From assembly GCF_017831975.1 (NCBI RefSeq), contig NZ_JAFDSS010000001.1:1-64000 (forward strand): DNA of 64,000 bases, given 5' to 3'. The notes under the pieces are model-generated. The model had not been told where the DNA came from. It did no database searches and saw nothing but the letters and a program-made list of their open reading frames with translations. The position numbers and the translations under genes were made by a program. This DNA comes from Microbacterium terrae (GTDB lineage: Bacteria > Actinomycetota > Actinomycetes > Actinomycetales > Microbacteriaceae). Each line of letters begins with the position of its first letter. The stretch's first letter is position 1. Positions 1 through 64,000 of this stretch are shown piece after piece.

Positions 1-193
1 CGATGGTGTCCCATTCGCCGGCGGCGGAACCGGTGCGCCAGTCGTCGGGTGCGTCCCAGGGCGACGGTGAGAGGCGGAACCGCCACGCGCCGTCGAGCGA
101 CTGCTCAGGGGCGTCGCTGCGCATGCGCGAGCGCGGTGCGATGGTGCCGTCACCCGGTCCGATGCGGGCGATGTCGATGCCGGCGGCGGGCAT
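1..193 (-). CDS. GH2 beta-galactosidase, N-terminal fragment (runs off window)
   Basis: Only the first 64 residues are present; the gene continues leftward past base 1. The ATG is at 193 and shares one base with the NagB stop (TGATG), so the two are translationally coupled and end the same leftward operon. The visible part holds SLDGAWRFRLSP at about residues 32-43 and GEWDTI near the edge, the opening beta-strands of the sugar-binding jelly-roll domain of LacZ-like GH2 enzymes. No signal peptide is seen, so a cytoplasmic enzyme is likely. In this setting it would release galactose from imported oligosaccharides. The family is fairly clear; beta-galactosidase rather than another GH2 specificity is inferred because the catalytic domain is outside the window. 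Confidence 0.75.
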   Translation of the reverse strand, partial: MPAAGIDIARIGPGDGTIAPRSRMRSDAPEQSLDGAWRFRLSPSPWDAPDDWRTGSAAGEWDTI

Positions 194-948
194 CACGCGA
201 CTGCCCCGATCGACAGATGCGAGGAGGGGAGCAGCGCCGCGGCCGCTTCGTCGAGGAAGAGGGTGACGCGCGGATGCTGTCGCAGGAAGGATGCCGGCAC
301 CGCCGGGCCGATCGGTCCGCGCACCGCCGCGGCGACGGCATCCGCCTTCGCCGCGCCCGCGGCGACCAGGACGATCTCGCGCGCGTCGAGGATCGTGCCC
401 ACGCCCTGCGTCACCGCCTGCGTGGGAACGTCGTCGGCGCTGTCGAAGAACCGGCTGTTGTCGGCGATCGTCTGCGGTGCGAGGTCGACCACCCGCGTGC
501 GTGACGAATACGCCGACCCGGGTTCGTTGAACCCGATGTGCCCGTTCGAGCCGATGCCGAGGATCTGCAGGTCCACACCGCCGGCTGCCGCGATCGCGCG
601 GTCGTACGCGGCCGCGGTGGTGTGCCGGTCGGCGGTCGCGCCGTGGGGAACGTGGACGCGGGCCGGGTCGAGGCCGAGCGGCTGCCTCGCGTCACGATCG
701 ATGACCGCGTGGTAGCTCTGCGGATGCCGCGGATCGATGCCGACGTACTCGTCGAGGGCGAATGCGGTGGCACCGCTCAGGTCGAGGCTGCGCACGACGT
801 GCTCGTGCAGGGCGCGGTACAGCGGCTGAGGCGATGACCCCGTTGCGACGCCGAGCACCAGCCGCGGTCGGCGCGCCGCGACGGCGGCGACGAGATCGGC
901 GGCGGCGGCACCGGCTGCGGCGGCGTCGGGCGAGACGAAGATCCTCAT
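193..948 (-). CDS. nagB: Glucosamine-6-phosphate deaminase NagB
   Basis: 251 residues, normal length for NagB. It converts glucosamine-6-phosphate to fructose-6-phosphate and ammonia in the cytoplasm, the last step that sends amino sugars into glycolysis. Diagnostic motifs are the phosphate-binding LGVATGSSPQ (about 32-41), FALDEYVG with the catalytic Asp66 (63-70), and GIGSNGHIGFNEP (131-143) with the catalytic His and Glu. The Asn at 135 is the form usual in Gram-positive NagB. The start at 948 overlaps the stop of the upstream MFS::SIS gene by four bases (ATGA). Together with the kinase at 3230-4177 it argues that a GlcNAc- or glucosamine-containing glycan is the substrate of this locus. 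No NagA deacetylase is visible in the window. Confidence 0.95.
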   Translation of the reverse strand: MRIFVSPDAAAAGAAAADLVAAVAARRPRLVLGVATGSSPQPLYRALHEHVVRSLDLSGATAFALDEYVGIDPRHPQSYHAVIDRDARQPLGLDPARVHVPHGATADRHTTAAAYDRAIAAAGGVDLQILGIGSNGHIGFNEPGSAYSSRTRVVDLAPQTIADNSRFFDSADDVPTQAVTQGVGTILDAREIVLVAAGAAKADAVAAAVRGPIGPAVPASFLRQHPRVTLFLDEAAAALLPSSHLSIGAVA

Positions 949-3230
949 GACGGGTCCTTTCGGGCGAGGAGCGTGTCGACCTCGGGGTAGAGCACGGCGT
1001 CGGGTGAGAGCCCGCGGCGCGCGGCGAGCGCGAGCGCGAGGCGCTGCAGCGGCACGATGGCGGGGATAGGCGCCAGAGTCCGAGGCAGGGGAGTGAGGGC
1101 GACGACCGCGGGGGACGAGGCGAAGCGCTCCGGGCGATCGGTGAGCACGAGCGTCGCCACGCCGATGTCGCGCAGCCACGCTTCGAGCGACACCGCGCGG
1201 TCGAACATCGGGTCGGCCGTCGCGACGACGACCACGGACGAGTCCAGGCTGAGCCGGCGATGCGGACCGTGGGTGAACTCCTCGACGTCGTATGCGGAGG
1301 TCGCCACGAGCGCGATCTCGACGATCTTCAGCGCCGCCTCCTGGGCGGTCGCAAGGTGAGTCTGCGTCCCGACGATGTGCAGTCCGTCGGCGACGTCGAC
1401 GGCGTCCGCGAACGACGCGATGGCCCCGGCACCGCCGTCGAGGGCGGTCCGTGTTGCGGCGGGGAGTTCGCCGATGCCGTCGATCGTCGTTCCGGCGAGC
1501 ACGGCGGCGAGCCGGAGCAGAGTCACGACGGTCGTGGAGTAGCCTTTCGTCTTCGCGCCGACGTCTTCCGGTCCGGCCGAGATGTCGAGCACGACGTCGA
1601 CCGGCGGCGCGTGCTCTGCGGCGCCAGTCACGAACACCGTCATCGCGCCGCGGCTGCGGGCGAGGTCGACAGCGTTCCGAACCAGCACGGAGCGCGCAGA
1701 CTGGCTGATCGCAACCACGAGCGTGTGGTCGTCGAATCTCGAAGCCGGGAGGGCGAACACCGCCTCGGACGGGGTGAGCACCCGGACCTCGGCGCCCGGC
1801 AGGACGGTGGCGGCGAACGCCTCGACCGCGCGTGCCGCGAACGACGAGGTGCCGGAGCCGATGAACACGACGCGCTCCGCCCGTGCGCCGAGCGCGCGAA
1901 GCGCGACCACTGTCGAATCGGGCCACGCCTCGCTCGCGCGGGCGAGTGCTTCGGGCTGCTCGGTCATGAAGGCCTGGACTTTCGACACGGGAGGCTCACT
2001 CTCGGGGGCCGGTGCTGCGGAGTCCTCCGCGCGCGTGCGACGCGTGAAGACCTGGACGGTGAGGGGGATGGATGCGAGGAGGGCCAGAGCGATGACGGCG
2101 AACGCCAGCCGGACGTCGACGGCCTCGGCGACGAGTCCGATGACGGGCGGGCCGATCACGGTCGCCAGCGACGCCACCGACGCCACGGCCGCGACACTCG
2201 CCGCGGCACGCGGCTGCGCGGCGGCGAGCGACATGCTCACGGGCACGGCGAGTGCGGCGCCGAGCCCCCAGATCGCCGCCGCCGCCAGGGCCGCCGGGAC
2301 CGACGGTGCGACGGCGACCAGCAGGACGCCGGAGACTGCGAGCGCGGTCGACGAGACCACCGACACCCGTCGCCCGACGCGGTCGATGAGCGGCCCGGTG
2401 AGCAGTCGACCGGCGGTCTGCGCGATGAGGAACGTCGACAGGGCTCCCGCGCCCACGGCCGCCTGCGCGCCGTGGCCGTCGACCACGGCGACGGCGAGCC
2501 AGTTGTTCGCGGCGCTCTCCGAGAGCGTCGCCGCGAAGACGATGCCGCCGAGCATGAGCACGGTGGGCGTCGTCCAGACCGAGCGGGGGAGGCGGATTCC
2601 GGCGGTGATGGTCGGAACTGCGCTGTCGGCGACGCTCGCGGTCGCCTGCCGGTGACCGGCATCCACCGTGATCAGCAGCTGCGCCGCGACTCGCAGTGCC
2701 GCAGCGATCACGGCGAGCGCGAGGAACTGCACGCCGATCGGGATGCCTGCCGCCGCTGCCACCCCGCCCAGGGCAGCGCCACCGGCTCCGGCGAGCGAGT
2801 AGAACGCGTGGAAGCGCGGAACGATGGTCTTGCCGGCGCGCGCTTCGGCGGCGGCGCCGAGCACGCCCTGGGGCACGTTGGTCAGGGCGAACGCCGCTCC
2901 GTGCACGACCCCGCCGAGGAGGAGCACCGCGAAGACGCCGAGCGTGGTCGCCGCAGCGAGCACGAGGTAGGCGGCGGCGAACGCGATGGTCGCGAGTCCG
3001 TACCCCCACCGCGCGCCGCGGCGCTCGACGAGGAGGCCGGCCAGAGACACCATGACCAGCGTGCCGAGGGCGTTCGCGAGCAGGAACGCCGCGATGCCCT
3101 CGGTGCCGGTGCCGACCGACGACCCGATCTCGGGAAGGCGCGCGTTCCACGAAGCCATCGAGAAGCCGTTGGTCGCATAGGCGAGGCCGACCGCGAGCGT
3201 CGTCGGCTGGATGCGGCGTGGGCTCCGCAT
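945..3230 (-). CDS. MFS sugar transporter fused to a double SIS (sugar isomerase) domain
   Basis: 761 residues in one uninterrupted frame. Residues 1 to about 400 form an MFS permease of the FucP-like type with repeated hydrophobic segments and the loop motif DRVGRR in the second half. A linker of about 20 residues rich in Ala, Pro and Glu follows. From Met422 a full-length tandem SIS protein begins: FIGSGTSS and VAISQSARS are sugar-phosphate loops and EEFTHGPHR is the conserved element of GlmS/AgaS/FrlB-like isomerases and deglycases. These halves are normally separate proteins. The ATG at 3230 overlaps the kinase stop (TGATG); the internal Met422 lacks an obvious ribosome binding site, which favours a true fusion. 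It may couple uptake or efflux of an amino sugar to its isomerisation at the membrane. A sequencing error removing a stop cannot be excluded. Confidence 0.85.
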   Translation of the reverse strand: MRSPRRIQPTTLAVGLAYATNGFSMASWNARLPEIGSSVGTGTEGIAAFLLANALGTLVMVSLAGLLVERRGARWGYGLATIAFAAAYLVLAAATTLGVFAVLLLGGVVHGAAFALTNVPQGVLGAAAEARAGKTIVPRFHAFYSLAGAGGAALGGVAAAAGIPIGVQFLALAVIAAALRVAAQLLITVDAGHRQATASVADSAVPTITAGIRLPRSVWTTPTVLMLGGIVFAATLSESAANNWLAVAVVDGHGAQAAVGAGALSTFLIAQTAGRLLTGPLIDRVGRRVSVVSSTALAVSGVLLVAVAPSVPAALAAAAIWGLGAALAVPVSMSLAAAQPRAAASVAAVASVASLATVIGPPVIGLVAEAVDVRLAFAVIALALLASIPLTVQVFTRRTRAEDSAAPAPESEPPVSKVQAFMTEQPEALARASEAWPDSTVVALRALGARAERVVFIGSGTSSFAARAVEAFAATVLPGAEVRVLTPSEAVFALPASRFDDHTLVVAISQSARSVLVRNAVDLARSRGAMTVFVTGAAEHAPPVDVVLDISAGPEDVGAKTKGYSTTVVTLLRLAAVLAGTTIDGIGELPAATRTALDGGAGAIASFADAVDVADGLHIVGTQTHLATAQEAALKIVEIALVATSAYDVEEFTHGPHRRLSLDSSVVVVATADPMFDRAVSLEAWLRDIGVATLVLTDRPERFASSPAVVALTPLPRTLAPIPAIVPLQRLALALAARRGLSPDAVLYPEVDTLLARKDPS

Positions 3231-4177
3231 CACGATGAGAAGGATGCCGCGGTCAGCGCCGTGCGCCGTCGCGCAAGGGCGAGCGCGCCGGCGGCCGGCG
3301 GCACGTCGAGCACGCGCACCGTCAAGTCGGATGCGCGTTCGCGCAGGGACGCGACGAGCGCGTCGGCGAGCATCGGCTGGGCGGTGATCACACCCCCGGC
3401 GGCGACGACGGTCGTTCCGGTCGCGCCCCGCGCGCGCACGGCCTGCACCATCTCGGCGAGATGCGCGCCCGAGCGGCGGATGACCTGCTTCGCGATCAGC
3501 GATCCCTCGTCGGCGGCGGCGAACACCTGGGGTGCGAATCCACCCCACAGGGTGTCGGACGGTGCTGCTTGGAAGCGCAGTGCGAGTTCGACGTGGTCGT
3601 CGGTGCCGAAGTGGCGCAGAAGCCTCCGCGCGGCCGGGTCGGCGAGCGACGCCGTGCCGTTGCGGTCGACCTCGCGCAGCACCGCGACGCAGAGCTGACG
3701 GGTGAGTCCCGGCGCGCTGGCGTCGTCGGCGATGAGCCAGCCATGGCCATCGGCGGCGATGGTCTCACCGCCTCGGCCGACGCCGACGACGGCCGACCCG
3801 GTGCCCGCGATGACGCAGATCGCGTCGTCGGCGCCGATGGCGGGGCCGAGCAGCACCGCGTCGTTCACCGCTTCGACGTGCCCGGCGAGGTGCGAGCGGA
3901 GTACCGCGGTCGCGTGCTGCTGCTGTGCGATGCTGTCGATGCCGTGCGCGCCGACGACTGTGCTGCCGGGCTCCCCGCCGACGGCATCGACCACGACCTG
4001 CGCGAGCCGGGCGAGGTTGCCATCGTGCTCGAAGATGCTGCCGCGGCGCCAGACGGCGCTGGCGACGACCACGTCGACGCCGTGGTCGGTCACGATGTGG
4101 GTCTTCGTGCCGCCGACGTCGACGCCGACGGCCGGGGCGCCCGGGGCAGGTGCAGTCGTGGATGCATCGTCACGCAA
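3230..4177 (-). CDS. BadF/BadG/BcrA/BcrD-type N-acetylglucosamine kinase
   Basis: 315 residues, ASKHA-fold kinase of the eukaryotic-NAGK-like type. VGVDVGGTKTH (17-27) is the first phosphate loop, VIAGTGSAV (about 118-126) the second, and a glycine-rich VVAAGGVI near the C-terminus completes the ATP site. It should phosphorylate GlcNAc or a related amino sugar in the cytoplasm and feed the SIS half of the next protein and NagB. The first in-frame start is a TTG at 4177, preceded by an AAGGGCGG element about 9 bases away and overlapping the end of the ROK gene by 8 bases. No ATG lies near in this frame, so translation probably depends on coupling to the regulator. Exact sugar specificity is inferred from neighbours. 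Confidence 0.85.
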   Translation of the reverse strand: MRDDASTTAPAPGAPAVGVDVGGTKTHIVTDHGVDVVVASAVWRRGSIFEHDGNLARLAQVVVDAVGGEPGSTVVGAHGIDSIAQQQHATAVLRSHLAGHVEAVNDAVLLGPAIGADDAICVIAGTGSAVVGVGRGGETIAADGHGWLIADDASAPGLTRQLCVAVLREVDRNGTASLADPAARRLLRHFGTDDHVELALRFQAAPSDTLWGGFAPQVFAAADEGSLIAKQVIRRSGAHLAEMVQAVRARGATGTTVVAAGGVITAQPMLADALVASLRERASDLTVRVLDVPPAAGALALARRRTALTAASFSS

Positions 4178-5351
4178 GGTAGAGCCCGCCCTTCACCTGC
4201 TCGATGACGAGCTGCCCCACTCCGATGACGGCGGCGCGCTCGCCGAGGGCGCCGATGACGATGCGCGGCGGATTGGGAATGCGGCCGCGGAGGCGGGTCT
4301 CGATCTCGGAGACGAGCACATCGGCGCGCGCGGGGAGCCTGCCCGAGAGGATGACCTCTGCGGTGTCGAGCACGACGGAGAGCGCCGCGATCGAGATCGC
4401 GATGTAGTCGAGCAGTTCGGCTGCCGGGTCGAGTGCGGTGGGCACGCCTTCGGCGTATTCGTCGAGGATCGAGATGCTCGAGTCGCGCCGTGCGCCGGGG
4501 GTGCGGGCGGCGCCGAGCGAGAGCACGCGGCTCTCGAGGTCGCCCGCCTCGTCGTAGGTGCGCGCGAACGCGGAGCGATCCGCGATGAGCGAGCCGATCT
4601 CGCCCGCGCCCGACCGGAAGCCGCGGAGCAGTCGGCCGTCGGCGACGATGCCCGCGCCGAGGCCGACGCCGAGGAGGAACGCGGCCATGTGCTGGCTGCC
4701 CTGCGCGGCGCCCCGAGCCCATTCGCCGACGGCGACGGCGTTCGCGTCGTTCTCGACGACGACGGGAAGCCCGCCGGTGCGCTCGGCGACACGATCGCGC
4801 AGCGGTACGCTGCTCCACCCGAGTTCGACGGAATGGCCGACGACGCCGCTCCGGTCGACGAGGCCCGGAACGGCGATGCCGACGCCCTGCGCCGGGGTGC
4901 CGCGCTCGGCGGCCGTGGCGATGAGATCCTCGACCGCCTGGAGCACGCCGTCGAGGCGGGACGTCGGGCTGAGCGCCCCGTCGGCCCCGCGCAGGGGAGT
5001 GTCGTGCGTGTGCGACACGGCCCCGTTCATGTCGATGAGGGCGCCCCGCGCGGTGTCGTCGGTGATGTCGATCGCGACGACCGTTCGACTTTCGCCGAGG
5101 AAGCGGTAGCGATGGGTCGGTCGCCCGATGCCTCCGTCTGCCTCACGCTCGACCGCGATCGTGCCCTCGTCGACGAGACGCGTGCAGAGGCGATGCACGG
5201 TCGCGCTGGCGAGGCCGGTCCGCTCGGTGATCTCGGCGCGGGTGAGGGGGCCGTGCTGCTCGAGCGCGTCGACGATCGCGGTGCGATTGAGCCGGGTGAC
5301 CGTGTGGTTCGTGGCCGTCGCGCGAGCGGAGGTGGTGTCGCCCTCTCGCAT
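4170..5351 (-). CDS. ROK-family transcriptional repressor (NagC/XylR type)
   Basis: 393 residues. An N-terminal winged helix-turn-helix (LTRAEITERTGLASATVHRL, about 36-55) is followed by a ROK sugar-kinase-like domain with VVAIDITDD, VVVENDANAVAVGEW and LLGVGLGAGIV. The zinc cluster with repeated Cys that most ROK proteins carry after the second motif is not visible, so it may bind sugar differently. The ATG at 5351 was chosen because GGAG stands about 9 bases upstream; an earlier in-frame start at 5432 has none and would add residues before the HTH. It heads the leftward amino-sugar operon and faces the divergent transporter operon, so it probably represses both until an amino sugar or oligosaccharide binds. 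Confidence 0.9.
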   Translation of the reverse strand: MREGDTTSARATATNHTVTRLNRTAIVDALEQHGPLTRAEITERTGLASATVHRLCTRLVDEGTIAVEREADGGIGRPTHRYRFLGESRTVVAIDITDDTARGALIDMNGAVSHTHDTPLRGADGALSPTSRLDGVLQAVEDLIATAAERGTPAQGVGIAVPGLVDRSGVVGHSVELGWSSVPLRDRVAERTGGLPVVVENDANAVAVGEWARGAAQGSQHMAAFLLGVGLGAGIVADGRLLRGFRSGAGEIGSLIADRSAFARTYDEAGDLESRVLSLGAARTPGARRDSSISILDEYAEGVPTALDPAAELLDYIAISIAALSVVLDTAEVILSGRLPARADVLVSEIETRLRGRIPNPPRIVIGALGERAAVIGVGQLVIEQVKGGLYLA

Positions 5352-5595
5352 GCTGACTCCTGTCGGGGGATCGTCCTCTAATAGATGCTTGCGATGAGAT
5401 AAAAGCAGAACCGGAGGTCGATCTGCAAACAAACCCGCGAGTTTTCAGTCGAATGTGTCATTCATGTTTCGGCTGGTAACGAGTGAGTGAAGCATGTGTC
5501 GGATAGTTGATCTCGAATTGAACGACTAGATCTCAGAGTGATAAGAAATGGGAACGCACCACAGGACCTTCCCCTTCTCACTCACAGGAGTCGCC
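5352..5595. promoter_or_regulatory. Divergent control region between ROK repressor and sugar ABC operon
   Basis: This 244-base gap separates the two divergent operons. For the rightward operon the best promoter candidate is TTGAAC at 5518-5523 and GATAAG at 5540-5545 with a 16-base spacer, which would put the start point near 5552. That excludes an upstream ATG at 5548 as the translation start and agrees with the AGGAG-TTG start at 5596. The hexamer GATCTC occurs twice, at 5509-5514 and 5529-5534, a 20-base repeat that brackets the -35 box and could be a ROK site, though no strong palindrome was found. The promoter for the leftward operon was not identified. Confidence 0.45.
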
Positions 5596-6840
5596 TTGCG
5601 ATACACCCGACTTGCGACCGCCGTCACTGCAGTCGCCGCCCTCACAGCCCTCGCCGGATGCTCGTCGTCCAGCGCGGGCGATGGTCCCGCCACCCTTGAG
5701 TTCGTCATCTCGGGCGATCAGAACGGCGCGTACCAGGCGCTCGCCGACCGCTATTTCGAGGAGACGGGCGTGACCGTCGAGATCGTCGACGTGCCCTACG
5801 ACGACCTGACCACGCGGCTCCGCAACGGCGCCCAGGCCGGCGATCTGCCGGCGCTCGCACGCACCGCGGGACTCGACCCGCTGTGGGAGGACGCTGCGAT
5901 GGAGCTCGGCGACATCGCCGAGGCGCACGACATCATGGACGAGCTGATCGTCGAGGGCCCGGAGGGCCAGGTGCTGACGCTGCCCTCTGACCTGACCGCG
6001 GTCGGGCTGTACATCAACAAGTCGCTGTTCGACGAGGCCGGAGTCTCGTACCCGACCGACGAGTCCGACATCTGGACGTGGGACGAGTACCTCGCCGCGC
6101 TCACCGAGGTCGTCGAGAACACCGACGCGCAGTACGGCATGGTGATGGACGGATCGGTTCACCGTCTGCGCTCGATGCTGTACCAGTTCGGGTCCAACGG
6201 CGACTACTACCAGGAGGACGGCGAGTTCGTCATGGGCGAGGGCACCGAAGAGGCGCTCCAGACCTTCTCCGACATCAACGACGACAAGATGATGCCGCGA
6301 TCGGTGTGGCTGTCGGGTGACGACGCGAGTGCACTCTTCCAGTCCGGCCGCATCGCCGCCTACTACTCGGGCGTCTGGCAGATCTCGTCGTTCAACGAGT
6401 CGATCACGGCGTTCGACTGGCTGCCGGTCTACATGCCGTACGAGACCGAGCGTGCGACCAACATCGGCACGAACTGGATCGTCGGCTTCGAGGGAACCGG
6501 CGTCGAGGAGGAGACGCAGGACTTCATCGACTGGATGTACACGGCTGAGAACTACGCGCAGCTCAGTGCCGATGCGAGCTTCCTTCCCGTGATCGAAGGG
6601 CTCGAGGTCCCGTACGAGCAGAACGCCGAGTACCTCGATCTGTACAACCACGAGATCGCCGCGGCGAACGAGCTCTCGTTCCTGCAGACCCGCTCGATGG
6701 TGGAGTTCGCGTACGACGGCGTGGCCCTCGACAGCGAGCCGCTGACCACCGAGATCCCGGCGTTCCTCAACGGCGAGCAGTCGCTCGACGACACCATCAC
6801 CGCAGTCGAGTCCGGCATGGACGCGCTCGTCAACGGCTGA
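5596..6840 (+). CDS. Lipoprotein sugar-binding protein of a CUT1 ABC importer
   Basis: 414 residues. The TTG start at 5596 follows AGGAG by five bases and gives a lipoprotein signal peptide with lipobox LAGC, so Cys22 would be lipidated and the protein anchored outside the membrane. The rest is a family 1 extracellular solute-binding protein: GVTVEIVDVPYDDL, the hinge-region LTAVGLYINKSLFDEAGV, and NIGTNWIVGF in the C-terminal lobe. It should capture an oligosaccharide and hand it to the two permeases encoded downstream. No ATPase is encoded nearby, so a shared MsiK-type ATPase elsewhere in the genome probably drives transport, as is common in actinobacteria. Confidence 0.93.
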   Translation: MRYTRLATAVTAVAALTALAGCSSSSAGDGPATLEFVISGDQNGAYQALADRYFEETGVTVEIVDVPYDDLTTRLRNGAQAGDLPALARTAGLDPLWEDAAMELGDIAEAHDIMDELIVEGPEGQVLTLPSDLTAVGLYINKSLFDEAGVSYPTDESDIWTWDEYLAALTEVVENTDAQYGMVMDGSVHRLRSMLYQFGSNGDYYQEDGEFVMGEGTEEALQTFSDINDDKMMPRSVWLSGDDASALFQSGRIAAYYSGVWQISSFNESITAFDWLPVYMPYETERATNIGTNWIVGFEGTGVEEETQDFIDWMYTAENYAQLSADASFLPVIEGLEVPYEQNAEYLDLYNHEIAAANELSFLQTRSMVEFAYDGVALDSEPLTTEIPAFLNGEQSLDDTITAVESGMDALVNG

Positions 6841-6846
6841 CACCCG

Positions 6847-6877
6847 CGGGTGGGCGGACTCCGCGTCCGCCCACCCG
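6847..6877 (+). terminator. GC-rich hairpin after the binding-protein gene
   Basis: Seven bases past the stop codon lies an inverted repeat with 13-bp perfect arms (6847-6859 and 6865-6877) around a 5-base loop. There is no U-tract. Since the permease genes continue in the same direction, it is better read as a processing or attenuation hairpin that keeps the binding-protein mRNA more abundant than the permease mRNA. The second CUT1 operon has the same arrangement. Confidence 0.7.
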
Positions 6878-6914
6878 CCCCCACTCATCACCTCCCGCCG
6901 AACAGGAGACCCCC

Positions 6915-7865
6915 GTGACCGTCACCGTTTCCCCGCCGAGCCCGCGGGTCCGCCGGCACCACCCGCCCGCGCTGCGGCGCCGCGGCCCGCGTCGCAACCG
7001 GCACATCTTCGCCCCGACGGTGCTCGTCGGCGCTGCGGCGATCCTGTTCGTGATCTTCTTCCTCTGGCCCGCGGTCCTCGGGCTGAGCTACTCGTTCACG
7101 GACTATCGCGGCGTCGGCAGTCCCGACTTCATCGGCTTCGCCAACTACGCGGAGCTGTTCGCCGACCCCGACTTCTACCGAGCACTCGGGCGCACGTTCC
7201 TGTTCGTCGCGATGAGCGTGCCCGTCGGCTTCGTGCTGTCGCTCACCCTCGCAGTGCTGCTCGTGAACCCCCACACCAAGGGCAAGCCGGTCGCCCGCCT
7301 CGTGTTCTTCCTGCCGTGGCTCATCTCTCCGATCGTCGCCGGGGTCACCTGGCGGTGGCTCTTCGGCGAGAGCTTCGGCATCGTCAACTACGCCATCTCG
7401 CAACTCGGCGGCAATCCGCTGCAGTGGTCGACGAACGGCACGCTCGCGCTCATCGTGATCGTCCTCGCCGCCGCGTGGGGCGGTGCGGCCTTCAACATGC
7501 TGCTGTTCATGGCGGCGATCCGGAATGTGCCCGCGTCGTATTACGAGGCCGCGGCGCTCGACGGGGCGAACGGCTGGCAGCGCTTCCGCCACATCACGCT
7601 GCCGAGCATCGCTCCGACCTCGTTCATGGTCATCCTGCTGTCGACCATCGGCTCGATGAAGGAGTTCGCTCTGATCCAGGCGCTCAGCGGCGGCGGACCC
7701 GGCACCGAGAACCGCCTCATCGTCCAGTACATCTACGAGACCGGGTTCGAGTTCGCCCGAGTCGGATACGCCAGCGCGGTCTCGATGGTGCTGATGGTCA
7801 TCCTCATCGTCATGGCCGTCATCCAGCTCGGCATCGACCGCCGTGCGAGCCGCGACCTCGCGTGA
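6915..7865 (+). CDS. CUT1 sugar ABC transporter permease (MalF/UgpA type)
   Basis: 316 residues. GTG start at 6915 behind AGGAG at 6904-6908. An Arg- and Pro-rich cytoplasmic N-terminus of about 30 residues is followed by six predicted membrane segments. The ATPase-docking EAA loop reads EAAALDGANGWQRFRHITLP at about 211-230, with the usual Gly spacing. The length and order directly after the lipoprotein gene mark it as the first permease subunit, which forms the channel with the next gene product. It is 49 bases from stop to next start, within one transcript. Confidence 0.93.
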   Translation: MTVTVSPPSPRVRRHHPPALRRRGPRRNRHIFAPTVLVGAAAILFVIFFLWPAVLGLSYSFTDYRGVGSPDFIGFANYAELFADPDFYRALGRTFLFVAMSVPVGFVLSLTLAVLLVNPHTKGKPVARLVFFLPWLISPIVAGVTWRWLFGESFGIVNYAISQLGGNPLQWSTNGTLALIVIVLAAAWGGAAFNMLLFMAAIRNVPASYYEAAALDGANGWQRFRHITLPSIAPTSFMVILLSTIGSMKEFALIQALSGGGPGTENRLIVQYIYETGFEFARVGYASAVSMVLMVILIVMAVIQLGIDRRASRDLA

Positions 7866-7890
7866 CCCGGACCCCAGAAAAGAGACGATC

Positions 7891-8814
7891 ATGACCCTCA
7901 CCTCGGTTCCGCCCACCACAGAGGCTGTCGTCGCCTCCGCCCCCGCGCAGGTCGACACGGCGCCAGCCCCGGGGAGGCGTCGCGTCCCGTGGCGCGTGCG
8001 CTTCACGCGGTCCGCACTGCCGACCGCGGCGATGTGGATCCTCGCGGCGCTGTTCCTCGTGCCGATCCTGTGGCTGATCCTGAGCTCTCTCAAGCCGGCC
8101 GGCGAGCTGTTCACCTTCCCGCTGAGCGTCTTCCCCGAGAACCCGACCCTCGAGAACTACGCCGGCGCGTGGGAGAAGATCGACTTCGCGCGGTACGTCG
8201 GCAACACCGCTCTCGTGGCCACCGTCACCACCGCGCTCACCGTCTTCGTGAGCGCCTGCACGGGCTACGCGCTCGCGAAGTACCAGTCCTGGGTGCTCCG
8301 CGCACTGTTCATCTGCTTCCTCGCGACGACCATGCTCCCCACCGAGGTGATCCTCAGCCCGTCGTTCATCGTGGTGCGAAACCTCGGCCTGTACGACACG
8401 CTCGCCGGCGTCATCGTGCCGTCGATCATCACCGCGACCGGCATCTTCATGTTCCGGCAGTTCTTCATGACCGTGCCCGACGAGCTGATCGATGCCGCGC
8501 GCATGGACGGCGCCCGGGAGCTGACGATCTTCTTCCGCATCATGCTTCCGCTGGCCTCGCCCATCCTCGTCACCCTGGCGATCTTCTCGTTCCAGTGGCG
8601 ATGGAACGACTACGTCTGGCCGCTCATCGTGCTCAACTCGCCCGAGCTGTTCACGCTGCAGACGGCGCTGCGCTCGCTCGTCGGCGCCGAGAACATCCAG
8701 TGGTCGCTGCTGCTTGCGGCATCCGTCATCTCGATCCTCCCGCTGCTGGTCATCTTCCTGATCTTCCAGAAGTACATCGTCAGCGCCGATCTGAACGCGG
8801 GGCTGAAGGATTGA
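7891..8814 (+). CDS. CUT1 sugar ABC transporter permease (MalG/UgpE type)
   Basis: 307 residues, starting at ATG 7891; an in-frame start at 7843 lies inside the previous gene and lacks a ribosome binding site, whereas AGAAAAGAG precedes 7891. Six membrane segments, with the periplasmic loop pattern FPLSVFPENPTLENY typical of MalG-type subunits. The EAA loop is degenerate at its start (IDAARMDGARELTIFFRIMLP, about 199-219). It completes the transport channel. The stop codon is only two bases before the GTG of the next gene, so the downstream enzyme is translationally coupled to uptake. Confidence 0.93.
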   Translation: MTLTSVPPTTEAVVASAPAQVDTAPAPGRRRVPWRVRFTRSALPTAAMWILAALFLVPILWLILSSLKPAGELFTFPLSVFPENPTLENYAGAWEKIDFARYVGNTALVATVTTALTVFVSACTGYALAKYQSWVLRALFICFLATTMLPTEVILSPSFIVVRNLGLYDTLAGVIVPSIITATGIFMFRQFFMTVPDELIDAARMDGARELTIFFRIMLPLASPILVTLAIFSFQWRWNDYVWPLIVLNSPELFTLQTALRSLVGAENIQWSLLLAASVISILPLLVIFLIFQKYIVSADLNAGLKD

Positions 8815-8816
8815 GC

Positions 8817-10481
8817 GTGCCGGCTCGCACGGCGACGGCCGTCGACCTCGACCTCGCCGCGCTCGCCGACCGCGCACGCGTCAGCACGAGCGGTGACGCC
8901 TACTCGCCGTACCTTCCGGCGCACCGGCGTGCGATGCGGCGCGCGCTCATCGCCGTCGCTCTCGCGGTGGTCGACGGCGCAGCGGCCGCCGAGCATCGCG
9001 AACGGACGGATGCTGCGCTCGACGATCTCACCCTGACGCAGCGCCCGTCGGGTCTGTTCGCCGGAGGGGACAACGGCGAGTCGCCGCCCGACAGCTCGTT
9101 CACCGCGAACGACCTGTGTCGCGCGATCCGCCTGATCGACAGGTCGGGAGTCGCGGGTCTCGATGCCCAGCGTGCGCGCCTGGTCGAGATCGGGTCGAGG
9201 CTCGCCCCGGCCCTGCTGGTCGGCGGCGTCCACACGCCGAACCACCGTTGGGAGATCGCGTCGGCCCTCGCGGCCCTCGGTGAGGTTCTCGGGCACCCTT
9301 CCCTCAGCGAAGGCGCGATCGCCTGGCTCGCCGAGGGGGTCGATATCGACGCCGACGGGATGTACTCGGAGCGCAGCGCGAACTACGCCGTGCACGTGAG
9401 CGGACCGTGCTTGATCGAGCTCGCGCGGCTGCTCGGCCGCGACGACCTCGCCGCGGCGGTCGAGCGCAATCTGCGTGCGACGCTTCCGCTCATCGATGAT
9501 CGCGGCCGGGTCGAGACCGTGCACTCGCGCCGACAGGACCAGTCGGGCGACTTCGACGCCGAGCCGTACCTTCCCCTGCTGCTGTGGGCAGCCCGCCGCA
9601 CGCAGGACGCGCGCTTCACTGCAGCCGCAGATGACATCGTCCGTCGAGGGCTGACGGATCCGGCATCCCGTCTCGTCGAGATCCTCGACGCGCACGACGA
9701 CGCCCCGCTGCCGCCTGGTGCGCCGCGGTCGGACCACGAGACGGCCGTCCTTCCCAGTTCGGGCCTGGTGCGCTGGCGCGACGACGCCCTCACCACCACG
9801 GTGTTCGCCGGGTCGGACTTCGCCACCACCGGGCGTATCGCGTCCGGGCTCTCGAACTCCTCCACGCTCGTGCGTGCGCGTCGCGGCGACCTCGAGCTGC
9901 GCGCACTGCGTATCGCCCCCGAGTTCTTCGGCATCGGAGCCCTGCGCCCCCGGCTCGTCTTCGCCGACGAACACACCGCGGTGCTGCAGGAGTCGCGCTC
10001 GGCGGCGTTCTACGGGCCGCTGCCCATCACGCGTCTGCGCGCAGGCGGCGACTACCCGCTCACTCCCGACGGCCGGTTCTTCGCGGCGATGGACTTCGGG
10101 GCGCGGCCGAAGCATCCGCATACGCTCCGGAGCGACGTCACGATCTCGCGCGCAGCGTCGGGCTTCACCCTCGATGCCGCGTGGCAGGGCATGGATGTTC
10201 CGGTGGCCGTCGAGCTCGTGTTCCCCGCCGGCCACTCGGTGCTCGGAGCGGACTTCGATGCCGCGGTCGACGCGCTGGTTCCCACCGGAGCCTCGTTCGT
10301 CGTCCGATCGCCGAGCGGTGCCGAACTCGCAGTGTCGTGGACGGGCGGCGAGCCCGCTGTGACAGGATTCGACGAGGGCGAGTCGTTCACCGCGGTGGGC
10401 GGACGAGACCGCGTCGACGGCGTCCGGGTTCTGGTGCCGACGCGCACCACCCGCGACTTCGTTCTGACGGTCTCGCTCTGA
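8817..10481 (+). CDS. Unassigned carbohydrate-active protein, possibly (alpha/alpha)6 toroid
   Basis: 554 residues, no signal peptide, so cytoplasmic. GTG at 8817 sits six bases after GAAGGA; a TTG at 8811 would leave no spacing. The N-terminal 300 residues are helical, with GLFAGGDNGESPPDSSF, GGVHTPNHRWEIASAL and MYSERSANYAVHV; His, Arg, Glu and Tyr in these stretches are likely catalytic or binding residues. The C-terminal half looks like beta-sandwich. The architecture recalls heparinase II/III-like lyases and some newer glycoside hydrolase families, but I do not recognise the family with certainty. Its place between the transporter and a GH95 fucosidase says it acts on the imported oligosaccharide. 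Cleavage mechanism and substrate are unknown. Confidence 0.6.
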   Translation: MPARTATAVDLDLAALADRARVSTSGDAYSPYLPAHRRAMRRALIAVALAVVDGAAAAEHRERTDAALDDLTLTQRPSGLFAGGDNGESPPDSSFTANDLCRAIRLIDRSGVAGLDAQRARLVEIGSRLAPALLVGGVHTPNHRWEIASALAALGEVLGHPSLSEGAIAWLAEGVDIDADGMYSERSANYAVHVSGPCLIELARLLGRDDLAAAVERNLRATLPLIDDRGRVETVHSRRQDQSGDFDAEPYLPLLLWAARRTQDARFTAAADDIVRRGLTDPASRLVEILDAHDDAPLPPGAPRSDHETAVLPSSGLVRWRDDALTTTVFAGSDFATTGRIASGLSNSSTLVRARRGDLELRALRIAPEFFGIGALRPRLVFADEHTAVLQESRSAAFYGPLPITRLRAGGDYPLTPDGRFFAAMDFGARPKHPHTLRSDVTISRAASGFTLDAAWQGMDVPVAVELVFPAGHSVLGADFDAAVDALVPTGASFVVRSPSGAELAVSWTGGEPAVTGFDEGESFTAVGGRDRVDGVRVLVPTRTTRDFVLTVSL

Positions 10482-10553
10482 GACGCCGCCAGGCCCGAGC
10501 GCGGTGAGCGCTCGGCGTCGAGCACCGTTGTACTGAGCCGATGGAGGTGACGC

Positions 10554-12932
10554 GTGAGCGATCATGTGCTGTGGTACCGCGAGCCGGCGCGGACGTGGAC
10601 GCAGGCGCTACCTGTCGGCAACGGAGCGCTCGGGGCGATGTGCTTCGGCGAACTCGCTGACGCACTCGTGCAGCTCAACGACGAGACGGCCTGGTCGGGA
10701 AGCCCGCAGAGCGAGTCCGCCGAGCCGGTCGTCTCGGCGGAGGATGCCCGAGCGGCGCTGGACGCCGCCCGCGCGCACATGACGCGCGGCGAATACCCCG
10801 AGGCGGATGCCGCGGTGCGCCGCCTCCAGCACCGACACACGCAGGCCTACCTGCCGTTCGGCGACCTGCGCGTACAGGTGACCGCGCGGGGCGAGGCGCC
10901 CGACACCGCAGGCGGGCCCGCCCAGGCGTATCGCCGCGAGCTCGACCTGACCACCGCGACCCACTCCGCGATCGGGTCGATCGCCGGCATCGCCGTGTCG
11001 CACTCGACCTGGGTGAGCGGGCCCCACGGGGTGCTGGTGCACACGTTCGAGTCGGAGGAGCCGGTCGACGTGCAGGTGCTGCTCGACACCCCGCTCCGCG
11101 AGACGCGACGCGATGGCGTCGCCCTCGAGCAGACCGTGCACGTGCGGCTGCCGACCGACGTGGTCCCCGGCCACGATGACGCTGACGAACCCATCCGCTA
11201 CGCCGCCGATGAGGAGTCGGTCGCGGGCGTCGTCCACGCAAGGGTCGAGACCGACGGTGTCGCCGAGGGCGACAGCATCCGGAACGCACGGACGGTGACG
11301 GTGGTGCTCGCCACCGACACGACGTTCACGCGCATCGGCGAGCCGCTCGAGGCAGACGTCGCCGCGGCCGAGGCTCGGGCTCGGGCGCGTGTCGATGCAG
11401 CGCTCGTCGATGGCATCGACGCGGTGCGCGCACGCCAGCTGGCCGACCACGCGGCGCTGTACGACGCCGCGGCGATCCGGCTCGGCGACTCGACGCACGA
11501 CGGCTCGGACACCCTTTCGCGCCTCAGAGCGGTCAACGGCTCCGACGCGGCGGACCTGCCGGCCGACCCGGGGCTCGCGGCGCTGCTGTTCCACTACGGC
11601 CGGTACCTGCTGATCTGCTCGTCGCGCCCGGGCGGGCTGCCGGCGACCCTGCAGGGCATCTGGAACGATCAGCTTCGCCCGCCGTGGAGCTCGAACTACA
11701 CGACCAACATCAACGTCGAGATGAACTACTGGGGGGCGCACACCACCTCGCTCAGCGAGACCGAGGATCCGCTGGTCGCGCTCATCGCGGCGCTCGCCGT
11801 CCGCGGCGCCGAGACGGCTGAGCGCCTCTACGACGCGCCGGGGTGGGTCGCCCACCACAACACCGACGCGTGGGCGTACACGCAGCCCGTCGGCGGGGGA
11901 GAGCACGACCCCGCGTGGGCGTTCTGGCCGATGGCGGGGCTGTGGCTGTGCCTGCATCTCGCCGACCGCGACAGGTTCGGCGTGGCCGACCGGCAGGAGC
12001 TGGAGCGCACGTTCGACATCGTGCGCGGTGCGGTGGAGTTCGCTCAGGCCTGGGTGTCGCGCCAGCCCGACGGCACGCTCGGCACCCTGCTGTCGACCTC
12101 ACCCGAGACCGACTTCACGACCGCAGACGGTGCCCGAGGATCGGTCGCACGGTCGGCGACGCTCGACCTCGTGCTGCTGCACGCGAACTTCGGCTACCTG
12201 ACGGACCTCGCCGAGCGCCTCGGCCGCGCAGACGACCCCGTCGTCGTGGCCGCGCGCGACATGCTGACGGATCTCCCCGGCATTCCGCTGACCGATGACG
12301 GATCGGTCGCGGAGTGGCGCGACGCGGTCACCCCGACCGATCCGCATCACCGGCACGTCTCGCCGCTCCTGTTCGCCTACCCGGGCGTCGGCCAACTCGA
12401 TGAGGTGCTCGCGGCGGCGACACGCAGGTTCCTGGACCTGCGCGGCGACGAGTCGACAGGATGGTCGCTGGCGTGGAAGCTCGCGCTGCGTGCCCGCCTG
12501 AGCCAGCCCGACCGGGTCGACCGTCTGCTCGCACTCGTGTTCCGCGACATGCGCGACGACCGCGGCGGCGAGTCGGGCGGTCTCTACGACAACCTCCTCG
12601 CCGCGCACCCGCCGTTCCAGATCGACGGCAACCTGGGCTACACGGCCGCCGTCGCCGAGATGCTCGTGCACTCCCACGGCGAGGGCCTCCGGCTGCTGCC
12701 GGCGGTGCCGGCATCCTTCGGATCCGGTGAGGTGCGCGGGCTCGTCGCCCGACCCGGTGTCGCGCTCGCATTCTCGTGGGACACGGCGGAGGACGCGCCG
12801 CGGCTGACGTCGCTGCGGATGCGCGCGATGACGAATGCCGCGCGGCGCACGCATCGCGTCGACCACCCCGGCGGCGCACTCGTCGTCACGCTCGACGACG
12901 GCGAGTGGCACGAGGTCGACCTGCGCGGGTGA
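10554..12932 (+). CDS. GH95 alpha-L-fucosidase
   Basis: 792 residues, full family length, no signal peptide. GTG at 10554 stands behind GGAGGTGA. The N-terminal beta-domain has LPVGNGALGAMCFG and LNDETAWSGSP, typical of GH95. The helical catalytic barrel carries TTNINVEMNYW (about 382-392) with the two Asn that activate water, SPETDF (about 516-521) supplying the probable acid Glu, and FQIDGNLGYTAAVAEML (about 687-703). GH95 enzymes remove alpha-1,2-linked L-fucose or L-galactose by inversion, so the cluster probably targets fucosylated glycans. It is the last gene of the rightward operon, 72 bases after its neighbour, and converges on the gene at 12961. Confidence 0.92.
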   Translation: MSDHVLWYREPARTWTQALPVGNGALGAMCFGELADALVQLNDETAWSGSPQSESAEPVVSAEDARAALDAARAHMTRGEYPEADAAVRRLQHRHTQAYLPFGDLRVQVTARGEAPDTAGGPAQAYRRELDLTTATHSAIGSIAGIAVSHSTWVSGPHGVLVHTFESEEPVDVQVLLDTPLRETRRDGVALEQTVHVRLPTDVVPGHDDADEPIRYAADEESVAGVVHARVETDGVAEGDSIRNARTVTVVLATDTTFTRIGEPLEADVAAAEARARARVDAALVDGIDAVRARQLADHAALYDAAAIRLGDSTHDGSDTLSRLRAVNGSDAADLPADPGLAALLFHYGRYLLICSSRPGGLPATLQGIWNDQLRPPWSSNYTTNINVEMNYWGAHTTSLSETEDPLVALIAALAVRGAETAERLYDAPGWVAHHNTDAWAYTQPVGGGEHDPAWAFWPMAGLWLCLHLADRDRFGVADRQELERTFDIVRGAVEFAQAWVSRQPDGTLGTLLSTSPETDFTTADGARGSVARSATLDLVLLHANFGYLTDLAERLGRADDPVVVAARDMLTDLPGIPLTDDGSVAEWRDAVTPTDPHHRHVSPLLFAYPGVGQLDEVLAAATRRFLDLRGDESTGWSLAWKLALRARLSQPDRVDRLLALVFRDMRDDRGGESGGLYDNLLAAHPPFQIDGNLGYTAAVAEMLVHSHGEGLRLLPAVPASFGSGEVRGLVARPGVALAFSWDTAEDAPRLTSLRMRAMTNAARRTHRVDHPGGALVVTLDDGEWHEVDLRG

Positions 12933-12960
12933 CGACGGATGCCGCCCCTCGGCGCGCGCG

Positions 12961-13464
12961 TCAGCAGACGACCCGGCCGTGGTTCATGATGTCGTCGTCA
13001 GGCGTGTCCCGCGTGACGAGGGCTTTCAGCATGCCGGCCGCCGTCGCTACCTTCCCCTTCGCGGGCTCCCAGAACTCTGTCTCGACCGGGGTGACGCGCA
13101 GCAGCGCGATGCCCGGGGTGTCGAGTCCGTCCGCGAACCAGATGTCGAGGTCAGGCGTGTAGAGCTCCTTCATCCGCTCGGTGTCGTGGACGACGCTCGC
13201 GCGCCCCGCGACGGAGACGTATCGGTGGCCCTTCGCGTCGCAGTACGACAGCCCGATATCGCGGTCCGCCTCAGCCTCCTCCACCTTCTTCGAATCCTCC
13301 GCGGTGAAGAACCAGATGTCGCCCGCGTCGTCCATCTCGCGCGTGCTCATCGGTCTGCTCACGAGATTCCCCGACTCGTCCTGTGTCGTGAGCATCGTGA
13401 AGTCGATGTCTTCGACGAGTTCCTTCACCTTGGCGATGGCTTCTGCGCCTGTCATCTCGGTCAT
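12961..13464 (-). CDS. Pyridoxamine-5'-phosphate-oxidase-fold general stress protein
   Basis: 167 residues with a split-barrel flavin-binding fold: IDFTMLTTQDESGNLVSRPMS (first strands), IWFFTAEDSKKVEEAEAD, YVSVAGRASVVHD and a C-terminal VETEFWEPAKGKVAT. This pattern matches the general stress protein 26 family, which binds FMN/FAD or deazaflavin; physiological substrates are mostly unknown. ATG 13464 was chosen because the fold starts directly after it; longer in-frame extensions have low-complexity sequence. It is a single gene converging with the GH95 gene and divergent from the acidic-protein operon, and is unrelated to the sugar genes on present evidence. Confidence 0.85.
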   Translation of the reverse strand: MTEMTGAEAIAKVKELVEDIDFTMLTTQDESGNLVSRPMSTREMDDAGDIWFFTAEDSKKVEEAEADRDIGLSYCDAKGHRYVSVAGRASVVHDTERMKELYTPDLDIWFADGLDTPGIALLRVTPVETEFWEPAKGKVATAAGMLKALVTRDTPDDDIMNHGRVVC

Positions 13465-13662
13465 GTCTCGATGGTGAGCCGAGTCGCGTGGAGCCGACAG
13501 GGGATTGACACGCGCTCCGCGAAGAGGCATCGCGCGCGATCGCGGGTCGTGCCGCTTCACGACGAGCGGGCTTACCCGTCTCGAACCGGGAATGTCAACC
13601 CCCGGGCGTTGACGAGACGTCTTCCTGACAATGACTGCACGCAACCACAGAGATGGGAAGTG
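13465..13662. promoter_or_regulatory. Divergent intergenic region, no firm signals
   Basis: 198 bases between the stress-protein gene and the acidic-protein operon. It must hold promoters for both directions, and TTGACG at 13609-13614 is a possible -35 box for the rightward operon, but no convincing -10 box lies at the right distance. No strong palindrome was seen. Confidence 0.3.
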
Positions 13663-13884
13663 ATGACGTTGAGCATCGTCGAACCCCCCGAGCGGCCCAC
13701 GAGGCCTGATCACGACGAGCTTGTTCCGTCACCGCCCCCGGCAGCGACCGACCGCGTCGACGGCGACGATCTCACCGTCGATCTCGACGACGGATCAAGC
13801 GATGAGGACGACGAGTTCAGCGACGAGTTCGAAGAGCAGCTGCGCGAGCTGCTCGTGCAGGAGGGCATCATCGATGCCGAGTAG
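13663..13884 (+). CDS. Small acidic protein, first gene of a four-gene operon
   Basis: 73 residues, very acidic. The ATG at 13663 lies two bases after GGGAAG; a TTG at 13669 in the same frame has better spacing and is a possible alternative start. The first 35 residues are Pro-rich and disordered, the middle is an Asp/Glu run (SSDEDDEFSDEFEEQ), and the last 20 residues (LRELLVQEGIIDAE) could form one amphipathic helix. There is no Cys, no phosphopantetheine motif and no leader-peptide motif that I recognise. The stop is three bases before the next ATG, so it is co-translated with the acyl-CoA-dehydrogenase-like gene. A docking, chaperone or modified-peptide role is possible; none is shown. 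Confidence 0.7.
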   Translation: MTLSIVEPPERPTRPDHDELVPSPPPAATDRVDGDDLTVDLDDGSSDEDDEFSDEFEEQLRELLVQEGIIDAE

Positions 13885-13887
13885 GCG

Positions 13888-15000
13888 ATGACGATCCGGG
13901 GCTCCTCTTCGTCCGTGACGGAGATCCCCGATGCGGCGCTGGATCCGACAGCCGGGCAGAGTCCGATCATCGCGCATGCGCTCGCCTCGGCGCGCGGACG
14001 CCTGGGCGCTGAGGCGGCGATCGGTGATGTGCTGAACTGGTGCGTCGAGATCGCTGCAGATGTGCCGCTCGCCGGCGACGGCCGTACGCGCGAGCTGTGG
14101 GATCTGCTGGGGGCGGTCGCGGCCGTCGACGTCACCGCTGCGCGCGTTCTCGAACCGCATCTCGATGCGCTCAGCATCCTCCGCCAGTCCGGCGTCGTGG
14201 CGGCGGAAGGCGGTGTCGCGCCCGGCGCGCTCTCCGACATCGAGGCAGGGGAGACGTCGTCGTGGGGAGTGTTCGCCGCAGAGGCGCCGGGCATGCGCGT
14301 CGACGCAGTACCGGACGGCAGCGCCTGGCTGCTCACCGGGACGAAGCCGTGGTGCTCGCTCGCGGGGGTGCTCACCCACGCGCTCGTCACCGCATGGGTG
14401 GATGAGTCGCACCGCAGGATCTTCGCGGTCGATCTTCGATCCTCAGGCGTCGACGCCCATCCGGGTCCGTGGTCGCCTCACGGCCTGGCAGATGTCGTGA
14501 GTGCGCCCGTGGACTTCGACCGGGTACGCGCGGTGCCGCTCGGCGTTGACGACTGGTATCTCGAACGCCCCGGGTTCGCCTGGGGCGGCATGTCGGTCGC
14601 GGCGTGTTGGTGGGGTGGCGCGCTGCCTCTCCGTGACGCGCTGATCGCCGCCGCACGTTCGTCGCGCGCTGATCAGGTCGCCCTCGTTCACGCGGGAAGA
14701 GTGGATGCGGCGCTCTGGGCCGCTCGCGCCTGCCTCGCAGAAGCGGCGGCTCTGGTCGACCGAGGCGATTCTGCGGCGGTCGGCGACGGACTGCTCGCCC
14801 AGCGGGTGCGGGCCGTGGTCGCGGATGCCGCTGCTCTCGCCCTGGCCGAGTCGGATGCCGCGCTGGGCCCGGGGCCCCTCGTCGCCGACCCGGTGCATGC
14901 CCGTCGTGTGGCCGACCTGCATCTCTACCTCCGACAGCACCATGGCCTGCGCGACATGGCTCGCATCGGACGCGCGTTCCGTGAGCGGGGCGGTCGATGA
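13888..15000 (+). CDS. Acyl-CoA-dehydrogenase-like flavoprotein
   Basis: 370 residues. The middle beta-domain is recognisable: SSWGVFAAEAPGMRVDAV, WLLTGTKPWCSLAGVLTHALVTAW and a substrate-proximal FDRVRAVPLG. The C-terminal four-helix bundle ends with LHLYLRQHHGLRDMARIGR, similar to the FAD-contacting end of the family. The usual catalytic Glu is not obvious, so it may oxidise something other than an acyl-CoA thioester or bind flavin without classic catalysis. It overlaps the next gene by four bases (ATGA). In context it may desaturate or otherwise process an acyl or amino-sugar intermediate made with the deacetylase, methyltransferase and glycosyltransferase. Confidence 0.75.
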   Translation: MTIRGSSSSVTEIPDAALDPTAGQSPIIAHALASARGRLGAEAAIGDVLNWCVEIAADVPLAGDGRTRELWDLLGAVAAVDVTAARVLEPHLDALSILRQSGVVAAEGGVAPGALSDIEAGETSSWGVFAAEAPGMRVDAVPDGSAWLLTGTKPWCSLAGVLTHALVTAWVDESHRRIFAVDLRSSGVDAHPGPWSPHGLADVVSAPVDFDRVRAVPLGVDDWYLERPGFAWGGMSVAACWWGGALPLRDALIAAARSSRADQVALVHAGRVDAALWAARACLAEAAALVDRGDSAAVGDGLLAQRVRAVVADAAALALAESDAALGPGPLVADPVHARRVADLHLYLRQHHGLRDMARIGRAFRERGGR

Positions 15001-16364
15001 CCGCCGCGTTCAGCCACCTCGATCCCGGGACGCCCGAGGCGGTTTGGCGGGCCGACACGAGACTCGCATCGCTGCCCGCGCTCGACATCGACGTCGACGA
15101 TCTCATCGTCGTCTCCGCGCACCCCGACGATGAGACGCTGGGCGCCGGCGGGCTCATGCATCAGGTGTCGCGCAGAGAAGGCCGCGTGACGGTCGTGATC
15201 GCCACCGACGGTGAGGCGTCGTATCCCGATTCGAGCACATACAGCCCGACCGCGCTCGCCGGAAGGCGGAGGATCGAACTCATCACCGCCCTGCTCGCCG
15301 TCGCTCCTCGAGCGCGCGTGCACTTTCTCGCCTTGCCCGATGGGAGACTCGACGCGAGCGCGGCAGACCTCGAAGTCGCGCTCGCGGCCATCATCGACGC
15401 ATCGCCCGGCCGGCCCGAGCGCGCACTCATCGCAGCGCCGTGGTCGGGCGATGGTCACCGCGATCACAGAATCGCCGCCGAGTCCGTGTCACGGGTCGCT
15501 GGGCCCCGCGGCATCCGCCACGTCGGGTACCCGATCTGGCTGTGGCACTGGGGACTCCCGGAAGACGTGCCGTGGCGGCTCGGCTACGGGCTGGATCTCT
15601 CCGACGAAGACCGAGAGGCCAAGGAGCGGGCACTCCGCGCACACGTCTCGCAGGTTGCCAGGCTGTCGGATGCCCCTGGCGACGAGCCGATCATCTCGAG
15701 CGGAATGGCGAGTCACTTCGCGCGCGATCGCGAGTTATTCCTGACCGAATCGCGTGGCGACGCGGCATCGGTCGACGCTGCATGGTTCGACGACTTCTAC
15801 GCGCGCCACGATGATCCGTGGGGATTCGAGAGCCGCTGGTACGAGAAGCGCAAACGAGCTCTGCTGCTCGCCAGCCTGCCGTCGCCATCGCTCGGCTCGG
15901 TACTGGAGATCGGATGCGCGACCGGGCTCATCACGACCGAACTCGCCGAGCGCGCTCGACACGTCCTGGCGCTGGATGCTTCGTCCATCGCCCTCGACGC
16001 CGCGCGTGCACGCATCGGCGACGATCAGTCCGTCGATCTCCGGCTCGGCGTCGTGCCGGGGGACTGGCCGCACGGGGAGTTCGACACGATCGTGCTCTCC
16101 GAAGTCGGGTACTACTTCTCGCTGAGCGATCTCGATCGCACGGTCTCGCTGATCGACTCCGCGCTCGCCGCGGGAGGAACGCTGGTCGCATGCCACTGGC
16201 GGCATCCCGTCGCCGACTACCCGCTCACTGGCGACCAGGTGCATGCCCGGCTGCGGACAGTCGACGCATGGCACCGGCTGTCGTCGCACGAGGAGGAGGA
16301 CTTCGTCCTCGAGGTGTTCACCCGCGACACCGCGTCAGTCGCCCGGCGCGAAGGACTCGCATGA
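14997..16364 (+). CDS. PIG-L deacetylase fused to NodS-like SAM methyltransferase
   Basis: 455 residues, two enzymes in one chain. Residues about 35-240 are a PIG-L/LmbE deacetylase: AHPDDETLGAGG (41-52) supplies the zinc-binding His and Asp pair, and a later DGHRDHR gives the third ligand. Residues about 258-455 are a class I methyltransferase opening with DPWGFESRWYEKRKRALLL, a pattern seen in the nodulation protein NodS, then LEIGCATGLITTELA (about 302-316) as the SAM loop. PIG-L enzymes deacetylate GlcNAc-containing molecules and NodS N-methylates the freed amine, so the fusion probably makes an N-methylated glucosamine group in the cytoplasm. Both junctions in the operon overlap by four bases. 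Confidence 0.88.
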   Translation: MTAAFSHLDPGTPEAVWRADTRLASLPALDIDVDDLIVVSAHPDDETLGAGGLMHQVSRREGRVTVVIATDGEASYPDSSTYSPTALAGRRRIELITALLAVAPRARVHFLALPDGRLDASAADLEVALAAIIDASPGRPERALIAAPWSGDGHRDHRIAAESVSRVAGPRGIRHVGYPIWLWHWGLPEDVPWRLGYGLDLSDEDREAKERALRAHVSQVARLSDAPGDEPIISSGMASHFARDRELFLTESRGDAASVDAAWFDDFYARHDDPWGFESRWYEKRKRALLLASLPSPSLGSVLEIGCATGLITTELAERARHVLALDASSIALDAARARIGDDQSVDLRLGVVPGDWPHGEFDTIVLSEVGYYFSLSDLDRTVSLIDSALAAGGTLVACHWRHPVADYPLTGDQVHARLRTVDAWHRLSSHEEEDFVLEVFTRDTASVARREGLA

Positions 16365-17068
16365 GCACGCGAGCGCTCGCGGCTGTCGCCGTCGTCGTGC
16401 CGGTGCACAACGAGCGGGCGCTGCTCGCGCGATGCCTCGACTCTCTTGAGGCCGCCGTCGCGGAGAGTCCCGTGCCGTGCGTCGTGCGCATCGTGCTGGA
16501 CCGCTGCTCGGACGGGTCCGCCGAGATCGCGGCGCGGCATCCCTTTCCGGTGGTGCGGATCGAGGCGAACTCGGTCGGACTCGCGCGGCGAGCTGGTGTC
16601 GACGCCGCACTCGCAACTCTCGCGGCGTTGCCCGCGGAGCGCGTGTGGATCGCGAACACCGACGCGGACTCGGTCGTGCCTCGCGGCTGGGTGCGCGTGC
16701 ACCGCGACCTGGCGGACCGCGGGGCGGATGTCGTGTTGGGCACCGTCCGCCCGGACTTCGACGACCTCTCCGCCGCGCATCGGCGACACTGGCTCCGCAG
16801 GCACACGCGCGGCGCTCCCGAAGGCAAGACCTATGGCGCGAATCTCGGCGTCCGTGCGAGCGCCTACCGGGCTGTCGGCGGCTTCGGGGATCGGGCTCTG
16901 GGCGAGGATGTGCAACTCGTCGAGGCCTGCAGATCCCGAGGAGCTGTCGTGGTGGCGAGCGACGATGCCGAGGTGGTCACGTCGGGTCGCATCGTCGGTC
17001 GCGCCCCCGGCGGATACGCGGACTTTCTGCGAGTGACCGCCGAGAGTCTCGCCTCCGGCGCGACCTGA
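16361..17068 (+). CDS. Family 2 glycosyltransferase
   Basis: 235 residues, GT-A fold. VVVPVHNERALLARCLDSLE (11-30) is the nucleotide-sugar start of GT2, NTDADSVVP (about 98-106) carries the DXD metal site, YGANLGVRASAYRAVGGF the acceptor loop and GEDVQLVEAC (about 181-190) the ED motif. It lacks the membrane segments of NodC-like synthases, so it is soluble or peripheral. The ATG overlaps the preceding stop (ATGA), and it ends the operon. It would add a sugar to a small acceptor, presumably the molecule handled by the fused deacetylase-methyltransferase. Donor and acceptor are unknown. Confidence 0.88.
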   Translation: MSTRALAAVAVVVPVHNERALLARCLDSLEAAVAESPVPCVVRIVLDRCSDGSAEIAARHPFPVVRIEANSVGLARRAGVDAALATLAALPAERVWIANTDADSVVPRGWVRVHRDLADRGADVVLGTVRPDFDDLSAAHRRHWLRRHTRGAPEGKTYGANLGVRASAYRAVGGFGDRALGEDVQLVEACRSRGAVVVASDDAEVVTSGRIVGRAPGGYADFLRVTAESLASGAT

Positions 17069-17149
17069 CCGCACGCGGCTTCTGTAGTCCGGGAACACGG
17101 CGGTGTCAAGGGCGGGGTGCGGCTCTCGTCTTCGCCGTAGGGTCCCGTC

Positions 17150-17701
17150 ATGGCTACGACATCGAAGACCAGAACCGCTCGCTCCGCACCCGGCGGAACC
17201 GGGGCGAAGCCCACGCGGCGCCAGAATGCGGAGAAGGGGTTCGTCGCGTCGAAGAAGCTCGACGAGAGCCTGCAGGCGGTGCTCGTCGATCTGATCGAAC
17301 TCGGCATTCAAGGCAAACAGGCTCATTGGAACGTCGTCGGACGCAACTTCCGCGACACCCATCTCCAGCTCGACGAGATCATCGATGCCTCCCGCGAGTT
17401 CAGCGACAGCGTCGCCGAGCGCATGCGGGCACTCCACGCCGTGCCCGACGGGCGTAGCGACACCGTCGCGGGCACGACGACGCTGCCGGAGTTCCCCCAG
17501 GGCGAGATCGACACCGCTGAGACGGTCGATCTGATCACCGTCCGGCTGGAGGCGACAGTCGCGACGATCCGCGATGTCCACGACGACGTCGACGAAGAGG
17601 ATCCCACGAGCGCCGACATCCTGCACGCGATCATCGAGAAGCTCGAGCAGTTCGCCTGGATGATCAGCGCCGAGAACCGGTCACCCGCGAAGCGGGGGTG
17701 A
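17150..17701 (+). CDS. dps: Dps-type ferritin-like DNA-protection protein
   Basis: 183 residues. The ferroxidase site between subunits is intact: His59 in QAHWNV, His71 in DTHLQLDEI, and an Asp/Glu pair about 15-19 residues on (FSDSVAERM). Residues 1-36 form a long Lys/Arg-rich tail, the type that lets Dps bind DNA. It should form a dodecamer that stores iron and quenches peroxide. It stands alone, 81 bases after the glycosyltransferase gene, and is followed by GH35 in the same direction with 110 bases between. Probably stress-regulated, but no clear stress promoter was recognised. Confidence 0.93.
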   Translation: MATTSKTRTARSAPGGTGAKPTRRQNAEKGFVASKKLDESLQAVLVDLIELGIQGKQAHWNVVGRNFRDTHLQLDEIIDASREFSDSVAERMRALHAVPDGRSDTVAGTTTLPEFPQGEIDTAETVDLITVRLEATVATIRDVHDDVDEEDPTSADILHAIIEKLEQFAWMISAENRSPAKRG

Positions 17702-17811
17702 CCAGCACCGCCTTCAGGATCGTCCATGTGCGCGAGGCAATCGTGCATGGGCCCGGCGCATCCGCCTGGCTAGCCTGGGTGTCGCACCGTCCGCTCCGGC
17801 ATGAAGGCACC

Positions 17812-20043
17812 ATGAAGCACACCGCACGACACCGTCCGTTCTCCGGCCCCGAGACCCCGGCAGCCCAGCCCGATCCCGCCGAGGCGGCGCGCGGGCTGTC
17901 GGTCACCGATCGGGCCTTCTACCGTGACGGGGTGGGATTCGTGCCGGTCTCGGGCGAGATCCACTACAGCCGGATCCCCCGCGCACGGTGGGCGGAGCGG
18001 CTCGGGCAGCTGCGTGCGGCGGGCATCACCCACGCCTCGACGTACGCCTTCTGGAACCACCACGTGCCCGAGCGCGGGGCGCCGTCGTTCGAGGACGGGC
18101 TCGACGTCGGGGCCTTCATCGACGAGTGCGCGGCCGCCGGCCTCGAGGTCGTCCTGCGGATCGGGCCGTGGGCGCACGGCGAAGCGCGCAACGGCGGCTT
18201 CCCCGACTGGGTGCAGGAGGCACCCGTCGGGCACCGCACCGACGACCCCGCCTACCTGGAGCTGGTCCGCGGGTGGTTCGGCCAGCTCGCCACGGCGCTC
18301 GCCGGGCGCGCGCGGCCCGGCGGCGCGATCATCGCGATCCAGCTCGAGAACGAGCTCTACGACCAGCCCGGCCACCTCGTCACCCTCAAGCGGCTCGCGC
18401 GGGAGGCGGGGATGGCCGCGCCGCTGTGGACGGCGACCGCGTGGGGGAGCGCCCAGCTGCCCGACGGCGAGGTCGTGCCCCTGTTCAGCGGCTACGCCGA
18501 CGGCTTCTGGGCCGACCCCGCCCAGGGATGGGACGCCTCGTTCCGCGCGCACTTCTTCCCGTCGCACGAGTGGGACGACCCGGGCGTCGGCGCCGACGTG
18601 CGGGCGGCGCTCGGAACCGACGCGGTGGCCGCGGGCGGGTCGCCGACCGACCTGCACGGGTTCCCCCCGGCCACCTGCGAGCTCGGCAGCGGCATGGCGA
18701 CGGCGTACCACCGTCGGCCCGTGCTGACCGCGCTCGACATCGCCGCGCTCGCGCACAACAAGATCGGCAACGGCTCGGCGTGGCAGGGCTTCTTCATGTT
18801 CGCCGGCGGGCGCAATCCGCGCCCCGGGCTCCAGGAGACCATCGCGACGGGCTATCCGAACGACATGCCCGAGCTCGGCTACGACTTCCACGCGCCGATC
18901 GGCCAGTCGGGTGACCTCACCGACACCGCCGCGGCGCTGCGTGAGCAGCACGCGTTCCTTGCCGCCTTCGGCGGGATGCTGTCGCAGATGCCGTCGACGC
19001 TGCCCGATCGCCTTCCGGCCGGCCTCGACGACACGGGCACCCTGCGCTGGGCGCTGCGCTCCGACGGCGATGCCGGATTCATCGTCATCTCGCACCACCA
19101 GCCCTACGAGCCCGTCGACGGCGTCGCCGGCGCGCAGTTCGAGATCACTCTGGACGACGGCGTAGTGACGCTGCCGTCGCAGCCGGTCGACATCCCGTCG
19201 GGCACCCTCGCGCGCTGGCCCGTCGGTCTTCGCATCGGCGACATGCGCGTGCGCTGGGCGACGGCATCCGCCCTCACCGTCCTCCCGGGGTCTCGCCCGA
19301 CGCTCGTGCTGGTGGCCACCGCGGGCGTCGGCACCGAGCTCGCCCTCGACGATCGGGAGCCGGTCACGGTCGCCCCCGGCGTCTTCGCCGCAGACGCCGC
19401 AGATGTGCTCGTCCTCGAGTCGTCGGCATCCGTCTGGGTGCAGGAGTCGGTGGCCGGGCGACGGATGCTGCGCACCGGCGGCGAGCTCGCCTTCGCCGGC
19501 ACCGGCGACGTCGTCCGGGGCGCCGCGACGGTGGAGGAGTACGACCCCGCGTCCGGAACCTGGCAGCCGGTGCAGATCGACGCGCCCGACCTGCCCGCGA
19601 CGGAGATCCTCGCACCGCACATCGTGCGGGAGGCGGAGGAGGCGCCCGCCGACTACGGGTTCGGCGGGGTGCGGCATCGCGCTCCGTCGACGGAGGCGTT
19701 CGACGCGCTCGCAGCGGTGCACCGGCTCGACCTCCCCGACTGGGCCCCCGAAGAGCACGCCGACGCCGTGCTCGAGATCGACTGGGCCGGTGACGTCGCA
19801 CAGCTGCGCGTCGACGGCGTGCCGGTCGACGACCGCTTCTGGGACGGCACGTCGTGGAGCATCTCGCTCATCGATGCCGGGGTCGCCGCCGGCAGCGTCG
19901 TCACCCTGCATGTGCTCCCGCTGTCGGCCCGGAGCACGGTATGGCTTCCGTCTGCTTCGCAGGCGCGCCGGTCGGCGACGGATGCCCTCGCCGAGGTCGG
20001 CGAGGTGAGGGTCCGCGCCCGCGGACGGTGGCGCCCGCTCTGA
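17812..20043 (+). CDS. GH35 beta-galactosidase
   Basis: 743 residues, no signal peptide. The ATG at 17812 follows GAAGG by four bases; an in-frame start at 17698 lies in the Dps stop region and is unsupported. The N-terminal TIM barrel shows GEIHYSRIPRARWAERL, YAFWNHHVPE and VLRIGPWAHGEARNGGFPDW, then AIQLENELY with acid/base Glu181 and TCELGSGMA with the probable nucleophile Glu290. Beta-sandwich domains fill the C-terminal half. GH35 enzymes release terminal beta-galactose, from pectin side chains or animal glycans. It converges on the LacI gene but lies next to its regulon, so it is probably part of the same sugar programme. Confidence 0.92.
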   Translation: MKHTARHRPFSGPETPAAQPDPAEAARGLSVTDRAFYRDGVGFVPVSGEIHYSRIPRARWAERLGQLRAAGITHASTYAFWNHHVPERGAPSFEDGLDVGAFIDECAAAGLEVVLRIGPWAHGEARNGGFPDWVQEAPVGHRTDDPAYLELVRGWFGQLATALAGRARPGGAIIAIQLENELYDQPGHLVTLKRLAREAGMAAPLWTATAWGSAQLPDGEVVPLFSGYADGFWADPAQGWDASFRAHFFPSHEWDDPGVGADVRAALGTDAVAAGGSPTDLHGFPPATCELGSGMATAYHRRPVLTALDIAALAHNKIGNGSAWQGFFMFAGGRNPRPGLQETIATGYPNDMPELGYDFHAPIGQSGDLTDTAAALREQHAFLAAFGGMLSQMPSTLPDRLPAGLDDTGTLRWALRSDGDAGFIVISHHQPYEPVDGVAGAQFEITLDDGVVTLPSQPVDIPSGTLARWPVGLRIGDMRVRWATASALTVLPGSRPTLVLVATAGVGTELALDDREPVTVAPGVFAADAADVLVLESSASVWVQESVAGRRMLRTGGELAFAGTGDVVRGAATVEEYDPASGTWQPVQIDAPDLPATEILAPHIVREAEEAPADYGFGGVRHRAPSTEAFDALAAVHRLDLPDWAPEEHADAVLEIDWAGDVAQLRVDGVPVDDRFWDGTSWSISLIDAGVAAGSVVTLHVLPLSARSTVWLPSASQARRSATDALAEVGEVRVRARGRWRPL

Positions 20044-20070
20044 GGCGGGTGTCCGGGAGCGGCCTCCGCG

Positions 20071-21063
20071 CTACGCGCGCGGAAGCGTGGATGCCCGGGG
20101 GATGAGGTGCGGCTCGAGCACGAGCGACCGCGCGATCGCCCCCGGCTCGGCGATGCGCTCGAGCAGGAGCTCTGCTGCGACGCTGCCCATCTGCTCGCCC
20201 GGCTGACTGATGGTGGTGATGGGCACCGCGCTCTCGGATGCGAAGTGGTTGTCGTCGTAGCCGGTGATGGCGATGTCGCCGGGGACCGAGAAACCGACCT
20301 GCGTCGCGAAGGCCTGCACGAGTCCGACGGCCACCAGGTCGGACGGGGCGACGATGCCGTCGTAGCGGCCGGCGCCGTCTTCGATGATGCGCAGGCCGGC
20401 CTCGCGGCCGTGCCGGATCGTGAGGCCGCGCGTCTCCATCAGGTCGATGCGCGCGTCGTCGTGGGCGGCGACCGCGCGCTGAACGCCTTCGTAGCGCTCG
20501 CGGACCGCGTTGAGGAAAAGGGGCCCGCCGACGTAGAGCAGCCGGCGTCTGCCGAGGGAGAGGAGGTGGCTCGCGGCGAGCGCACCGCCGTGGCCCTCGT
20601 CGACGGCGACGGAGGAGAACCGCGCGTCTGATCGCCAGTTCACGAACACCGTCGGCGTCGTGCGCACCGGGAGGACCTCGGTGCGTGCCAGAGCGGTGTC
20701 GAGCGGGGCGAGGATGATCCCGGCCACGCGAGCCCGCTCGAACGTCTCGAGGTTGCCGACTTCGCGCTGCGGATCGATGTCGGTGTTGGCGATGAGCAGA
20801 TTCATGCCCTGCCGGCGCAGCACCTGCTCCGCCCCGCGGGCGATGTCGACGAAGAACGAGTTGCCGAGGTCTGCCACGACGAGTCCGACGGTGGAGCTGG
20901 TGCCGGCAGCGAGCGACCGCGCCGCGTCGTTGCGGACGAAGCCCAGCTCGGCGATCGACGCGAGCACCCTGCGGCGCGTCGCATCCGACACCTTCTCCGG
21001 GCTGTTGAGCGTGTTCGAGACCGTGCCGAGTGACACCCCGGCGTGGCGTGCCACATCGGTCAT
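20071..21063 (-). CDS. LacI-family repressor of the adjacent ABC/GH78 operon
   Basis: 330 residues from ATG 21063. Helix-turn-helix DVARHAGVSLGTVSNTLNSP at about 3-22, hinge helix near 50 with AARSLAAG, then a periplasmic-binding-like sugar domain with VGLVVADLGNSFF, GIVAPSDLVAVGLVQ and ITGYDDN. Start choice is awkward: ATG 21063 has no ribosome binding site and leaves almost nothing before the HTH, while a perfect GGAGGT (21115-21110) stands four bases from an in-frame ATC at 21105. It faces the binding-protein gene at 21263 and should bind the palindromes at 21154-21165 and 21218-21233, repressing both directions until sugar arrives. Confidence 0.92.
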   Translation of the reverse strand: MTDVARHAGVSLGTVSNTLNSPEKVSDATRRRVLASIAELGFVRNDAARSLAAGTSSTVGLVVADLGNSFFVDIARGAEQVLRRQGMNLLIANTDIDPQREVGNLETFERARVAGIILAPLDTALARTEVLPVRTTPTVFVNWRSDARFSSVAVDEGHGGALAASHLLSLGRRRLLYVGGPLFLNAVRERYEGVQRAVAAHDDARIDLMETRGLTIRHGREAGLRIIEDGAGRYDGIVAPSDLVAVGLVQAFATQVGFSVPGDIAITGYDDNHFASESAVPITTISQPGEQMGSVAAELLLERIAEPGAIARSLVLEPHLIPRASTLPRA

Positions 21064-21153
21064 GCTCGGCTGTGCGCGCCCGGGGGGCTGCGTATTGAGT
21101 GTGATGGTGACCTCCAGCGCCGCTGCTGGCTCCAGATGACTTCGCCGAATCTC

Positions 21154-21165
21154 TGAAGCGATTCA
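21154..21165. promoter_or_regulatory. LacI-type half-degenerate operator near the repressor gene
   Basis: TGAAGCGATTCA matches the perfect palindrome at 21218-21233 in TGAAGCG and TTCA, with the central CG kept. Its place about 90 bases before the repressor start fits autoregulation or looping with the stronger site. Confidence 0.6.
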
Positions 21166-21183
21166 ATCGTTACCGTTCCGACA

Positions 21184-21233
21184 TTGACACAGTACTTGAG
21201 TTGGTGGGAATGTTTGTTTTGAAGCGCTTCAAA
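21184..21233 (+). promoter_or_regulatory. Promoter and perfect LacI operator for second CUT1 operon
   Basis: TTGACA at 21184-21189 is a consensus -35 box. The -10 area near 21207-21214 is poor (GAATGT/AATGTT). Immediately downstream TTTGAAGCGCTTCAAA (21218-21233) is a 16-base perfect palindrome with a central CG, the classic LacI/CcpA-type operator form. A repressor bound here would block the start point. The site lies 30 bases before the AAGGAGGA ribosome binding site of the binding-protein gene. Confidence 0.8.
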
Positions 21234-21262
21234 GTCGGAAGCGACACATTCAAGGAGGAATC

Positions 21263-22585
21263 GTGAACACAGCACCACAGGCCCGGCGTCGTGCGTGGGT
21301 CGCACTCGGTGTGATCGGCGCGGCGACCATCGCTCTCACCGCCTGCGGGCCGGCCGACAGCGGTGACGGTGGTGACAGCGCCGCGAGCGACGGCGAGTTC
21401 ACCTACCTCGGCCAGACGCAGAACACGACGATCGTCGGCACCCTCGAGGCGCTCTCGGCAGACCAGTGCGCCGATGCGAACGAGGCCGCGGCACTGTCGA
21501 CGGATGCGATCGACGGAACGACGTGGGACCAGCAGCTCCAGGTGCTCGCCGGCAACAACGCGCTGTCCGACATGAGCATGGCCGGCGGCACCCCGTCGCT
21601 CATGCAGGAGTTCATCGACGCCGATCTCGTCGTCAACCTGACCGAGGAGCTCGAGGCGCTCGGCGTCTCCGACCGCATCCTTCCGGCTGCGGAGTCGACG
21701 CTGACCGCGCTCTACGGTGATGGCGACCTCTACGCGCTGCCGACCGAGTTCAACATCGAGGGCTTCTGGTACAACACCCAGCTGCTCGACGAGGCCGGCG
21801 TCGACGTTCCCACGACCTGGGACGAGCTCGCCGACGCTGCAGCCGCACTGAAGGCGGCCGACATCCAGCCGTTCGTCGCAGCGGGCAAGGACGGCTGGCC
21901 TGTCACCCGCCTCGTGGGCGACTACATCTTCCGCTCGCTGGGCGCCGACGCGCTCCAGAAGGTCGCCGACGGCGAGGCGTCGCTCACCGACCCCGAGTAC
22001 GTCGAAGCCGCCGAGGCCGTCGCCGAGTTCGGCCGCCAGGGCTACTTCGGCGACGCGGCCGGGTCGATCGACTACAACACCGCGATGAACCAGTTCCTCA
22101 CCGGTGGCGGCGCCTTCTTCTACATGGGCAGCTGGGCACTGGCGAACTTCAACGACCCCGAGCAGAACCAGATCGGCGCCGAGAACATCGGCTTCGCTCC
22201 GTTCCCCGCCGTCGAGGGCGGTGCCGGCAGCATCGACGAGGTTCCCGCGAACGCGGGCATCCCGGTGATGTTCACCACGGGCGGCTGGGACGACGGCTCC
22301 GCCGCGTGGCTCGAGTGCGTCGCGCAGGGCTACGGCGACGTCGCGCTCAACGAGTTCGGTCAGGTCACCGGGTTCGTCGTCGACAACCCGCCGGCCGACC
22401 AGCCGGCGCTGACGACACTCGTGCAGGACACCATCGCGAACGCACCGGGCAGCGTGCTCTGGTTCGAAGCGAAGTTCTCGCCTGAGGGCACCAGTGTGAG
22501 CCAGACGAACGGCGGCGGACTCGCGACCGGAAACCTCTCGGGTCAGGAGTTCATGGAGCTCGTCCAGGCCGGCAACGAAGGCTGA
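21263..22585 (+). CDS. Lipoprotein sugar-binding protein of second CUT1 importer
   Basis: 440 residues. GTG at 21263 follows AAGGAGGA. Signal peptide with positively charged start (ARRR), hydrophobic core and lipobox LTAC; Cys28 is the lipidation site, then a Gly/Asp/Ser-rich tether. The body is a family 1 solute-binding protein: LPTEFNIEGFWYNTQLLDEAGVDVPTTW in the hinge-flanking region and a long Trp-rich C-lobe (MGSWALANF). It differs strongly from the first binding protein, so it serves another sugar; the GH78 and GH43-like enzymes downstream suggest rhamnose- or galactose-bearing oligosaccharides. Confidence 0.93.
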   Translation: MNTAPQARRRAWVALGVIGAATIALTACGPADSGDGGDSAASDGEFTYLGQTQNTTIVGTLEALSADQCADANEAAALSTDAIDGTTWDQQLQVLAGNNALSDMSMAGGTPSLMQEFIDADLVVNLTEELEALGVSDRILPAAESTLTALYGDGDLYALPTEFNIEGFWYNTQLLDEAGVDVPTTWDELADAAAALKAADIQPFVAAGKDGWPVTRLVGDYIFRSLGADALQKVADGEASLTDPEYVEAAEAVAEFGRQGYFGDAAGSIDYNTAMNQFLTGGGAFFYMGSWALANFNDPEQNQIGAENIGFAPFPAVEGGAGSIDEVPANAGIPVMFTTGGWDDGSAAWLECVAQGYGDVALNEFGQVTGFVVDNPPADQPALTTLVQDTIANAPGSVLWFEAKFSPEGTSVSQTNGGGLATGNLSGQEFMELVQAGNEG

Positions 22586-22598
22586 TCGCCTCACCTCG

Positions 22599-22634
22599 GG
22601 TCGGGTGGAGCCGGCGATCCGGCTCCACCCGACC
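22599..22634 (+). terminator. 16-bp perfect hairpin after second binding-protein gene
   Basis: Arms 22599-22614 and 22619-22634 pair perfectly over 16 bases around a 4-base loop (CGAT). No U-tract follows, and the permease gene begins 22 bases later. As at 6847-6877 it is most likely a partial terminator or 3'-stabilising structure that raises binding-protein output over permease output. Confidence 0.8.
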
Positions 22635-22656
22635 GTGAACGAAAGAGAATTCCACC

Positions 22657-23541
22657 ATGCAACGGATGCTCGGTGACTGGCGCGCCGTCGCGGTCCTCCT
22701 CGGACCGGCACTGACGGTATACAGCGTCGTGATGCTCGTGCCGATCTTCTGGTCGACCGGCTACACGATGTTCGACGGCAACGCGATCCGCGGGTTCGAG
22801 TTCGTCGGCTTCGACAACTTCATCCGCTTCTTCCAAGACCCCACGGCCTGGCAGACCGTCGGGTTCACCATCCGCTACGCCCTGGTCCTGACGATCCTCC
22901 AGGTCGCCTGCGGCTACGGCCTCGCGCTGCTGTACGTGTTCTACCTGAAGCGCGGAGGTGCGCTCATCCGCACCCTCGTGTTCTTCCCCGTGATCCTGCC
23001 CACGGTGGCGGTCGCGCTGCTGTTCAGCCGCATGTTCGAGGCCGCGCCGGCGGTCGGCCCGATCAACTCGATCATCATGTTCCTCGGCGGCGAGAACGTC
23101 GACTGGTTCGGGCAGTCGGGGTCGTCGTTCTGGGTGATCATCCTGATGGACCTGTGGCGATCGATGGGCTTCTACGCGGTGCTCCTCTACGCCGGAGTCG
23201 TCGAGATCCCCGACGAGCTGATCGAGTCCGCCCGCATCGACGGGGCCAGCGGCTGGCGCCTCATCCGGTCGATCGTCGTGCCCCTCTCGCTCCCGGTCCT
23301 CCTCTCGGCCTTGATCTTCTCGATCAACGGCACCCTGAAGGTGTTCGACACGATCGTGGCGCTCACCAACGGCGGGCCGGGCACCTCGACGACGCCATTG
23401 ACGGTGTACATGTTCCGCACGTCGTTCAGCTTCGGCGAGTACGGGTACGGGAGCACCGTCGCGTTCATGCTGACGCTGCTGTGCCTCCTGGTCACCCTGT
23501 TCATCTTCAACTCGACGCGTCGCGACCTCACGAAGGGCTGA
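22657..23541 (+). CDS. CUT1 sugar ABC permease (MalF/UgpA type), second importer
   Basis: 294 residues, ATG 22657 behind GAAAGAG. Six membrane segments; the EAA-like ATPase loop reads IESARIDGASGWRLIRSIVVPLS in the last third, and NGGPGTSTTPLTVYMF follows as in UgpA/LacF-type subunits. It lacks the long N-terminal extension of the permease at 6915. The gene is separated by three bases from the next permease, so the pair is made together. Confidence 0.93.
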   Translation: MQRMLGDWRAVAVLLGPALTVYSVVMLVPIFWSTGYTMFDGNAIRGFEFVGFDNFIRFFQDPTAWQTVGFTIRYALVLTILQVACGYGLALLYVFYLKRGGALIRTLVFFPVILPTVAVALLFSRMFEAAPAVGPINSIIMFLGGENVDWFGQSGSSFWVIILMDLWRSMGFYAVLLYAGVVEIPDELIESARIDGASGWRLIRSIVVPLSLPVLLSALIFSINGTLKVFDTIVALTNGGPGTSTTPLTVYMFRTSFSFGEYGYGSTVAFMLTLLCLLVTLFIFNSTRRDLTKG

Positions 23542-23544
23542 GCC

Positions 23545-24453
23545 ATGACTCTCGACATCGACGACGCCCGCACGGTGGCCATGCCGTCCGTGCAGCCGCC
23601 CGCCGCCGGCCGCCGCCGCGGAGCACGTCGGTTCCTCCGACGGCTCCCGGTCATGATCGGCCTCGCGATCCTGGTCATCATCGTGGCCTACCCGCTCATC
23701 TGGATGCTCCTCGGTTCCTTCAAGACGCAGAGCGAGTTCCTGAGCGAGCCGTTCTGGGCGCTGCCGCAGCAGTGGAACCTCGACAACTACATCGAGGCCT
23801 TCGTCGACGGCGGCCTCGGAACCTACATCCGCAACAGTGTGATCGCGGTGTTCCCGTCGATCATCCTCATCGTGCTGTTCGGCACCGCAGCCGGGTTCGC
23901 ACTCGAGGTGATGGTGTGGCGCGGACGCGGGGTCGTGCTCCTCATGTTCCTCGCGGGCATCATGATCCCGGTGCAGATGATCCTGCTGCCGCTGTTCACC
24001 ATCTACTTCCGGCTGCATCTCACCGGCACGCTGTGGCCGCTGATCATCACGTACGTCGCGATCGGCATGCCGCTCACGGTGTTCATGATGGCGACCTACT
24101 TCCGGTCGGTGCCGCGCGAGGTCTTCGAGGCGGCGACGATCGACGGGGCGAACATCTACCGCCTGTTCTGGAGCATCGGGATGCCGCTCGTGCGCAACGC
24201 GATCTTCACGGTCGCTCTCGTGCAGTTCTTCTTCATCTGGAACGACCTCCTGGTCGCCCTCACCTTCGTCAACACCCAGGACCTGCGCACGATCCAGGTG
24301 GGCCTGCTGAACTTCACCGGTCAGTACGGCGCGATCGACTACGGGCCGATGTTCGCGGGCATCGCCGTGAACGTCGTGGGAACGCTCATCCTCTACCTGT
24401 TCCTCAACCAGCAGGTCATGAAGGGTCTGACGGCAGGATCGGTGAAGGGCTGA
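23545..24453 (+). CDS. CUT1 sugar ABC permease (MalG/UgpE type), second importer
   Basis: 302 residues from ATG 23545. About 30 cytoplasmic residues rich in Arg lead into six membrane segments. The EAA loop is FEAATIDGANIYRLFWSIGMPLV, well conserved. FKTQSEFLSEPFWALPQQWNL gives the MalG-type external loop. Its stop shares a base with the ATG of the rhamnosidase gene (TGATG), so the enzyme is translated directly after the transporter. As in the first system no ATPase gene is present. Confidence 0.93.
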   Translation: MTLDIDDARTVAMPSVQPPAAGRRRGARRFLRRLPVMIGLAILVIIVAYPLIWMLLGSFKTQSEFLSEPFWALPQQWNLDNYIEAFVDGGLGTYIRNSVIAVFPSIILIVLFGTAAGFALEVMVWRGRGVVLLMFLAGIMIPVQMILLPLFTIYFRLHLTGTLWPLIITYVAIGMPLTVFMMATYFRSVPREVFEAATIDGANIYRLFWSIGMPLVRNAIFTVALVQFFFIWNDLLVALTFVNTQDLRTIQVGLLNFTGQYGAIDYGPMFAGIAVNVVGTLILYLFLNQQVMKGLTAGSVKG

Positions 24454-27080
24454 TGATGACGGAGATCACCGAGCTCTGGCTCGAGAACCGGCGCGGCGGC
24501 ATCACGATCGGAATCGATGAGGATGCTCCGCGGCTGTCCCTCGTCGCCGACGGCGGCGTCGACGGATTCGAGGCGCGGTTCGAGGCAGATGGGGCCGAAG
24601 CGGTCAGCGCCCGTCTGGACGGCACGCACCTCGCGCCGTGGCCGTTCGCCGCGCTCGCGCCGCGCGCAGGCGGACTGCTGTCGGTGCGCGCCGTCGGCGG
24701 CGACTCCTGGTCGGCGCCGGTGCGCGTCGAGCGCGGGCTCGCAGGCGACTGGCGCTCGGATTTCGTGTCGCCCTCGGTGAGCGCGCCGCAGGGAAACGTG
24801 CGTCCGGCGCACCTCCTGCGCGCGGCTTTCGACCTGGCGGCATCCGGTGTCGATGCCGAGCGCGTCAGCCGTGCGCGCGTCTACGCCACCGCGCACGGCG
24901 TGTACGAGCTCGAGCTCAACGGCGACCGCGTCGGGGATGACCGGCTCGCGCCCGGCTGGACGAGCTACCGCAGCCGCATCCGCTGTCAGACGCACGACGT
25001 GACCGGTGCACTGCGCGCCGGCGAGAACGTCGTCGGCGCCTGGCTCGCCGACGGCTGGTATCGCGGGCACATCGGGTTCGACGGCGGGCTGTGGGACATC
25101 TACGGACCGGATGTCGCGCTGCTGCTGCAGCTCGAGGTGCACACCGACGACGGCCGGCACGTGATCGTGCCCCTGTCGTGGACGGCGCACGCGTCGCCGA
25201 TCACGGCGGCAGGGCTCTACGAGGGTGAGACGTACGACGCCCAGCAGGAGCTCGACGGCTGGTCCGCCGCAGGATTCGACGCCTCGAGCTGGGTCGCCGC
25301 GACCACCCTCGAGCGCACCCGGTTCGACGCGGGGATCGAAGCGCCGACGGCGCTCCCCGTGCGCGTCATCGAGACGCTCGCTCCGGCGACCGTCGAGCGC
25401 CGTGCAGACGGGCGCATCCGTCTCGATTTCGGGCAGAACATCTCGGGTGTCCTGCGCATCCGCCCGCGCGCAGAGCGAGGCCGGGTCATCCGGCTCCACC
25501 ATGCCGAGGTCATCGAGAACGGCGAACTCGGCACGCGCCCCCTGCGGGCGGCGACGTCGATCGACACCTACACGTGCCGGGGCGTCGAGGGCGAGACCTA
25601 CGCACCGCGGTTCACGATCCACGGGTTCCAGTACGCCGAGATCGAAGGATGGCAGGGCGACCTGCTGCCGGGCGATGTCGAAGCTCTCGTCATCCACACC
25701 GACATGGTGCGCACCGGCACGTTCGAGACCTCCCACGCGGCGCTCGACCAGCTCCACTCGAACGTGGTGTGGAGCATGCGCGACAACTTCGTCGACCTGC
25801 CGACGGACTGTCCGCAGCGCGACGAGCGCGTGGGCTGGACGGGCGACATCCAGGTGTTCGCGCCGACGGCGCTGCGCCTCTACGCCGCGCACGGCACGCT
25901 GACCGGGTGGCTGCGCGATCTGGCGGCGGAGCAGTGGCCCGACGGGCACGTCCCGCAGTTCGTGCCGTGGGTGGAGTGCGGATTCCCGAACTTCCCGACC
26001 GCGGCGTGGGGCGACGCTGCGGTCGTCGTGCCCTGGGAGATGTACCTCAACGACGGCGACACCGCCGTGCTCGAGGCCCAGTACCCGAGCATGCGCGCCT
26101 GGGTCGACCTCATCGACCGCCTCACCGAACACACCGGGCTGTGGAACCACGGCTTCCAGCTGGGCGACTGGCTCGATCCGCTCGCTCCGCCCGACAGCCC
26201 CGGCGACTCCCACACCGATCGCTACCTCGTCGCCACCGCCTACCACGTCAAAACCGCACGGATCCTCGCGCAGACCGCCGAGCTGCTCGGTGAGCACGCC
26301 GACGCCGACCGCTACCGCGCGATCGCCGAGCGCGCCACGACCGCATTCCAGCGCGAGTTCATCAGCGCGTCGGGGCGGGTGGTCAGCGACACCCCCACGT
26401 CGATCGCCGTCGCCCTCGTGTTCGACCTGTTCGAGAACGAGGCGCAGGTCGCGCGCGCGGGGGAGCGGCTGCTGCACCTCGTGGGCCACGGCGGCTACAA
26501 GATCGCCACCGGCTTCGTCGGGACGCCGATCATCTGCGACGCCCTGGTGCTCGCCGGGAGCATGGACCACGCGTACCACCTGCTCCTGCAGGATCAGCTC
26601 CCGTCGTGGCTGTATCCCGTGTCGATGGGGGCGACCACGATCTGGGAGCGCTGGGACAGCATGCTCCCCGACGGCACCATCAACCCGGGCGACATGACCT
26701 CGTTCAACCACTACGCGCTCGGCGCCGTGGTCGACTTCCTCCACCGCGTGGTGGCCGGACTCGCTCCAGCCGCACCCGGCTGGAGCGAGATCCGCTTCGC
26801 CCCGCGCCCCGGAGGCGGGCTCACCCACGCCTCCGCCTCGTACGACAGCGTGCTCGGCACAGCCCGGTGCGCCTGGCGCCGCGACGGCGGAGCGTTCACC
26901 CTCGACGTCGAGGTGCCGGCCGGGGCGCGCGGCACCGTCGTGCTGCCCGGTGGCGGCGACGCGATCGACGTCGGGCCCGGTCGCCACCGATTCGAGGCCG
27001 AGTGCCGCAGTGCCGACGACGACCCCGAGCCGCCGTTCATCGGATGGCGCCGACCTCAACCGGCCGCGGTCGAGGCTTGA
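24453..27080 (+). CDS. GH78 alpha-L-rhamnosidase
   Basis: 875 residues, family-typical multi-domain length and no signal peptide. N-terminal beta-domains carry ARVYATAHGVYELELNGDRVGDDRLAPGW and WLADGWYRGHIGF, the rhamnose-binding region of the family. The (alpha/alpha)6 barrel has DLPTDCPQRDERVGWTGD (about 448-465), including general-acid Asp457, and WERWD at 731-735 with the probable catalytic base Glu732. It hydrolyses terminal alpha-L-rhamnose from rhamnogalacturonan, flavonoid glycosides or bacterial polysaccharide. Coupled to the transporter by a one-base overlap, it probably acts in the cytoplasm on the imported sugar. Confidence 0.93.
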   Translation: MMTEITELWLENRRGGITIGIDEDAPRLSLVADGGVDGFEARFEADGAEAVSARLDGTHLAPWPFAALAPRAGGLLSVRAVGGDSWSAPVRVERGLAGDWRSDFVSPSVSAPQGNVRPAHLLRAAFDLAASGVDAERVSRARVYATAHGVYELELNGDRVGDDRLAPGWTSYRSRIRCQTHDVTGALRAGENVVGAWLADGWYRGHIGFDGGLWDIYGPDVALLLQLEVHTDDGRHVIVPLSWTAHASPITAAGLYEGETYDAQQELDGWSAAGFDASSWVAATTLERTRFDAGIEAPTALPVRVIETLAPATVERRADGRIRLDFGQNISGVLRIRPRAERGRVIRLHHAEVIENGELGTRPLRAATSIDTYTCRGVEGETYAPRFTIHGFQYAEIEGWQGDLLPGDVEALVIHTDMVRTGTFETSHAALDQLHSNVVWSMRDNFVDLPTDCPQRDERVGWTGDIQVFAPTALRLYAAHGTLTGWLRDLAAEQWPDGHVPQFVPWVECGFPNFPTAAWGDAAVVVPWEMYLNDGDTAVLEAQYPSMRAWVDLIDRLTEHTGLWNHGFQLGDWLDPLAPPDSPGDSHTDRYLVATAYHVKTARILAQTAELLGEHADADRYRAIAERATTAFQREFISASGRVVSDTPTSIAVALVFDLFENEAQVARAGERLLHLVGHGGYKIATGFVGTPIICDALVLAGSMDHAYHLLLQDQLPSWLYPVSMGATTIWERWDSMLPDGTINPGDMTSFNHYALGAVVDFLHRVVAGLAPAAPGWSEIRFAPRPGGGLTHASASYDSVLGTARCAWRRDGGAFTLDVEVPAGARGTVVLPGGGDAIDVGPGRHRFEAECRSADDDPEPPFIGWRRPQPAAVEA

Positions 27081-27154
27081 CCCGCCGCACGCACGCTCCG
27101 CCCGACCCGGGGCGCGGCATCCGACTTCGCCTCCCTGACAGCAAGGACATCTCG

Positions 27155-28204
27155 ATGAGCACGACCCCGCAGACCGTCATCCGCCCTGGCCGGCCCTGGC
27201 TCGACACGAAGGGCGAGCGGATCCACGCCCACGGCGGTTCGGTGATCGAGGTGGACGGCACGTTCTACTGGTACGGCGAGAACAAGGAGTTCTCCACGCC
27301 CGGCAGCGGCATCTGGCACTGGGGTGTGCGGTGCTACAGCTCCACCGACCTCGTCAACTGGGAGGACCGGGGCGTCATCATCCCGCCCGACGAGCACGAC
27401 GAGTCATCGCCACTGCACCCCGCGCAGGGCCTCGACCGGCCGCACATCATCTACAACGCGGCGACCGAGAAGTTCGTCTGCTGGGTGAAGGTGATGACGA
27501 AGGGGTCGGTGCAGCGCTCCACCGTGCTCACCGCCGACAGCATCCTGGGGCCGTACGAGATCGCCCGCACGTGGCTGCGCCCGCTCGACATGAGCGCCGG
27601 CGACTTCGACCTGGTCGTCGACCCCCACGACGGCAAGGGGTACTACTACTTCGAACGCGTGCACTCAGAGATGATCTGCGCCGACCTGACGAGCGACTAC
27701 ACCGATGTCACGGGGTACTACTCGACGCACTTCCCGCAGCCGCAGCCGCCGTTCGTGCGCGAGGCGCCCGCCCACTTCAGCCGCAACAGGCTGCATTACC
27801 TGCTCACCTCCGGCACGACCGGGTACTACCCGAACCCGTCGGAGTCGGCGGTCTCGCGCAGCTATCACGGCCCGTTCGAGGTGCTCGGCGACCTGCACCC
27901 GACCGATCAGTCGCGCACCTCGTTCCACTCGCAGATCTCGTCGGTGTTCCGCCACCCGGGCAAAGAGGACCTCTACATCGCGATCGCCGACCGGTGGCTG
28001 CCGGGCTACCTCGATCACGGCGCGAAGGCGCAGGACGCGTTCATCGAGCACTTCGCGCCGGGGCGCGACAGCGACCTGCCGATGGAGGAGTTCGCGCACG
28101 TCGACACCTCGCTCGCCGACTACGTGTGGCTGCCCATCCGGTTCGAGGGCGACCGCCCCGTCATCGAGTGGCTCGACGAGTGGAGCCCGGCCGACTTCGA
28201 GTGA
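27155..28204 (+). CDS. GH43-like exo-glycosidase
   Basis: 349 residues; ATG 27155 stands seven bases after AAGGA. No signal peptide. The N-terminus has IHAHGGSVIEVDGTFYWYGE, a strand pattern found in GH43 five-bladed propellers of the exo-beta-galactanase/galactosidase groups, then LDRPHIIYNAATEKFVCW and SAGDFDLVVDPHDGKGYYYFER that could carry the catalytic Asp and its partner. Subfamily and linkage cannot be fixed. It follows GH78 by 74 bases and likely ends that operon. Its last 90 bases are repeated almost exactly at 29347-29438, in the scar between the reductase genes. Confidence 0.78.
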   Translation: MSTTPQTVIRPGRPWLDTKGERIHAHGGSVIEVDGTFYWYGENKEFSTPGSGIWHWGVRCYSSTDLVNWEDRGVIIPPDEHDESSPLHPAQGLDRPHIIYNAATEKFVCWVKVMTKGSVQRSTVLTADSILGPYEIARTWLRPLDMSAGDFDLVVDPHDGKGYYYFERVHSEMICADLTSDYTDVTGYYSTHFPQPQPPFVREAPAHFSRNRLHYLLTSGTTGYYPNPSESAVSRSYHGPFEVLGDLHPTDQSRTSFHSQISSVFRHPGKEDLYIAIADRWLPGYLDHGAKAQDAFIEHFAPGRDSDLPMEEFAHVDTSLADYVWLPIRFEGDRPVIEWLDEWSPADFE

Positions 28205-28281
28205 CCCGCCATGGCCGTTTGTGACGTTACAGTGAGGGGCGTCCCCTGAACCGCACCACCCGCTCGATCGGAGCAGACTCG

Positions 28282-29211
28282 ATGCGCACACTCGCCCTCC
28301 GCGGCACTGACCTGCCGGTGTCGAACATCGTCCTCGGCCTCATGCGGATCGGCTCGCTCGCCGACGAGGAGATCCGCACGCTCGTGCGCACAGCGCGCGA
28401 CGCGGGCATCAACGTGTTCGATCACGCCGACATCTACGGCGACGAGCGCCATGGCGCCGAGGAGCGATTCGGCTCCGCGGGCGCGGTCCCCGCATCGGAG
28501 CGCGACCAGGTCTACATCCAGTCGAAGGTCGGCATCCGGTCGGGGTTCTACGACTTCTCCCGCGAGCACATTCTGCGGACGGTCGACGAGGCGCTGGCGG
28601 CGCTGCGCACGGACTACCTCGACGCGCTGCTGCTGCATCGTCCCGACACGCTGATGGAGCCCGATGAGGTGGCCGGGGCATTCGACCACCTCGAGGCCGC
28701 GGGTAAGGTGCGGTCGTTCGGCGTCTCGAACCACACGCCAGGGCAGATCGAACTGCTCCGACGTTCCGTGCGTCAGCCGCTCGTGATCAATCAGGTGCAG
28801 CTCAGCATCACCCATGCCCCGCTGTTCGCACAGGGGGTGGCGGCGAACATGCTCGATGAGGATCAGTCCATCGACCGCGACAACGGGATCCTGGAGCACG
28901 CGCGCCTGAACGACATCACGCTGCAGGCGTGGTCGCCGTTCCAGGCGGGATTCTTCACCGGCGTGTTCCTCGGTGATCGAGAGAACTACGCCGAACTGAA
29001 CGAGGCCATCGACGAACTCGCGGCGAAGTACAGCGTGACTCCTACCGGCATCGCCGTGGCCTGGATCACCCGCCACCCCGCAGGCATCCAGGTCGTGCTC
29101 GGCAGCACGAACCCAGGCCGCGTCGCCGACTCCGCTGCCGGATCCGACGTGCCGCTCACGCGCGAGGAGTGGTACCGCCTGTTCCGCGCGGCCGGTCACC
29201 GACTCCCCTGA
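28282..29211 (+). CDS. Aldo/keto reductase (YdhF-like)
   Basis: 309 residues, TIM-barrel NADPH-dependent reductase. Tetrad elements are seen: NVFDHADIYGDE (Asp and Tyr), VYIQSKVGI (Lys) and LDALLLHRPD (His). LQAWSPFQAGFFTGVF and HPAGIQVVLGSTNPGR are the cofactor-binding strands, as in the YdhF group. It probably reduces sugar- or plant-derived aldehydes and ketones. It sits 77 bases past the GH43-like gene in the same direction and may be read from the same transcript. It is not closely similar to the reductase at 29505. Confidence 0.9.
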   Translation: MRTLALRGTDLPVSNIVLGLMRIGSLADEEIRTLVRTARDAGINVFDHADIYGDERHGAEERFGSAGAVPASERDQVYIQSKVGIRSGFYDFSREHILRTVDEALAALRTDYLDALLLHRPDTLMEPDEVAGAFDHLEAAGKVRSFGVSNHTPGQIELLRRSVRQPLVINQVQLSITHAPLFAQGVAANMLDEDQSIDRDNGILEHARLNDITLQAWSPFQAGFFTGVFLGDRENYAELNEAIDELAAKYSVTPTGIAVAWITRHPAGIQVVLGSTNPGRVADSAAGSDVPLTREEWYRLFRAAGHRLP

Positions 29212-29287
29212 TCAGCGCGAAGCGCACTCGCGCACCGACCATCGGGCCCCGTCGCGATCATCGCCTGATGTCGTGCGGACTCGATCG

Positions 29288-29346
29288 GGCGAGGTCGAGC
29301 GTGAACCGGTAGCGCATGTCGTCGTCGAACCACATGCGGAAGTTCG
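29288..29346 (-). pseudogene. Remnant: 3' tail of the GH38-like gene (copy of 31410-31468)
   Basis: 59 bases match 31410-31468 with one mismatch, in the same orientation. This is the coding tail for the last 19 or so residues of the protein encoded at 31407-33482 (ending in MRYRFTLDLA). The stop codon is not kept: the position of TGA reads CGA. Similarity ends about where the coding sequence ends, and on the other side it joins directly to a second gene tail. It is not expressed as a gene. Confidence 0.85.
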
Positions 29347-29438
29347 CTCGCTCGCCGACGACGTGTGGCTGCCCATCCGGTTCGAGGGCGACCGCCCCGT
29401 CATCGAGTGGCTCGACGAGTGGAGCCCGGCCGACTTCG
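29347..29438 (+). pseudogene. Remnant: 3' tail of the GH43-like gene (copy of 28108-28199)
   Basis: 92 bases match 28108-28199 with one mismatch; 78 of them (29361-29438) are identical without interruption. They encode the C-terminal WLPIRFEGDRPVIEWLDEW part of the GH43-like enzyme. Similarity stops at the last codon before the stop. No start codon or ribosome binding site belongs to it. It abuts the other remnant, giving a chimera of two gene ends with their bodies joined and their stops facing outward. The remaining bases of 29212-29504 show no gene. Confidence 0.85.
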
Positions 29439-29504
29439 CCTGACGGGCGGGAGGCCGGGGTCCACTCTCGACTGCCGCGCGGTCGCCGTCGCCGAGTGAC
29501 GGCG

Positions 29505-30395
29505 TCAGTCCTCGGGGATGGGGAACAGCATCCGCTCGTCGAAATCGCGGTCGGGGTCGGGTCCGCTCTCGCGGCCGGTGTCGAGGGAGTCGATGAGCGC
29601 CAGCTCGTCTCCCGACAGCTCGAAGTCGAACACAGCGAAGTTCTCGGCGATGCGGGTCGGGTTCGTCGACTTCGGGATCGCGGACCGCCCCTGCTGCAGG
29701 TGCCACCGAATCATGACCTGCGCGGGCGACCTGCCGTGCGCGGCGGCGATCGCGGCGATCGTCTCGTCCTGCATCACGCTGCGGCGCTCGTCGCCCCACG
29801 GGCCGGGGTAGAACGTGATGCCGCCGATCGGTGACCACGCCTGGGTGAGGATCCCGCGGTCGGCGTCGGCCTCCTGCACGGCTCGCTGCACGTGGTACGG
29901 GTGCAGTTCGACCTGATTCACGGCAGGCACCACGTCGACCGCATCCATCAGCCGGCTGATCGCGGCGGGCGTGAAGTTGCTCACGCCGATCGCGCGCACG
30001 CGTCCGTCGGCCAGCAGGGTCTCGAGCGCGGTGTAGGCCGCGATCGTCCGGTCGAAGAGGTTCGCCGCCTGCTGGTGCAGGATCAGCAGATCGATCTGCT
30101 CGACGCCGAGCTTGCGCGCCGACTTCTGCCACGCGTGCAGCGTCTCTTCGTAGCCGTAGTCGCTCGGCCACACCTTCGTCTCGATGAACACGTCGGCACG
30201 GTCGAGCCCGGAGCGACGGATGCCGTCGCCCACCTGTCGCTCGTTGCCGTAGGCGGCTGCCGTGTCGATGTGCCGGTACCCGACCTCGAGCGCGGTCTGC
30301 ACGGCGGCGGCGGTCTCGTCGGGAGGGCTCTGGAAGACGCCCAGCCCCAGTGCGGGCATGCGGACGTCGTTGTTGAGGATCAGTTCTTCGCTCAC
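29505..30395 (-). CDS. Aldo/keto reductase (2,5-diketo-D-gluconate reductase type)
   Basis: 296 residues from GTG 30395; the ribosome binding site is weak. Full AKR5-like signature: GYRHIDTAAAYGNE with catalytic Asp and Tyr, IETKVWPSDYGYE with Lys, DLLILHQQ with His (a substituted His-Gln-Gln context), GVSNFTPAAISRL, and IPKSTNPTRIAEN for NADPH phosphate. Acts in the cytoplasm on small aldehydes, ketones or sugar acids. It is divergent from the MmyB-like regulator at 30528, a pairing that usually means local control of the reductase by the regulator. Confidence 0.92.
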   Translation of the reverse strand: MSEELILNNDVRMPALGLGVFQSPPDETAAAVQTALEVGYRHIDTAAAYGNERQVGDGIRRSGLDRADVFIETKVWPSDYGYEETLHAWQKSARKLGVEQIDLLILHQQAANLFDRTIAAYTALETLLADGRVRAIGVSNFTPAAISRLMDAVDVVPAVNQVELHPYHVQRAVQEADADRGILTQAWSPIGGITFYPGPWGDERRSVMQDETIAAIAAAHGRSPAQVMIRWHLQQGRSAIPKSTNPTRIAENFAVFDFELSGDELALIDSLDTGRESGPDPDRDFDERMLFPIPED

Positions 30396-30427
30396 GACCG
30401 CAACGGTACGCGCACGTCGAGCGAGCA

Positions 30428-30495
30428 GGGAGGCCCCCGCATTACCTCGATGCTCCGCGCTCGGCGGCGACGAGCAGGTAACGGCAGGGCCTCCC
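30428..30495. promoter_or_regulatory. Long imperfect inverted repeat in reductase/regulator control region
   Basis: Two 20-base arms, 30428-30447 and 30476-30495, are inverted copies: GGGAGGCCC and TTACCT in each arm pair exactly, with a five-base divergent block between, and the spacer is 28 bases. It fills the middle of the 132-base gap between the divergent start codons. A pair of regulator half-sites is more likely than a terminator, since both genes read away from it. The MmyB-like protein is the natural binder. Confidence 0.6.
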
Positions 30496-30527
30496 ATCAC
30501 GTCTCCGCGAGGCTTAGCGTGGACGGC

Positions 30528-31406
30528 ATGGGAGACATGCGCGCCGAGGTCAAGGAGTTCCTCTCGACCCGCCGCGGCCGGCTGACGCCGGAGCAGGCAG
30601 GGCTCCCGGCGTACGGCGGGAACCGCCGCGTGTCGGGACTGCGGCGCGAGGAGGTCGCGATGCTCGCCGGGGTGTCGGTCGACTACTACGTGCGACTCGA
30701 GCGGGGCAATCTCGCCGGCGCGTCGGAGAGCGTGCTGGATTCGCTCGCGACCGCGCTGCAGCTCGACGATGCCGAGCGCCAGCACCTCTTCGACCTCGCC
30801 CGAGCGGCCGGCCCCGCGCCCCGGCGCCGGCGGAACCCCGCCAACGCGGTGCGCCCGGCCGTGCAGCAGGTGCTGGACGCGATCGCGGATGCGCCAGCCT
30901 GGGTGCGCAACGGCCGCCACGACATCATCGCGACCAATGCCCTCGGCCGCGCGCTGTACTCGCCCGTCTTCGACGACCCGCATCGCCCGGTCAACACCAC
31001 GCGATTCGCCTACCTCAACCCGGCGGCGCGGGAGTTCTGGCGGGACTACGACCAGATCCTCCACGATGCGGCGTCGATGCTCCGCATGGAAGCGGGCCGC
31101 AACCCGCACGATCCCGAGCTCATCCGCCTCGTCGGCGAGCTCTCCACCAGCAGCGAGACGTTCCGCGAGCGATGGGCCTCGCGCGACGTGAAGTTCCACC
31201 GCAGCGGCATGAAGCGGCTGCACCACCCGGTGGTCGGCGACCTCGACCTGCAGTACGAGTCGATGGAGCTGCCGAGCGAACCGGGGCTGGTGCTGAACGT
31301 GTACACGGCCCCGGCGGGGTCGCCGTCGGCGGACGGGCTCCGGATGCTGGCCTCCTGGGTGGCGACCGGCGCGACCACTGCCCGCGTCGAGAAGCCGACG
31401 GGGTGA
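30528..31406 (+). CDS. MmyB-like XRE-family transcriptional regulator
   Basis: 292 residues. Starts at ATG 30528, or possibly ATG 30537, three codons on, which follows GGAG closely. The N-terminal helix-turn-helix has the hallmark LPAYGGNRRVSGLRREEVAML and AGVSVDYYVRLERG. The C-terminal PAS-like ligand domain is seen in APAWVRNGRHDIIATNALGRAL and SRDVKFHRSGMKRLHHPVVGDLDL, as in MmyB-type regulators that bind a fatty-acid-like ligand. It is divergent from the reductase at 29505 and ends within a base of the convergent GH38-like gene. Confidence 0.93.
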   Translation: MGDMRAEVKEFLSTRRGRLTPEQAGLPAYGGNRRVSGLRREEVAMLAGVSVDYYVRLERGNLAGASESVLDSLATALQLDDAERQHLFDLARAAGPAPRRRRNPANAVRPAVQQVLDAIADAPAWVRNGRHDIIATNALGRALYSPVFDDPHRPVNTTRFAYLNPAAREFWRDYDQILHDAASMLRMEAGRNPHDPELIRLVGELSTSSETFRERWASRDVKFHRSGMKRLHHPVVGDLDLQYESMELPSEPGLVLNVYTAPAGSPSADGLRMLASWVATGATTARVEKPTG

Positions 31407-33482
31407 TCAGGCGAGGTCGAGCGTGAACCGATAGCGCATGTCGTCGTCGAACCACATGCGGAAGTTCGTGCCCCACACGTTGTTGTGCAGGTTGACGTGG
31501 ATGCCGTCGTCGGGCTGCGGCAACCGGTGGTCGAAGCGCAGCAGCGCAGGTTCGCCGACGGCGACCAGCGGTGAGTCGAGCGGGGTGAGCACCGCGCGGC
31601 GCGGGCCATCGAGGCGGGCATCCGACACCGCGTGCAGGCTGCGGTTGCCGCCCCGCACCACGGAGCGCGAGTCGACCGGCGTGCCGAGCTTCGTCAGATG
31701 CCAGGATGCGGCTGCGCCGACGCGGGGGCGGAACTCGAGCCAGGTCGCCTCCGGCAGCCGTGAGGCGTCACGGCCCGCGAGGTCGAGGGTGATCGAGATA
31801 GGCCCGCCGCCTGACGGGAACCGGTAGCAGAGACGGATGCTGCGCGGGGCGCCCCACGCCTGCGAGGCCTCCGCGGGCAGGGCGAGCACGAGCACGGCGG
31901 TCGCGCCGTCGTCGCCGTCGACGCGGTGGGCGGAGACCACCCGCGGGACGAACACCCTCGCCGGCAGCCGGTCGGCGATGCTCAGTCCCGGTTTGGACTG
32001 GTCGGGCACGGCCCAGAACGCGTTCTCGTCGAGTTCGCGGCAGTACTCGTCGAGCCAGCGCTGCTCGTCGCGCTCGTCGTAGGTCTGATGGCGAAGGCTC
32101 GCGAGGGGATGCTCAGGACCCGCCCAGTCGTGGCCGTCGGCGTCGGTCAGTCCGACGAGCGCACCGTCTGCGCCGAACCGTGCGCGGTAGACGCCCAGAT
32201 CGTGGATCGCGGTGGGATCGATCGCGACGCCGTCACGGTCGCCCGCCTCGCCCGCCGGTCGCGCAGCTTCCAGCATGGCGGCCGCCTCGCCCCGCCGCTG
32301 CGGTGAGAGTGCGTCGAGGGCACGGTCGACGTACGCGCGCTGTTCCGCCCACGACGCCTCGAAGGCGGAGTACGTGAGGGGCGAGCGGTTCGCCCGCTGT
32401 GCCGGCGCCCACGCGTAGGCCGCGAAAGCCGGCGCGATACCCGCGGGGTCGACCGCATCCGCCGCCCGCGCCCGCTGGAAGTCCGCCTTCTCATAGTTGG
32501 CGTAGTCGGGAAGATAGGTCTTCAGATCCTTGCCCCAGGTGTGCTCGGCGATCAGGAGCAGGGCGTCGCTGAACGCCGCGATCTCAGGTTCGTCGACCCG
32601 CACCGTGCCCGCGTCGACCCAGCTCGCGCGCAGGCGCAGCAGCGCTCGCAGCTGCGACGTCAGCAGCGGGTCGCTCGCGGCGCCGTGGATCCACGAGTCG
32701 CCGATCTCGGCTTCGATGACAGGCAGACTCGCGCGGGACCGGAGCACCGCGGCACCGAAGGCGTCGAGGGTCGACGCGATCACTCTGGCTTCCGGATGCG
32801 CCGCCCGCAGCCGGGCGAACAGCTCCTCGATCGCCGCGATGGATGGCGGACCGTGGTTGTCGCCCGAGTGGGCGAGATGCAGGGCGGACTCGCCATCGGG
32901 CGCGACGGCGAGTCCGAGGTCGCCGGTGCCGTAGTCCTGCGCGTAGTTCACGACGACCTCGGTGCCGCCGGGGGCACGCCACACGAAGAACTCCGGCACC
33001 TCGGGGACTGCCGAGGCGGCGTTCACCCCGAGGTGGAGGAAGCCGAGGCCCGCGCGGGCGAGCAGCGGCACGATCCCGACTGTGTGGCCGGGCACGTCGG
33101 TCATCTTCGCCGCGATGGTCTCCACGCCGAATCGTGCGTCGAGCCCGCGGCCGATCGAGATCCCGTGCGCGAACAGGCCGGCATCCATCAGTTCGCTGTG
33201 CGAGGTGAGCGGCAGGCCGTGCCAGCGGATCCGGCCCGCGCGGATCGCCCGCTCGAGGGCGTCGCGCTCGGTGTCGCTCCCGGTCCGCAGCGCCTCGTGG
33301 ATGAGCCACGAACCGGTGGTCCAGACGAAGCGGGCCTCGCCTCCGCGTCGGTCGAGTTCTTCGGCGAGGGCGATCGCACGGGGGAGGAATTCGTGCAGGT
33401 ACCGCCGGGTGACGTTCGCCGCCGAGTCGGTGAACCCGATGTCGAGGTGCGTCTTGAAGACCACGTGAATCGTCGACACCAC
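31407..33482 (-). CDS. GH38-like protein (DUF5054 type)
   Basis: 691 residues; GTG 33482 follows GAAGGA by seven bases, with a second GTG right after it. The N-terminus reads VVFKTHLDIGFTD, the zinc His-x-Asp of the GH38/GH57-like alpha-mannosidase barrel, followed by VWTTGSWL, MTDVPGHTVGIVPLLARAG and WIHGAASDPLL. HTWGKDLKTYLPDY lies near residue 320. The rest is beta-rich. Such proteins are annotated as DUF5054 and their activity is not established; retaining alpha-mannosidase-like hydrolysis is a reasonable guess. It is divergent from the true GH38 gene across 112 bases. Its final 59 coding bases are duplicated at 29288-29346. Confidence 0.78.
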   Translation of the reverse strand: MVSTIHVVFKTHLDIGFTDSAANVTRRYLHEFLPRAIALAEELDRRGGEARFVWTTGSWLIHEALRTGSDTERDALERAIRAGRIRWHGLPLTSHSELMDAGLFAHGISIGRGLDARFGVETIAAKMTDVPGHTVGIVPLLARAGLGFLHLGVNAASAVPEVPEFFVWRAPGGTEVVVNYAQDYGTGDLGLAVAPDGESALHLAHSGDNHGPPSIAAIEELFARLRAAHPEARVIASTLDAFGAAVLRSRASLPVIEAEIGDSWIHGAASDPLLTSQLRALLRLRASWVDAGTVRVDEPEIAAFSDALLLIAEHTWGKDLKTYLPDYANYEKADFQRARAADAVDPAGIAPAFAAYAWAPAQRANRSPLTYSAFEASWAEQRAYVDRALDALSPQRRGEAAAMLEAARPAGEAGDRDGVAIDPTAIHDLGVYRARFGADGALVGLTDADGHDWAGPEHPLASLRHQTYDERDEQRWLDEYCRELDENAFWAVPDQSKPGLSIADRLPARVFVPRVVSAHRVDGDDGATAVLVLALPAEASQAWGAPRSIRLCYRFPSGGGPISITLDLAGRDASRLPEATWLEFRPRVGAAASWHLTKLGTPVDSRSVVRGGNRSLHAVSDARLDGPRRAVLTPLDSPLVAVGEPALLRFDHRLPQPDDGIHVNLHNNVWGTNFRMWFDDDMRYRFTLDLA

Positions 33483-33594
33483 GTTCAGATCCTTCTCTCC
33501 ATCGATCGGGTCGTAGCTGAGCGACCCTCAGTCTAGGGTTTTCCACCGCTTACCGGCATACTGCTGTCGGCCCTCATTGAGATTCGGAGCGATG

Positions 33595-36500
33595 ATGCAC
33601 GACAACCGGGAAGTCACCGAAGGACGGATCGAGCGTTTCGTTCGCGACATCCTCTTTCCAGCGCTGTATATCGAGCAGATTCCCCTCGCGGTAAGAGTGT
33701 GGGACGACCTCGACGAGCCGGTGCCGTTCGCCCACGCCGCCGCCCAGGCCTATCGCCCCGTCGAACTGCCGTACGCGTGGGGACGCGCGTGGTCGACGTC
33801 GTGGTTCCGAGCTGAGGGTCGCGTGCCCGAGCGCTGGCTGCGGGGCGACGACGCCGCGACGCGGGTCGAGCTCATCGTCGACCTGGGGTTCACTCACGAC
33901 CGCCCGGGCTTCCAGGTCGAAGGTCTGGTGTTCCGGCCCGACGGCACCACCGTCAAGTCGGTGAATCCGCGCAGCAGCCACGTCCCCGTCGCTCAGACCG
34001 GCGACGGCATCGTCGACCTCTTGATCGAAGGAGCGGCGAATCCGAACATCGCGGGCGACTGGACGTGGAAGCCGACGCCGCTCGGCGACAAGCGCACCGC
34101 GGGCGATGAGCTGCTCTACGACTTCCGCCGATGCGACGTCGCACTGATGGACGTCACGGTATGGGAGCTGCTGCAGGACGTGTGGACGCTCGACGGACTC
34201 ATGCGCGAGCTGCCCGTCGAGTCACCACGGCGGCACCGCATCCTCGGGGCCCTGGAGCGTCTGGTCGACGTGGTCGACCCGGCGGACGTGTCGGGCACCG
34301 CCGCGCAGGGACGCGACGCGCTCGTGCCGGCCCTCTCGGCGCCGGCGTCGGCGAGCAGCCACGCGGTCGTCGCGATCGGCCACGCGCACATAGACTCCGC
34401 GTGGCTCTGGCCCATCCGCGAGACGATCCGCAAGTGCGCCCGCACGTTCTCGAGCGTGCTCGCACTGATGGACGCCGACCCCGAGTTCCGCTTCGCGTGC
34501 TCGTCGGCCCAGCAGCTGAAGTGGATGAAGGACGACTACCCCGAGATCTTCGACCGGATCGTCGAGAAGGTGCGCAGCGGCCAGTTCATCCCGGTCGGCG
34601 GCATGTGGGTCGAGCCCGATATGAACCTCCCCGGCGCCGAGGCGATGGTGCGGCAGTTCGTCACCGGCAAGCGCTTCTTCCTCGAGGAGTTCGGCGTCGA
34701 CACGCGTGAGGCGTGGGTGCCCGACACCTTCGGCTACTCCGGTGCTCTGCCGCAGATCATCCGCGCCTCCGGCACGGACTGGTTCCTGACGCAGAAGATC
34801 TCCTGGAACCAGACCAACACGATGCCGCATCACACCTTCCTCTGGGAGGGGATCGACGGCACCCGGGTGTTCACCCACTTCCCGCCCGCCGACACGTACG
34901 TGAGCGAGGTGTCGGGTGCCGAGCTCGCCCGCGCGGAGCGCACGTTCCACGACCATCGCGACGGGTCGGTCTCGCTCCTGCCCTTCGGATTCGGCGACGG
35001 CGGCGGCGGCCCCACGCGCGAGATGATGGCAGCCGTGCGGCGCACGCGCTCGCTCGAAGGCTCGCCGACGGTCGAGATCGACACCCCGGCCCGCTTCTTC
35101 GAACGGGCCGAGGCCGAGATGGCGCAGCCGCCGGTGTGGAGCGGCGAGCTCTATCTCGAGCTGCATCGCGCGAGCTACACCACGCAGCACCGCACGAAGC
35201 AGGGCAACCGCCGCAACGAGCACTGGCTGCGCGAGGCCGAGCTGTGGGCGGCGACCGCCGCGGTCCGCACCGGGGCGGACTACCCGTACGACGCCCTCGA
35301 GCGCATCTGGCAGCTCGTGCTGCTTCAGCAGTTCCACGACATCCTGCCCGGCACCTCGATCGCCTGGGTGCACCGCGAGGTCGAGGAGAACAACGTCGCG
35401 CTCGCCGCCGAGCTCGACGGGCTCATCGCCGAGGCGCTCGCGCGGTTCGATTCCGGTGACGGCGAGGCGTACCTCGCCAACGCCGCCCCATTCACCCGTG
35501 ACGGCGTCGCGGCACTCGGCGCCGCCCGGCGCGCGACCTCGGCTGCTGCTCCGACGCTCGACCGCACGGTGGACGGTCACGTGCTCGACAACGGCCTCGT
35601 ACGCGTCGTGATCGACGACCGCGGCCTGATCGTCTCGCTCGTCGATCTGACCACGGGGCGCGACGCGATCGCACCGGGCGCGGAGGGTAACCTGCTCCAG
35701 CTGCACCGCGATCTCCCGAACAAGTGGGATGCGTGGGATGTCGACGACCACTACCTGCGCGTCTCGACCGACATCGCCTCGATCTCGTCGATCGCCGGCG
35801 CGGAGCATCCGGGTGCCGTGTCGGTCACCGTCGCGCGCATGTTCGGCGCGTCGAGCATCGCCCAGACGCTCACCCTTCGAGCCGGTGACCCCGCCCTCCA
35901 CATCGACAACGACGTCGACTGGCACGAGAAGTCCAAGCTGCTCAAGCTCGCCTTCCCGCTCGACGTGCACGCCGACCGGGTGGCCGCCGAGACGCAGTTC
36001 GGCCACGTGCAGCGCCCCACCCACAGCAACACGTCGTGGGATGCCGCGCGCTTCGAGCTGTGCGCGCACCGCTGGTTCCACGTGGCCGAGCCCGGCTTCG
36101 GCGTCGCGATCGCCAACGAGTCGAGCCACGGCTACGACGCGCAGCGCACGACCCGTGCCGACGGCGGCACGACGACGACGGCTCGGGTCTCGCTGCTGCG
36201 CGGGCCGACCTTCCCCGATCCGCGCGGCGACGAGGGGCGCCACCGCATCGGGCTGTCGATCCGGGTCGGCGCCGACGTGCGCGCGGCGATCCGCGAGGGC
36301 TACCGCCTCAACCTCGGCGACCGCAGGGCGCCCGGTCCGATCGCCCCGCTCGTGCGGGTCGATCATCCTGCCGTGCTCGTCGAGTCGGTGAAGCTCGCCG
36401 AAGACCGCGGCGGCGACGTCGTGGTGCGGCTCTACGAGTCGGAGGGTGCCCGCGCGACGACGCGGGTCGCGTTCGACTTCGACGTCGCCGAGGTCGTCGC

Positions 36501-36618
36501 GACCGACCTGATCGAGCGCGAGATCGACCCGCCCGCCGGCTTCGTGCGCGAGGGGGAGGCGGTATCGCTCCGGCTGCGGCCGTTCCAGCTCGTGACCCTG
36601 CGGGTGCGCCGGGCGTGA
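33595..36618 (+). CDS. GH38 alpha-mannosidase
   Basis: 1007 residues, full length. Of two adjacent ATGs, 33595 has the better spacing (five bases) to GGAG. After an N-terminal beta-domain, the zinc site GHAHIDSAWLWP lies at about 262-273, the nucleophile Asp in WVPDTFGYSG near 376, the second zinc ligand region HRASYTTQ, and QQFHDILPGTS near 578-588. Long beta-sandwich domains follow. No signal peptide, so a cytoplasmic exo-alpha-mannosidase that trims mannose from imported N-glycan-like or mannan oligosaccharides. It converges on the gene at 36656, with a strong hairpin between. Confidence 0.94.
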   Translation: MHDNREVTEGRIERFVRDILFPALYIEQIPLAVRVWDDLDEPVPFAHAAAQAYRPVELPYAWGRAWSTSWFRAEGRVPERWLRGDDAATRVELIVDLGFTHDRPGFQVEGLVFRPDGTTVKSVNPRSSHVPVAQTGDGIVDLLIEGAANPNIAGDWTWKPTPLGDKRTAGDELLYDFRRCDVALMDVTVWELLQDVWTLDGLMRELPVESPRRHRILGALERLVDVVDPADVSGTAAQGRDALVPALSAPASASSHAVVAIGHAHIDSAWLWPIRETIRKCARTFSSVLALMDADPEFRFACSSAQQLKWMKDDYPEIFDRIVEKVRSGQFIPVGGMWVEPDMNLPGAEAMVRQFVTGKRFFLEEFGVDTREAWVPDTFGYSGALPQIIRASGTDWFLTQKISWNQTNTMPHHTFLWEGIDGTRVFTHFPPADTYVSEVSGAELARAERTFHDHRDGSVSLLPFGFGDGGGGPTREMMAAVRRTRSLEGSPTVEIDTPARFFERAEAEMAQPPVWSGELYLELHRASYTTQHRTKQGNRRNEHWLREAELWAATAAVRTGADYPYDALERIWQLVLLQQFHDILPGTSIAWVHREVEENNVALAAELDGLIAEALARFDSGDGEAYLANAAPFTRDGVAALGAARRATSAAAPTLDRTVDGHVLDNGLVRVVIDDRGLIVSLVDLTTGRDAIAPGAEGNLLQLHRDLPNKWDAWDVDDHYLRVSTDIASISSIAGAEHPGAVSVTVARMFGASSIAQTLTLRAGDPALHIDNDVDWHEKSKLLKLAFPLDVHADRVAAETQFGHVQRPTHSNTSWDAARFELCAHRWFHVAEPGFGVAIANESSHGYDAQRTTRADGGTTTTARVSLLRGPTFPDPRGDEGRHRIGLSIRVGADVRAAIREGYRLNLGDRRAPGPIAPLVRVDHPAVLVESVKLAEDRGGDVVVRLYESEGARATTRVAFDFDVAEVVATDLIEREIDPPAGFVREGEAVSLRLRPFQLVTLRVRRA

Positions 36619-36624
36619 CCTGAC

Positions 36625-36652
36625 GGAGCGGGCCGAGCCATCGGTCCGCTCC
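36625..36652. terminator. Bidirectional hairpin between convergent genes
   Basis: GGAGCGGGCCGA (36625-36636) and TCGGTCCGCTCC (36641-36652) pair over 12 positions with one G-U wobble and a 4-base loop; outer bases extend the pairing weakly. It sits between the stops of two convergent genes 37 bases apart, and no U-tract is obvious, a usual form of terminator in high-GC actinobacteria. Confidence 0.75.
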
Positions 36653-36655
36653 CGT

Positions 36656-38536
36656 TCAGGAGGGGGTGAGCACGACGTGTGCTCCCGGGGCCAGCACGAG
36701 GGCCGCCCCGTCGTACTCCTCGCCGTCGAGCGCCACGCGCACGCCGGGGAACAGCGCACTCGCGTCGATGCGGATCGAGCGCTCGTCGTCGGCGAGGTTC
36801 CACACGGTGAAGCCGTCGGCGGCGTACCGGTAGCGCACCCGATAGGCCGACTGCGCGAGCGTCACCTCCCCGTGCTCCGCGATGCGCGGGGCGATCAGGA
36901 GATCGGCGTCGAGGGCCGGACGCAGGCCGAGGTACTCGTGGAAGAGCACCCAGGCGTAGACGCAGGGGTACTCGTAGTAGTGCTCGGCGCCGTGCCAGGA
37001 GGTTCCGTCGACGTAGTACACGTGGCCCATGTCGTAGCGCTCGCCCATGATCCAGGCATCCCGCTCGCCCTCACGCGCCACCTGCTCGAGCTGACGACGG
37101 AGCATGCTGCCGTCGCCTCGGGACGCCCAGAACGCGGCATCCCAGCACCAGTAGCGACCGGCGGCGCACAGGTCGTACGGCCCGCCGTCGCCGATCTCGG
37201 CATCGGTGTAGTCGGCGATGCGCGCCGAGAGGAACGTCGGGAACCGCTGGAACTCGGGCAGCTCCCGTTCGACGAGCTCGAGCACCGCCTGCTGCTGCGC
37301 GTCGTCCGCCGCGCCGACGAGGACGGGGAGGATGTTCGCGAGCAGGTGGATGTGGTCGTGCGGGCGCCCCGACCGATCGACCCAGTCGACGAAGTGTCGC
37401 GTGTCGGCATCCCACCACCCGTGCGGGAGCGGCTGCGTGAGCGAGGCCGCCAGGGCGTCGCTCAGCGACCGGTAGCGCGCCGCCTGGGCGTCGCGCCCGA
37501 GCAGGTCCTCCAGCTGCGCCAGCAGGTCGAACGATCGCACGGCGAGAGCCTGCGCCATCGTCTCGCGGCCGTCCTTGATGACCTGGTCCTCGTAGTACAC
37601 GTCGCCCCACAGGCGCCCGAGCACGTCGATGTGCAGCTCGATGCCCGAGGCGGCCCCCTCGATGTCGGCGATGCTGCGACGCAGCCAGTCGAGGTCCGCG
37701 GTGCGCGCGACGAACAGCCAGATCGATTCGAGCACCTCGATGTTGCCGGTGACCAGGAACATCACGGCGTTCTCGGTGCCGTCCATGCTGCCTCGGCGCA
37801 CGTGGTATTCGCGGTCGCCGTTGGGCTGCACCGCGCACGGATCGCGCCAGAGCCCCGTCGGGTCTTCGCGCATCAGGCGCAGCTGCAGCTCGATCATGCG
37901 TCGGACGACGTCGCGGTCGAGGTCTCCGCCCCACGCCAGCCGGCCCTTGATCTGGAACTCGTGATCGACGTCGGGATAGGTGCCGGCGTACATGCCCGCC
38001 ATGGTGCTGCGCACGTAGCCGATCGGGTCGGGGTACTCGGCGGCCGTGGTCCGTTCGATCACCGACGGCAGCATCGTGCCCCAGTAGAACCCCGCCGCTG
38101 CGTCGGCGAGCAGCTCGCCGCCGGGGAGATCGAGGGCGAACCGGCCTCCGGTGACGTCGGCGTGCGGGCGGGCGCGATGGTGCGTGAGGCGAGCGGATGC
38201 CGCCCCCACGGCGACCGTCCATGCGGTGTCGCCCGGGGTGGCGGTGATGGCGCCGTCGGCCTCGAGGTGCCAGGCGCCGTCGGCGGCGAACGCGTCGACC
38301 GGGAGCATCCAGCACGCCCCTGAGCCCGAGAGGGTGCGGCCGGTCGCGTCGCTCGGGAGCACGAACAGCTCGGCGTCGCCGTCGAGCACGAACGCCGGCC
38401 CCGGGGGGAAGCGGAACTCGATCGACGTGCGGCCGCCCGTGGCGGTGACGGTCCAGGTGCCCGCGTCGGCCGGGGCGATGGCGCCGTCGCTCGCCGGCAG
38501 CGAGACGGCACCGATGGTGGTGGTGGTGGCGGTCAC
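36656..38536 (-). CDS. Unassigned glycosidase-like protein, probable (alpha/alpha)6 barrel
   Basis: 626 residues, no signal peptide. GTG 38536 overlaps the GH31 stop by four bases (GTGA), so both are made together. The first 150 residues are beta-rich. A helical domain follows with VDHEFQIKGRLAWGGDLDR, NGDREYHVRRGSMDGTENAVMF, LGRLWGDVYYEDQVIKDGRETM, then CAAGRYWCWDAAFWASRGDGSM and WHGAEHYYEYPCVYAW; Trp, Asp and Glu are dense there as in GH15/GH63/GH78-like barrels. The C-terminus is a small beta-domain. I do not recognise the family. Context says it cleaves the same oligosaccharide as GH31 and GH38. Confidence 0.6.
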   Translation of the reverse strand: MTATTTTIGAVSLPASDGAIAPADAGTWTVTATGGRTSIEFRFPPGPAFVLDGDAELFVLPSDATGRTLSGSGACWMLPVDAFAADGAWHLEADGAITATPGDTAWTVAVGAASARLTHHRARPHADVTGGRFALDLPGGELLADAAAGFYWGTMLPSVIERTTAAEYPDPIGYVRSTMAGMYAGTYPDVDHEFQIKGRLAWGGDLDRDVVRRMIELQLRLMREDPTGLWRDPCAVQPNGDREYHVRRGSMDGTENAVMFLVTGNIEVLESIWLFVARTADLDWLRRSIADIEGAASGIELHIDVLGRLWGDVYYEDQVIKDGRETMAQALAVRSFDLLAQLEDLLGRDAQAARYRSLSDALAASLTQPLPHGWWDADTRHFVDWVDRSGRPHDHIHLLANILPVLVGAADDAQQQAVLELVERELPEFQRFPTFLSARIADYTDAEIGDGGPYDLCAAGRYWCWDAAFWASRGDGSMLRRQLEQVAREGERDAWIMGERYDMGHVYYVDGTSWHGAEHYYEYPCVYAWVLFHEYLGLRPALDADLLIAPRIAEHGEVTLAQSAYRVRYRYAADGFTVWNLADDERSIRIDASALFPGVRVALDGEEYDGAALVLAPGAHVVLTPS

Positions 38537-40893
38537 GACGTGAGCCCCTCGCCGCGCGCTGCGAGCTGCTCAGCGATCGCGCTCAGCAGGGCGGCCGGCA
38601 GCTCCAAGGCGTGCAGCTCGGCGAACACCTCGGCGTCGGGTCGGCCCGAGGTGAGCACACGCCAGGCTGCCGTCTTGTCCTCGTAGGCGTACTGCGCCGC
38701 ATTGAGCACGGCGAACAGCCGGTCGGTCGTCCCGCGGGTGCGCGGTGACGGATCGGCGGCGGTCGTCGCGACCAGCGGCGCGCGCACGTCGCCCCGCACC
38801 GTCACCGTCGCCCCGCGCGGCGTGACGTCGGCGCCCGGCACCTCGTCGGCACCGAGCGCGAGGAAGGTGATCATCCAGGTGCGCGTCTCGGGCACGACGC
38901 CGTCGGGCCCGTCGGCCGGCAGCACGGTCAGCTCGCCGGGCGCCTGCTCCCAGCGGATGGTCGTGCGCACGATCTCGCCGCCGACCACGCCGTCGTCCTC
39001 GACGAGGGTGAACTCCCCGTCCGCGCCGGGCGCGACGACGATCTCGAACGCGGCCGGGTTGGCTGCGGCATCCGTGTCGGCTGCGCTCGCGAGCGGGAGG
39101 ATGCCGCCGGCCGGCAGGAGCACCGGAATGGAGTCGAGCGCGCGGTGCAGGGCGACGTTGCGTCCGCCCTGCGACACGGCCCCGGTGTGCACGTCGATCC
39201 ACGTGCCGGGCGGCAGCCACGCGTCGGCCCGGCCGAGGAGCGTCACCGGGTCTCGCGGCGACGTGATCGGGGCGACGAGCAGCTCGCTGCCGAACAGGTA
39301 CTGGCGCGGGGAGGCGTACGCCTCTGGGTGCTCGGGCCACGCGTGGTACAGCGGCAGCACGAGGGGGATGTCGTCGGATGCCGCGCGGTGGTTCATGGTG
39401 TGGAGGTACGGCACGAGCCGGACGCGCAGACGCAGCGCTTCGCCGAGTGCCGCGCGGGTCTCGGCGGGGAAGTTCCACGGCTCCTTCGACAGGAACGGGC
39501 TGTCCGCCGAGTGCAGCCGGAGGATGGGGGAGTAGACGCCCAGCTGAACCCAGCGCGCGGTCAGCTCGTCGTCGCGGGTGCCGAACATGTGCCCGCCGAT
39601 GTCGTGGCTCCACCACCCGTAGCCGATGTTCGATGCGGTGGCGGTGAACTCGGGCTGGAAGTCGAGCGAGTCCCAGCTGATGATGGTGTCGCCCGAGAAT
39701 CCGAGCGGGTAGCGGTGGCTGCCGGGGCCCGCGTAGCGCGAAAGCAGCAGCGGATGCTCGCCGCCGCGGCCGGAGTCCAGGTAGTGGAAGTGGTTCAGCA
39801 TCCACAGCGGATCGATGCCGGCCACGCGCGAGTGCGGGCCGTGCTGCCAGTCCATCCACCAGAAGTCGACCCCCTGCGCCTCCATCGGGTGATGGAGCAC
39901 GGTGAGGTAGGCCTCGAGGAAGGCGGGGTCGTCGATGTCGAACGGGATGCGCGCGCCGGTGGCCGCATCGAGACCGAGGGCCTCCGCCATCGCCGGGTAG
40001 GCGTCTTCGTACGAGCGCACGCCGTCGGCCGGGTGGAGGTTCAGGGTCGCGCGCATGCCGCGCTCGTGCAGCGCCGCGAGGAATCCCCCCGGGTCGGGGA
40101 ACAGCTCCGGCTCCCAGCTGTAGCCGGTCCAGGGGCTGCCGTGCTCGGCGGGCACGCTGTCGACGCGGTGCCAGTCCATGTCGATGACGGCGACCGAGAA
40201 GCGCACGTCCTCCGCGTCGAAGCGATCGAGGAGCGCCAGGTACGAGTCCTGCGAGTAGCGGTGGTACCGGCTCCACCAGTTGCCGAGCGCCCACCGGGGC
40301 AGCACCGGCTGCGAGCCCGAGACCGCGTAGAACGCCCGCAGGGCAGCTGCGAAGTCGTGCGCGTAGGCGAAGACGTACAGGTCGTGCCCCGCCTCGGCGT
40401 GCGGGCCCACCCACCCGTCGTCGGTGAACGCGGAGGATGTCGAGTCGTCGACGACGCCCACGCCTTTGCGCGAGATGATCCCGCTGTCGAGCTCGGTGCG
40501 GCCGTCGACGGCGTCGAGCGTGCGGGCCGTGCCCCCGAGATCTTCCCGCTCGCCGAACTTCCACTCCTCGAGGCCGCGCCCCGGCCCGAGCGGGCGGATG
40601 CGCAGCCCACTCGGACTGAACGGCCGCCGGTCGTAGCGCAGGTGGAACCGTGACGTGATGATCTCGAGGGCATCCGGCCCGTCGATCACCTCGAAGTCGG
40701 GCACCGTCAGCGCGCGGTTCAGCGCGAATGTCGTCGCCCGGTCCTCGAACGCCCCGTCGTCGGACCACTCCGCGCGCACGAGGCCGTCGGTGAGGACGGT
40801 GAACCTCCAGCGATCGCCGGCGACTATCGCATCGGGATGGGCGAGGGGAGCCGACACGAGACGCAGGTGAGGCGGGACTACAGCGCTGTACAC
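38533..40893 (-). CDS. GH31 alpha-glycosidase
   Basis: 786 residues, GTG 40893 with AGGAT upstream. N-terminal galactose-mutarotase-like domain, then the barrel: LPRWALGNWWSRYHRY, FSVAVIDMDWH, and VDFWWMDWQHGPHS with nucleophile Asp348. LGFSGDTIISWDSLDFQPEFT holds the probable acid/base Asp, and NIGYGWWSHDIGGHMFG the conserved His-Asp. The W(M/I)DWQ type of nucleophile loop belongs to a GH31 branch with varied specificities (alpha-glucosidase, alpha-xylosidase, alpha-galactosidase and others), so no linkage is assigned. It is divergent from the LacI gene with only 23 bases between starts, and heads a two-gene leftward operon. Confidence 0.9.
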   Translation of the reverse strand: MYSAVVPPHLRLVSAPLAHPDAIVAGDRWRFTVLTDGLVRAEWSDDGAFEDRATTFALNRALTVPDFEVIDGPDALEIITSRFHLRYDRRPFSPSGLRIRPLGPGRGLEEWKFGEREDLGGTARTLDAVDGRTELDSGIISRKGVGVVDDSTSSAFTDDGWVGPHAEAGHDLYVFAYAHDFAAALRAFYAVSGSQPVLPRWALGNWWSRYHRYSQDSYLALLDRFDAEDVRFSVAVIDMDWHRVDSVPAEHGSPWTGYSWEPELFPDPGGFLAALHERGMRATLNLHPADGVRSYEDAYPAMAEALGLDAATGARIPFDIDDPAFLEAYLTVLHHPMEAQGVDFWWMDWQHGPHSRVAGIDPLWMLNHFHYLDSGRGGEHPLLLSRYAGPGSHRYPLGFSGDTIISWDSLDFQPEFTATASNIGYGWWSHDIGGHMFGTRDDELTARWVQLGVYSPILRLHSADSPFLSKEPWNFPAETRAALGEALRLRVRLVPYLHTMNHRAASDDIPLVLPLYHAWPEHPEAYASPRQYLFGSELLVAPITSPRDPVTLLGRADAWLPPGTWIDVHTGAVSQGGRNVALHRALDSIPVLLPAGGILPLASAADTDAAANPAAFEIVVAPGADGEFTLVEDDGVVGGEIVRTTIRWEQAPGELTVLPADGPDGVVPETRTWMITFLALGADEVPGADVTPRGATVTVRGDVRAPLVATTAADPSPRTRGTTDRLFAVLNAAQYAYEDKTAAWRVLTSGRPDAEVFAELHALELPAALLSAIAEQLAARGEGLTS

Positions 40894-40916
40894 GGTGATG
40901 ATCCTAAGATGAGCGG

Positions 40917-41945
40917 ATGAGGAGTGGAAGACCGGGCGGCAAGGTCAGGCTCGAGGACGTCGCGAACCTCGCCGGCGTCTCGATGAAGACGGTGTCGAAC
41001 GTGGTCCACGACCACCCGCACGTCTCGGCGAAGATGCGCGAGCGCGTGCAGTCGGCGATCGACCAGCTCGGCTACCGGCCCAACCTCACGGCCCGCCGGC
41101 TCGCGACCGGCCGGACCGGGATGCTCGCACTGGCCATCCCCGAGATCGACCAGCCGTACTTCGCCGAGATCGTCCGCTATGTGGCTGCAGAGGCGGCCGG
41201 GCGCGGGTACCGGGTCATCGTCGAGCAGACCCTCAGCGAGGTGGAGGCCGAGCGGGCGATCATCAGCGATCGCGAGGAAGGGCTCGTCGACGGCGTGATC
41301 TTCCACCCGATGCGCATCGACACGATGGAGATCGCGCGGCTGCGGCCCGACACCCCGCTCGTGCTGCTCGGCGAGGTGGCGCGGCCGCTGACGACCGACC
41401 ACGTCATGATCGACAACGTCGCCGCGGCTCGGGTGGGCGTGGAGCTGCTGATCGCCCAGGGACGGTCGCGCATCGGATTCCTGGCCCTGGTGCACGGCGA
41501 CATCACCGAATCGACGCACCTGCGGCTGCTCGGCTACCAGGAGGCGCTGGTCGCCGCGGGGATGCAGATCGACCCGCAGCTCGTGCTCGAGAGCACCGGC
41601 TGGACCGTTGAGGAGGTGATGCAGACGCTGCTCGACGCCCTGGCGGCCGGCATCCGGTTCGATGCGATCGTGTGCCGCGACGACCTCTTCGCGATGGCGG
41701 CGATGAAGGCCCTCGACCGGGCGGGGCTGTCGGTGCCGGGCGATGTCGCCGTGCTCGGCTGGGACGACACCCGGTTCGCGCGCTACAGCACGCCGGCGAT
41801 CTCGAGCGTCTCGCCCGACAAGGCCGCGATCGCCCGGACGGCTCTCGATCTGCTCGAGGAGCGGATGAACGGATACGACGGGGTCGGACGCCACCGCATC
41901 GCACCGCACGCGGTGGTCGAACGGGAGACGACGGCGCCGAAGTAG
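40917..41945 (+). CDS. LacI-family repressor
   Basis: 342 residues. ATG 40917 gives an N-terminus of nine residues before VRLEDVANLAGVSMKTVSNVVHD, the helix-turn-helix, and hinge ARRLATGRT near 58. The sugar domain shows MLALAIPEIDQPYFAEIV, DAIVCRDDLFAMAAMKAL and VLGWDDTRFARYSTPAISSV. No ribosome binding site precedes it within the 23-base gap to the GH31 start, so a leaderless mRNA or a promoter inside the GH31 gene is likely. The palindrome at 41948-41965, three bases after its stop, is the obvious target, putting GH2, GH32 and the exporter under its control, and perhaps GH31. Confidence 0.92.
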   Translation: MRSGRPGGKVRLEDVANLAGVSMKTVSNVVHDHPHVSAKMRERVQSAIDQLGYRPNLTARRLATGRTGMLALAIPEIDQPYFAEIVRYVAAEAAGRGYRVIVEQTLSEVEAERAIISDREEGLVDGVIFHPMRIDTMEIARLRPDTPLVLLGEVARPLTTDHVMIDNVAAARVGVELLIAQGRSRIGFLALVHGDITESTHLRLLGYQEALVAAGMQIDPQLVLESTGWTVEEVMQTLLDALAAGIRFDAIVCRDDLFAMAAMKALDRAGLSVPGDVAVLGWDDTRFARYSTPAISSVSPDKAAIARTALDLLEERMNGYDGVGRHRIAPHAVVERETTAPK

Positions 41946-41947
41946 AT

Positions 41948-41965
41948 ATTTCCAGCGCTGGAAAT
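41948..41965 (+). promoter_or_regulatory. Perfect LacI operator before the GH2-GH32-exporter operon
   Basis: ATTTCCAGCGCTGGAAAT is an 18-base perfect palindrome centred on CG. TAGGCT at 41972-41977 could be a -10 box with its -35 region inside the palindrome; the start point would then fall at or just before ATG 41985, which has no ribosome binding site, implying a leaderless transcript. A bound repressor would exclude RNA polymerase. The sequence differs from the TGAAGCGCTTCA site at 21218, so the two LacI proteins have separate operators. Confidence 0.8.
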
Positions 41966-41984
41966 TGTCACTAGGCTTCCCCCT

Positions 41985-43799
41985 ATGCATGAGGAAGTGC
42001 GCGCGTCCGCGCAGGACGGCACCTACCCCCGACCCCAGCTCGTCCGCCACCGATGGCTCGATCTGAGCGGGGAGTGGGACTTCACCTACGGCGACGAGGT
42101 CGACCCGGTCGGCCCCGGTGGCGTCCCGAGCGACCTGCCGCGGACGATCGTCGTCCCCTACCCGCCAGAGTCGCCGCTCTCGGGCATCCACGACACCGGC
42201 TTCCATCGCGTGCTCTGGTATCGCCGCCGCGTCACGTCCGACGAGGTCGCCGAGACAGGCCACGGCGACGGGCGCACCCTGCTCCTGCACTTCGGTGCGG
42301 TCGACTTCGCCGCCGATGTCTGGATCGACGGCGCTCACGTCGGGTCTCATCGGGGTGGACACACCCCGTTCCACGTCGCGGTGCCGACGCCGGGCGCGGG
42401 CTTCGACGTGGTGGTGCGTGCAGTCGACGACCCGCACGACGTCAGCCAGCCGCGCGGGAAGCAGGACTGGCGCGTCGACCCGCACTCGATCTGGTACCAC
42501 CGCACGTCGGGGATCTGGCAGCCGGTGTGGCTCGAATCGGTTCCCGAACTGCACATCACGCGGGTCGCGTGGCGCCCCGACGTGCCGCACGACCGCGTTC
42601 ACCTCGCTCTCGAACTGTCGCACCGGCCGACCCGGCCGGTCGAGGCCCGTGTCACGCTCACCCGCGACGACCGCGTGCTCGCGGAGGTGGGCGTTGTGCT
42701 CGATGGTCCGGGCGGCGACGTCGACATCGTGATCCCGGCGCTATCGACCGAGCAGGGGTTCGACGAGCTGCTCTGGTCGCCCGAGCATCCCGTGCTCGTC
42801 GACGCCCGGATCGAGCTCGTCGGTGCCGACGGCGCTGCCGACGGTGCTGTCGACGTGGTCGCGTCGTACGTCGGCCTGCGCTCGATCGAGACGGCGGGCG
42901 ACACGTTCCTGCTGAACGGGCGGCCCCATCCGATCCACGGCGTCCTGTCGCAGGGCTACTGGCCCCAGTCGCACCTGGCAGCGCCGTCGGCGGCCGCCCT
43001 GCGGGCCGAGGTCGAGCTCATCCTCGACCTCGGGTTCACCACCGCTCGGCTCCACCAGAAGGCGGAGGATCCGCGGCTGCTGTACTGGGCCGACCGGCTG
43101 GGGCTGATGGTGTGGGTCGAGTTGCCGAGCGCGTTCCAGCACTCCGATTCCGCCGTGATGAACCTCGCGGCGGAGTGGACCGAGATCGTGCGCCGTGACG
43201 CGTCGCACCCGAGCGTGGTCGCGTGGGTGCCGCTCAACGAGAGCTGGGCGGTGCGGCACATCGCGACCGACCCGCGGCAGCAGGCGTTCGCGCGCTCGCT
43301 GTACCACCTGACGCACACCCTCGACGGGTCGCGGCCGGTCATCTCGAACGACGGGTGGGAGCACGTGGAGTCCGATCTGCTCACGCTGCACGACTACACG
43401 AACGACGCGGAGGAGCTGTCGGCGCGGTACGGCACCCGTGCCGCGATCGCTGCGGCGGTCGAGGGCGTCGCCCCCTTCGGCAAGCGGGTGCTGGTCGGCA
43501 CTCCCGCCGAGGCTGCGGCGACGGCATCCGCCCCCGTCGTTCTCAGCGAGTTCGGCGGCGTCGCCTTCACGCCCGATGCCGGTGTGGACTCGTGGGGGTA
43601 TCGGCTCGTCGGGAGCGCCGACGACCTCGACCGTCACCTCACGGCGATCTTCGGAGCGCTCCACGCGAGCACGGCGCTCGCCGGGTGGGTGTACACGCAG
43701 CTGACCGACACGGTGCAGGAGCGCAACGGATTGGTGGACGAGAACCGGGTGCCGAAGCTGCCGGTCGAGCGCATCCGCCGGATCGTCCGCGGGGAGTGA
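41985..43799 (+). CDS. GH2 glycoside hydrolase
   Basis: 604 residues, compact GH2, no signal peptide. RHRWLDLSGEWDFTYGDEV and the FGAVDFAADVWIDG of the jelly-roll domain lead to an Ig-like domain and the TIM barrel. Acid/base Glu419 is in WVPLNESW and nucleophile Glu522 in VLSEFGG. FLLNGRPHPIHGVLSQGYWP resembles beta-glucuronidase/beta-galactosidase-type sequences, but the Asn-Lys pocket of glucuronidases is not evident. The activity could be beta-galactosidase, beta-mannosidase or arabinosidase. First gene after the operator; the next start is at 43805 after its TGA. Confidence 0.88.
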   Translation: MHEEVRASAQDGTYPRPQLVRHRWLDLSGEWDFTYGDEVDPVGPGGVPSDLPRTIVVPYPPESPLSGIHDTGFHRVLWYRRRVTSDEVAETGHGDGRTLLLHFGAVDFAADVWIDGAHVGSHRGGHTPFHVAVPTPGAGFDVVVRAVDDPHDVSQPRGKQDWRVDPHSIWYHRTSGIWQPVWLESVPELHITRVAWRPDVPHDRVHLALELSHRPTRPVEARVTLTRDDRVLAEVGVVLDGPGGDVDIVIPALSTEQGFDELLWSPEHPVLVDARIELVGADGAADGAVDVVASYVGLRSIETAGDTFLLNGRPHPIHGVLSQGYWPQSHLAAPSAAALRAEVELILDLGFTTARLHQKAEDPRLLYWADRLGLMVWVELPSAFQHSDSAVMNLAAEWTEIVRRDASHPSVVAWVPLNESWAVRHIATDPRQQAFARSLYHLTHTLDGSRPVISNDGWEHVESDLLTLHDYTNDAEELSARYGTRAAIAAAVEGVAPFGKRVLVGTPAEAAATASAPVVLSEFGGVAFTPDAGVDSWGYRLVGSADDLDRHLTAIFGALHASTALAGWVYTQLTDTVQERNGLVDENRVPKLPVERIRRIVRGE

Positions 43800-43804
43800 G
43801 CGCG

Positions 43805-45031
43805 GTGCGTCCCGAATTCCACTTCACCGCGGATGCCGGCTGGATCAACGATCCGCACGGCATCCGCCACCACGGCGGTCGCTACCAGGTGTTCTTCCAG
43901 CAGGTCCCCGGACGCACCGACTGGGCTCGCGACGTGCACTGGGGGCACGCAGTCGGCGACGACCTGCTGTCGCTGCGGCAGCTGCCGATCGCGATCTCTC
44001 CGGGCGAGGGCGACGGCGGCATCTGGACAGGATCCCTCGTCGTCGACGACGCCGGCGACGCGCGGATCTTCTACACGTCGACCGACCTGCCGACGCTCGA
44101 TCACGGACGCATCCGCACGGCCACGCCCCGCGACGACGACTGGATCGCCTGGCGCAAGGGCGACGTCGTCGCCGAGACGCCGGCCGGGATGAGCGTGTTC
44201 CGCGACCCATGGGTGTTCCGCGACGGCAGCGGGTGGAGCATGGTGGTGGGCGGCCGCCACGACGACGGTGCGGCCGCCATCGTCTCGTACCGGTCGGACG
44301 ATCTGCACACGTGGTCGTACGGCGGCCTCGCGCTGCGACCCGCCGAAGACCCCGACACCGCGCTCGCGCGGAACACGCTGTGGGAGTGTCCCCAGCTGTT
44401 CGAGATCGACGGCCGGCACGTGCTCGTGCTCTCGGTGGAGGACCCTGGCGAGCCGCGCTATGTCGGCTACGCCGTCGGACGCTGGAGCGACGGGCGATTC
44501 GACGCCGAGGCGTGGGGGCGACTGAGCTTCAGTCGCAGCCCCTATGCGCCGACCTTCTTCCCTGACGCCGTCGGACGGCCGTCACTCGTGTTCTGGCTCT
44601 CCGAGACCGCGGGCGAGGACTGGGCCGGGACGCTCAGCATCCCCTACCTGCTCTCGCTCGACGGCGACGCTCTCACCCTCGAACCGCACCCCGATCTGCT
44701 GCGTCATCGGCGCCCGCAGTCGGGCCCGGCTGTCGATGCGCCCGCCGTCGACATCGAGTGGTCGCCGAGCGAGGGCGACGCCCTCACGATCGACGGCACC
44801 GCGGGCGCGCTCGTCGCGCTGCGGATCGACGGCGACGAGGTGCAGGTGGAGACTGCCGTGCAGACATCGCGGATGCCGCTCGCCGGCGTCGTCCGGATCA
44901 TCATCGACGGGCCCGTGCTCGAGGTCACCACCGGGCTCGGCGTGTTCGGCGCGCTCGTCGCACCCGGTTCGCGGCTCACGGTCGGCGGCGACCTGGACGG
45001 AGCCCGCATCCACCCCCTCGTGCGCGCATGA
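43805..45031 (+). CDS. GH32 beta-fructosidase
   Basis: 408 residues. GTG 43805 is eight bases after GGGGAG; an in-frame GTG at 43796 overlaps the GH2 stop (GTGA) but has no spacing. All three GH32 acidic motifs are present: WINDPHG with nucleophile Asp16, FRDP with Asp134, and WECPQLFE with acid/base Glu194. The C-terminal beta-sandwich is shortened to about 110 residues. It should release fructose from sucrose- or fructan-like ends; the WINDPHG variant of the usual WMNDPNG is seen in intracellular members. Its presence with GH2 and GH31 points to a raffinose/stachyose-like or other mixed oligosaccharide. Confidence 0.92.
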   Translation: MRPEFHFTADAGWINDPHGIRHHGGRYQVFFQQVPGRTDWARDVHWGHAVGDDLLSLRQLPIAISPGEGDGGIWTGSLVVDDAGDARIFYTSTDLPTLDHGRIRTATPRDDDWIAWRKGDVVAETPAGMSVFRDPWVFRDGSGWSMVVGGRHDDGAAAIVSYRSDDLHTWSYGGLALRPAEDPDTALARNTLWECPQLFEIDGRHVLVLSVEDPGEPRYVGYAVGRWSDGRFDAEAWGRLSFSRSPYAPTFFPDAVGRPSLVFWLSETAGEDWAGTLSIPYLLSLDGDALTLEPHPDLLRHRRPQSGPAVDAPAVDIEWSPSEGDALTIDGTAGALVALRIDGDEVQVETAVQTSRMPLAGVVRIIIDGPVLEVTTGLGVFGALVAPGSRLTVGGDLDGARIHPLVRA

Positions 45032-46800
45032 CCGCCGCGGCCTCGTCAGCGCCGGTCGAGATCGACGGTTCCCGCCCGGTGCGGTCGGTGTTCCGCCTCC
45101 TCGGCCGCTACCGTCGCCGGGTCGTCACGTCGGCCATGATCTTCCCGATCAAGGACTCCCCGCGCTGGCTCATGCCGGTGGTGACCGCCCAGGTCATCGA
45201 CCTCGTCGTGGCGGGCGGCCCGCTCGATGAGCTTGCGCTGTGGGCGGGCATCGCCTTTCTCGCCCTCGCGCAGAACTACCCGACGCACGTGCTGTGGACC
45301 CGGCTGTTCATGGGTGCCGTCCGCCAGAGCGGGGCCGACCTGCGCAACGCCCTCACCGCGCGGCTGCAGACCCTGTCGATCGGCTTCCATCGGCGCGTGT
45401 CGAGCTCGATCGTGCAGACCAAGGTCGTCCGCGACGTCGAGAACATCGAGCTGATGCTCCAGCAGGTGACTCACTCGGTGCTGGCTGAGTCGATGGTGAT
45501 CATCGGCGCGATCGTGGTCACGGCGATAACGATGCCCTACTTCCTGCCGGTGTACGCCCTCACGATCCCCATCGCCGTGGCGATGCGGTCGCTCCTGGCG
45601 GCGCGGTCGCGGCGCCGCAACGAAGCCTTCCGCCGCGACGTCGAGGTGTTCTCGAGCCGCGTCGGTGAGATGGCGACGCTCATGCCCATCACCCGTGCGC
45701 ACGGGCTCGAAGCCACCGCCCGCGCCCGTGTCGCGGAGGGAGCGGACGAGGTGGCTACCTCGGGCTACGCGCTCGACATGCTCAACGGCCGGTTCCAGTC
45801 GCTGTCGTGGATCGTGCTGCAACTGCTGTCGGTGGGCTGCCTGGTCACCGCGGCCGCGGTGGCGATCATCAACCCCGGCTCGATCACGGCCGGTGAGGTG
45901 GTGCAGCTGTCGTCGTACTTCGGGCTGATCACCGGGGGGCTCACCCAGGTGCTCATGCTCTGGCCGATCGCGGCAAAGGGCATCGAGTCGGTGCGCTCGA
46001 TCGGCGAGGTGCTCGCCGACCCCGACCTGGAGGAGAACGAGGGCAAGCGCGTCGTCACGGAGGTCACCGGCGCCCTGCGCTTCGAGGCGGTCACCTTCCG
46101 CTACGACGACGATCGCGAACCTGCCCTTCGAGACATCGACCTCGCCATCGCGGCCGGCGAGACGGTGGCGTTCGTCGGGTCGTCGGGGTCGGGCAAGTCG
46201 ACGCTGCTGAACCTCGCGCTCGGCTTCCTCCGTCCGACCCGTGGCCGACTGCTCATCGACGGGATGGATGCCGCGGCACTCGACCTGCGCACGTTCCGTC
46301 GTCACGTGTCGGTGGTGCCGCAGGAGTCGGTGCTCTTCGAGGGATCGATCCGCGACAACGTGGCCTACGGGCTCGGCGAGGTGTCGGACGAGCGGGTGCG
46401 GCGCGCTCTCGAAGACGCCAACGCGGCGGAGATCGTCGACGCGCTGCCGGAGGGATGGCACACCGTCGCCGGAGAGCGCGGCGCACGTCTGTCGGGCGGG
46501 CAGCGCCAGCGCATCGCCATCGCGCGCGCCCTCGTGCGAGACCCCGAGGTGCTGCTCCTCGATGAGGCGACGTCGGCGCTCGACCCCGAGTCCGAGGGGC
46601 TCGTGCGCGATGCGCTCGCCCGCCTGATGCGCGGGCGCACGACGCTCGTGGTGGCGCACCGGCTGTCGACGATCCGCGGCGCCGACCGCATCGTCGTCAT
46701 GGAGCACGGGCGCATCGTCGAGGTGGGAAGCCATGCCGAGCTCATGGCGCGCGGCGGACGCTACAGCAGGCTCGAGCGCGCCCAGCAGGCGCCGGAGTAG
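45028..46800 (+). CDS. ABC exporter half-transporter (membrane and ATPase domains fused)
   Basis: 590 residues. Residues about 25-330 hold six membrane helices of the type I exporter fold with the long coupling loops (IGFHRRVSSSIVQTKVVRDVENIELM). The ATPase has Walker A GSSGSGKST (384-392), Q-loop VVPQESVLF, signature LSGGQRQR (488-495), Walker B VLLLDEATSALD and the H-loop VAHRLST. It would work as a homodimer. The ATG overlaps the GH32 stop (ATGA), tightly tying an export pump to two sugar hydrolases. Export of a sugar analogue, glycoside aglycone or peptide is possible; substrate cannot be deduced. Confidence 0.92.
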   Translation: MTAAASSAPVEIDGSRPVRSVFRLLGRYRRRVVTSAMIFPIKDSPRWLMPVVTAQVIDLVVAGGPLDELALWAGIAFLALAQNYPTHVLWTRLFMGAVRQSGADLRNALTARLQTLSIGFHRRVSSSIVQTKVVRDVENIELMLQQVTHSVLAESMVIIGAIVVTAITMPYFLPVYALTIPIAVAMRSLLAARSRRRNEAFRRDVEVFSSRVGEMATLMPITRAHGLEATARARVAEGADEVATSGYALDMLNGRFQSLSWIVLQLLSVGCLVTAAAVAIINPGSITAGEVVQLSSYFGLITGGLTQVLMLWPIAAKGIESVRSIGEVLADPDLEENEGKRVVTEVTGALRFEAVTFRYDDDREPALRDIDLAIAAGETVAFVGSSGSGKSTLLNLALGFLRPTRGRLLIDGMDAAALDLRTFRRHVSVVPQESVLFEGSIRDNVAYGLGEVSDERVRRALEDANAAEIVDALPEGWHTVAGERGARLSGGQRQRIAIARALVRDPEVLLLDEATSALDPESEGLVRDALARLMRGRTTLVVAHRLSTIRGADRIVVMEHGRIVEVGSHAELMARGGRYSRLERAQQAPE

Positions 46801-46824
46801 GCGGCCTGTTCAGGCCACCGGGCG

Positions 46825-47094
46825 TTACCAGATGACGCCGCCGCCGATCGAGATTCCGCCCCACGTGAGGGCGATGAAGATCGCCGCGAAGACGACAGGT
46901 GCGATGCCCTTGCCACCGCGGGCCAGACCCTTGAACAGTCCGATGACCGCGAGCACCGCGGCGATGACCGAGAGGCCTCCGCCCACGATCAGCCCGATGA
47001 ACAACGGGATCGGCATGAGGACGAGGCCGGCCAGGGCGACCCAGAAGGCGGCCCAGGCGACGGGGTTCGAGGGACGCTGAACGGCATTCGACAT
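46825..47094 (-). CDS. Small hydrophobic membrane protein
   Basis: 89 residues with two or three membrane segments (WAAFWVALAGLVLMPIPLF, SVIAAVLAVIGLF, GIAPVVFAAIFIAL) and a cytoplasmic N-terminus of about ten residues. GAGGA lies seven bases before ATG 47094. It resembles DUF4190-like small actinobacterial membrane proteins. It starts 12 bases after the end of the DppF gene on the same strand, so it may be co-transcribed with the peptide importer. No function is known. Confidence 0.7.
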   Translation of the reverse strand: MSNAVQRPSNPVAWAAFWVALAGLVLMPIPLFIGLIVGGGLSVIAAVLAVIGLFKGLARGGKGIAPVVFAAIFIALTWGGISIGGGVIW

Positions 47095-47106
47095 GGGTCG
47101 ATCCTC

Positions 47107-47937
47107 TCAGATGCCGCGGTCGGCGCTCTCCATCACGTGCTCCACCGGGTGCAGCCAGGTGCGGTCGCGCGGGTCGGGTGTCGGAGCTGCGGCGAGCAGC
47201 CGCGCGGTGTACTCCTCCTTCGGCGCGTCGAACACCTCCGCGGTTCCGCCCTGTTCGACGATCCGTCCGTGCTGCATGATCGCGACCCGATCGGAGACAT
47301 GGCGCACGACCGCCAGGTCGTGCGAGACGAACAGATACGACAACCCCAGCTCGTCCTGCAGCCGCGCGATGAGGTCGAGGACCTGTGCTCGCACCGACAC
47401 GTCCAGTGCCGAGACGGGCTCGTCGAGGACCACGAGGTCCGGGCGTCTGATGAGCGCTCGGGCGATGACCACGCGCTGGCGCTGCCCGCCGGAGAGCGCC
47501 GCGGGGCGGCGCCCGGCGAGCCCCCCGATCCCCACCAGATCGAGCATCCGGATGACCTCATCGCGCCGGTACTCTCCCGCGATCACCAGGGGTTCGGCGA
47601 CGCTGTCGTGCACGGTCATCCGAGGATCCAGCGCGGTGTACGGATCCTGGAAGACCATCTGCACGCGCCGGCTGAGTTCCTGACGGCCGAATCGATTGGG
47701 GCGGGTGATGTCCAGACCATCCAGCAGCACTCGTCCCGCACGAACCGGGGTGAGACCGAAGATGCTGCGCGACACGGTCGTCTTGCCGCTGCCGGACTCC
47801 CCGACGACAGCCAGGGTCTCACCGCGCGCGATCGTGAGGCTGACCCCGTCGACGGCCCGCACGACTCTGCGGCCGGGGCCGAAGCCCGACCGATACTCGA
47901 CACGCAGATCGCGGATGGAGAGAAGCGGATCAGCCAA
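47107..47937 (-). CDS. Dipeptide/oligopeptide ABC importer ATPase (DppF type)
   Basis: 276 residues from TTG 47937, six bases after AAGGAG and overlapping the DppD-like stop by eight bases. Walker [12 protein letters not shown]-loop [16 protein letters not shown], signature LSGGQRQRV, Walker [16 protein letters not shown] and switch SHDLAVV are all intact. The C-terminal extension ([16 protein letters not shown]) is that of OppF/DppF, though the Cys cluster for iron-sulfur seen in some is missing. Powers uptake with its partner at 47930. Confidence 0.93.
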
Positions 47938-48832
47938 TGGGGGCTCCTTGTGCGACGAGGTGGCCGGGACTGATCTCCACCAGGGGACCGGATGCGCCCC
48001 GCGGAGGCATGGTGAGGGACGCGGTGCCCCGGGGAACACGGCCCACCTCGGCGGCGGCGAGGAGTGCGCGGGTGTACGGATGTGCGGGGCGGTCGTATAC
48101 GTCGAGGACGTCGCCGCACTCGAGCAGCCGGCCGTCGCGCATGACGGCGATGCGGTCGGCCACACCGCCACTGAGCCCGAGGTCGTGGGTGATGAGGATC
48201 ATTCCCGCTCCCGTCTTCGAACGAGCGTCGGCGAGCACGCGCATCACCTGTGCCTGCACGGTCACGTCGAGTGCCGTCGTCGGTTCGTCGGCGATGAGCA
48301 GAGCCGGGTCGTTCGCCACCGCCATCGCGATCATCGCGCGCTGCCTCATCCCACCCGACCACTGGTGAGGGTACGCGCGAGCCATCTCCGCCGGACGCCG
48401 GATCCCGACGTTCTCGAACAGGTCGACGGCGAGGGCCCGGGCACCGCGCCGGGAGAGCCCGGGACGGTGCTGCCGGAGCGACGAAGCCAGTTGCGTCCCC
48501 ACTCGCCGCAGCGGGTTCAGTGCGGTCAGCGGGTCTTGGAAGATCATCGACACCGACCGGCCGCGGAGGCTTCGCAGCTGCGCGTCGGTCGCCTCGCGCA
48601 GACTTTCGCCGCGGAGGCGGATGTCGCCGGAGGCGATCCGCACACTGGGCGGGAGGAGGCCGATCGCGGCGAGCATGGTGAGCGTCTTCCCGCTCCCCGA
48701 TTCGCCCACGAGGCCCAGCACCTCGCCCTCCTCGACCGTGAGCGACAGGCCGTGCACCAGATCACGCTCGGTGCCGTCGGGTTCGGTCGCGCGGAGCACG
48801 AGTCGGTCGATCTCCAGCAGTGGGGTGCTCAA
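47930..48832 (-). CDS. Dipeptide/oligopeptide ABC importer ATPase (DppD type)
   Basis: 300 residues. TTG 48832 overlaps the upstream stop (TTGA) and lies six bases after AAGGA. Walker [13 protein letters not shown]-loop [16 protein letters not shown], signature [14 protein letters not shown], Walker [16 protein letters not shown] and THDLGLSGG fit DppD. The C-terminal oligopeptide-transporter extension ([21 protein letters not shown]) is present. Both ATPases of the operon use TTG starts with overlapping stops, which keeps expression low and balanced. Confidence 0.93.
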
Positions 48833-49725
48833 CGGTGTTCCTTCCGGCCCAGGACGAAATCGCCGTTCTCCGTGGTGAATCGCTGGCTGATGAAGGCTGC
48901 CCCGCCGATGACGAAGAACATCGCGATGCCGGGGAGAAGGGCTTGACTCGGCACGAGACGCATCATGCGCTGCCCCTCGAAGATCATCCCGCCCCACGTC
49001 GGCGTCGGTGGCTGCACGCCGAGGCCGAGGTAATCCAGTCCGGCGAGGATCAGCATCACCGCACCGATATCGGTCACCGTCACGATCAGGAGCGGGCCGG
49101 CGACAGACGGGAGGATGTGACGGCGCAGCACGTGCGCGGTGGTGGCGCCCTGGAGGATCGGTGCCAGCACGAAGTCCCGATCACGCAGCGACATGGCGAT
49201 GCTGCGCGCGACGCGCGCATACCCCATCCAGTACGACACTCCGAGCACGACCACGGTGAGCCCGACGCTGCTGCCCAGGGTCGCGGCGAGCGCCATGAGG
49301 AGGAGCACGACAGGCAGGGCGAGTTGGACGTCCGACACCGTGCTGAGTGCGTTGTCCGCCCATCCTCCCCGATAGCCGGCGATCAGTCCGATGATCGTTC
49401 CGATGATCAGGTTGATGAGGACGATCGCGAGCGTGAGGAGGAGGCTGATGCGCCCTCCGAGGGCGAGGCGGCTCATCATGTCGCGCCCGAGTGCATCGGT
49501 GCCGAGCGGGTGCGCAGCATCCTGGAAGGCGGGCAGATTCGTTGCGCTCAGATCTTGACCCATCGGGTCGAAATCGGGAAGGAGCGGCACGATGACGACG
49601 AAGGCGACGACCGTTGTGAGGAAGGCGACGCCGACGAGGATCAGCGGACGCGCGCTGCCGCGTCGACGAGAACGGGGTGGAAGGGCGCCCGACGAGGTCG
49701 GTGCCGCCAGGATCGCGTCGGTCAT
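48829..49725 (-). CDS. Dipeptide/oligopeptide ABC permease (DppC type)
   Basis: 298 residues. ATG 49725 overlaps the DppB-like stop (ATGA). One N-terminal membrane helix, then the DppC N-terminal pattern HPLGTDALGRDMMSRLALGGR, and five more helices with the ATPase loop (RSIAMSLRDRDFVLAPILQGATT, degenerate EAA). LDYLGLGVQPPTPTWGGMI near the end is a strong DppC mark. It forms the pore with DppB. Confidence 0.94.
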   Translation of the reverse strand: MTDAILAAPTSSGALPPRSRRRGSARPLILVGVAFLTTVVAFVVIVPLLPDFDPMGQDLSATNLPAFQDAAHPLGTDALGRDMMSRLALGGRISLLLTLAIVLINLIIGTIIGLIAGYRGGWADNALSTVSDVQLALPVVLLLMALAATLGSSVGLTVVVLGVSYWMGYARVARSIAMSLRDRDFVLAPILQGATTAHVLRRHILPSVAGPLLIVTVTDIGAVMLILAGLDYLGLGVQPPTPTWGGMIFEGQRMMRLVPSQALLPGIAMFFVIGGAAFISQRFTTENGDFVLGRKEHR

Positions 49726-50642
49726 CGGATTCTCACTCTCGGGTCGAGGACACGATGCAGGATGTCGTTCAGCACGTTCACCACGATGAACCCGACAGCG
49801 ACGACGAGGAGCGCCGCCTGGACGACCGGGAAGTCTCGCTGAGCGACTGCTTCGATCAGGGCGGAGCCGATCCCCGGCCACGCGAACACCTGCTCCACGA
49901 TGACCGTTCCGCCGAGGAGCATCGCGAGGTTGAGACCTGCGACGGTGAGGACGGGGAGGAAGGCATTGGGAAGGACGTCGAGGACGAGGATGCCGGCTCG
50001 AGATCTCCCTGCGGCACGGGCGGTCCTGACGTAGTCCATGCGGGTCTGCTCGGCCATCTCCGCGTCGAGCAGTCGCACGTAGAGGACGAACTGACCCGTC
50101 GCGATGGTCAGGATCGGCAGGATGTAGGCCGCAGGCGACGCCGCTCCGAGCGACGGCAGCCAGCCAAGCATCACGGAGAAGATCAGCACGGCGAGCACAC
50201 CGAAGAAGAAGTCGGGCACGGAGTGACGAAGGGTCCCCGACCAGAGGAACACCGCACGCAGGCGGCGGCTGGCGGCGAAGTAGATCGCCAGGACCGCTGC
50301 GACGGCGACGGCCAGCCCGATCGCGAAGGCCGGGAGCGCGAGCGAGATCGTCGCGGGCATCCGCTCCCACACGATCGCCAGAGCGGGGGTGCCGGGGCGG
50401 CGGTAGGAGTCGCCGAAGTCTCCGACGAGCGCGCCGGTGGCGAAGTCCACGAACTGGACCGGCAGCGGCCGATCGAATCCCATCGAGCGCTCGAGGTCCG
50501 CGACCTGCTGCGGTGTCGCGTTCTCGCCCAGGAGCAGTGCGGCCGGCGAGCCGGTGAGGCGCCCCAGCGTGAACGCGACGACGAGCACGATCGCGATCGT
50601 CGTCGCAGCCTGCAGCACTCTGCGGATCACATAGGTGAGCAT
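49722..50642 (-). CDS. Dipeptide/oligopeptide ABC permease (DppB type)
   Basis: 306 residues. ATG 50642 was chosen over ATG 50648 because it stands six bases after GAAGGG. MLTYVIRRVLQAATTIAIVL is the typical first helix of DppB. FVDFATGALVGDFGDSYR is the usual external loop; the ATPase loop reads MDYVRTARAAGRSRAGILVLDVLPNA, and GGTVIVEQVFAWPGIG closes the domain. Encoded 53 bases after the binding-protein gene. Confidence 0.94.
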   Translation of the reverse strand: MLTYVIRRVLQAATTIAIVLVVAFTLGRLTGSPAALLLGENATPQQVADLERSMGFDRPLPVQFVDFATGALVGDFGDSYRRPGTPALAIVWERMPATISLALPAFAIGLAVAVAAVLAIYFAASRRLRAVFLWSGTLRHSVPDFFFGVLAVLIFSVMLGWLPSLGAASPAAYILPILTIATGQFVLYVRLLDAEMAEQTRMDYVRTARAAGRSRAGILVLDVLPNAFLPVLTVAGLNLAMLLGGTVIVEQVFAWPGIGSALIEAVAQRDFPVVQAALLVVAVGFIVVNVLNDILHRVLDPRVRIR

Positions 50643-50695
50643 CGACATCCCTTCGACTGCGGGGCGGACGATCGTTGATCGCCCGCCCCGGATCA

Positions 50696-52207
50696 TCAGT
50701 CCGCTACGCGGATGTCCTGCACGCGGAAGATGCCGTCTGCAGCCGGAGACCAGTCGAACGAGGGGTCGATCGCGTACGTGTAGTTGTTCGCGTACAGCGG
50801 CACCGTCTGGACGTTCGCGTCGTTGAGCGCCCAGATGTCGCGATACACGTCGTCACGCTCCTCGCCGACCGCTGCCTGCTGCGTGGAGTAGAGCTCGACC
50901 ATCTCCGGGGTGCCGAAGTAGTCCTCGGGACCGCCGGCGAGCAGCTGACTGACCACGACGTCGCCGTCCATCACGGACGGCGCCCACCCGTTGAGGTAGA
51001 GGCCCGAGACCGCGTGATCGGCGAGTGCGAGCGAGAACGTGGCCTGATCGGTGCCGGCGAGCTCGATGTTCAGGCCGATCTCGGTCAGCGTCCCGGCGAT
51101 CGCCTGCGCGACGTCGCCGGCCTGCGACATGCCCCCCGACGACGCGTATTGGAGGGTGATCGGAGTTCCGTCGTAGTCGGAGCCCGCAACGAGTGCCGCC
51201 GCGGCGTCGAGGTCGGCGGCGGGAACCGGGTAGTCGGCGACGTTGCCCTGCACGCCCTCGGCGAGCAGCTGGCCGGTCGGCGTCGCGAGACCACCCAGCA
51301 GGTTGGCGGTGAGTTCATCGCGATCGACGGCCAGGGCGATCGCCTCGCGGATCTGCACATCGGCGAGGGGCGCCGCAGCGGGGTTGATGCCGAGGAAGGC
51401 GACCTGGTTGCCGGGCGCGGTCGCGACCTCGACTGCCGGGTTCGCCTCCACCACGGGTACCTGACTGGCCGGGATCGATGCGATGTCGAGAGTGCCCGAT
51501 TCGACGCCGGTGACGCGGGCGTCCTCAGCCCCGACGAAGGCGAACGTGACGTCGGCGACCTCGGGCGCGTCGCCCCAGTACTCGTCGTTGCGCGTCACCA
51601 CATAGTCGACCCCCGCAGACTGCGAGACGAACTTGTACGGGCCCGTTCCCACCGGCGCCTCAGCGAACCGGCCGTCGGCGTCCGCATATGCGACGGCCGG
51701 GACGATGCCGATCGTGCCGACCATCGATGGCCATGCGGCGTACGCGTTGTTCAGTGTGAACACCACGCGCCCTGCGTCATCGGACTCCACCGTCGAGAGC
51801 ATGGAGATCGCCGCACGGTTCGTCGACTCCGGCGAGGCCAGGATCGTCTCATATGTCGCGACGATGTCATCGGCGGTCACGGCCGTGCCGTCGTGGAAGA
51901 CGACGCCGTCGCGGAGCACGAAAGTCCAGGTGGTGAGGTCCGCGCTGGACTCCCACTCGGTCGCCAGGCCCGGTTCGATCGTCCCGTCCGACGCGATGCG
52001 GGTCAGGCCGTCGTACAGCGCGTAGTAGATGTTCCACGCGGCGACCGAGCGGGTCATGATCGGGTCGGTTCCCGGCGGCTCGGCCGGAAGGGCGATCACA
52101 GCCGAGACCTCTTCTGCGGATGTCGGCTCGGCGTCGCCGGCGCACCCGGCGAGGACGAGTCCGCCGGCGATCGTGAGCGCGATGGCGGAGGTCCGGCGTC
52201 GGTTCAT
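50696..52207 (-). CDS. Family 5 lipoprotein solute-binding protein of the Dpp/Opp importer
   Basis: 503 residues. Signal peptide with MNRRR start and lipobox LAGC (Cys22). The family 5 fold is shown by NIYYALYDGLTRI, WTFVLRDGVVFHDGTAVTADDIV, VGTGPYKFV and IREAIALAVDRDEL. Such proteins bind peptides but also nickel, sugars or opines, so the ligand is open; the neighbouring ornithine-cyclodeaminase-like gene hints at an amino-acid-like compound. First gene of the leftward operon. A GntR-type palindrome stands 29 bases upstream of its start. Confidence 0.93.
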   Translation of the reverse strand: MNRRRTSAIALTIAGGLVLAGCAGDAEPTSAEEVSAVIALPAEPPGTDPIMTRSVAAWNIYYALYDGLTRIASDGTIEPGLATEWESSADLTTWTFVLRDGVVFHDGTAVTADDIVATYETILASPESTNRAAISMLSTVESDDAGRVVFTLNNAYAAWPSMVGTIGIVPAVAYADADGRFAEAPVGTGPYKFVSQSAGVDYVVTRNDEYWGDAPEVADVTFAFVGAEDARVTGVESGTLDIASIPASQVPVVEANPAVEVATAPGNQVAFLGINPAAAPLADVQIREAIALAVDRDELTANLLGGLATPTGQLLAEGVQGNVADYPVPAADLDAAAALVAGSDYDGTPITLQYASSGGMSQAGDVAQAIAGTLTEIGLNIELAGTDQATFSLALADHAVSGLYLNGWAPSVMDGDVVVSQLLAGGPEDYFGTPEMVELYSTQQAAVGEERDDVYRDIWALNDANVQTVPLYANNYTYAIDPSFDWSPAADGIFRVQDIRVAD

Positions 52208-52235
52208 GTCTGGTCCATTTCATCGAGGTGGAGCA

Positions 52236-52256
52236 TTTGGTATTCCATCTACCAAA
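52236..52256 (-). promoter_or_regulatory. Probable GntR operator before the Dpp-type importer operon
   Basis: TTTGGTA-N7-TACCAAA is a perfect inverted repeat with 7-base arms. A second copy of its core, TGGTA-N7-TACC, lies at 53404-53420. FCD-type GntR proteins bind short TGGTA/TACCA-like palindromes, and one is encoded at 54452. A promoter was not clearly located. Confidence 0.65.
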
Positions 52257-52334
52257 AGTCTGTCCGGCTCGTCGACGTCATGCCAAACCGGCGACGCTTC
52301 CTTTACGCGGAGTTCACGCCGCGAAACATCCGCG

Positions 52335-53378
52335 TTACACGACCACCGCTGCGAGCACCTGGGGCTTGCCGGGAACCGTCACGCGGGTGACCGAATCGTC
52401 GTCGAGCGCGACGAGCGTGAGACCGTCCCAGGGGCCACGGCTCGTCGACCCGCCGGTGAGAACGGCGTACGCGCGGGTGTCCGCCGGGTCTCTCCAGAAG
52501 ATGACGTTCTCGTGCCCGCGATCGAGTTCGACGAGCCGCTCCGCTCCTGTCGCAAGGTCGCGGACGGTGAGGCTCGGGCCGAGCTTCGCGCCACCCACCT
52601 GGCCGACGCCGACGACGAGCAGCCGGCCGTCGTCGGTCAGGGCGACCCCGTGCTGATGGGTGTCGCCGGTCATCGGCTCCGTGCGATGCGCCCCGGTCGC
52701 ACCGTCGATCACGAGCAGCCCTCGTCCTTGATACGGCAGGTAGATGGTCTCGTCCTCCGCAACAGCGGCGTAGTGCGGCTTCATGTGGGACATGTGCCCA
52801 CCGGCGGTTCCGAAAGGCGCGATTTCCTGGACTTTTACCGCGTGGCTTGCAATGTCGATCGTGTGAAGGGTGAACGAGTCGTGATCGATCGAATGCACCG
52901 AACGGCCATCGGCCGAGCGCACCAGATCGAACGGTCGCTCCCCGATCTCCACGCTGTCGACCACGGCGCCGACGGCCGTGTCGACCACCTCGACCGACGA
53001 CATCCGTCCCTCGCGGTGCACGCCGACGAAGAAGGTCCTGCCGTCGGGTGCGGCGACGATGCCGGTGCCGCCCGGGCGGTATTCGCCATACGCGATTGTG
53101 TCCGGTGCGTCGCGGTACGGGATCAGGCCGGTGAGCTCCGTGACCTGCCGATCGACGAGTGAGACGCCCCGGGCGGTGGCGACGGCGACGGTGCCGTCGG
53201 TCGGGCTGACGGCGACGCCCCACGGTGCGGGGCCGACGTCGACGGTCCGCCGCGCGACGCTGTCCGCGGCGCGCCCGGCGAGGTCGACGAGCGCGATCTC
53301 CGAGCCTTCGGACAGGGTCGCGACGAAGGTCGACGCGGTGTGGGGAGCGGCGGCTGATCGGTGCATCGAGGTGGTCAT
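52335..53378 (-). CDS. YncE-like beta-propeller protein
   Basis: 347 residues, no signal peptide or membrane segment, so cytoplasmic. Repeats of about 45 residues with VxPDGxxxxV-type strands are seen (VAVSPTDGTVAVAT, VAAPDGRTFFVGV, LVRSADGRSVHSI, ALTDDGRLLVVGV), enough for a seven-bladed propeller. HMSHMKPHYAAVAEDETIYL and GDTHQHG contain His clusters that could bind metal. Lactonase-like or ligand-binding roles are possible; no catalytic set is certain. It lies between two copies of the putative GntR operator and is divergent from the ornithine-cyclodeaminase-like gene. Confidence 0.75.
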   Translation of the reverse strand: MTTSMHRSAAAPHTASTFVATLSEGSEIALVDLAGRAADSVARRTVDVGPAPWGVAVSPTDGTVAVATARGVSLVDRQVTELTGLIPYRDAPDTIAYGEYRPGGTGIVAAPDGRTFFVGVHREGRMSSVEVVDTAVGAVVDSVEIGERPFDLVRSADGRSVHSIDHDSFTLHTIDIASHAVKVQEIAPFGTAGGHMSHMKPHYAAVAEDETIYLPYQGRGLLVIDGATGAHRTEPMTGDTHQHGVALTDDGRLLVVGVGQVGGAKLGPSLTVRDLATGAERLVELDRGHENVIFWRDPADTRAYAVLTGGSTSRGPWDGLTLVALDDDSVTRVTVPGKPQVLAAVVV

Positions 53379-53403
53379 GAGTCTCCTTCTGACGGAACTG
53401 ATC

Positions 53404-53420
53404 TGGTATACAAGATACCC
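53404..53420. promoter_or_regulatory. Second GntR-type operator, in divergent gap
   Basis: TGGTA-TACAAGA-TACCC has the same TGGTA-N7-TACC plan as the site at 52236-52256, with one arm mismatch. It lies in the 80-base gap between the divergent genes at 53378 and 53459, where one bound dimer could control both. Confidence 0.6.
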
Positions 53421-53458
53421 AAAGGCGCCGTTATCCCAACCCGCAGGAAAGAGCCGCG

Positions 53459-54442
53459 ATGACCCTCTTGCTCACTCGAAGCGTGCTCGAGCAACTCGTC
53501 GACCCGGCGGCGACCGTCGCCGCCGTTCGGGCTGCCCTGTGCGCGGTCGAGCAGTCGGCGGCGTTCCAGCCTGCACCGTCGATCGTCACAGCAGCCCACG
53601 TCCCAGAGGAGTTCCTGGTGATGGCGGCGTCGGGCCACGACGACCTCGTCGCGGCGAAGCTCATGAGCGACATCCCGGCGAATGCCGGGCGAGGACTGCC
53701 CACCCAGCGGTCGGCCATTCTCATCACGCGGCTCAGCGACGGGGTTCCGGTCGCGATTCTCGACGGGAAGGTGCCGACACGCGAGCGCACAGCAGCGGCG
53801 ACCGCCGTCGCGACGGACGCGCTCGCGCGCGCCGACAGCGTGGAGCTCGCTCTGATCGGGGCGGGCGGACTGGCTGCACCCCACGTGCGCGCGCTCTGCG
53901 AGGTGCGGCAGTTCCGGCGCGTGACGGTGTGGTCGCGTTCGAGCGAGCGCATCGAGGCGCTCCAGCTCGCGCTCGCCGACGTCGACGTCGAGGTGCGGGC
54001 TGCGCCCACGCCACAAGGCGCCGTACAGGGGGCCGACGTGGTCTGCACGCTCACCCCGGCTCGTCATCCCGTGCTCGAGGGTGCCTGGCTCGAACCGGGC
54101 CAGCACGTGAACGCGGTCGGTGCTCCACCCCGCGCCGATCATCGCGAGATCGACAGCGAGGTCGTGCGGCGGTCGAGCGTGTTCCTGGATGACGTCGCAA
54201 CCGCGATGGTGAAGTCCGGCGACGTGCTGATTCCACTCGGAGAGGGCATGATCGGGGCCGATGCTCTGCGCACGACGCTCGGTGCCGTGTTGAACGGCAC
54301 GCGACCGGGACGCACACATGAGAATGAGATCACTCTCTACAATTCCGTAGGAATCGGCGTGCAGGACCTTGCCGTGTCCGCGCTCTACATCGAGCGCGCG
54401 CGGGCTCGTGGACTCGGCCTCGAGGTGGATCTGGCTGCATAG
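53459..54442 (+). CDS. Ornithine cyclodeaminase/mu-crystallin family protein
   Basis: 327 residues. Substrate lobe has AKLMSDIPANAGRGLPTQRSAILITRLSDGVPVAILDG, with the Lys and Arg of the active site; the Rossmann domain has LALIGAGGLAAPHVRAL and VTVWSRSSER for NAD(P). GQHVNAVGAPPRADHREID carries the conserved Asp region. The family contains ornithine cyclodeaminases, alanine dehydrogenases, ketimine reductases and opine-type dehydrogenases; the sequence does not decide between them. ATG 53459 after AGGAAAGAG. Followed by the GntR gene after nine bases. Confidence 0.9.
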   Translation: MTLLLTRSVLEQLVDPAATVAAVRAALCAVEQSAAFQPAPSIVTAAHVPEEFLVMAASGHDDLVAAKLMSDIPANAGRGLPTQRSAILITRLSDGVPVAILDGKVPTRERTAAATAVATDALARADSVELALIGAGGLAAPHVRALCEVRQFRRVTVWSRSSERIEALQLALADVDVEVRAAPTPQGAVQGADVVCTLTPARHPVLEGAWLEPGQHVNAVGAPPRADHREIDSEVVRRSSVFLDDVATAMVKSGDVLIPLGEGMIGADALRTTLGAVLNGTRPGRTHENEITLYNSVGIGVQDLAVSALYIERARARGLGLEVDLAA

Positions 54443-54451
54443 GACGGGAAC

Positions 54452-55168
54452 ATGACCGAGCAAGACGATGCGGTGGGCCCCGTTCGCGACGTTCGCCGGC
54501 CGCTCGCGGTGGGCTCGACCTATCAGTCGCTCACCACGCAGGTGTTCCAGGAGTTGCGCGAGCGGATCATCGAAGGCCTCTACCCGCCCGGCACACGGCT
54601 GCCGGAGCGCGAGCTGTCGGAGGATCTGCAGGTCTCCCGCATTCCGATCCGAGAGGCACTGCCTCGGCTCGAAGCCGAGGGGTACATCGTGACGATGCCG
54701 CGTCGGGGAGCGATCGTACGGCAGCTCACCCTGCGCGACATCGAGGAGCTGTTCGACCTGCGCATCACGCTCGAGGTGTTCGCCGCCCGTCAAGCAGCGC
54801 TGCGCGCGCAGACGACGCCGCCGGGACCGCAGCTGCGGGAGCTCGTCGCCCGTGCCCTCGAGTTCACCGAGCAGCACAGCGAGCACGAGATCTCCTCGGT
54901 CAACAGCGCCATCCACGAAGAGATCGTCCGCCTCGCCGGCAACGATCTGCTCGGCAGTGTCATGCAGACCATCATGGGTCGATCTCGCTGGCTGTTCCGG
55001 CTGACCACGCAGCGCGACCAATCCGAGCAGTACCGCGAGCACACCGAGCTCGCCGACGCGATCTACGCCGGCGACGTCGAGCTCTCCGGAGCGATCGCGT
55101 ACTCGCACATCCAGAAGGGGCGCGCGCCGAGCATCGCTCTCCTGCACGATCGGCTGCCCGCTGAGTGA
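54452..55168 (+). CDS. GntR-family regulator, FCD subfamily
   Basis: 238 residues. Winged helix at about 25-90: LRERIIEGLYPPGTRLPERELSEDL and SRIPIREALPRLEAEGYI. The C-terminal all-helical FCD domain includes LFDLRITLEVFAARQAA, a His-bearing INSAIHEEIVRLAGN-like helix and RQSEQYREHTELADAI-like residues that usually bind a metal and an organic acid. It probably binds the TGGTA-N7-TACC sites at 52236 and 53404 and links expression of importer, propeller, cyclodeaminase-like enzyme and itself to an acidic metabolite. Confidence 0.92.
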   Translation: MTEQDDAVGPVRDVRRPLAVGSTYQSLTTQVFQELRERIIEGLYPPGTRLPERELSEDLQVSRIPIREALPRLEAEGYIVTMPRRGAIVRQLTLRDIEELFDLRITLEVFAARQAALRAQTTPPGPQLRELVARALEFTEQHSEHEISSVNSAIHEEIVRLAGNDLLGSVMQTIMGRSRWLFRLTTQRDQSEQYREHTELADAIYAGDVELSGAIAYSHIQKGRAPSIALLHDRLPAE

Positions 55169-55303
55169 CCTGTTTCACGCGGGAAGCCGCCGGTGAGTAT
55201 TCGTGGCGGACTCGTCCGATGCACCTGCTGAGTGGAACGATCTTTGCCCTCAGACGCGGCAGGCCGCAGGATTCAGGCATCCTGACTCCCTGAGGCGGTT
55301 CCG

Positions 55304-58054
55304 ATGAGCGGCACACCCGGCCAGCCGAGGCTCGCCCTGTCGACCGTGTGCCTGTCGGGGACGCTCGAAGACAAGCTTGCTGCGACCGCGGCGGCCGGGT
55401 TCGCGGGCATGGAGATCCTCGACTACGACCTCGTCATGTCGCCGTGGTCCCCTCAGCGGCTCGCGGAAGAGGCGCGCGGGCGCGGCTTGTCGATCGAGGT
55501 CTACCAGCCGTTCCACCTCGAGACGGTGCCGCCCGATCAGTTCGATGGCACACTCCGCCACGCGGAGCAGAAGTTCCGATTGCTCTCCGAGCTTGGAGCG
55601 CGAGTGCTGGTGTGCTGCTCGACCCGCACCGAGCGCGGTCTCGACGATGACGATCTGGCGGCCGAGCAGCTGCACGTGCTCGCCGGCCGGGCCGCGGAGC
55701 ACGGCATCCGTCTCGCCTACGAGGCCGTCCCGTGGGGTCGCGTCCGCAGCCATGAGGATGCCTGGCGCCTCGTCGAGCGGGTCGATCACCCCGCCCTCGG
55801 ACTGTGTCTCGACAGCTCCCACGTGCTCGCGGGAGGCGGAGACCCGGCGGCGATCGCGCGCGTCGACGTGGACAAGGTGTTCCATGTGCAGCTCGCCGAC
55901 GCGCCCGCGGCGAGTCCTGACGTCCGCGAATGGAGCCTCCACCACCGGATGTTCCCCGGTCAGGGGTCGCTCGATGTAGCGGGCTTCCTTCGTCAGATCC
56001 TCGCGATGGGCTACGACGGCCCGATGGCGCTCGAGGTGTTCAATGACGTGTACCAGCAGGAGGATCCGCGGCATGCCGCGACGGATGCGATGCGGGCGAT
56101 GCTCGTGCTCGCCGAGACGGTCGGCGCAGCCGGGCTGCTCGGCACGCCGGATGGGATCGGCTCCGACGATCTGCCGCCCGCGCCCTCGCTCGGAGGATTC
56201 GCGTTCGCCGAGCTCGCGGTCGACCAGGTGTCGGCGCCGATCGTCGCGCGCACGCTCTCCGCGCTCGGCTTCGCGCACGTGGGTCAGCACCGGTCCATCC
56301 CGGTGCAGCTCTGGGAACAGGGCGACGCGCGAGTGCTCCTCAACTTCGCACCGCAGCGCACGATAGCGCCGGCGACCGCATCCATCTGCGCCTTCGCGGT
56401 CGAGAGCTCCGATCCGGAAGCGTCGATGGCCCGTGCGGCGCGACTGCTCGCGCCGAAGCTGCCTCGGCCGCGCCGCGCCGAGGAGGCGGACCTCAGCTCG
56501 GTCGCCACGCCCGACGGCACCGCGCTCTTCCTCTGCGCCGGCGACGGCGACGCAGACGGCGACAGCGACCCCGCCCGCGACTGGCTCGACGACTTCGCGC
56601 CGACGGGCATGCCGTCGCCCGCACGCCCCGTGCTCGATTCGATCGACCATCTCTCGATCACCGAGTCGATCGACGACTTCGACCAGTCGACGCTCTTCTA
56701 TCGTTCGGTGCTCGGACTCGTTCCCGGTGAGCCGACGGAGATCACCGCGCCGTTCGGCACCGTGCGGCGCTGGGCGGCGAGCGACCCCGGCGGTCGGGTG
56801 CGCGTGACGCTGAGTACGACGCCGCTTCGCCGAGGGGACTGGGCGCCGGCGGTCTCGAACCCGCAGGTCGTGGTGTTCTCGACTGCTGACGCCATCGCGT
56901 GTGCGCGGGCGCTGCGCGAGCGCGGCGCGCCGATCCTGCAGATGCCGGCCAACTACTACGACGACCTCGAAGGTCGACTCACGCTCCCCGACGGATTCGT
57001 CGACACCCTGCGCGAGCACTCGATCCTCTACGACCGCGATGAGAGCGGTGAGTATCTGCACATGTTCACCGAGATGCTCGGGTCGCGGGTGTTCTTCGAG
57101 ATCGTGCAGCGCATCGACGGGTACAGCGGGTTCGGCGCCGCGCAGAGCATCCCGCTGCGGATGGCGGCGCATCGGCGCCAGCGACTGCGGATGCTCGCCG
57201 TCGCCCCGACGACCGCGTCGCCGGACGATCCGCACCAGTACTCGCTCGCGCACCTGACGGCGCTGAGCCTGTCGCCGCCCGAGCTGGTGGATGCCGCGGC
57301 CGCGGCCGGGTACCGCTATGTGGGTCTCCGCATGACCAAGGTCACCGCCGAGGAGCCGCACTATCCACTGACCTACGATCCTGCGCTCATGCGGGCGACC
57401 AAGACCCACCTCGCCGCGACCGGTGTCGAAGTGCTCGACATCGAGCTCGCGCGCTTCACCTCCGGCGACAGCCCCCGCGACTACCTCCGCTTCCTCGAGG
57501 CCGGTGCCGAACTCGGCGCGCGTCACGTCATCACGCAGCTTCCCGATGCGGACTTCGCTCGCAAGACCGACCGATTCGCCGAGCTCTGCCAGCTTGCCCT
57601 GCCGCTCGGCCTCACGGTCGACCTCGAGTTCCCGTCGTGGACGGAGACGCCGAACCTGACGGAGGCCACCCGGGTGCTTCGCACCGCCGACCAGCCGAAC
57701 GCCGGCATGCTCATCGACGTGCTGCACTTCGCGCGGTCAGGATCGAGCGTCGACGAGCTCCGCGCCCTGCCGCGCGAATGGTTCCACTACGCGCACGTCT
57801 GCGACGCTCCCGGCGAGATCCCGACGACGACGGCCGGGCTCATCCACACGGCGCGGTTCGAGCGGCTCTATCCGGGCGACGGCGATCTCGACATCCACGC
57901 GATCCTGGGAGCGCTGCCCGCGGGCATCCCGTACGCGCTCGAGATCCCGCGCGCGATGCTCGTCGCCCAGGTCGGCGCGAAGGAGCACGCGCGGCTCGCG
58001 ATCGGCGCCGCCCGTCGCGACCTCGACGACGTGGCGGCTCTCGCCGCGATGTGA
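55304..58054 (+). CDS. 3-dehydroshikimate dehydratase-like TIM::HPPD protein with an extra TIM barrel
   Basis: 916 residues; QuiC-type two-domain enzymes are near 630. Domain 1 (about 1-290) is a xylose-isomerase-like TIM barrel with metal ligands Glu140 (AYEAV), Asp170 (CLDSS), Gln196 (HVQLAD) and Glu244 (ALEVF), as in 3-dehydroshikimate dehydratases. Domain 2 (about 310-610) is 4-hydroxyphenylpyruvate-dioxygenase-like with His449 (IDHLSI), His586 (YLHMF) and Glu599 (FFEIVQR) as the metal triad. Domain 3 (about 645-905) is a second isomerase-type TIM barrel (LSPPELVDAAAAAGYRYVGL, DVLHFARSG, ALEIPRAM). It may turn 3-dehydroshikimate into protocatechuate and isomerise another intermediate. GAGGCGG precedes ATG 55304. 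The real substrate could differ. Confidence 0.85.
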   Translation: MSGTPGQPRLALSTVCLSGTLEDKLAATAAAGFAGMEILDYDLVMSPWSPQRLAEEARGRGLSIEVYQPFHLETVPPDQFDGTLRHAEQKFRLLSELGARVLVCCSTRTERGLDDDDLAAEQLHVLAGRAAEHGIRLAYEAVPWGRVRSHEDAWRLVERVDHPALGLCLDSSHVLAGGGDPAAIARVDVDKVFHVQLADAPAASPDVREWSLHHRMFPGQGSLDVAGFLRQILAMGYDGPMALEVFNDVYQQEDPRHAATDAMRAMLVLAETVGAAGLLGTPDGIGSDDLPPAPSLGGFAFAELAVDQVSAPIVARTLSALGFAHVGQHRSIPVQLWEQGDARVLLNFAPQRTIAPATASICAFAVESSDPEASMARAARLLAPKLPRPRRAEEADLSSVATPDGTALFLCAGDGDADGDSDPARDWLDDFAPTGMPSPARPVLDSIDHLSITESIDDFDQSTLFYRSVLGLVPGEPTEITAPFGTVRRWAASDPGGRVRVTLSTTPLRRGDWAPAVSNPQVVVFSTADAIACARALRERGAPILQMPANYYDDLEGRLTLPDGFVDTLREHSILYDRDESGEYLHMFTEMLGSRVFFEIVQRIDGYSGFGAAQSIPLRMAAHRRQRLRMLAVAPTTASPDDPHQYSLAHLTALSLSPPELVDAAAAAGYRYVGLRMTKVTAEEPHYPLTYDPALMRATKTHLAATGVEVLDIELARFTSGDSPRDYLRFLEAGAELGARHVITQLPDADFARKTDRFAELCQLALPLGLTVDLEFPSWTETPNLTEATRVLRTADQPNAGMLIDVLHFARSGSSVDELRALPREWFHYAHVCDAPGEIPTTTAGLIHTARFERLYPGDGDLDIHAILGALPAGIPYALEIPRAMLVAQVGAKEHARLAIGAARRDLDDVAALAAM

Positions 58055-58088
58055 AGCACCCGCGGGCTGATGCTCGCGGGTGCTTCAC
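58051..58088. terminator. Bidirectional hairpin between convergent genes
   Basis: Arms 58051-58064 and 58075-58088 pair perfectly over 14 bases around a 10-base loop. The left arm contains the TGA stop of the fusion gene. The convergent ThDP gene ends at 58100. A strong terminator for both directions is likely. Confidence 0.85.
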
Positions 58089-58099
58089 CACAGCCGGGG

Positions 58100-59863
58100 T
58101 CAGTCGGTCGCGACGTGCTCCAAGCTCGCGCCGGGCGAGTAGATGTCCATGATGTTCCAGTGCCCCGCGGTGGGCGTGGGGACGTTGACCATCGACACGT
58201 CGATCACCACGGGGCCGCCGTCGGCGATGGCACGCTCCAGTGCGGGCTTGAACTCCGCGGCGGACGACACCTTTATGCCGGTGACACCGTACGCCTCGGC
58301 GATCGCCGCGAAGTCGGTGTACATCGGATCGCCGTCCGTGCCGAACACCGTGCCGTACGTCGTGTCGAAGGCCGCCTTCTCGAGGCCCGCGATCGTGCCG
58401 AAGGCGTTGTTGTTCATGACGACCCAGACGGCCGCGACATTCTTCTCGCGAGCGGTGGCGAGGACGGCCGGATTCTGACCGAAACCGCCGTCGCCGACGA
58501 GCGAGACGACGACGCGGTCCGGACGGGCGATCTTGGCGCCGACGGCCGCCGGCGCGCCGAAGCCCATCGTCGCGAAGCCGCCCGGGGTGAGGAACGTGCC
58601 GGGGGTGAGGATGTCGAACTGCTGCCCGACGCCGTTCTTGTTCCATCCCACGTCGGTGGTGATGATCGCGTCGGCGGGGAGCACCTCCCTCGTCTCGGAC
58701 AGGATGCGCTCCGGCCGCATCGGCCAGGCGTCGGATGCCTGGGCCTCGGTGTTGCGACTGCGCTGGTCGGCGCGGTCGGCCGCGATCTTCGCCAGCAGCT
58801 CCGGGCGGTCGACGCCTGCGGGTGCGAGGCGCCGGGCGACCCGCAGGAGCACGGTGAGGGCCGCCTTGATGTCGGCGATGGCGCCGATCTCGAGCGGATA
58901 GTTGCGACCGAGCTCGGCAGGATCGATGTCGATCTGCATGAGCTTCGTCGCGGGGATGTCGAAGGTGTACTCGGCGTACCACGAGCTGGAGTCGGCCTCG
59001 GCGAAGCGGGTGCCCAGCGCGAGGATCCAGTCCGCGGTGCGGGTGGTCTCGTTGACGAAGGCCGTGCCCCAGAATCCGGTCATGCCGAGGACAAGCGGGC
59101 TGTCGTCCCGGAGCGCGCCTTTGCCCATGAGACTGTGAGCGACCGGGAGCGACAGGAGCTCGGCGAACTCCTCCAGCTCGGCGGCGGCGTCGCCGCCCAC
59201 GATCCCGCCTCCCACGTAGAGCACCGGCCGATTTGCTGCGAGCAGGTTCTTGACGATCCGCTCGGCGACGTCCTCGTCGAGACTGGGCTTGACGAGCGCC
59301 CTCGTGTTGCTGAGCACCTTGTCGAAGAGGGCGGTGTCGACCTCCGCCGAGAAGACGTCCATGGGCACGTCCACGAGGACCGGACCCGGCCTGCCGCTCT
59401 CTGCGAGGGTGAACGCCTTGTCGAGCACCTCGGCGACGAGGTGCGGCTGGTCCACGCGCCAGGCGCGCTTCACGAACGGGCGATAGATCTCGTACTGCGC
59501 GGCATCGGCGTGGAGGTTGATCTCCTGGTGCGGGTGCTTGCCGAAGTAATGGCTGGGAACGTCGCCGGCGATCACCACCATCGGAATCGAGTCGAGGGCG
59601 GCGTTCGCGACGCCGGTCGCGGCGTTCGTCATGCCGGGTCCGAGGTGGGTGAGCACGACGGCGGCGCGCTGAGTGACCCGTGCGTAGCCGTCGGCGGCGT
59701 GGGCGGCGATCTGCTCGTGGCGCACGTTGACGAACGAGATGCTCTCGCTCTTCTCCAGTGCAGCCAGCAGAGCGATGTTCGTGTGACCGCACAGGCCGAA
59801 GATGTGCTCGACGGCGCGCGCTTCGAGATAGCGGACGATCTGGTTCGAGACCAGGTCTTTCAT
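58100..59863 (-). CDS. ThDP-dependent enzyme of the acetolactate-synthase/decarboxylase superfamily
   Basis: 587 residues, three-domain layout. ATG 59863 is six bases after AAGGAG; ATG 59878 contains that element and is less likely. Glu50 in RHEQIAAHAADGYAR is the cofactor-activating Glu. The central domain follows (VLYVGGGIVGGDAA) and the ThDP motif is GDGGFGQNPAVLATAREKN..NN near residue 455. HLGPGMTNA and GDVPSHYFGKHPHQE replace the usual acetolactate-synthase loops, so substrate differs; no FAD requirement is evident. In an operon with a citryl-CoA-lyase-like and an acylating aldehyde dehydrogenase it may decarboxylate a 2-oxo acid to the aldehyde, or ligate aldehydes. No known enzyme is assigned. 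Confidence 0.82.
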   Translation of the reverse strand: MKDLVSNQIVRYLEARAVEHIFGLCGHTNIALLAALEKSESISFVNVRHEQIAAHAADGYARVTQRAAVVLTHLGPGMTNAATGVANAALDSIPMVVIAGDVPSHYFGKHPHQEINLHADAAQYEIYRPFVKRAWRVDQPHLVAEVLDKAFTLAESGRPGPVLVDVPMDVFSAEVDTALFDKVLSNTRALVKPSLDEDVAERIVKNLLAANRPVLYVGGGIVGGDAAAELEEFAELLSLPVAHSLMGKGALRDDSPLVLGMTGFWGTAFVNETTRTADWILALGTRFAEADSSSWYAEYTFDIPATKLMQIDIDPAELGRNYPLEIGAIADIKAALTVLLRVARRLAPAGVDRPELLAKIAADRADQRSRNTEAQASDAWPMRPERILSETREVLPADAIITTDVGWNKNGVGQQFDILTPGTFLTPGGFATMGFGAPAAVGAKIARPDRVVVSLVGDGGFGQNPAVLATAREKNVAAVWVVMNNNAFGTIAGLEKAAFDTTYGTVFGTDGDPMYTDFAAIAEAYGVTGIKVSSAAEFKPALERAIADGGPVVIDVSMVNVPTPTAGHWNIMDIYSPGASLEHVATD

Positions 59864-59874
59864 GGCGTGCTCCT

Positions 59875-60720
59875 TCATTGCTCGCGCTCGAGGGGAACGG
59901 ATCGGCGTGCCGGCCCGGTGTACGTGTAACCGATCGACTTCGGGGTGGGTCCTTTGATGCGGCCGCCCTGCAGCAGCTGCTCGTTCGCGTGGGCGAGGAT
60001 GCCCACCGAGCGCGACAGGATGAAGACGCCGCGACCGAGCTCCGGAGTCAGGCCGAGCTCGCAGTAGATGACCGCTGTCACACCGTCGACGTTCATCGGG
60101 ATGCGCTGCGGGCGTCCTTCGCTGATGGCGTCCTCCACGGCGCGCCCGATGGCGGCGAAGCGTCCGTCGACGTCGTCGCTCGCGCTCGCGGCGTCGACGA
60201 GGGCGAGCAGCCGCGGGGTGCGCGGGTCGAGCGGATGCCAGCGGTGGCCGAATCCGGGGACGTAGCGCTCGCCGGCGTCTCGTCTGCGCTGCAGCACGGT
60301 GCGGACCGCCGACGCGAGGTCGCCGTCGTCGCCGAGCTCCGCGTCGACGGCGTAGTACAGCTCCATGCACTGCTGTCCGGGGCCGCCGTGCACGTCGTCG
60401 AGCACGTTGATCGCCGACGCCATCGCATTGTTGATGCGCGCACCGCAGGTCATCGCCATCCGCGCGATCGCGATCGACGGCGCCTGCGGGCCGTGGTCGA
60501 CCGAAGACACGAGTGCGGCTTCGAAGAGCGCGGACTGCGCGCGTGTGGGCAGGTCGCCGCGGAGCATGAGCCAGATCGCGTCGACGAAGCTCACGTTGCC
60601 GATCAGCTCCTGGACCGGATATCCGCGCAGGTCGATCTCACCCGGGCGCACCTCGATGATCTCGGTCTGCCACCAGCGACGCGCTTCGTCGACGAGTTCC
60701 TCGGGCGTGCCGCCGGTCAT
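59875..60720 (-). CDS. Citrate-synthase-fold, citryl-CoA-lyase-like protein
   Basis: 281 residues, shorter than citrate synthase (about 370-430) and missing its N-terminal part. The active-site His pair is present: VHGGPG with His111 and GFGHRWHPLDPR with His159; a downstream MNVDGVTAVIYCELGL region would supply the catalytic Asp, which is also seen as Asp in VDGVT. Such short proteins are usually annotated citryl-CoA lyase. It may cleave or make a citryl-CoA-like thioester from the acyl-CoA produced by the neighbouring dehydrogenase. ATG 60720 overlaps the dehydrogenase stop (ATGA); the ThDP gene starts 12 bases after its end. Confidence 0.8.
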   Translation of the reverse strand: MTGGTPEELVDEARRWWQTEIIEVRPGEIDLRGYPVQELIGNVSFVDAIWLMLRGDLPTRAQSALFEAALVSSVDHGPQAPSIAIARMAMTCGARINNAMASAINVLDDVHGGPGQQCMELYYAVDAELGDDGDLASAVRTVLQRRRDAGERYVPGFGHRWHPLDPRTPRLLALVDAASASDDVDGRFAAIGRAVEDAISEGRPQRIPMNVDGVTAVIYCELGLTPELGRGVFILSRSVGILAHANEQLLQGGRIKGPTPKSIGYTYTGPARRSVPLEREQ

Positions 60721-62156
60721 CGCCCGGTTCCCGTCGCCTCGAGCGCGGAATCGTAGAAGTCCCCGAAGAGCTCTTCGTCGGACGGGCGGTCCTCCGCGAT
60801 GGTGCGTGAGACCCAGGTCGAGTTGAGGTAGTGGCGCAGCGAGACGTTCTCCGAGGTGATGTTGCCGCCCCAGGTGCCGCATCCCATCGACGAGGTCATC
60901 GGCATGCCGTTGGTGAACGAGCCGGCGTTTGCCTTGGAGTTGGGCTGGCGGACCATGATGCGCGAGACCGGCATGTGCCGCGCGAAGTAGTCGATGTGCG
61001 CGTCGTCGGTCGACGCGATGCCGCACGAGTGCCCCTTGCCGCCGATGTCGTAGAGCCGCTTCGCGACCTCGACGCCGTCTTCGAAGCCGCCGTCGTACGG
61101 ATGGACGGCCATCAGCGTGGTCAGCTTCTCTTTGCAGAACTGCCGGTCCTCGGCGATGCCGTCGCCTTCGACCACGATGAATCGCCTGTCGTCGGGGATG
61201 TCGAAGCCTGCCGCCCGCGCGAGAGCTTGAGGCGACACGGCGACGGTGTCGGCGAGACGGTGCCCCTCGGCATCCCACATCACGGACTTCAGGGCTGCCC
61301 GCTCTTCGGACGTGGCGAGATACCCGCCCTCGGCCACGAGCGCGTGGAGCATGTCGGAGTAGCGGGATGCCGGCACCAGCACGTTGCCGTCGGCGGAGCA
61401 TCCCGAGCCGAAGTCCGACGTCTTCGAGAGCATGCAGTTGCGGGCGGTCTCGGCGATGTCGGCCGTCTCGTCGACGAACTCGGTGGCGTTGCCGGCGCCC
61501 ACTCCGTAGGCCGGCGTGCCCGAGCTGTACGCGGCACGCACGAGACCCTGACCGCCGGTCGCGATCACGAGATCCGACCGGCGCATGATCTCCTGCGACG
61601 CCGTGAGGCTCGGGAGCGTGATGCACTGCAGGATGTCTGCCGGGGCGCCTTCGGATTCGAGGGCCTCACGCATGAGGCGCACCGTCTCGAACGTGGTGTT
61701 CTTCGACCGCGGATGCGGCGAGAACACGACGACGTCACGCGCCTTGATCGCGTAGATCGCGTTGCCTGCGGGCGTGAGGTCGGGGTTCGTCGTGGGGACG
61801 ACGCATCCGATGATCCCCACCGGCTTGCCGTACTTCACGAGGCCCCGCGCAGCATCCTCCTCGATGATCCCGACCGAGGGGCTGCGGAGCGCGTCGCGGA
61901 GCACACCGCGGATCTTCATGCGCTTGTTCATGCGGCTCCCGTAGTCCCCGAGGCCGGATTCCTCGATGCCCATCTCGACGAGGCGATGGAACGAGGAGCG
62001 GTTCGCCACCGCCCAGGCGACCGCGCGGATGAGGCGATCGACGCGCTCCTGGTCGTAGGTCTCGATGACAGCCAGAGCAGCGCGGGCGCGCTCGAACACA
62101 TCGTCGAGCTCCGCCTCCTGCTCGCTCGAGAGCACTCTGCTCGCCGGTTCAGCCAT
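60717..62156 (-). CDS. Acylating (CoA-dependent) aldehyde dehydrogenase
   Basis: 479 residues. ATG 62156 follows GGAG by about six bases. KPVGIIGCVVPTTNPDLTP is the CoA/NAD-binding start shared with AdhE, EutE and sulfoacetaldehyde dehydrogenase. Catalytic Cys253 is in FGSGCSADGNVLV, and no partner Glu of non-acylating dehydrogenases is seen. SKANAGSFTNGMPMTSSMGCGTWGGNI closes the domain, with a pattern I associate with SauS/EutE-like enzymes. It should convert an aldehyde, CoA and NAD(P) to acyl-CoA. First gene of the leftward operon, divergent from the PQQ-type dehydrogenase across 293 bases. Confidence 0.88.
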   Translation of the reverse strand: MAEPASRVLSSEQEAELDDVFERARAALAVIETYDQERVDRLIRAVAWAVANRSSFHRLVEMGIEESGLGDYGSRMNKRMKIRGVLRDALRSPSVGIIEEDAARGLVKYGKPVGIIGCVVPTTNPDLTPAGNAIYAIKARDVVVFSPHPRSKNTTFETVRLMREALESEGAPADILQCITLPSLTASQEIMRRSDLVIATGGQGLVRAAYSSGTPAYGVGAGNATEFVDETADIAETARNCMLSKTSDFGSGCSADGNVLVPASRYSDMLHALVAEGGYLATSEERAALKSVMWDAEGHRLADTVAVSPQALARAAGFDIPDDRRFIVVEGDGIAEDRQFCKEKLTTLMAVHPYDGGFEDGVEVAKRLYDIGGKGHSCGIASTDDAHIDYFARHMPVSRIMVRQPNSKANAGSFTNGMPMTSSMGCGTWGGNITSENVSLRHYLNSTWVSRTIAEDRPSDEELFGDFYDSALEATGTGR

Positions 62157-62449
62157 GACAACTCCGTTCATCGGCATCGATGTCGACGGCCGAATGCTAT
62201 TGAGCCGCCGACGGCTGCGGCAAAGCGTGTCTCACTGGGCAGGAATCCAGGCTCGACGACCGCGGTGTCGACGCCGCGTGTACCACTCGCTGGGCCGAAG
62301 GGTTGCCGCCGCCAGGGAGCGGGAATAGCGTCCGAGCGCTGACCGTCCCGGCCGATTCCCCAGATTCGCCGGAGCGATCGCACCCAGTGAGATGACGGAA
62401 GGCGCCTCCGCTCGACGTCATCGGATCAACGACGATCAAGGAGTCATCG
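62157..62449. promoter_or_regulatory. Divergent intergenic region
   Basis: 293 bases between the acylating dehydrogenase and the PQQ-type dehydrogenase genes. It should hold both promoters. No TGGTA-N7-TACC site, long palindrome or consensus promoter was found; apart from AAGGAG at 62438-62443 for the rightward gene I see no defined element. Confidence 0.3.
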
Positions 62450-64000
62450 ATGCGCAAGCGACTGACCCGGCGGTTGGGTGCTGCAGGGATCGGAGCACTC
62501 GTCGTGCTCGCCCTCGCGGCCTCACCCGCGTACGGAATCGGGAGTCCCGCCGAGCCCGTTCCCCCAGCAGGACTGTCGGGACTGGATCCCACGGGTGCCG
62601 ACATGCCCACTGTCGGCGGCAACCTCGGCAACCAGCACTACTCCGGGCTGACCGACATCACCAAGAAGAACCTGAAGAAGCTCGCGCCGGCGTGGCGCAC
62701 GCATCTCTCGGAGGTGGCACCCGCTTCCGACGACGTCGGTCAGCAGACCACGCCGATCGTCGTCGACGGGATCATCTACCTCGACACGCCGAGCGGGGGA
62801 GTCATCGCCGTCGACGGCGCTTCGGGCGCACCGGTGTGGAAGTGGGAGAACGACGTCTACGGCCTGTCGGGCACGCGCCGGGGCGTGGCAGCCGGAGACG
62901 GGAAGATCTTCACCCTGGGGGGCGGCAACCGCGTCGTCGCACTCGACCAGGAGACCGGCGCCGAGGTGTGGGCGGTGCAGCCCACCGGGCCCGCGGGCGA
63001 AGACCTCGGTCGCGTCGGCAAGGTCGCGACCGTCTACTCGGACGGCATCGTGTACGCGCACGCCGCCGACGGTGACCGCGGCGCCGTCGTCGCGCTCGAT
63101 GCGAGCGACGGCTCGTACGTCTGGCACTTCTTCGGCGGCCCGCCCCGCGGCGAGGTGTTCACCGGGCTCGACGGCGTATCCTTCGACGCGTCGGCGACCT
63201 GGGGGCCTGTGCTCGCCGACGGCACCGACTGCTCGGAAGAGGGCGGGGCGACGTCGTGGATGCACGGCGCCGTCGACCCCGAACTGGGCATGTACTACAT
63301 GACCTTCGGCAATGCGCGCAGCTGCACGTCGTCGCAGAACGGGTCGCTGCGGCCGGGCGACAACCTGTTCTCGAGCACGCTCGTGGCGGTGGATGCCGCG
63401 ACCGGCGACTACAAGTGGCACTACCAGTCGATCCATCACGACGTGTGGGACATGGACAACGTCCACCCGCCGACACTGGCCGACATCGAGATCGCGGGCG
63501 AGGAGCGCAAGGTCCTCTTCTACGGCAGCAAGTCGGGCCACCAGTTCGTCCTCGACCGCACCGACGGCACTCCGGCGCTCCCCGTCGTCGAGAAGGAGAT
63601 GATCACGGACTCGCGCCAGGCTCACTCTGCGACGCAGCCGTTCCCCGAGAACCGGCTCCTGCCGGACTGCGTCGTGTGGGAGAAGCTCGACCCCGACAAC
63701 ATCCCCGGCGATCCCTGGCGCGCCGTGCCCAACTACAACGGCTACCAGCCCGACGCCGAGGGCAACCTCGTCTTCAACCCCGACAGCTACGTCGCGGCGG
63801 ACGAGCCGTTCCTGACGTATCCGGCCGGTTCGGCCGATCACCGCGAGGGATGCATGTACGACCCGCAGTGGGATCTGCCGATCCTGTCGACGACGAGCCA
63901 GAACGGTGGCGCGGACTGGTCGAACAACGCGTACAGCCCGCGGACGAACCTCGTCTACTACCCCTACGGCACCAACCCCGTGGCCCACTGGAACGGAGCG
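62450..64000 (+). CDS. Secreted PQQ-type quinoprotein dehydrogenase (3' end outside window)
   Basis: 517 codons are present and the frame is open at the right edge. AAGGAG is six bases before ATG 62450. A Sec signal peptide ends near residue 29 (ALAASPAYG), with no lipobox, so the protein is exported. Tryptophan-docking propeller repeats are visible: VAVDGASGAPVWKWE, VALDQETGAEVWAV, VALDASDGSYVWHF and VAVDAATGDYKWHY. YQSIHHDVWDMDN has the catalytic Asp (334) and a second acid two residues on (336). It should oxidise an alcohol or sugar in the extracytoplasmic space, with PQQ and calcium or a lanthanide. The aldehyde or lactone formed may supply the divergent acylating dehydrogenase. Confidence 0.88.
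   Translation, partial: MRKRLTRRLGAAGIGALVVLALAASPAYGIGSPAEPVPPAGLSGLDPTGADMPTVGGNLGNQHYSGLTDITKKNLKKLAPAWRTHLSEVAPASDDVGQQTTPIVVDGIIYLDTPSGGVIAVDGASGAPVWKWENDVYGLSGTRRGVAAGDGKIFTLGGGNRVVALDQETGAEVWAVQPTGPAGEDLGRVGKVATVYSDGIVYAHAADGDRGAVVALDASDGSYVWHFFGGPPRGEVFTGLDGVSFDASATWGPVLADGTDCSEEGGATSWMHGAVDPELGMYYMTFGNARSCTSSQNGSLRPGDNLFSSTLVAVDAATGDYKWHYQSIHHDVWDMDNVHPPTLADIEIAGEERKVLFYGSKSGHQFVLDRTDGTPALPVVEKEMITDSRQAHSATQPFPENRLLPDCVVWEKLDPDNIPGDPWRAVPNYNGYQPDAEGNLVFNPDSYVAADEPFLTYPAGSADHREGCMYDPQWDLPILSTTSQNGGADWSNNAYSPRTNLVYYPYGTNPVAHWNGA

Follow-up and report, generated by a model that had tools for sequence, protein, structure and literature searches.

The window, a stretch of 64,000 nucleotides from Microbacterium terrae, carries one tight operon encoding an acylating aldehyde dehydrogenase (ALDH), a citryl-CoA-lyase-like protein (CCL) and a ThDP enzyme. 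We lean slightly towards reading this trio as the lower half of a non-aromatising quinate route, which would also serve shikimate where a dehydroquinase links in. The chances are about even that such a quinate/shikimate route, with ring opening by a ThDP enzyme, cleavage of homocitryl-CoA, no aromatic intermediate and no use of O2, extends across aerobes and anaerobes, Clostridia included. Family searches bore out the three enzyme labels of the initial annotation. Its overall interpretation was partly supported: a single pathway running from aldehyde to acyl-CoA to release was, and the hint of C2 sulfonate or ethanolamine use was not.

Table 1. Features of the operon and its surroundings in the window.
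Feature	Coordinates	Strand	Basis
Acylating aldehyde dehydrogenase (ALDH), 479 aa	60717..62156	-	family searches
Citryl-CoA-lyase-like protein, 281 aa	59875..60720	-	family searches, alignment to 6hxp
ThDP enzyme, 587 aa	58100..59863	-	family searches, motifs
Fusion of TIM barrel 1, HPPD-like VOC domain and TIM barrel 2, 916 aa	55304..58054	+	family searches, fold comparison
PQQ-type dehydrogenase, first 517 of 895 aa in the window	62450..64000	+	family searches
Hairpin, terminator-like	58051..58088	.	by eye from sequence

The lyase gene overlaps the end of the ALDH gene by 4 bases, and the start of the ThDP gene (59863) lies 11 bases past the end of the lyase gene; an alternative upstream ATG at 59878 would overlap. 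The gene of the TIM-VOC-TIM fusion is convergent with the ThDP gene, and the hairpin between the two has 14-base arms (58051-58064 and 58075-58088).

The ThDP enzyme falls below the cut-off of every family listed (25 of 54). Its top score in that set, 411 bits against the acetolactate synthase equivalog, misses the cut-off of 538, and the IolD model is absent from these 25 families. On the Xsc subfamily model PRK07525 it scored 286 bits for a cut-off of 620, and an authentic Xsc 1061. Its landmarks are Glu50, His27 within a GH motif and GDGG at 457. The GH motif is found in all 86 rows of the ThDP family alignment and aligns with His28 of cyclohexane-1,2-dione hydrolase (CDH; L137, authentic by its full-length match to 2pgn) and with IolD (L003, 812 bits for a cut-off of 715); the GHT of the window enzyme is aligned with the GHT motif of CDH. 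It was missing from all eight other ThDP proteins read in two genomes, namely three acetolactate synthases (L001, L130, L131), a glyoxylate carboligase (L133), an Xsc (L134), two indolepyruvate decarboxylases (L135, L136) and an unclassified protein (L004). His73 of the window enzyme stands one column off His76, the second functional histidine of CDH, and IolD has no histidine at that place. In overall similarity the ring hydrolases are not the closest relatives (BbmA 351, acetolactate synthase 345, CDH 235 bits). The predicted fold, a moderately confident model (mean pLDDT 80.8, with weak stretches at 114-121 and 488-511), matched CDH (4d5g) at Z 39.3, and the comparison failed to separate ring hydrolases from carboligases, with Z from 42.0 to 38.8 among the 50 matches listed. 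Judged by its motifs, the enzyme appears to work like CDH and IolD, and we do not file it as a member of either family. A 2-oxo acid decarboxylase, as previously suggested, seems less likely than ring hydrolysis in view of this GH motif and of the partners from quinate/shikimate metabolism described below; we propose the ThDP enzyme as the ring hydrolase of a cyclohexane-1,2-dione.

The lyase passes the NCBIfam model NF004864 'citryl-CoA lyase' (PRK06224 group 1) with 423 bits for a cut-off of 261. Its best Pfam match is to citrate synthase, over positions 168-353 of 357. Its length of 281 aa agrees with the initial view that it is too short for citrate synthase. Residues His111, His159 and Asp212, which we take to be the catalytic set of citrate-synthase-type enzymes, are invariant in six of six aligned members and matched in 6hxp. 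The name of NF004864 stems from annotation, and cleavage of citryl-CoA by the window lyase is putative. A plain citrate role was dropped as the best reading because the neighbourhood speaks otherwise, despite the family name. If our reading holds, the lyase would be a homocitryl-CoA lyase, and the family now called citryl-CoA lyase likely has this activity. The models nearest to the ALDH are those of SauS, AdhE and acetaldehyde dehydrogenase, all of the acylating kind, but for none of the 14 families listed does it reach the cut-off; SauS, the closest NCBIfam model, gave 445 bits for an equivalog cut-off of 600. A candidate catalytic residue, Cys253, lies within GSGCSADGN. This enzyme may convert homocitrate semialdehyde to homocitryl-CoA.

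In the fusion, the TIM1-VOC part resembles the QuiC1 dehydroshikimate dehydratase (397 bits to 5hmq), and the match to the 3-dehydroshikimate dehydratase QuiC equivalog remains below its cut-off (457 for 1200 bits). TIM1 keeps the residues E, D, Q and E, presumably the metal-ligand set of QuiC1, in YEAVPWGR, CLDSSHV, FHVQLADA and LEVFNDV as aligned to 5hmq. TIM1 is an intact QuiC-like domain that would yield protocatechuate, an observation that counts against a non-aromatic route. TIM2 spans roughly residues 638-916 and is the part of the fusion whose pairing with the ThDP enzyme is conserved; it retains Glu, Asp, His and Glu, the His nearly invariant, and its best fold matches are IolI (Z 29.5), Lmo2234 (Z 29.4) and the QuiC1 barrel (Z 28.5). 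We propose that TIM2 may be the dehydratase producing the dione.

We then asked how far this grouping recurs. The census covered 80 ThDP loci, the best 80 of 555 confirmed relatives; absences were counted in the 56 loci that reach 15 kb, leaving out the 24 shorter ones, and the window and loci L039, L044, L045, L048 and L049 were kept out of these absence counts. Genes were tagged by tblastn (E 1e-9) with a small reference set partly taken from the loci themselves, and unrelated transferases may be among the genes tagged as CoA transferase at 30-36% identity. Since the Streptomyces and Nonomuraea plasmid records are unannotated, their ORFs were called by length and codon-position GC. ThDP relatives span many phyla and recur beside a xylose-isomerase-like TIM barrel. 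Often the locus also has a dehydroquinase or quinate/shikimate dehydrogenase, a TRAP transporter and one of two lyases, CCL or an HMG-CoA-lyase-like protein (HMGL). Among the best 80 of 555, tags were found for TIM2 in 62 loci, acylating ALDH in 56, an AroE-type dehydrogenase in 42, and CCL and HMGL in 31 each. Of the 56 long loci of that set, 39 have an acylating ALDH on the same strand and no more than 4 kb away, and a TIM barrel is present in 47 and absent from the stretch in the other 9. The grouping thus recurs in conserved neighbourhoods well outside the host genome, and the idea of the initial annotation that the three enzymes could form one undescribed pathway, from an aldehyde through an acyl-CoA to retro-Claisen release, is supported.

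Two parts of the cluster alternate. Among the same 56 long loci (of the best 80 of 555), 25 have CCL alone, 22 HMGL alone, none both and 9 neither (Fisher p 9.6e-9, phylogeny ignored), and 38 have an acylating ALDH alone, 10 a plain aldehyde dehydrogenase with a CoA transferase alone, 3 both and 5 neither; every combination of lyase type with acylation type is seen. On a ThDP tree that omits L048, an extra locus with both lyases, the lyase state needs at least six changes. Independent-pairs tests that take phylogeny into account were not significant for the two swaps (median p 0.5 and 0.625), with too few informative pairs. Of the 9 long loci with neither lyase, one genome has CCL elsewhere above the cut-off. 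Both HMGL members scanned exceed the NF004283 cut-off; no HMGL tag was found in the window's cluster.

The PQQ-type dehydrogenase gene extends past the window end (62450-65137 in the genome). The protein has a signal-peptide-like start by eye, its in-window part passes the Pfam PQQ domain, and it lies below the cut-off of TIGR03075, the PQQ-dependent alcohol dehydrogenase of the methanol/ethanol family (287 for 480 bits). It might oxidise quinate outside the cell. Its proposed place at the start of the module is partly supported: a PQQ-type dehydrogenase is tagged in four of the five extra loci (L044, L045, L048 and L049, not L039) but in just 3 of the 80 census loci (best 80 of 555). Counting against it, no PqqE was found above cut-off in the host genome, which carries the core set, with a second AroE-type gene inside the cluster.

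The scenario we propose draws on gene content, recurrence, the alternation of parts, conserved motifs and the absence from the host of two families of ring-cleaving dioxygenases, from which we infer every substrate, every product and the direction. First, a PQQ-type or NAD quinate/shikimate dehydrogenase would give 3-dehydroquinate. A xylose-isomerase-like TIM barrel, a relative of the QuiC/IolE dehydratases, would then take off the C5 hydroxyl and keep the C1 tertiary alcohol, giving 1-hydroxy-3,4-dioxocyclohexane-1-carboxylate. The ThDP enzyme would hydrolyse the C3-C4 bond, as IolD and CDH do, and leave the aldehyde on the C3 arm as homocitrate semialdehyde, which the acylating dehydrogenase would convert to homocitryl-CoA; elsewhere a plain aldehyde dehydrogenase and a CoA transferase may do the same job. 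Finally, CCL, or HMGL elsewhere, would cleave homocitryl-CoA to acetyl-CoA and 2-oxoglutarate. Quinate and homocitrate both have 7 carbons. Against this route, the proposed dione could dehydrate and aromatise spontaneously, and the lyase family is named for citryl-CoA.

Alternatively, the ThDP enzyme may split 3-dehydroquinate itself between C3 and C4 by a retro-benzoin reaction; the C3 aldehyde of the resulting dialdehyde would become a CoA ester, the lyase would release acetyl-CoA and a C5 2-oxo acid, and the TIM barrel would act later as an isomerase or dehydratase. Acyloin-cleaving ThDP lyases such as benzaldehyde lyase are indeed structural neighbours, and TIM2 is also similar to isomerases and epimerases, but the GH motif of the window enzyme is also that of the two dione hydrolases compared, and the route would leave behind a dialdehyde, which is reactive, and a C5 acid with no assigned place. 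We regard this version as unlikely. We give similarly little credence to a different ring substrate, a cyclitol acid or another quinate-related hydroaromatic compound, handled by the same logic. It would suit the 19 of the 56 long loci (among the best 80 of 555) with no AroE, AroD or AroQ within the stretch, and the lyase relatives that lie beside CoA transferases in stretches without an annotated ThDP gene; however, the other 37 long loci and the window cluster do have quinate/shikimate-type enzymes.

Another scenario, which we think improbable, keeps citryl-CoA: the ThDP enzyme would decarboxylate 4-carboxy-4-hydroxy-2-oxoadipate, from 4,5-cleavage of protocatechuate or gallate, to citrate semialdehyde, the dehydrogenase would make citryl-CoA from it, and the lyase would then give acetyl-CoA and oxaloacetate. 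The lyase does exceed the citryl-CoA lyase equivalog cut-off, and TIM1-VOC resembles QuiC, a maker of protocatechuate. However, the host genome, complete in one contig, has no match to PF00775 or PF02900 (LigB), and a decarboxylase acting on a ring-cleavage product is therefore kept only as a rival. Moreover, no ring-cleaving dioxygenase was seen among the recurrent neighbourhood clusters identified (part of the clusters named), the carriers include Clostridia, which are anaerobes, and a special lyase would be superfluous for free citrate, yet some clusters have a plain aldehyde dehydrogenase and a CoA transferase. PF00775 gave no match in any of 11 Clostridia/Tissierellia genomes that carry the ThDP gene, several of them MAGs. 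Among 20 carrier genomes searched, three (of L058, L085 and L091) do have an intradiol dioxygenase above the cut-off, which counts against the non-aromatic route. PF02900 was rejected as a marker of aromatic ring cleavage elsewhere because it matched 14 of these 20 genomes, Clostridia included. A C2 aldehyde module for sulfoacetaldehyde, acetaldehyde or ethanolamine is very improbable: SauS is the closest NCBIfam model to the dehydrogenase, but the sulfonate and ethanolamine readings, hinted at in the initial annotation, were rejected since the family cut-offs are missed (445 for 600 bits; for the ThDP enzyme against Xsc, 286 for 620) and the recurrent partners include quinate/shikimate enzymes.

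Quinic and shikimic acids are common plant acids. Plants and coffee contain abundant quinate, and its anaerobic fermentation is the subject of older work. No paper with the present route was found in the open-licence PMC literature among the matches listed. A 2024 study links quinic acid to a coffee-associated gut bacterium and describes knowledge of the gut enzymes degrading it as mostly lacking (PMC11602726). According to gut work cited in that study, quinic acid is either aromatised or reduced, which counts against a non-aromatic reading (PMC11602726). If the route is true, it names genes for an oxygen-independent use of quinate feeding central metabolism, and the GH motif of the ThDP enzyme, with its partners, becomes a marker by which quinate users could be found across many habitats.

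Quinate/shikimate catabolism through protocatechuate (QuiA/QuiB/QuiC type) begins with an entry enzyme of the kind found here and shares with the window a TIM-VOC domain like that of QuiC1, but the host lacks the PF00775 and PF02900 dioxygenases, and the window adds a ring hydrolase, an acylating dehydrogenase and a lyase. The citryl-CoA lyase 6hxp, which we take to be a reverse TCA cycle enzyme, is related in sequence and has the same H, H and D, but the window lyase matches it at 126 bits only and stands in a quinate/shikimate context, not one of citrate activation. The HMG-CoA lyase family (NF004283), which replaces CCL in other loci, is an unrelated protein family that presumably catalyses the same reaction type. 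CDH of Aromatoleum diolicum 22Lin is a ThDP ring hydrolase with an aligned GHT and a matching predicted fold, but it is 27% identical to the window enzyme, for which acetolactate synthases and BbmA score higher. As that genome has both CDH and L132, a close relative of the window enzyme, the two are separate genes. Myo-inositol degradation proceeds by a dehydrogenase, a TIM-barrel dehydratase, ThDP hydrolysis of a cyclic 1,2-dione and a CoA-acylating dehydrogenase. Although the substrate is another, the identity to IolD is 25% and the window route would end in a citryl-type or HMG-type retro-Claisen lyase, IolD has the GH motif in common with the window ThDP enzyme, and IolG, IolE, IolD and the CoA-acylating IolA follow the same order of reaction types as the route proposed here.

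The three-gene group described in the initial annotation was confirmed as a minus-strand set (Table), in which the dehydrogenase and lyase genes overlap by 4 bases and the lyase and ThDP genes are 11 bases apart. An adjoining cluster, possibly a separate operon, holds ABC transporter genes with a solute-binding protein (both dipeptide-type by eye), a beta-propeller protein weakly resembling hydrazine synthase and PQQ-associated propellers in the family search, a member of the ornithine cyclodeaminase family and a GntR/FCD regulator. Much of another stretch, judged by eye, looks like sugar/glycoside catabolism, with glycoside hydrolase-like proteins, LacI-type regulators and transporters.

Table. 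Features of the window and of the host genome beyond it
Feature	Position	Strand	Remarks
Acylating aldehyde dehydrogenase, 479 aa	first gene of 62156-58100	-	closest family SauS, 445 bits, under the cut-off of 600
Citryl-CoA-lyase-like protein, short, 281 aa	middle gene of 62156-58100	-	passes NF004864 'citryl-CoA lyase', 423 bits, cut-off 261 (NCBIfam search)
ThDP enzyme, 587 aa	last gene of 62156-58100	-	passes none of the 25 models listed of 54 matched families
Fusion gene (TIM1 + VOC + TIM2)	55304-58054	+	convergent with trio; TIM1-VOC, QuiC1-like TIM barrel and HPPD-like VOC, 397 bits to solved fusion 5hmq
Hairpin	between ends of the two convergent genes		read by eye
PQQ-type dehydrogenase, 895 aa	62450-65137, past window end	+	divergent from trio
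Adjoining cluster	46700-55168
Sugar/glycoside-like genes (by eye)	10554-46800
TRAP transporter, three parts (DctQ, DctM, DctP families)	65193-68623		host genome, outside window
Two IclR regulators	68682-70211		host genome, outside window
AroE-type dehydrogenase	70292-71278		host genome, outside window; over the cut-off for PRK12549 'shikimate dehydrogenase' (360 bits against 235), under it for quinate/shikimate dehydrogenase PRK14027 (234 against 515)
Further AroE-type gene, the only one	1482020		host genome, near the next
Sole type II dehydroquinase	1485735		host genome, which has no type I dehydroquinase

We asked about the company these genes keep. An alignment of six ThDP proteins was searched against GTDB genome contigs that carry record titles, and the best 80 of 555 loci were kept, which include Actinomycetes, Bacilli, Clostridia, alpha- and betaproteobacteria, Desulfobacteria and Synergistia. 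This conserved-neighbourhood search upheld the trio as a recurring association, since the acylating dehydrogenase accompanied the ThDP gene in 56 of these 80 loci and the citryl-type lyase in 31. The other tags in the same 80 were TIM2 (62), AroE-type (42), TRAP large subunit (37), an HMG-CoA-lyase-like protein (31), VOC (24), TIM1 (23), CoA transferase (20), plain aldehyde dehydrogenase (18), AroD (15), AroQ (13) and PQQ-type dehydrogenase (3).

Among the 56 of these best 80 loci that span at least 15 kb, the two lyases were mutually exclusive: 25 loci carried the citryl-type only, 22 the HMG-CoA type only, none both and nine neither. One of those nine genomes has a citryl-type lyase over the cut-off elsewhere, as a search for that lyase revealed. 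Activation varied likewise, by the acylating dehydrogenase alone (38), by aldehyde dehydrogenase plus CoA transferase alone (10), by both (3) or by neither (5), and both modes of activation were seen with both lyase types. The lyase exclusion gave a Fisher p of 9.6e-9 with relatedness ignored; on the ThDP tree, leaving out L048, an extra locus outside the census that holds both lyases, the lyase state changed at least six times, and independent-pairs tests of the two swaps did not reach significance (median p 0.5 and 0.625). Citryl-type and HMG-CoA-type lyases come from unrelated families, and both carry out the same type of reaction, in which a 3-hydroxyacyl-CoA loses acetyl-CoA by retro-Claisen cleavage. 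Because lyases of one reaction type interchange, as do two modes of converting aldehydes to acyl-CoA, family knowledge suggests that an aldehyde becomes an acyl-CoA, which then yields acetyl-CoA and a carbonyl acid, whatever the substrate. Quinate/shikimate genes were absent from the available stretch in 19 of the 56 long loci.

The ThDP enzyme points to what may precede the aldehyde. A cyclohexane-1,2-dione is the type of substrate of both cyclohexane-1,2-dione hydrolase (CDH) and IolD. IolD is encoded in the window's own genome (L003), and the Aromatoleum diolicum 22Lin genome, home of locus L067, encodes a CDH (L137; 1341 bits over 589 residues to 2pgn). In the alignment, the window enzyme, CDH and IolD share G-H at CDH positions 27-28; the title of structure 4d5g names His28 among the two positions altered in that variant. 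The motif was absent from all eight other ThDP proteins read in these two genomes, namely acetolactate synthases L001, L130 and L131, glyoxylate carboligase L133, Xsc L134, indolepyruvate decarboxylases L135 and L136, and L004, which matches no model at E 1e-150; printed alignments also lack it in BbmA and another acetolactate synthase. The motif is present in all 86 rows of the family: a cysteine precedes it in 83, two read GLTGHT and one is truncated just before GHT. By this motif the enzyme would work like a ring hydrolase. Overall, however, BbmA and acetolactate synthases are the proteins that it resembles most, and for this reason we do not class it with CDH or IolD.

TIM2, the candidate dehydratase, was predicted with high confidence (mean pLDDT 94.8). 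Its fold is closest to IolI (Z 29.5, rmsd 2.3, 256 aligned), Lmo2234 (Z 29.4, rmsd 2.6, 259 aligned) and the QuiC1 barrel 5hmq (Z 28.5, rmsd 2.7, 260 aligned); IolE and AsbF scored lower (Z 24.0 and 23.4), amid many isomerases and epimerases. It retains Glu, Asp, His and Glu at fusion residues 775, 805, 831 and 880, which we take to be the metal set of the superfamily, and the His is kept in nearly all of 26 rows.

We propose, conditionally, that 3-dehydroquinate would lose its C5 hydroxyl in a QuiC-type dehydration while the C1 alcohol stays in place, giving a cyclohexane-1,2-dione. ThDP hydrolysis, leaving the aldehyde on the short arm, would yield homocitrate semialdehyde, the acylating dehydrogenase would convert this to homocitryl-CoA, and the lyase would release acetyl-CoA and 2-oxoglutarate; seven carbons enter and seven leave. 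Such a route would not require oxygen, which fits the clostridial carriers. PF00775 had no match in any of 11 clostridial carrier genomes searched; it exceeded the cut-off in three of 20 carrier genomes (those of L058, L085 and L091), which could therefore also use protocatechuate. The host genome matched neither PF00775 nor PF02900, and any protocatechuate made by its QuiC-like domain would therefore lack an outlet of these two kinds. The PQQ-type dehydrogenase may act on something other than quinate: it scored below the cut-off in each of the seven NCBIfam families listed, and no host protein exceeded the PqqE cut-off. The enzyme may take PQQ from outside or contain none. Five loci of Oscillospiraceae and Clostridium symbiosum (L105, L117, L118, L123, L124) have the ThDP gene, four with the TRAP large-subunit tag. 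Lawsonibacter asaccharolyticus has been linked to coffee and quinic acid.

In this part of the tree the set is rare and patchy: the ThDP enzyme was found at E 1e-140 in three of 396 genomes sampled from the phylum, and the lyase over its cut-off in four of 58 near relatives, the window's own included in both. In Azoarcus KH32C, reached by a plasmid search with the lyase, the order is IclR (opposite strand), VOC, TIM barrel, CoA transferase, lyase, ThDP enzyme, shikimate dehydrogenase and AroD. The same theme, joined by a PQQ-type dehydrogenase, recurs in the actinobacterial records L048 and L049 and in a further pair of relatives (L044, L045). The lyase family probably extends beyond the proposed pathway, since the neighbours of relatives L040, L041, L042 and L043 include a CoA transferase, an aldehyde dehydrogenase, an FAD oxidoreductase or a TctABC-type transporter, and the annotation of the stretch examined shows no ThDP gene; NF004864 may serve several 3-hydroxy-3-carboxyacyl-CoA routes. 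A Methylobacterium relative has a gene annotated acetolactate synthase about 3.6 kb away. In a same-genus genome with the lyase over the cut-off (L046, G024), a CoA transferase and lyase lie at 9561-11536, and the 20 kb examined held no ThDP match.

According to a 2024 paper (PMC11602726), the enzymes of quinic acid degradation in the gut are mostly unknown. It mentions suggested routes for quinic acid that run through oxidation to protocatechuic acid or through reduction, and both differ from the one proposed here.
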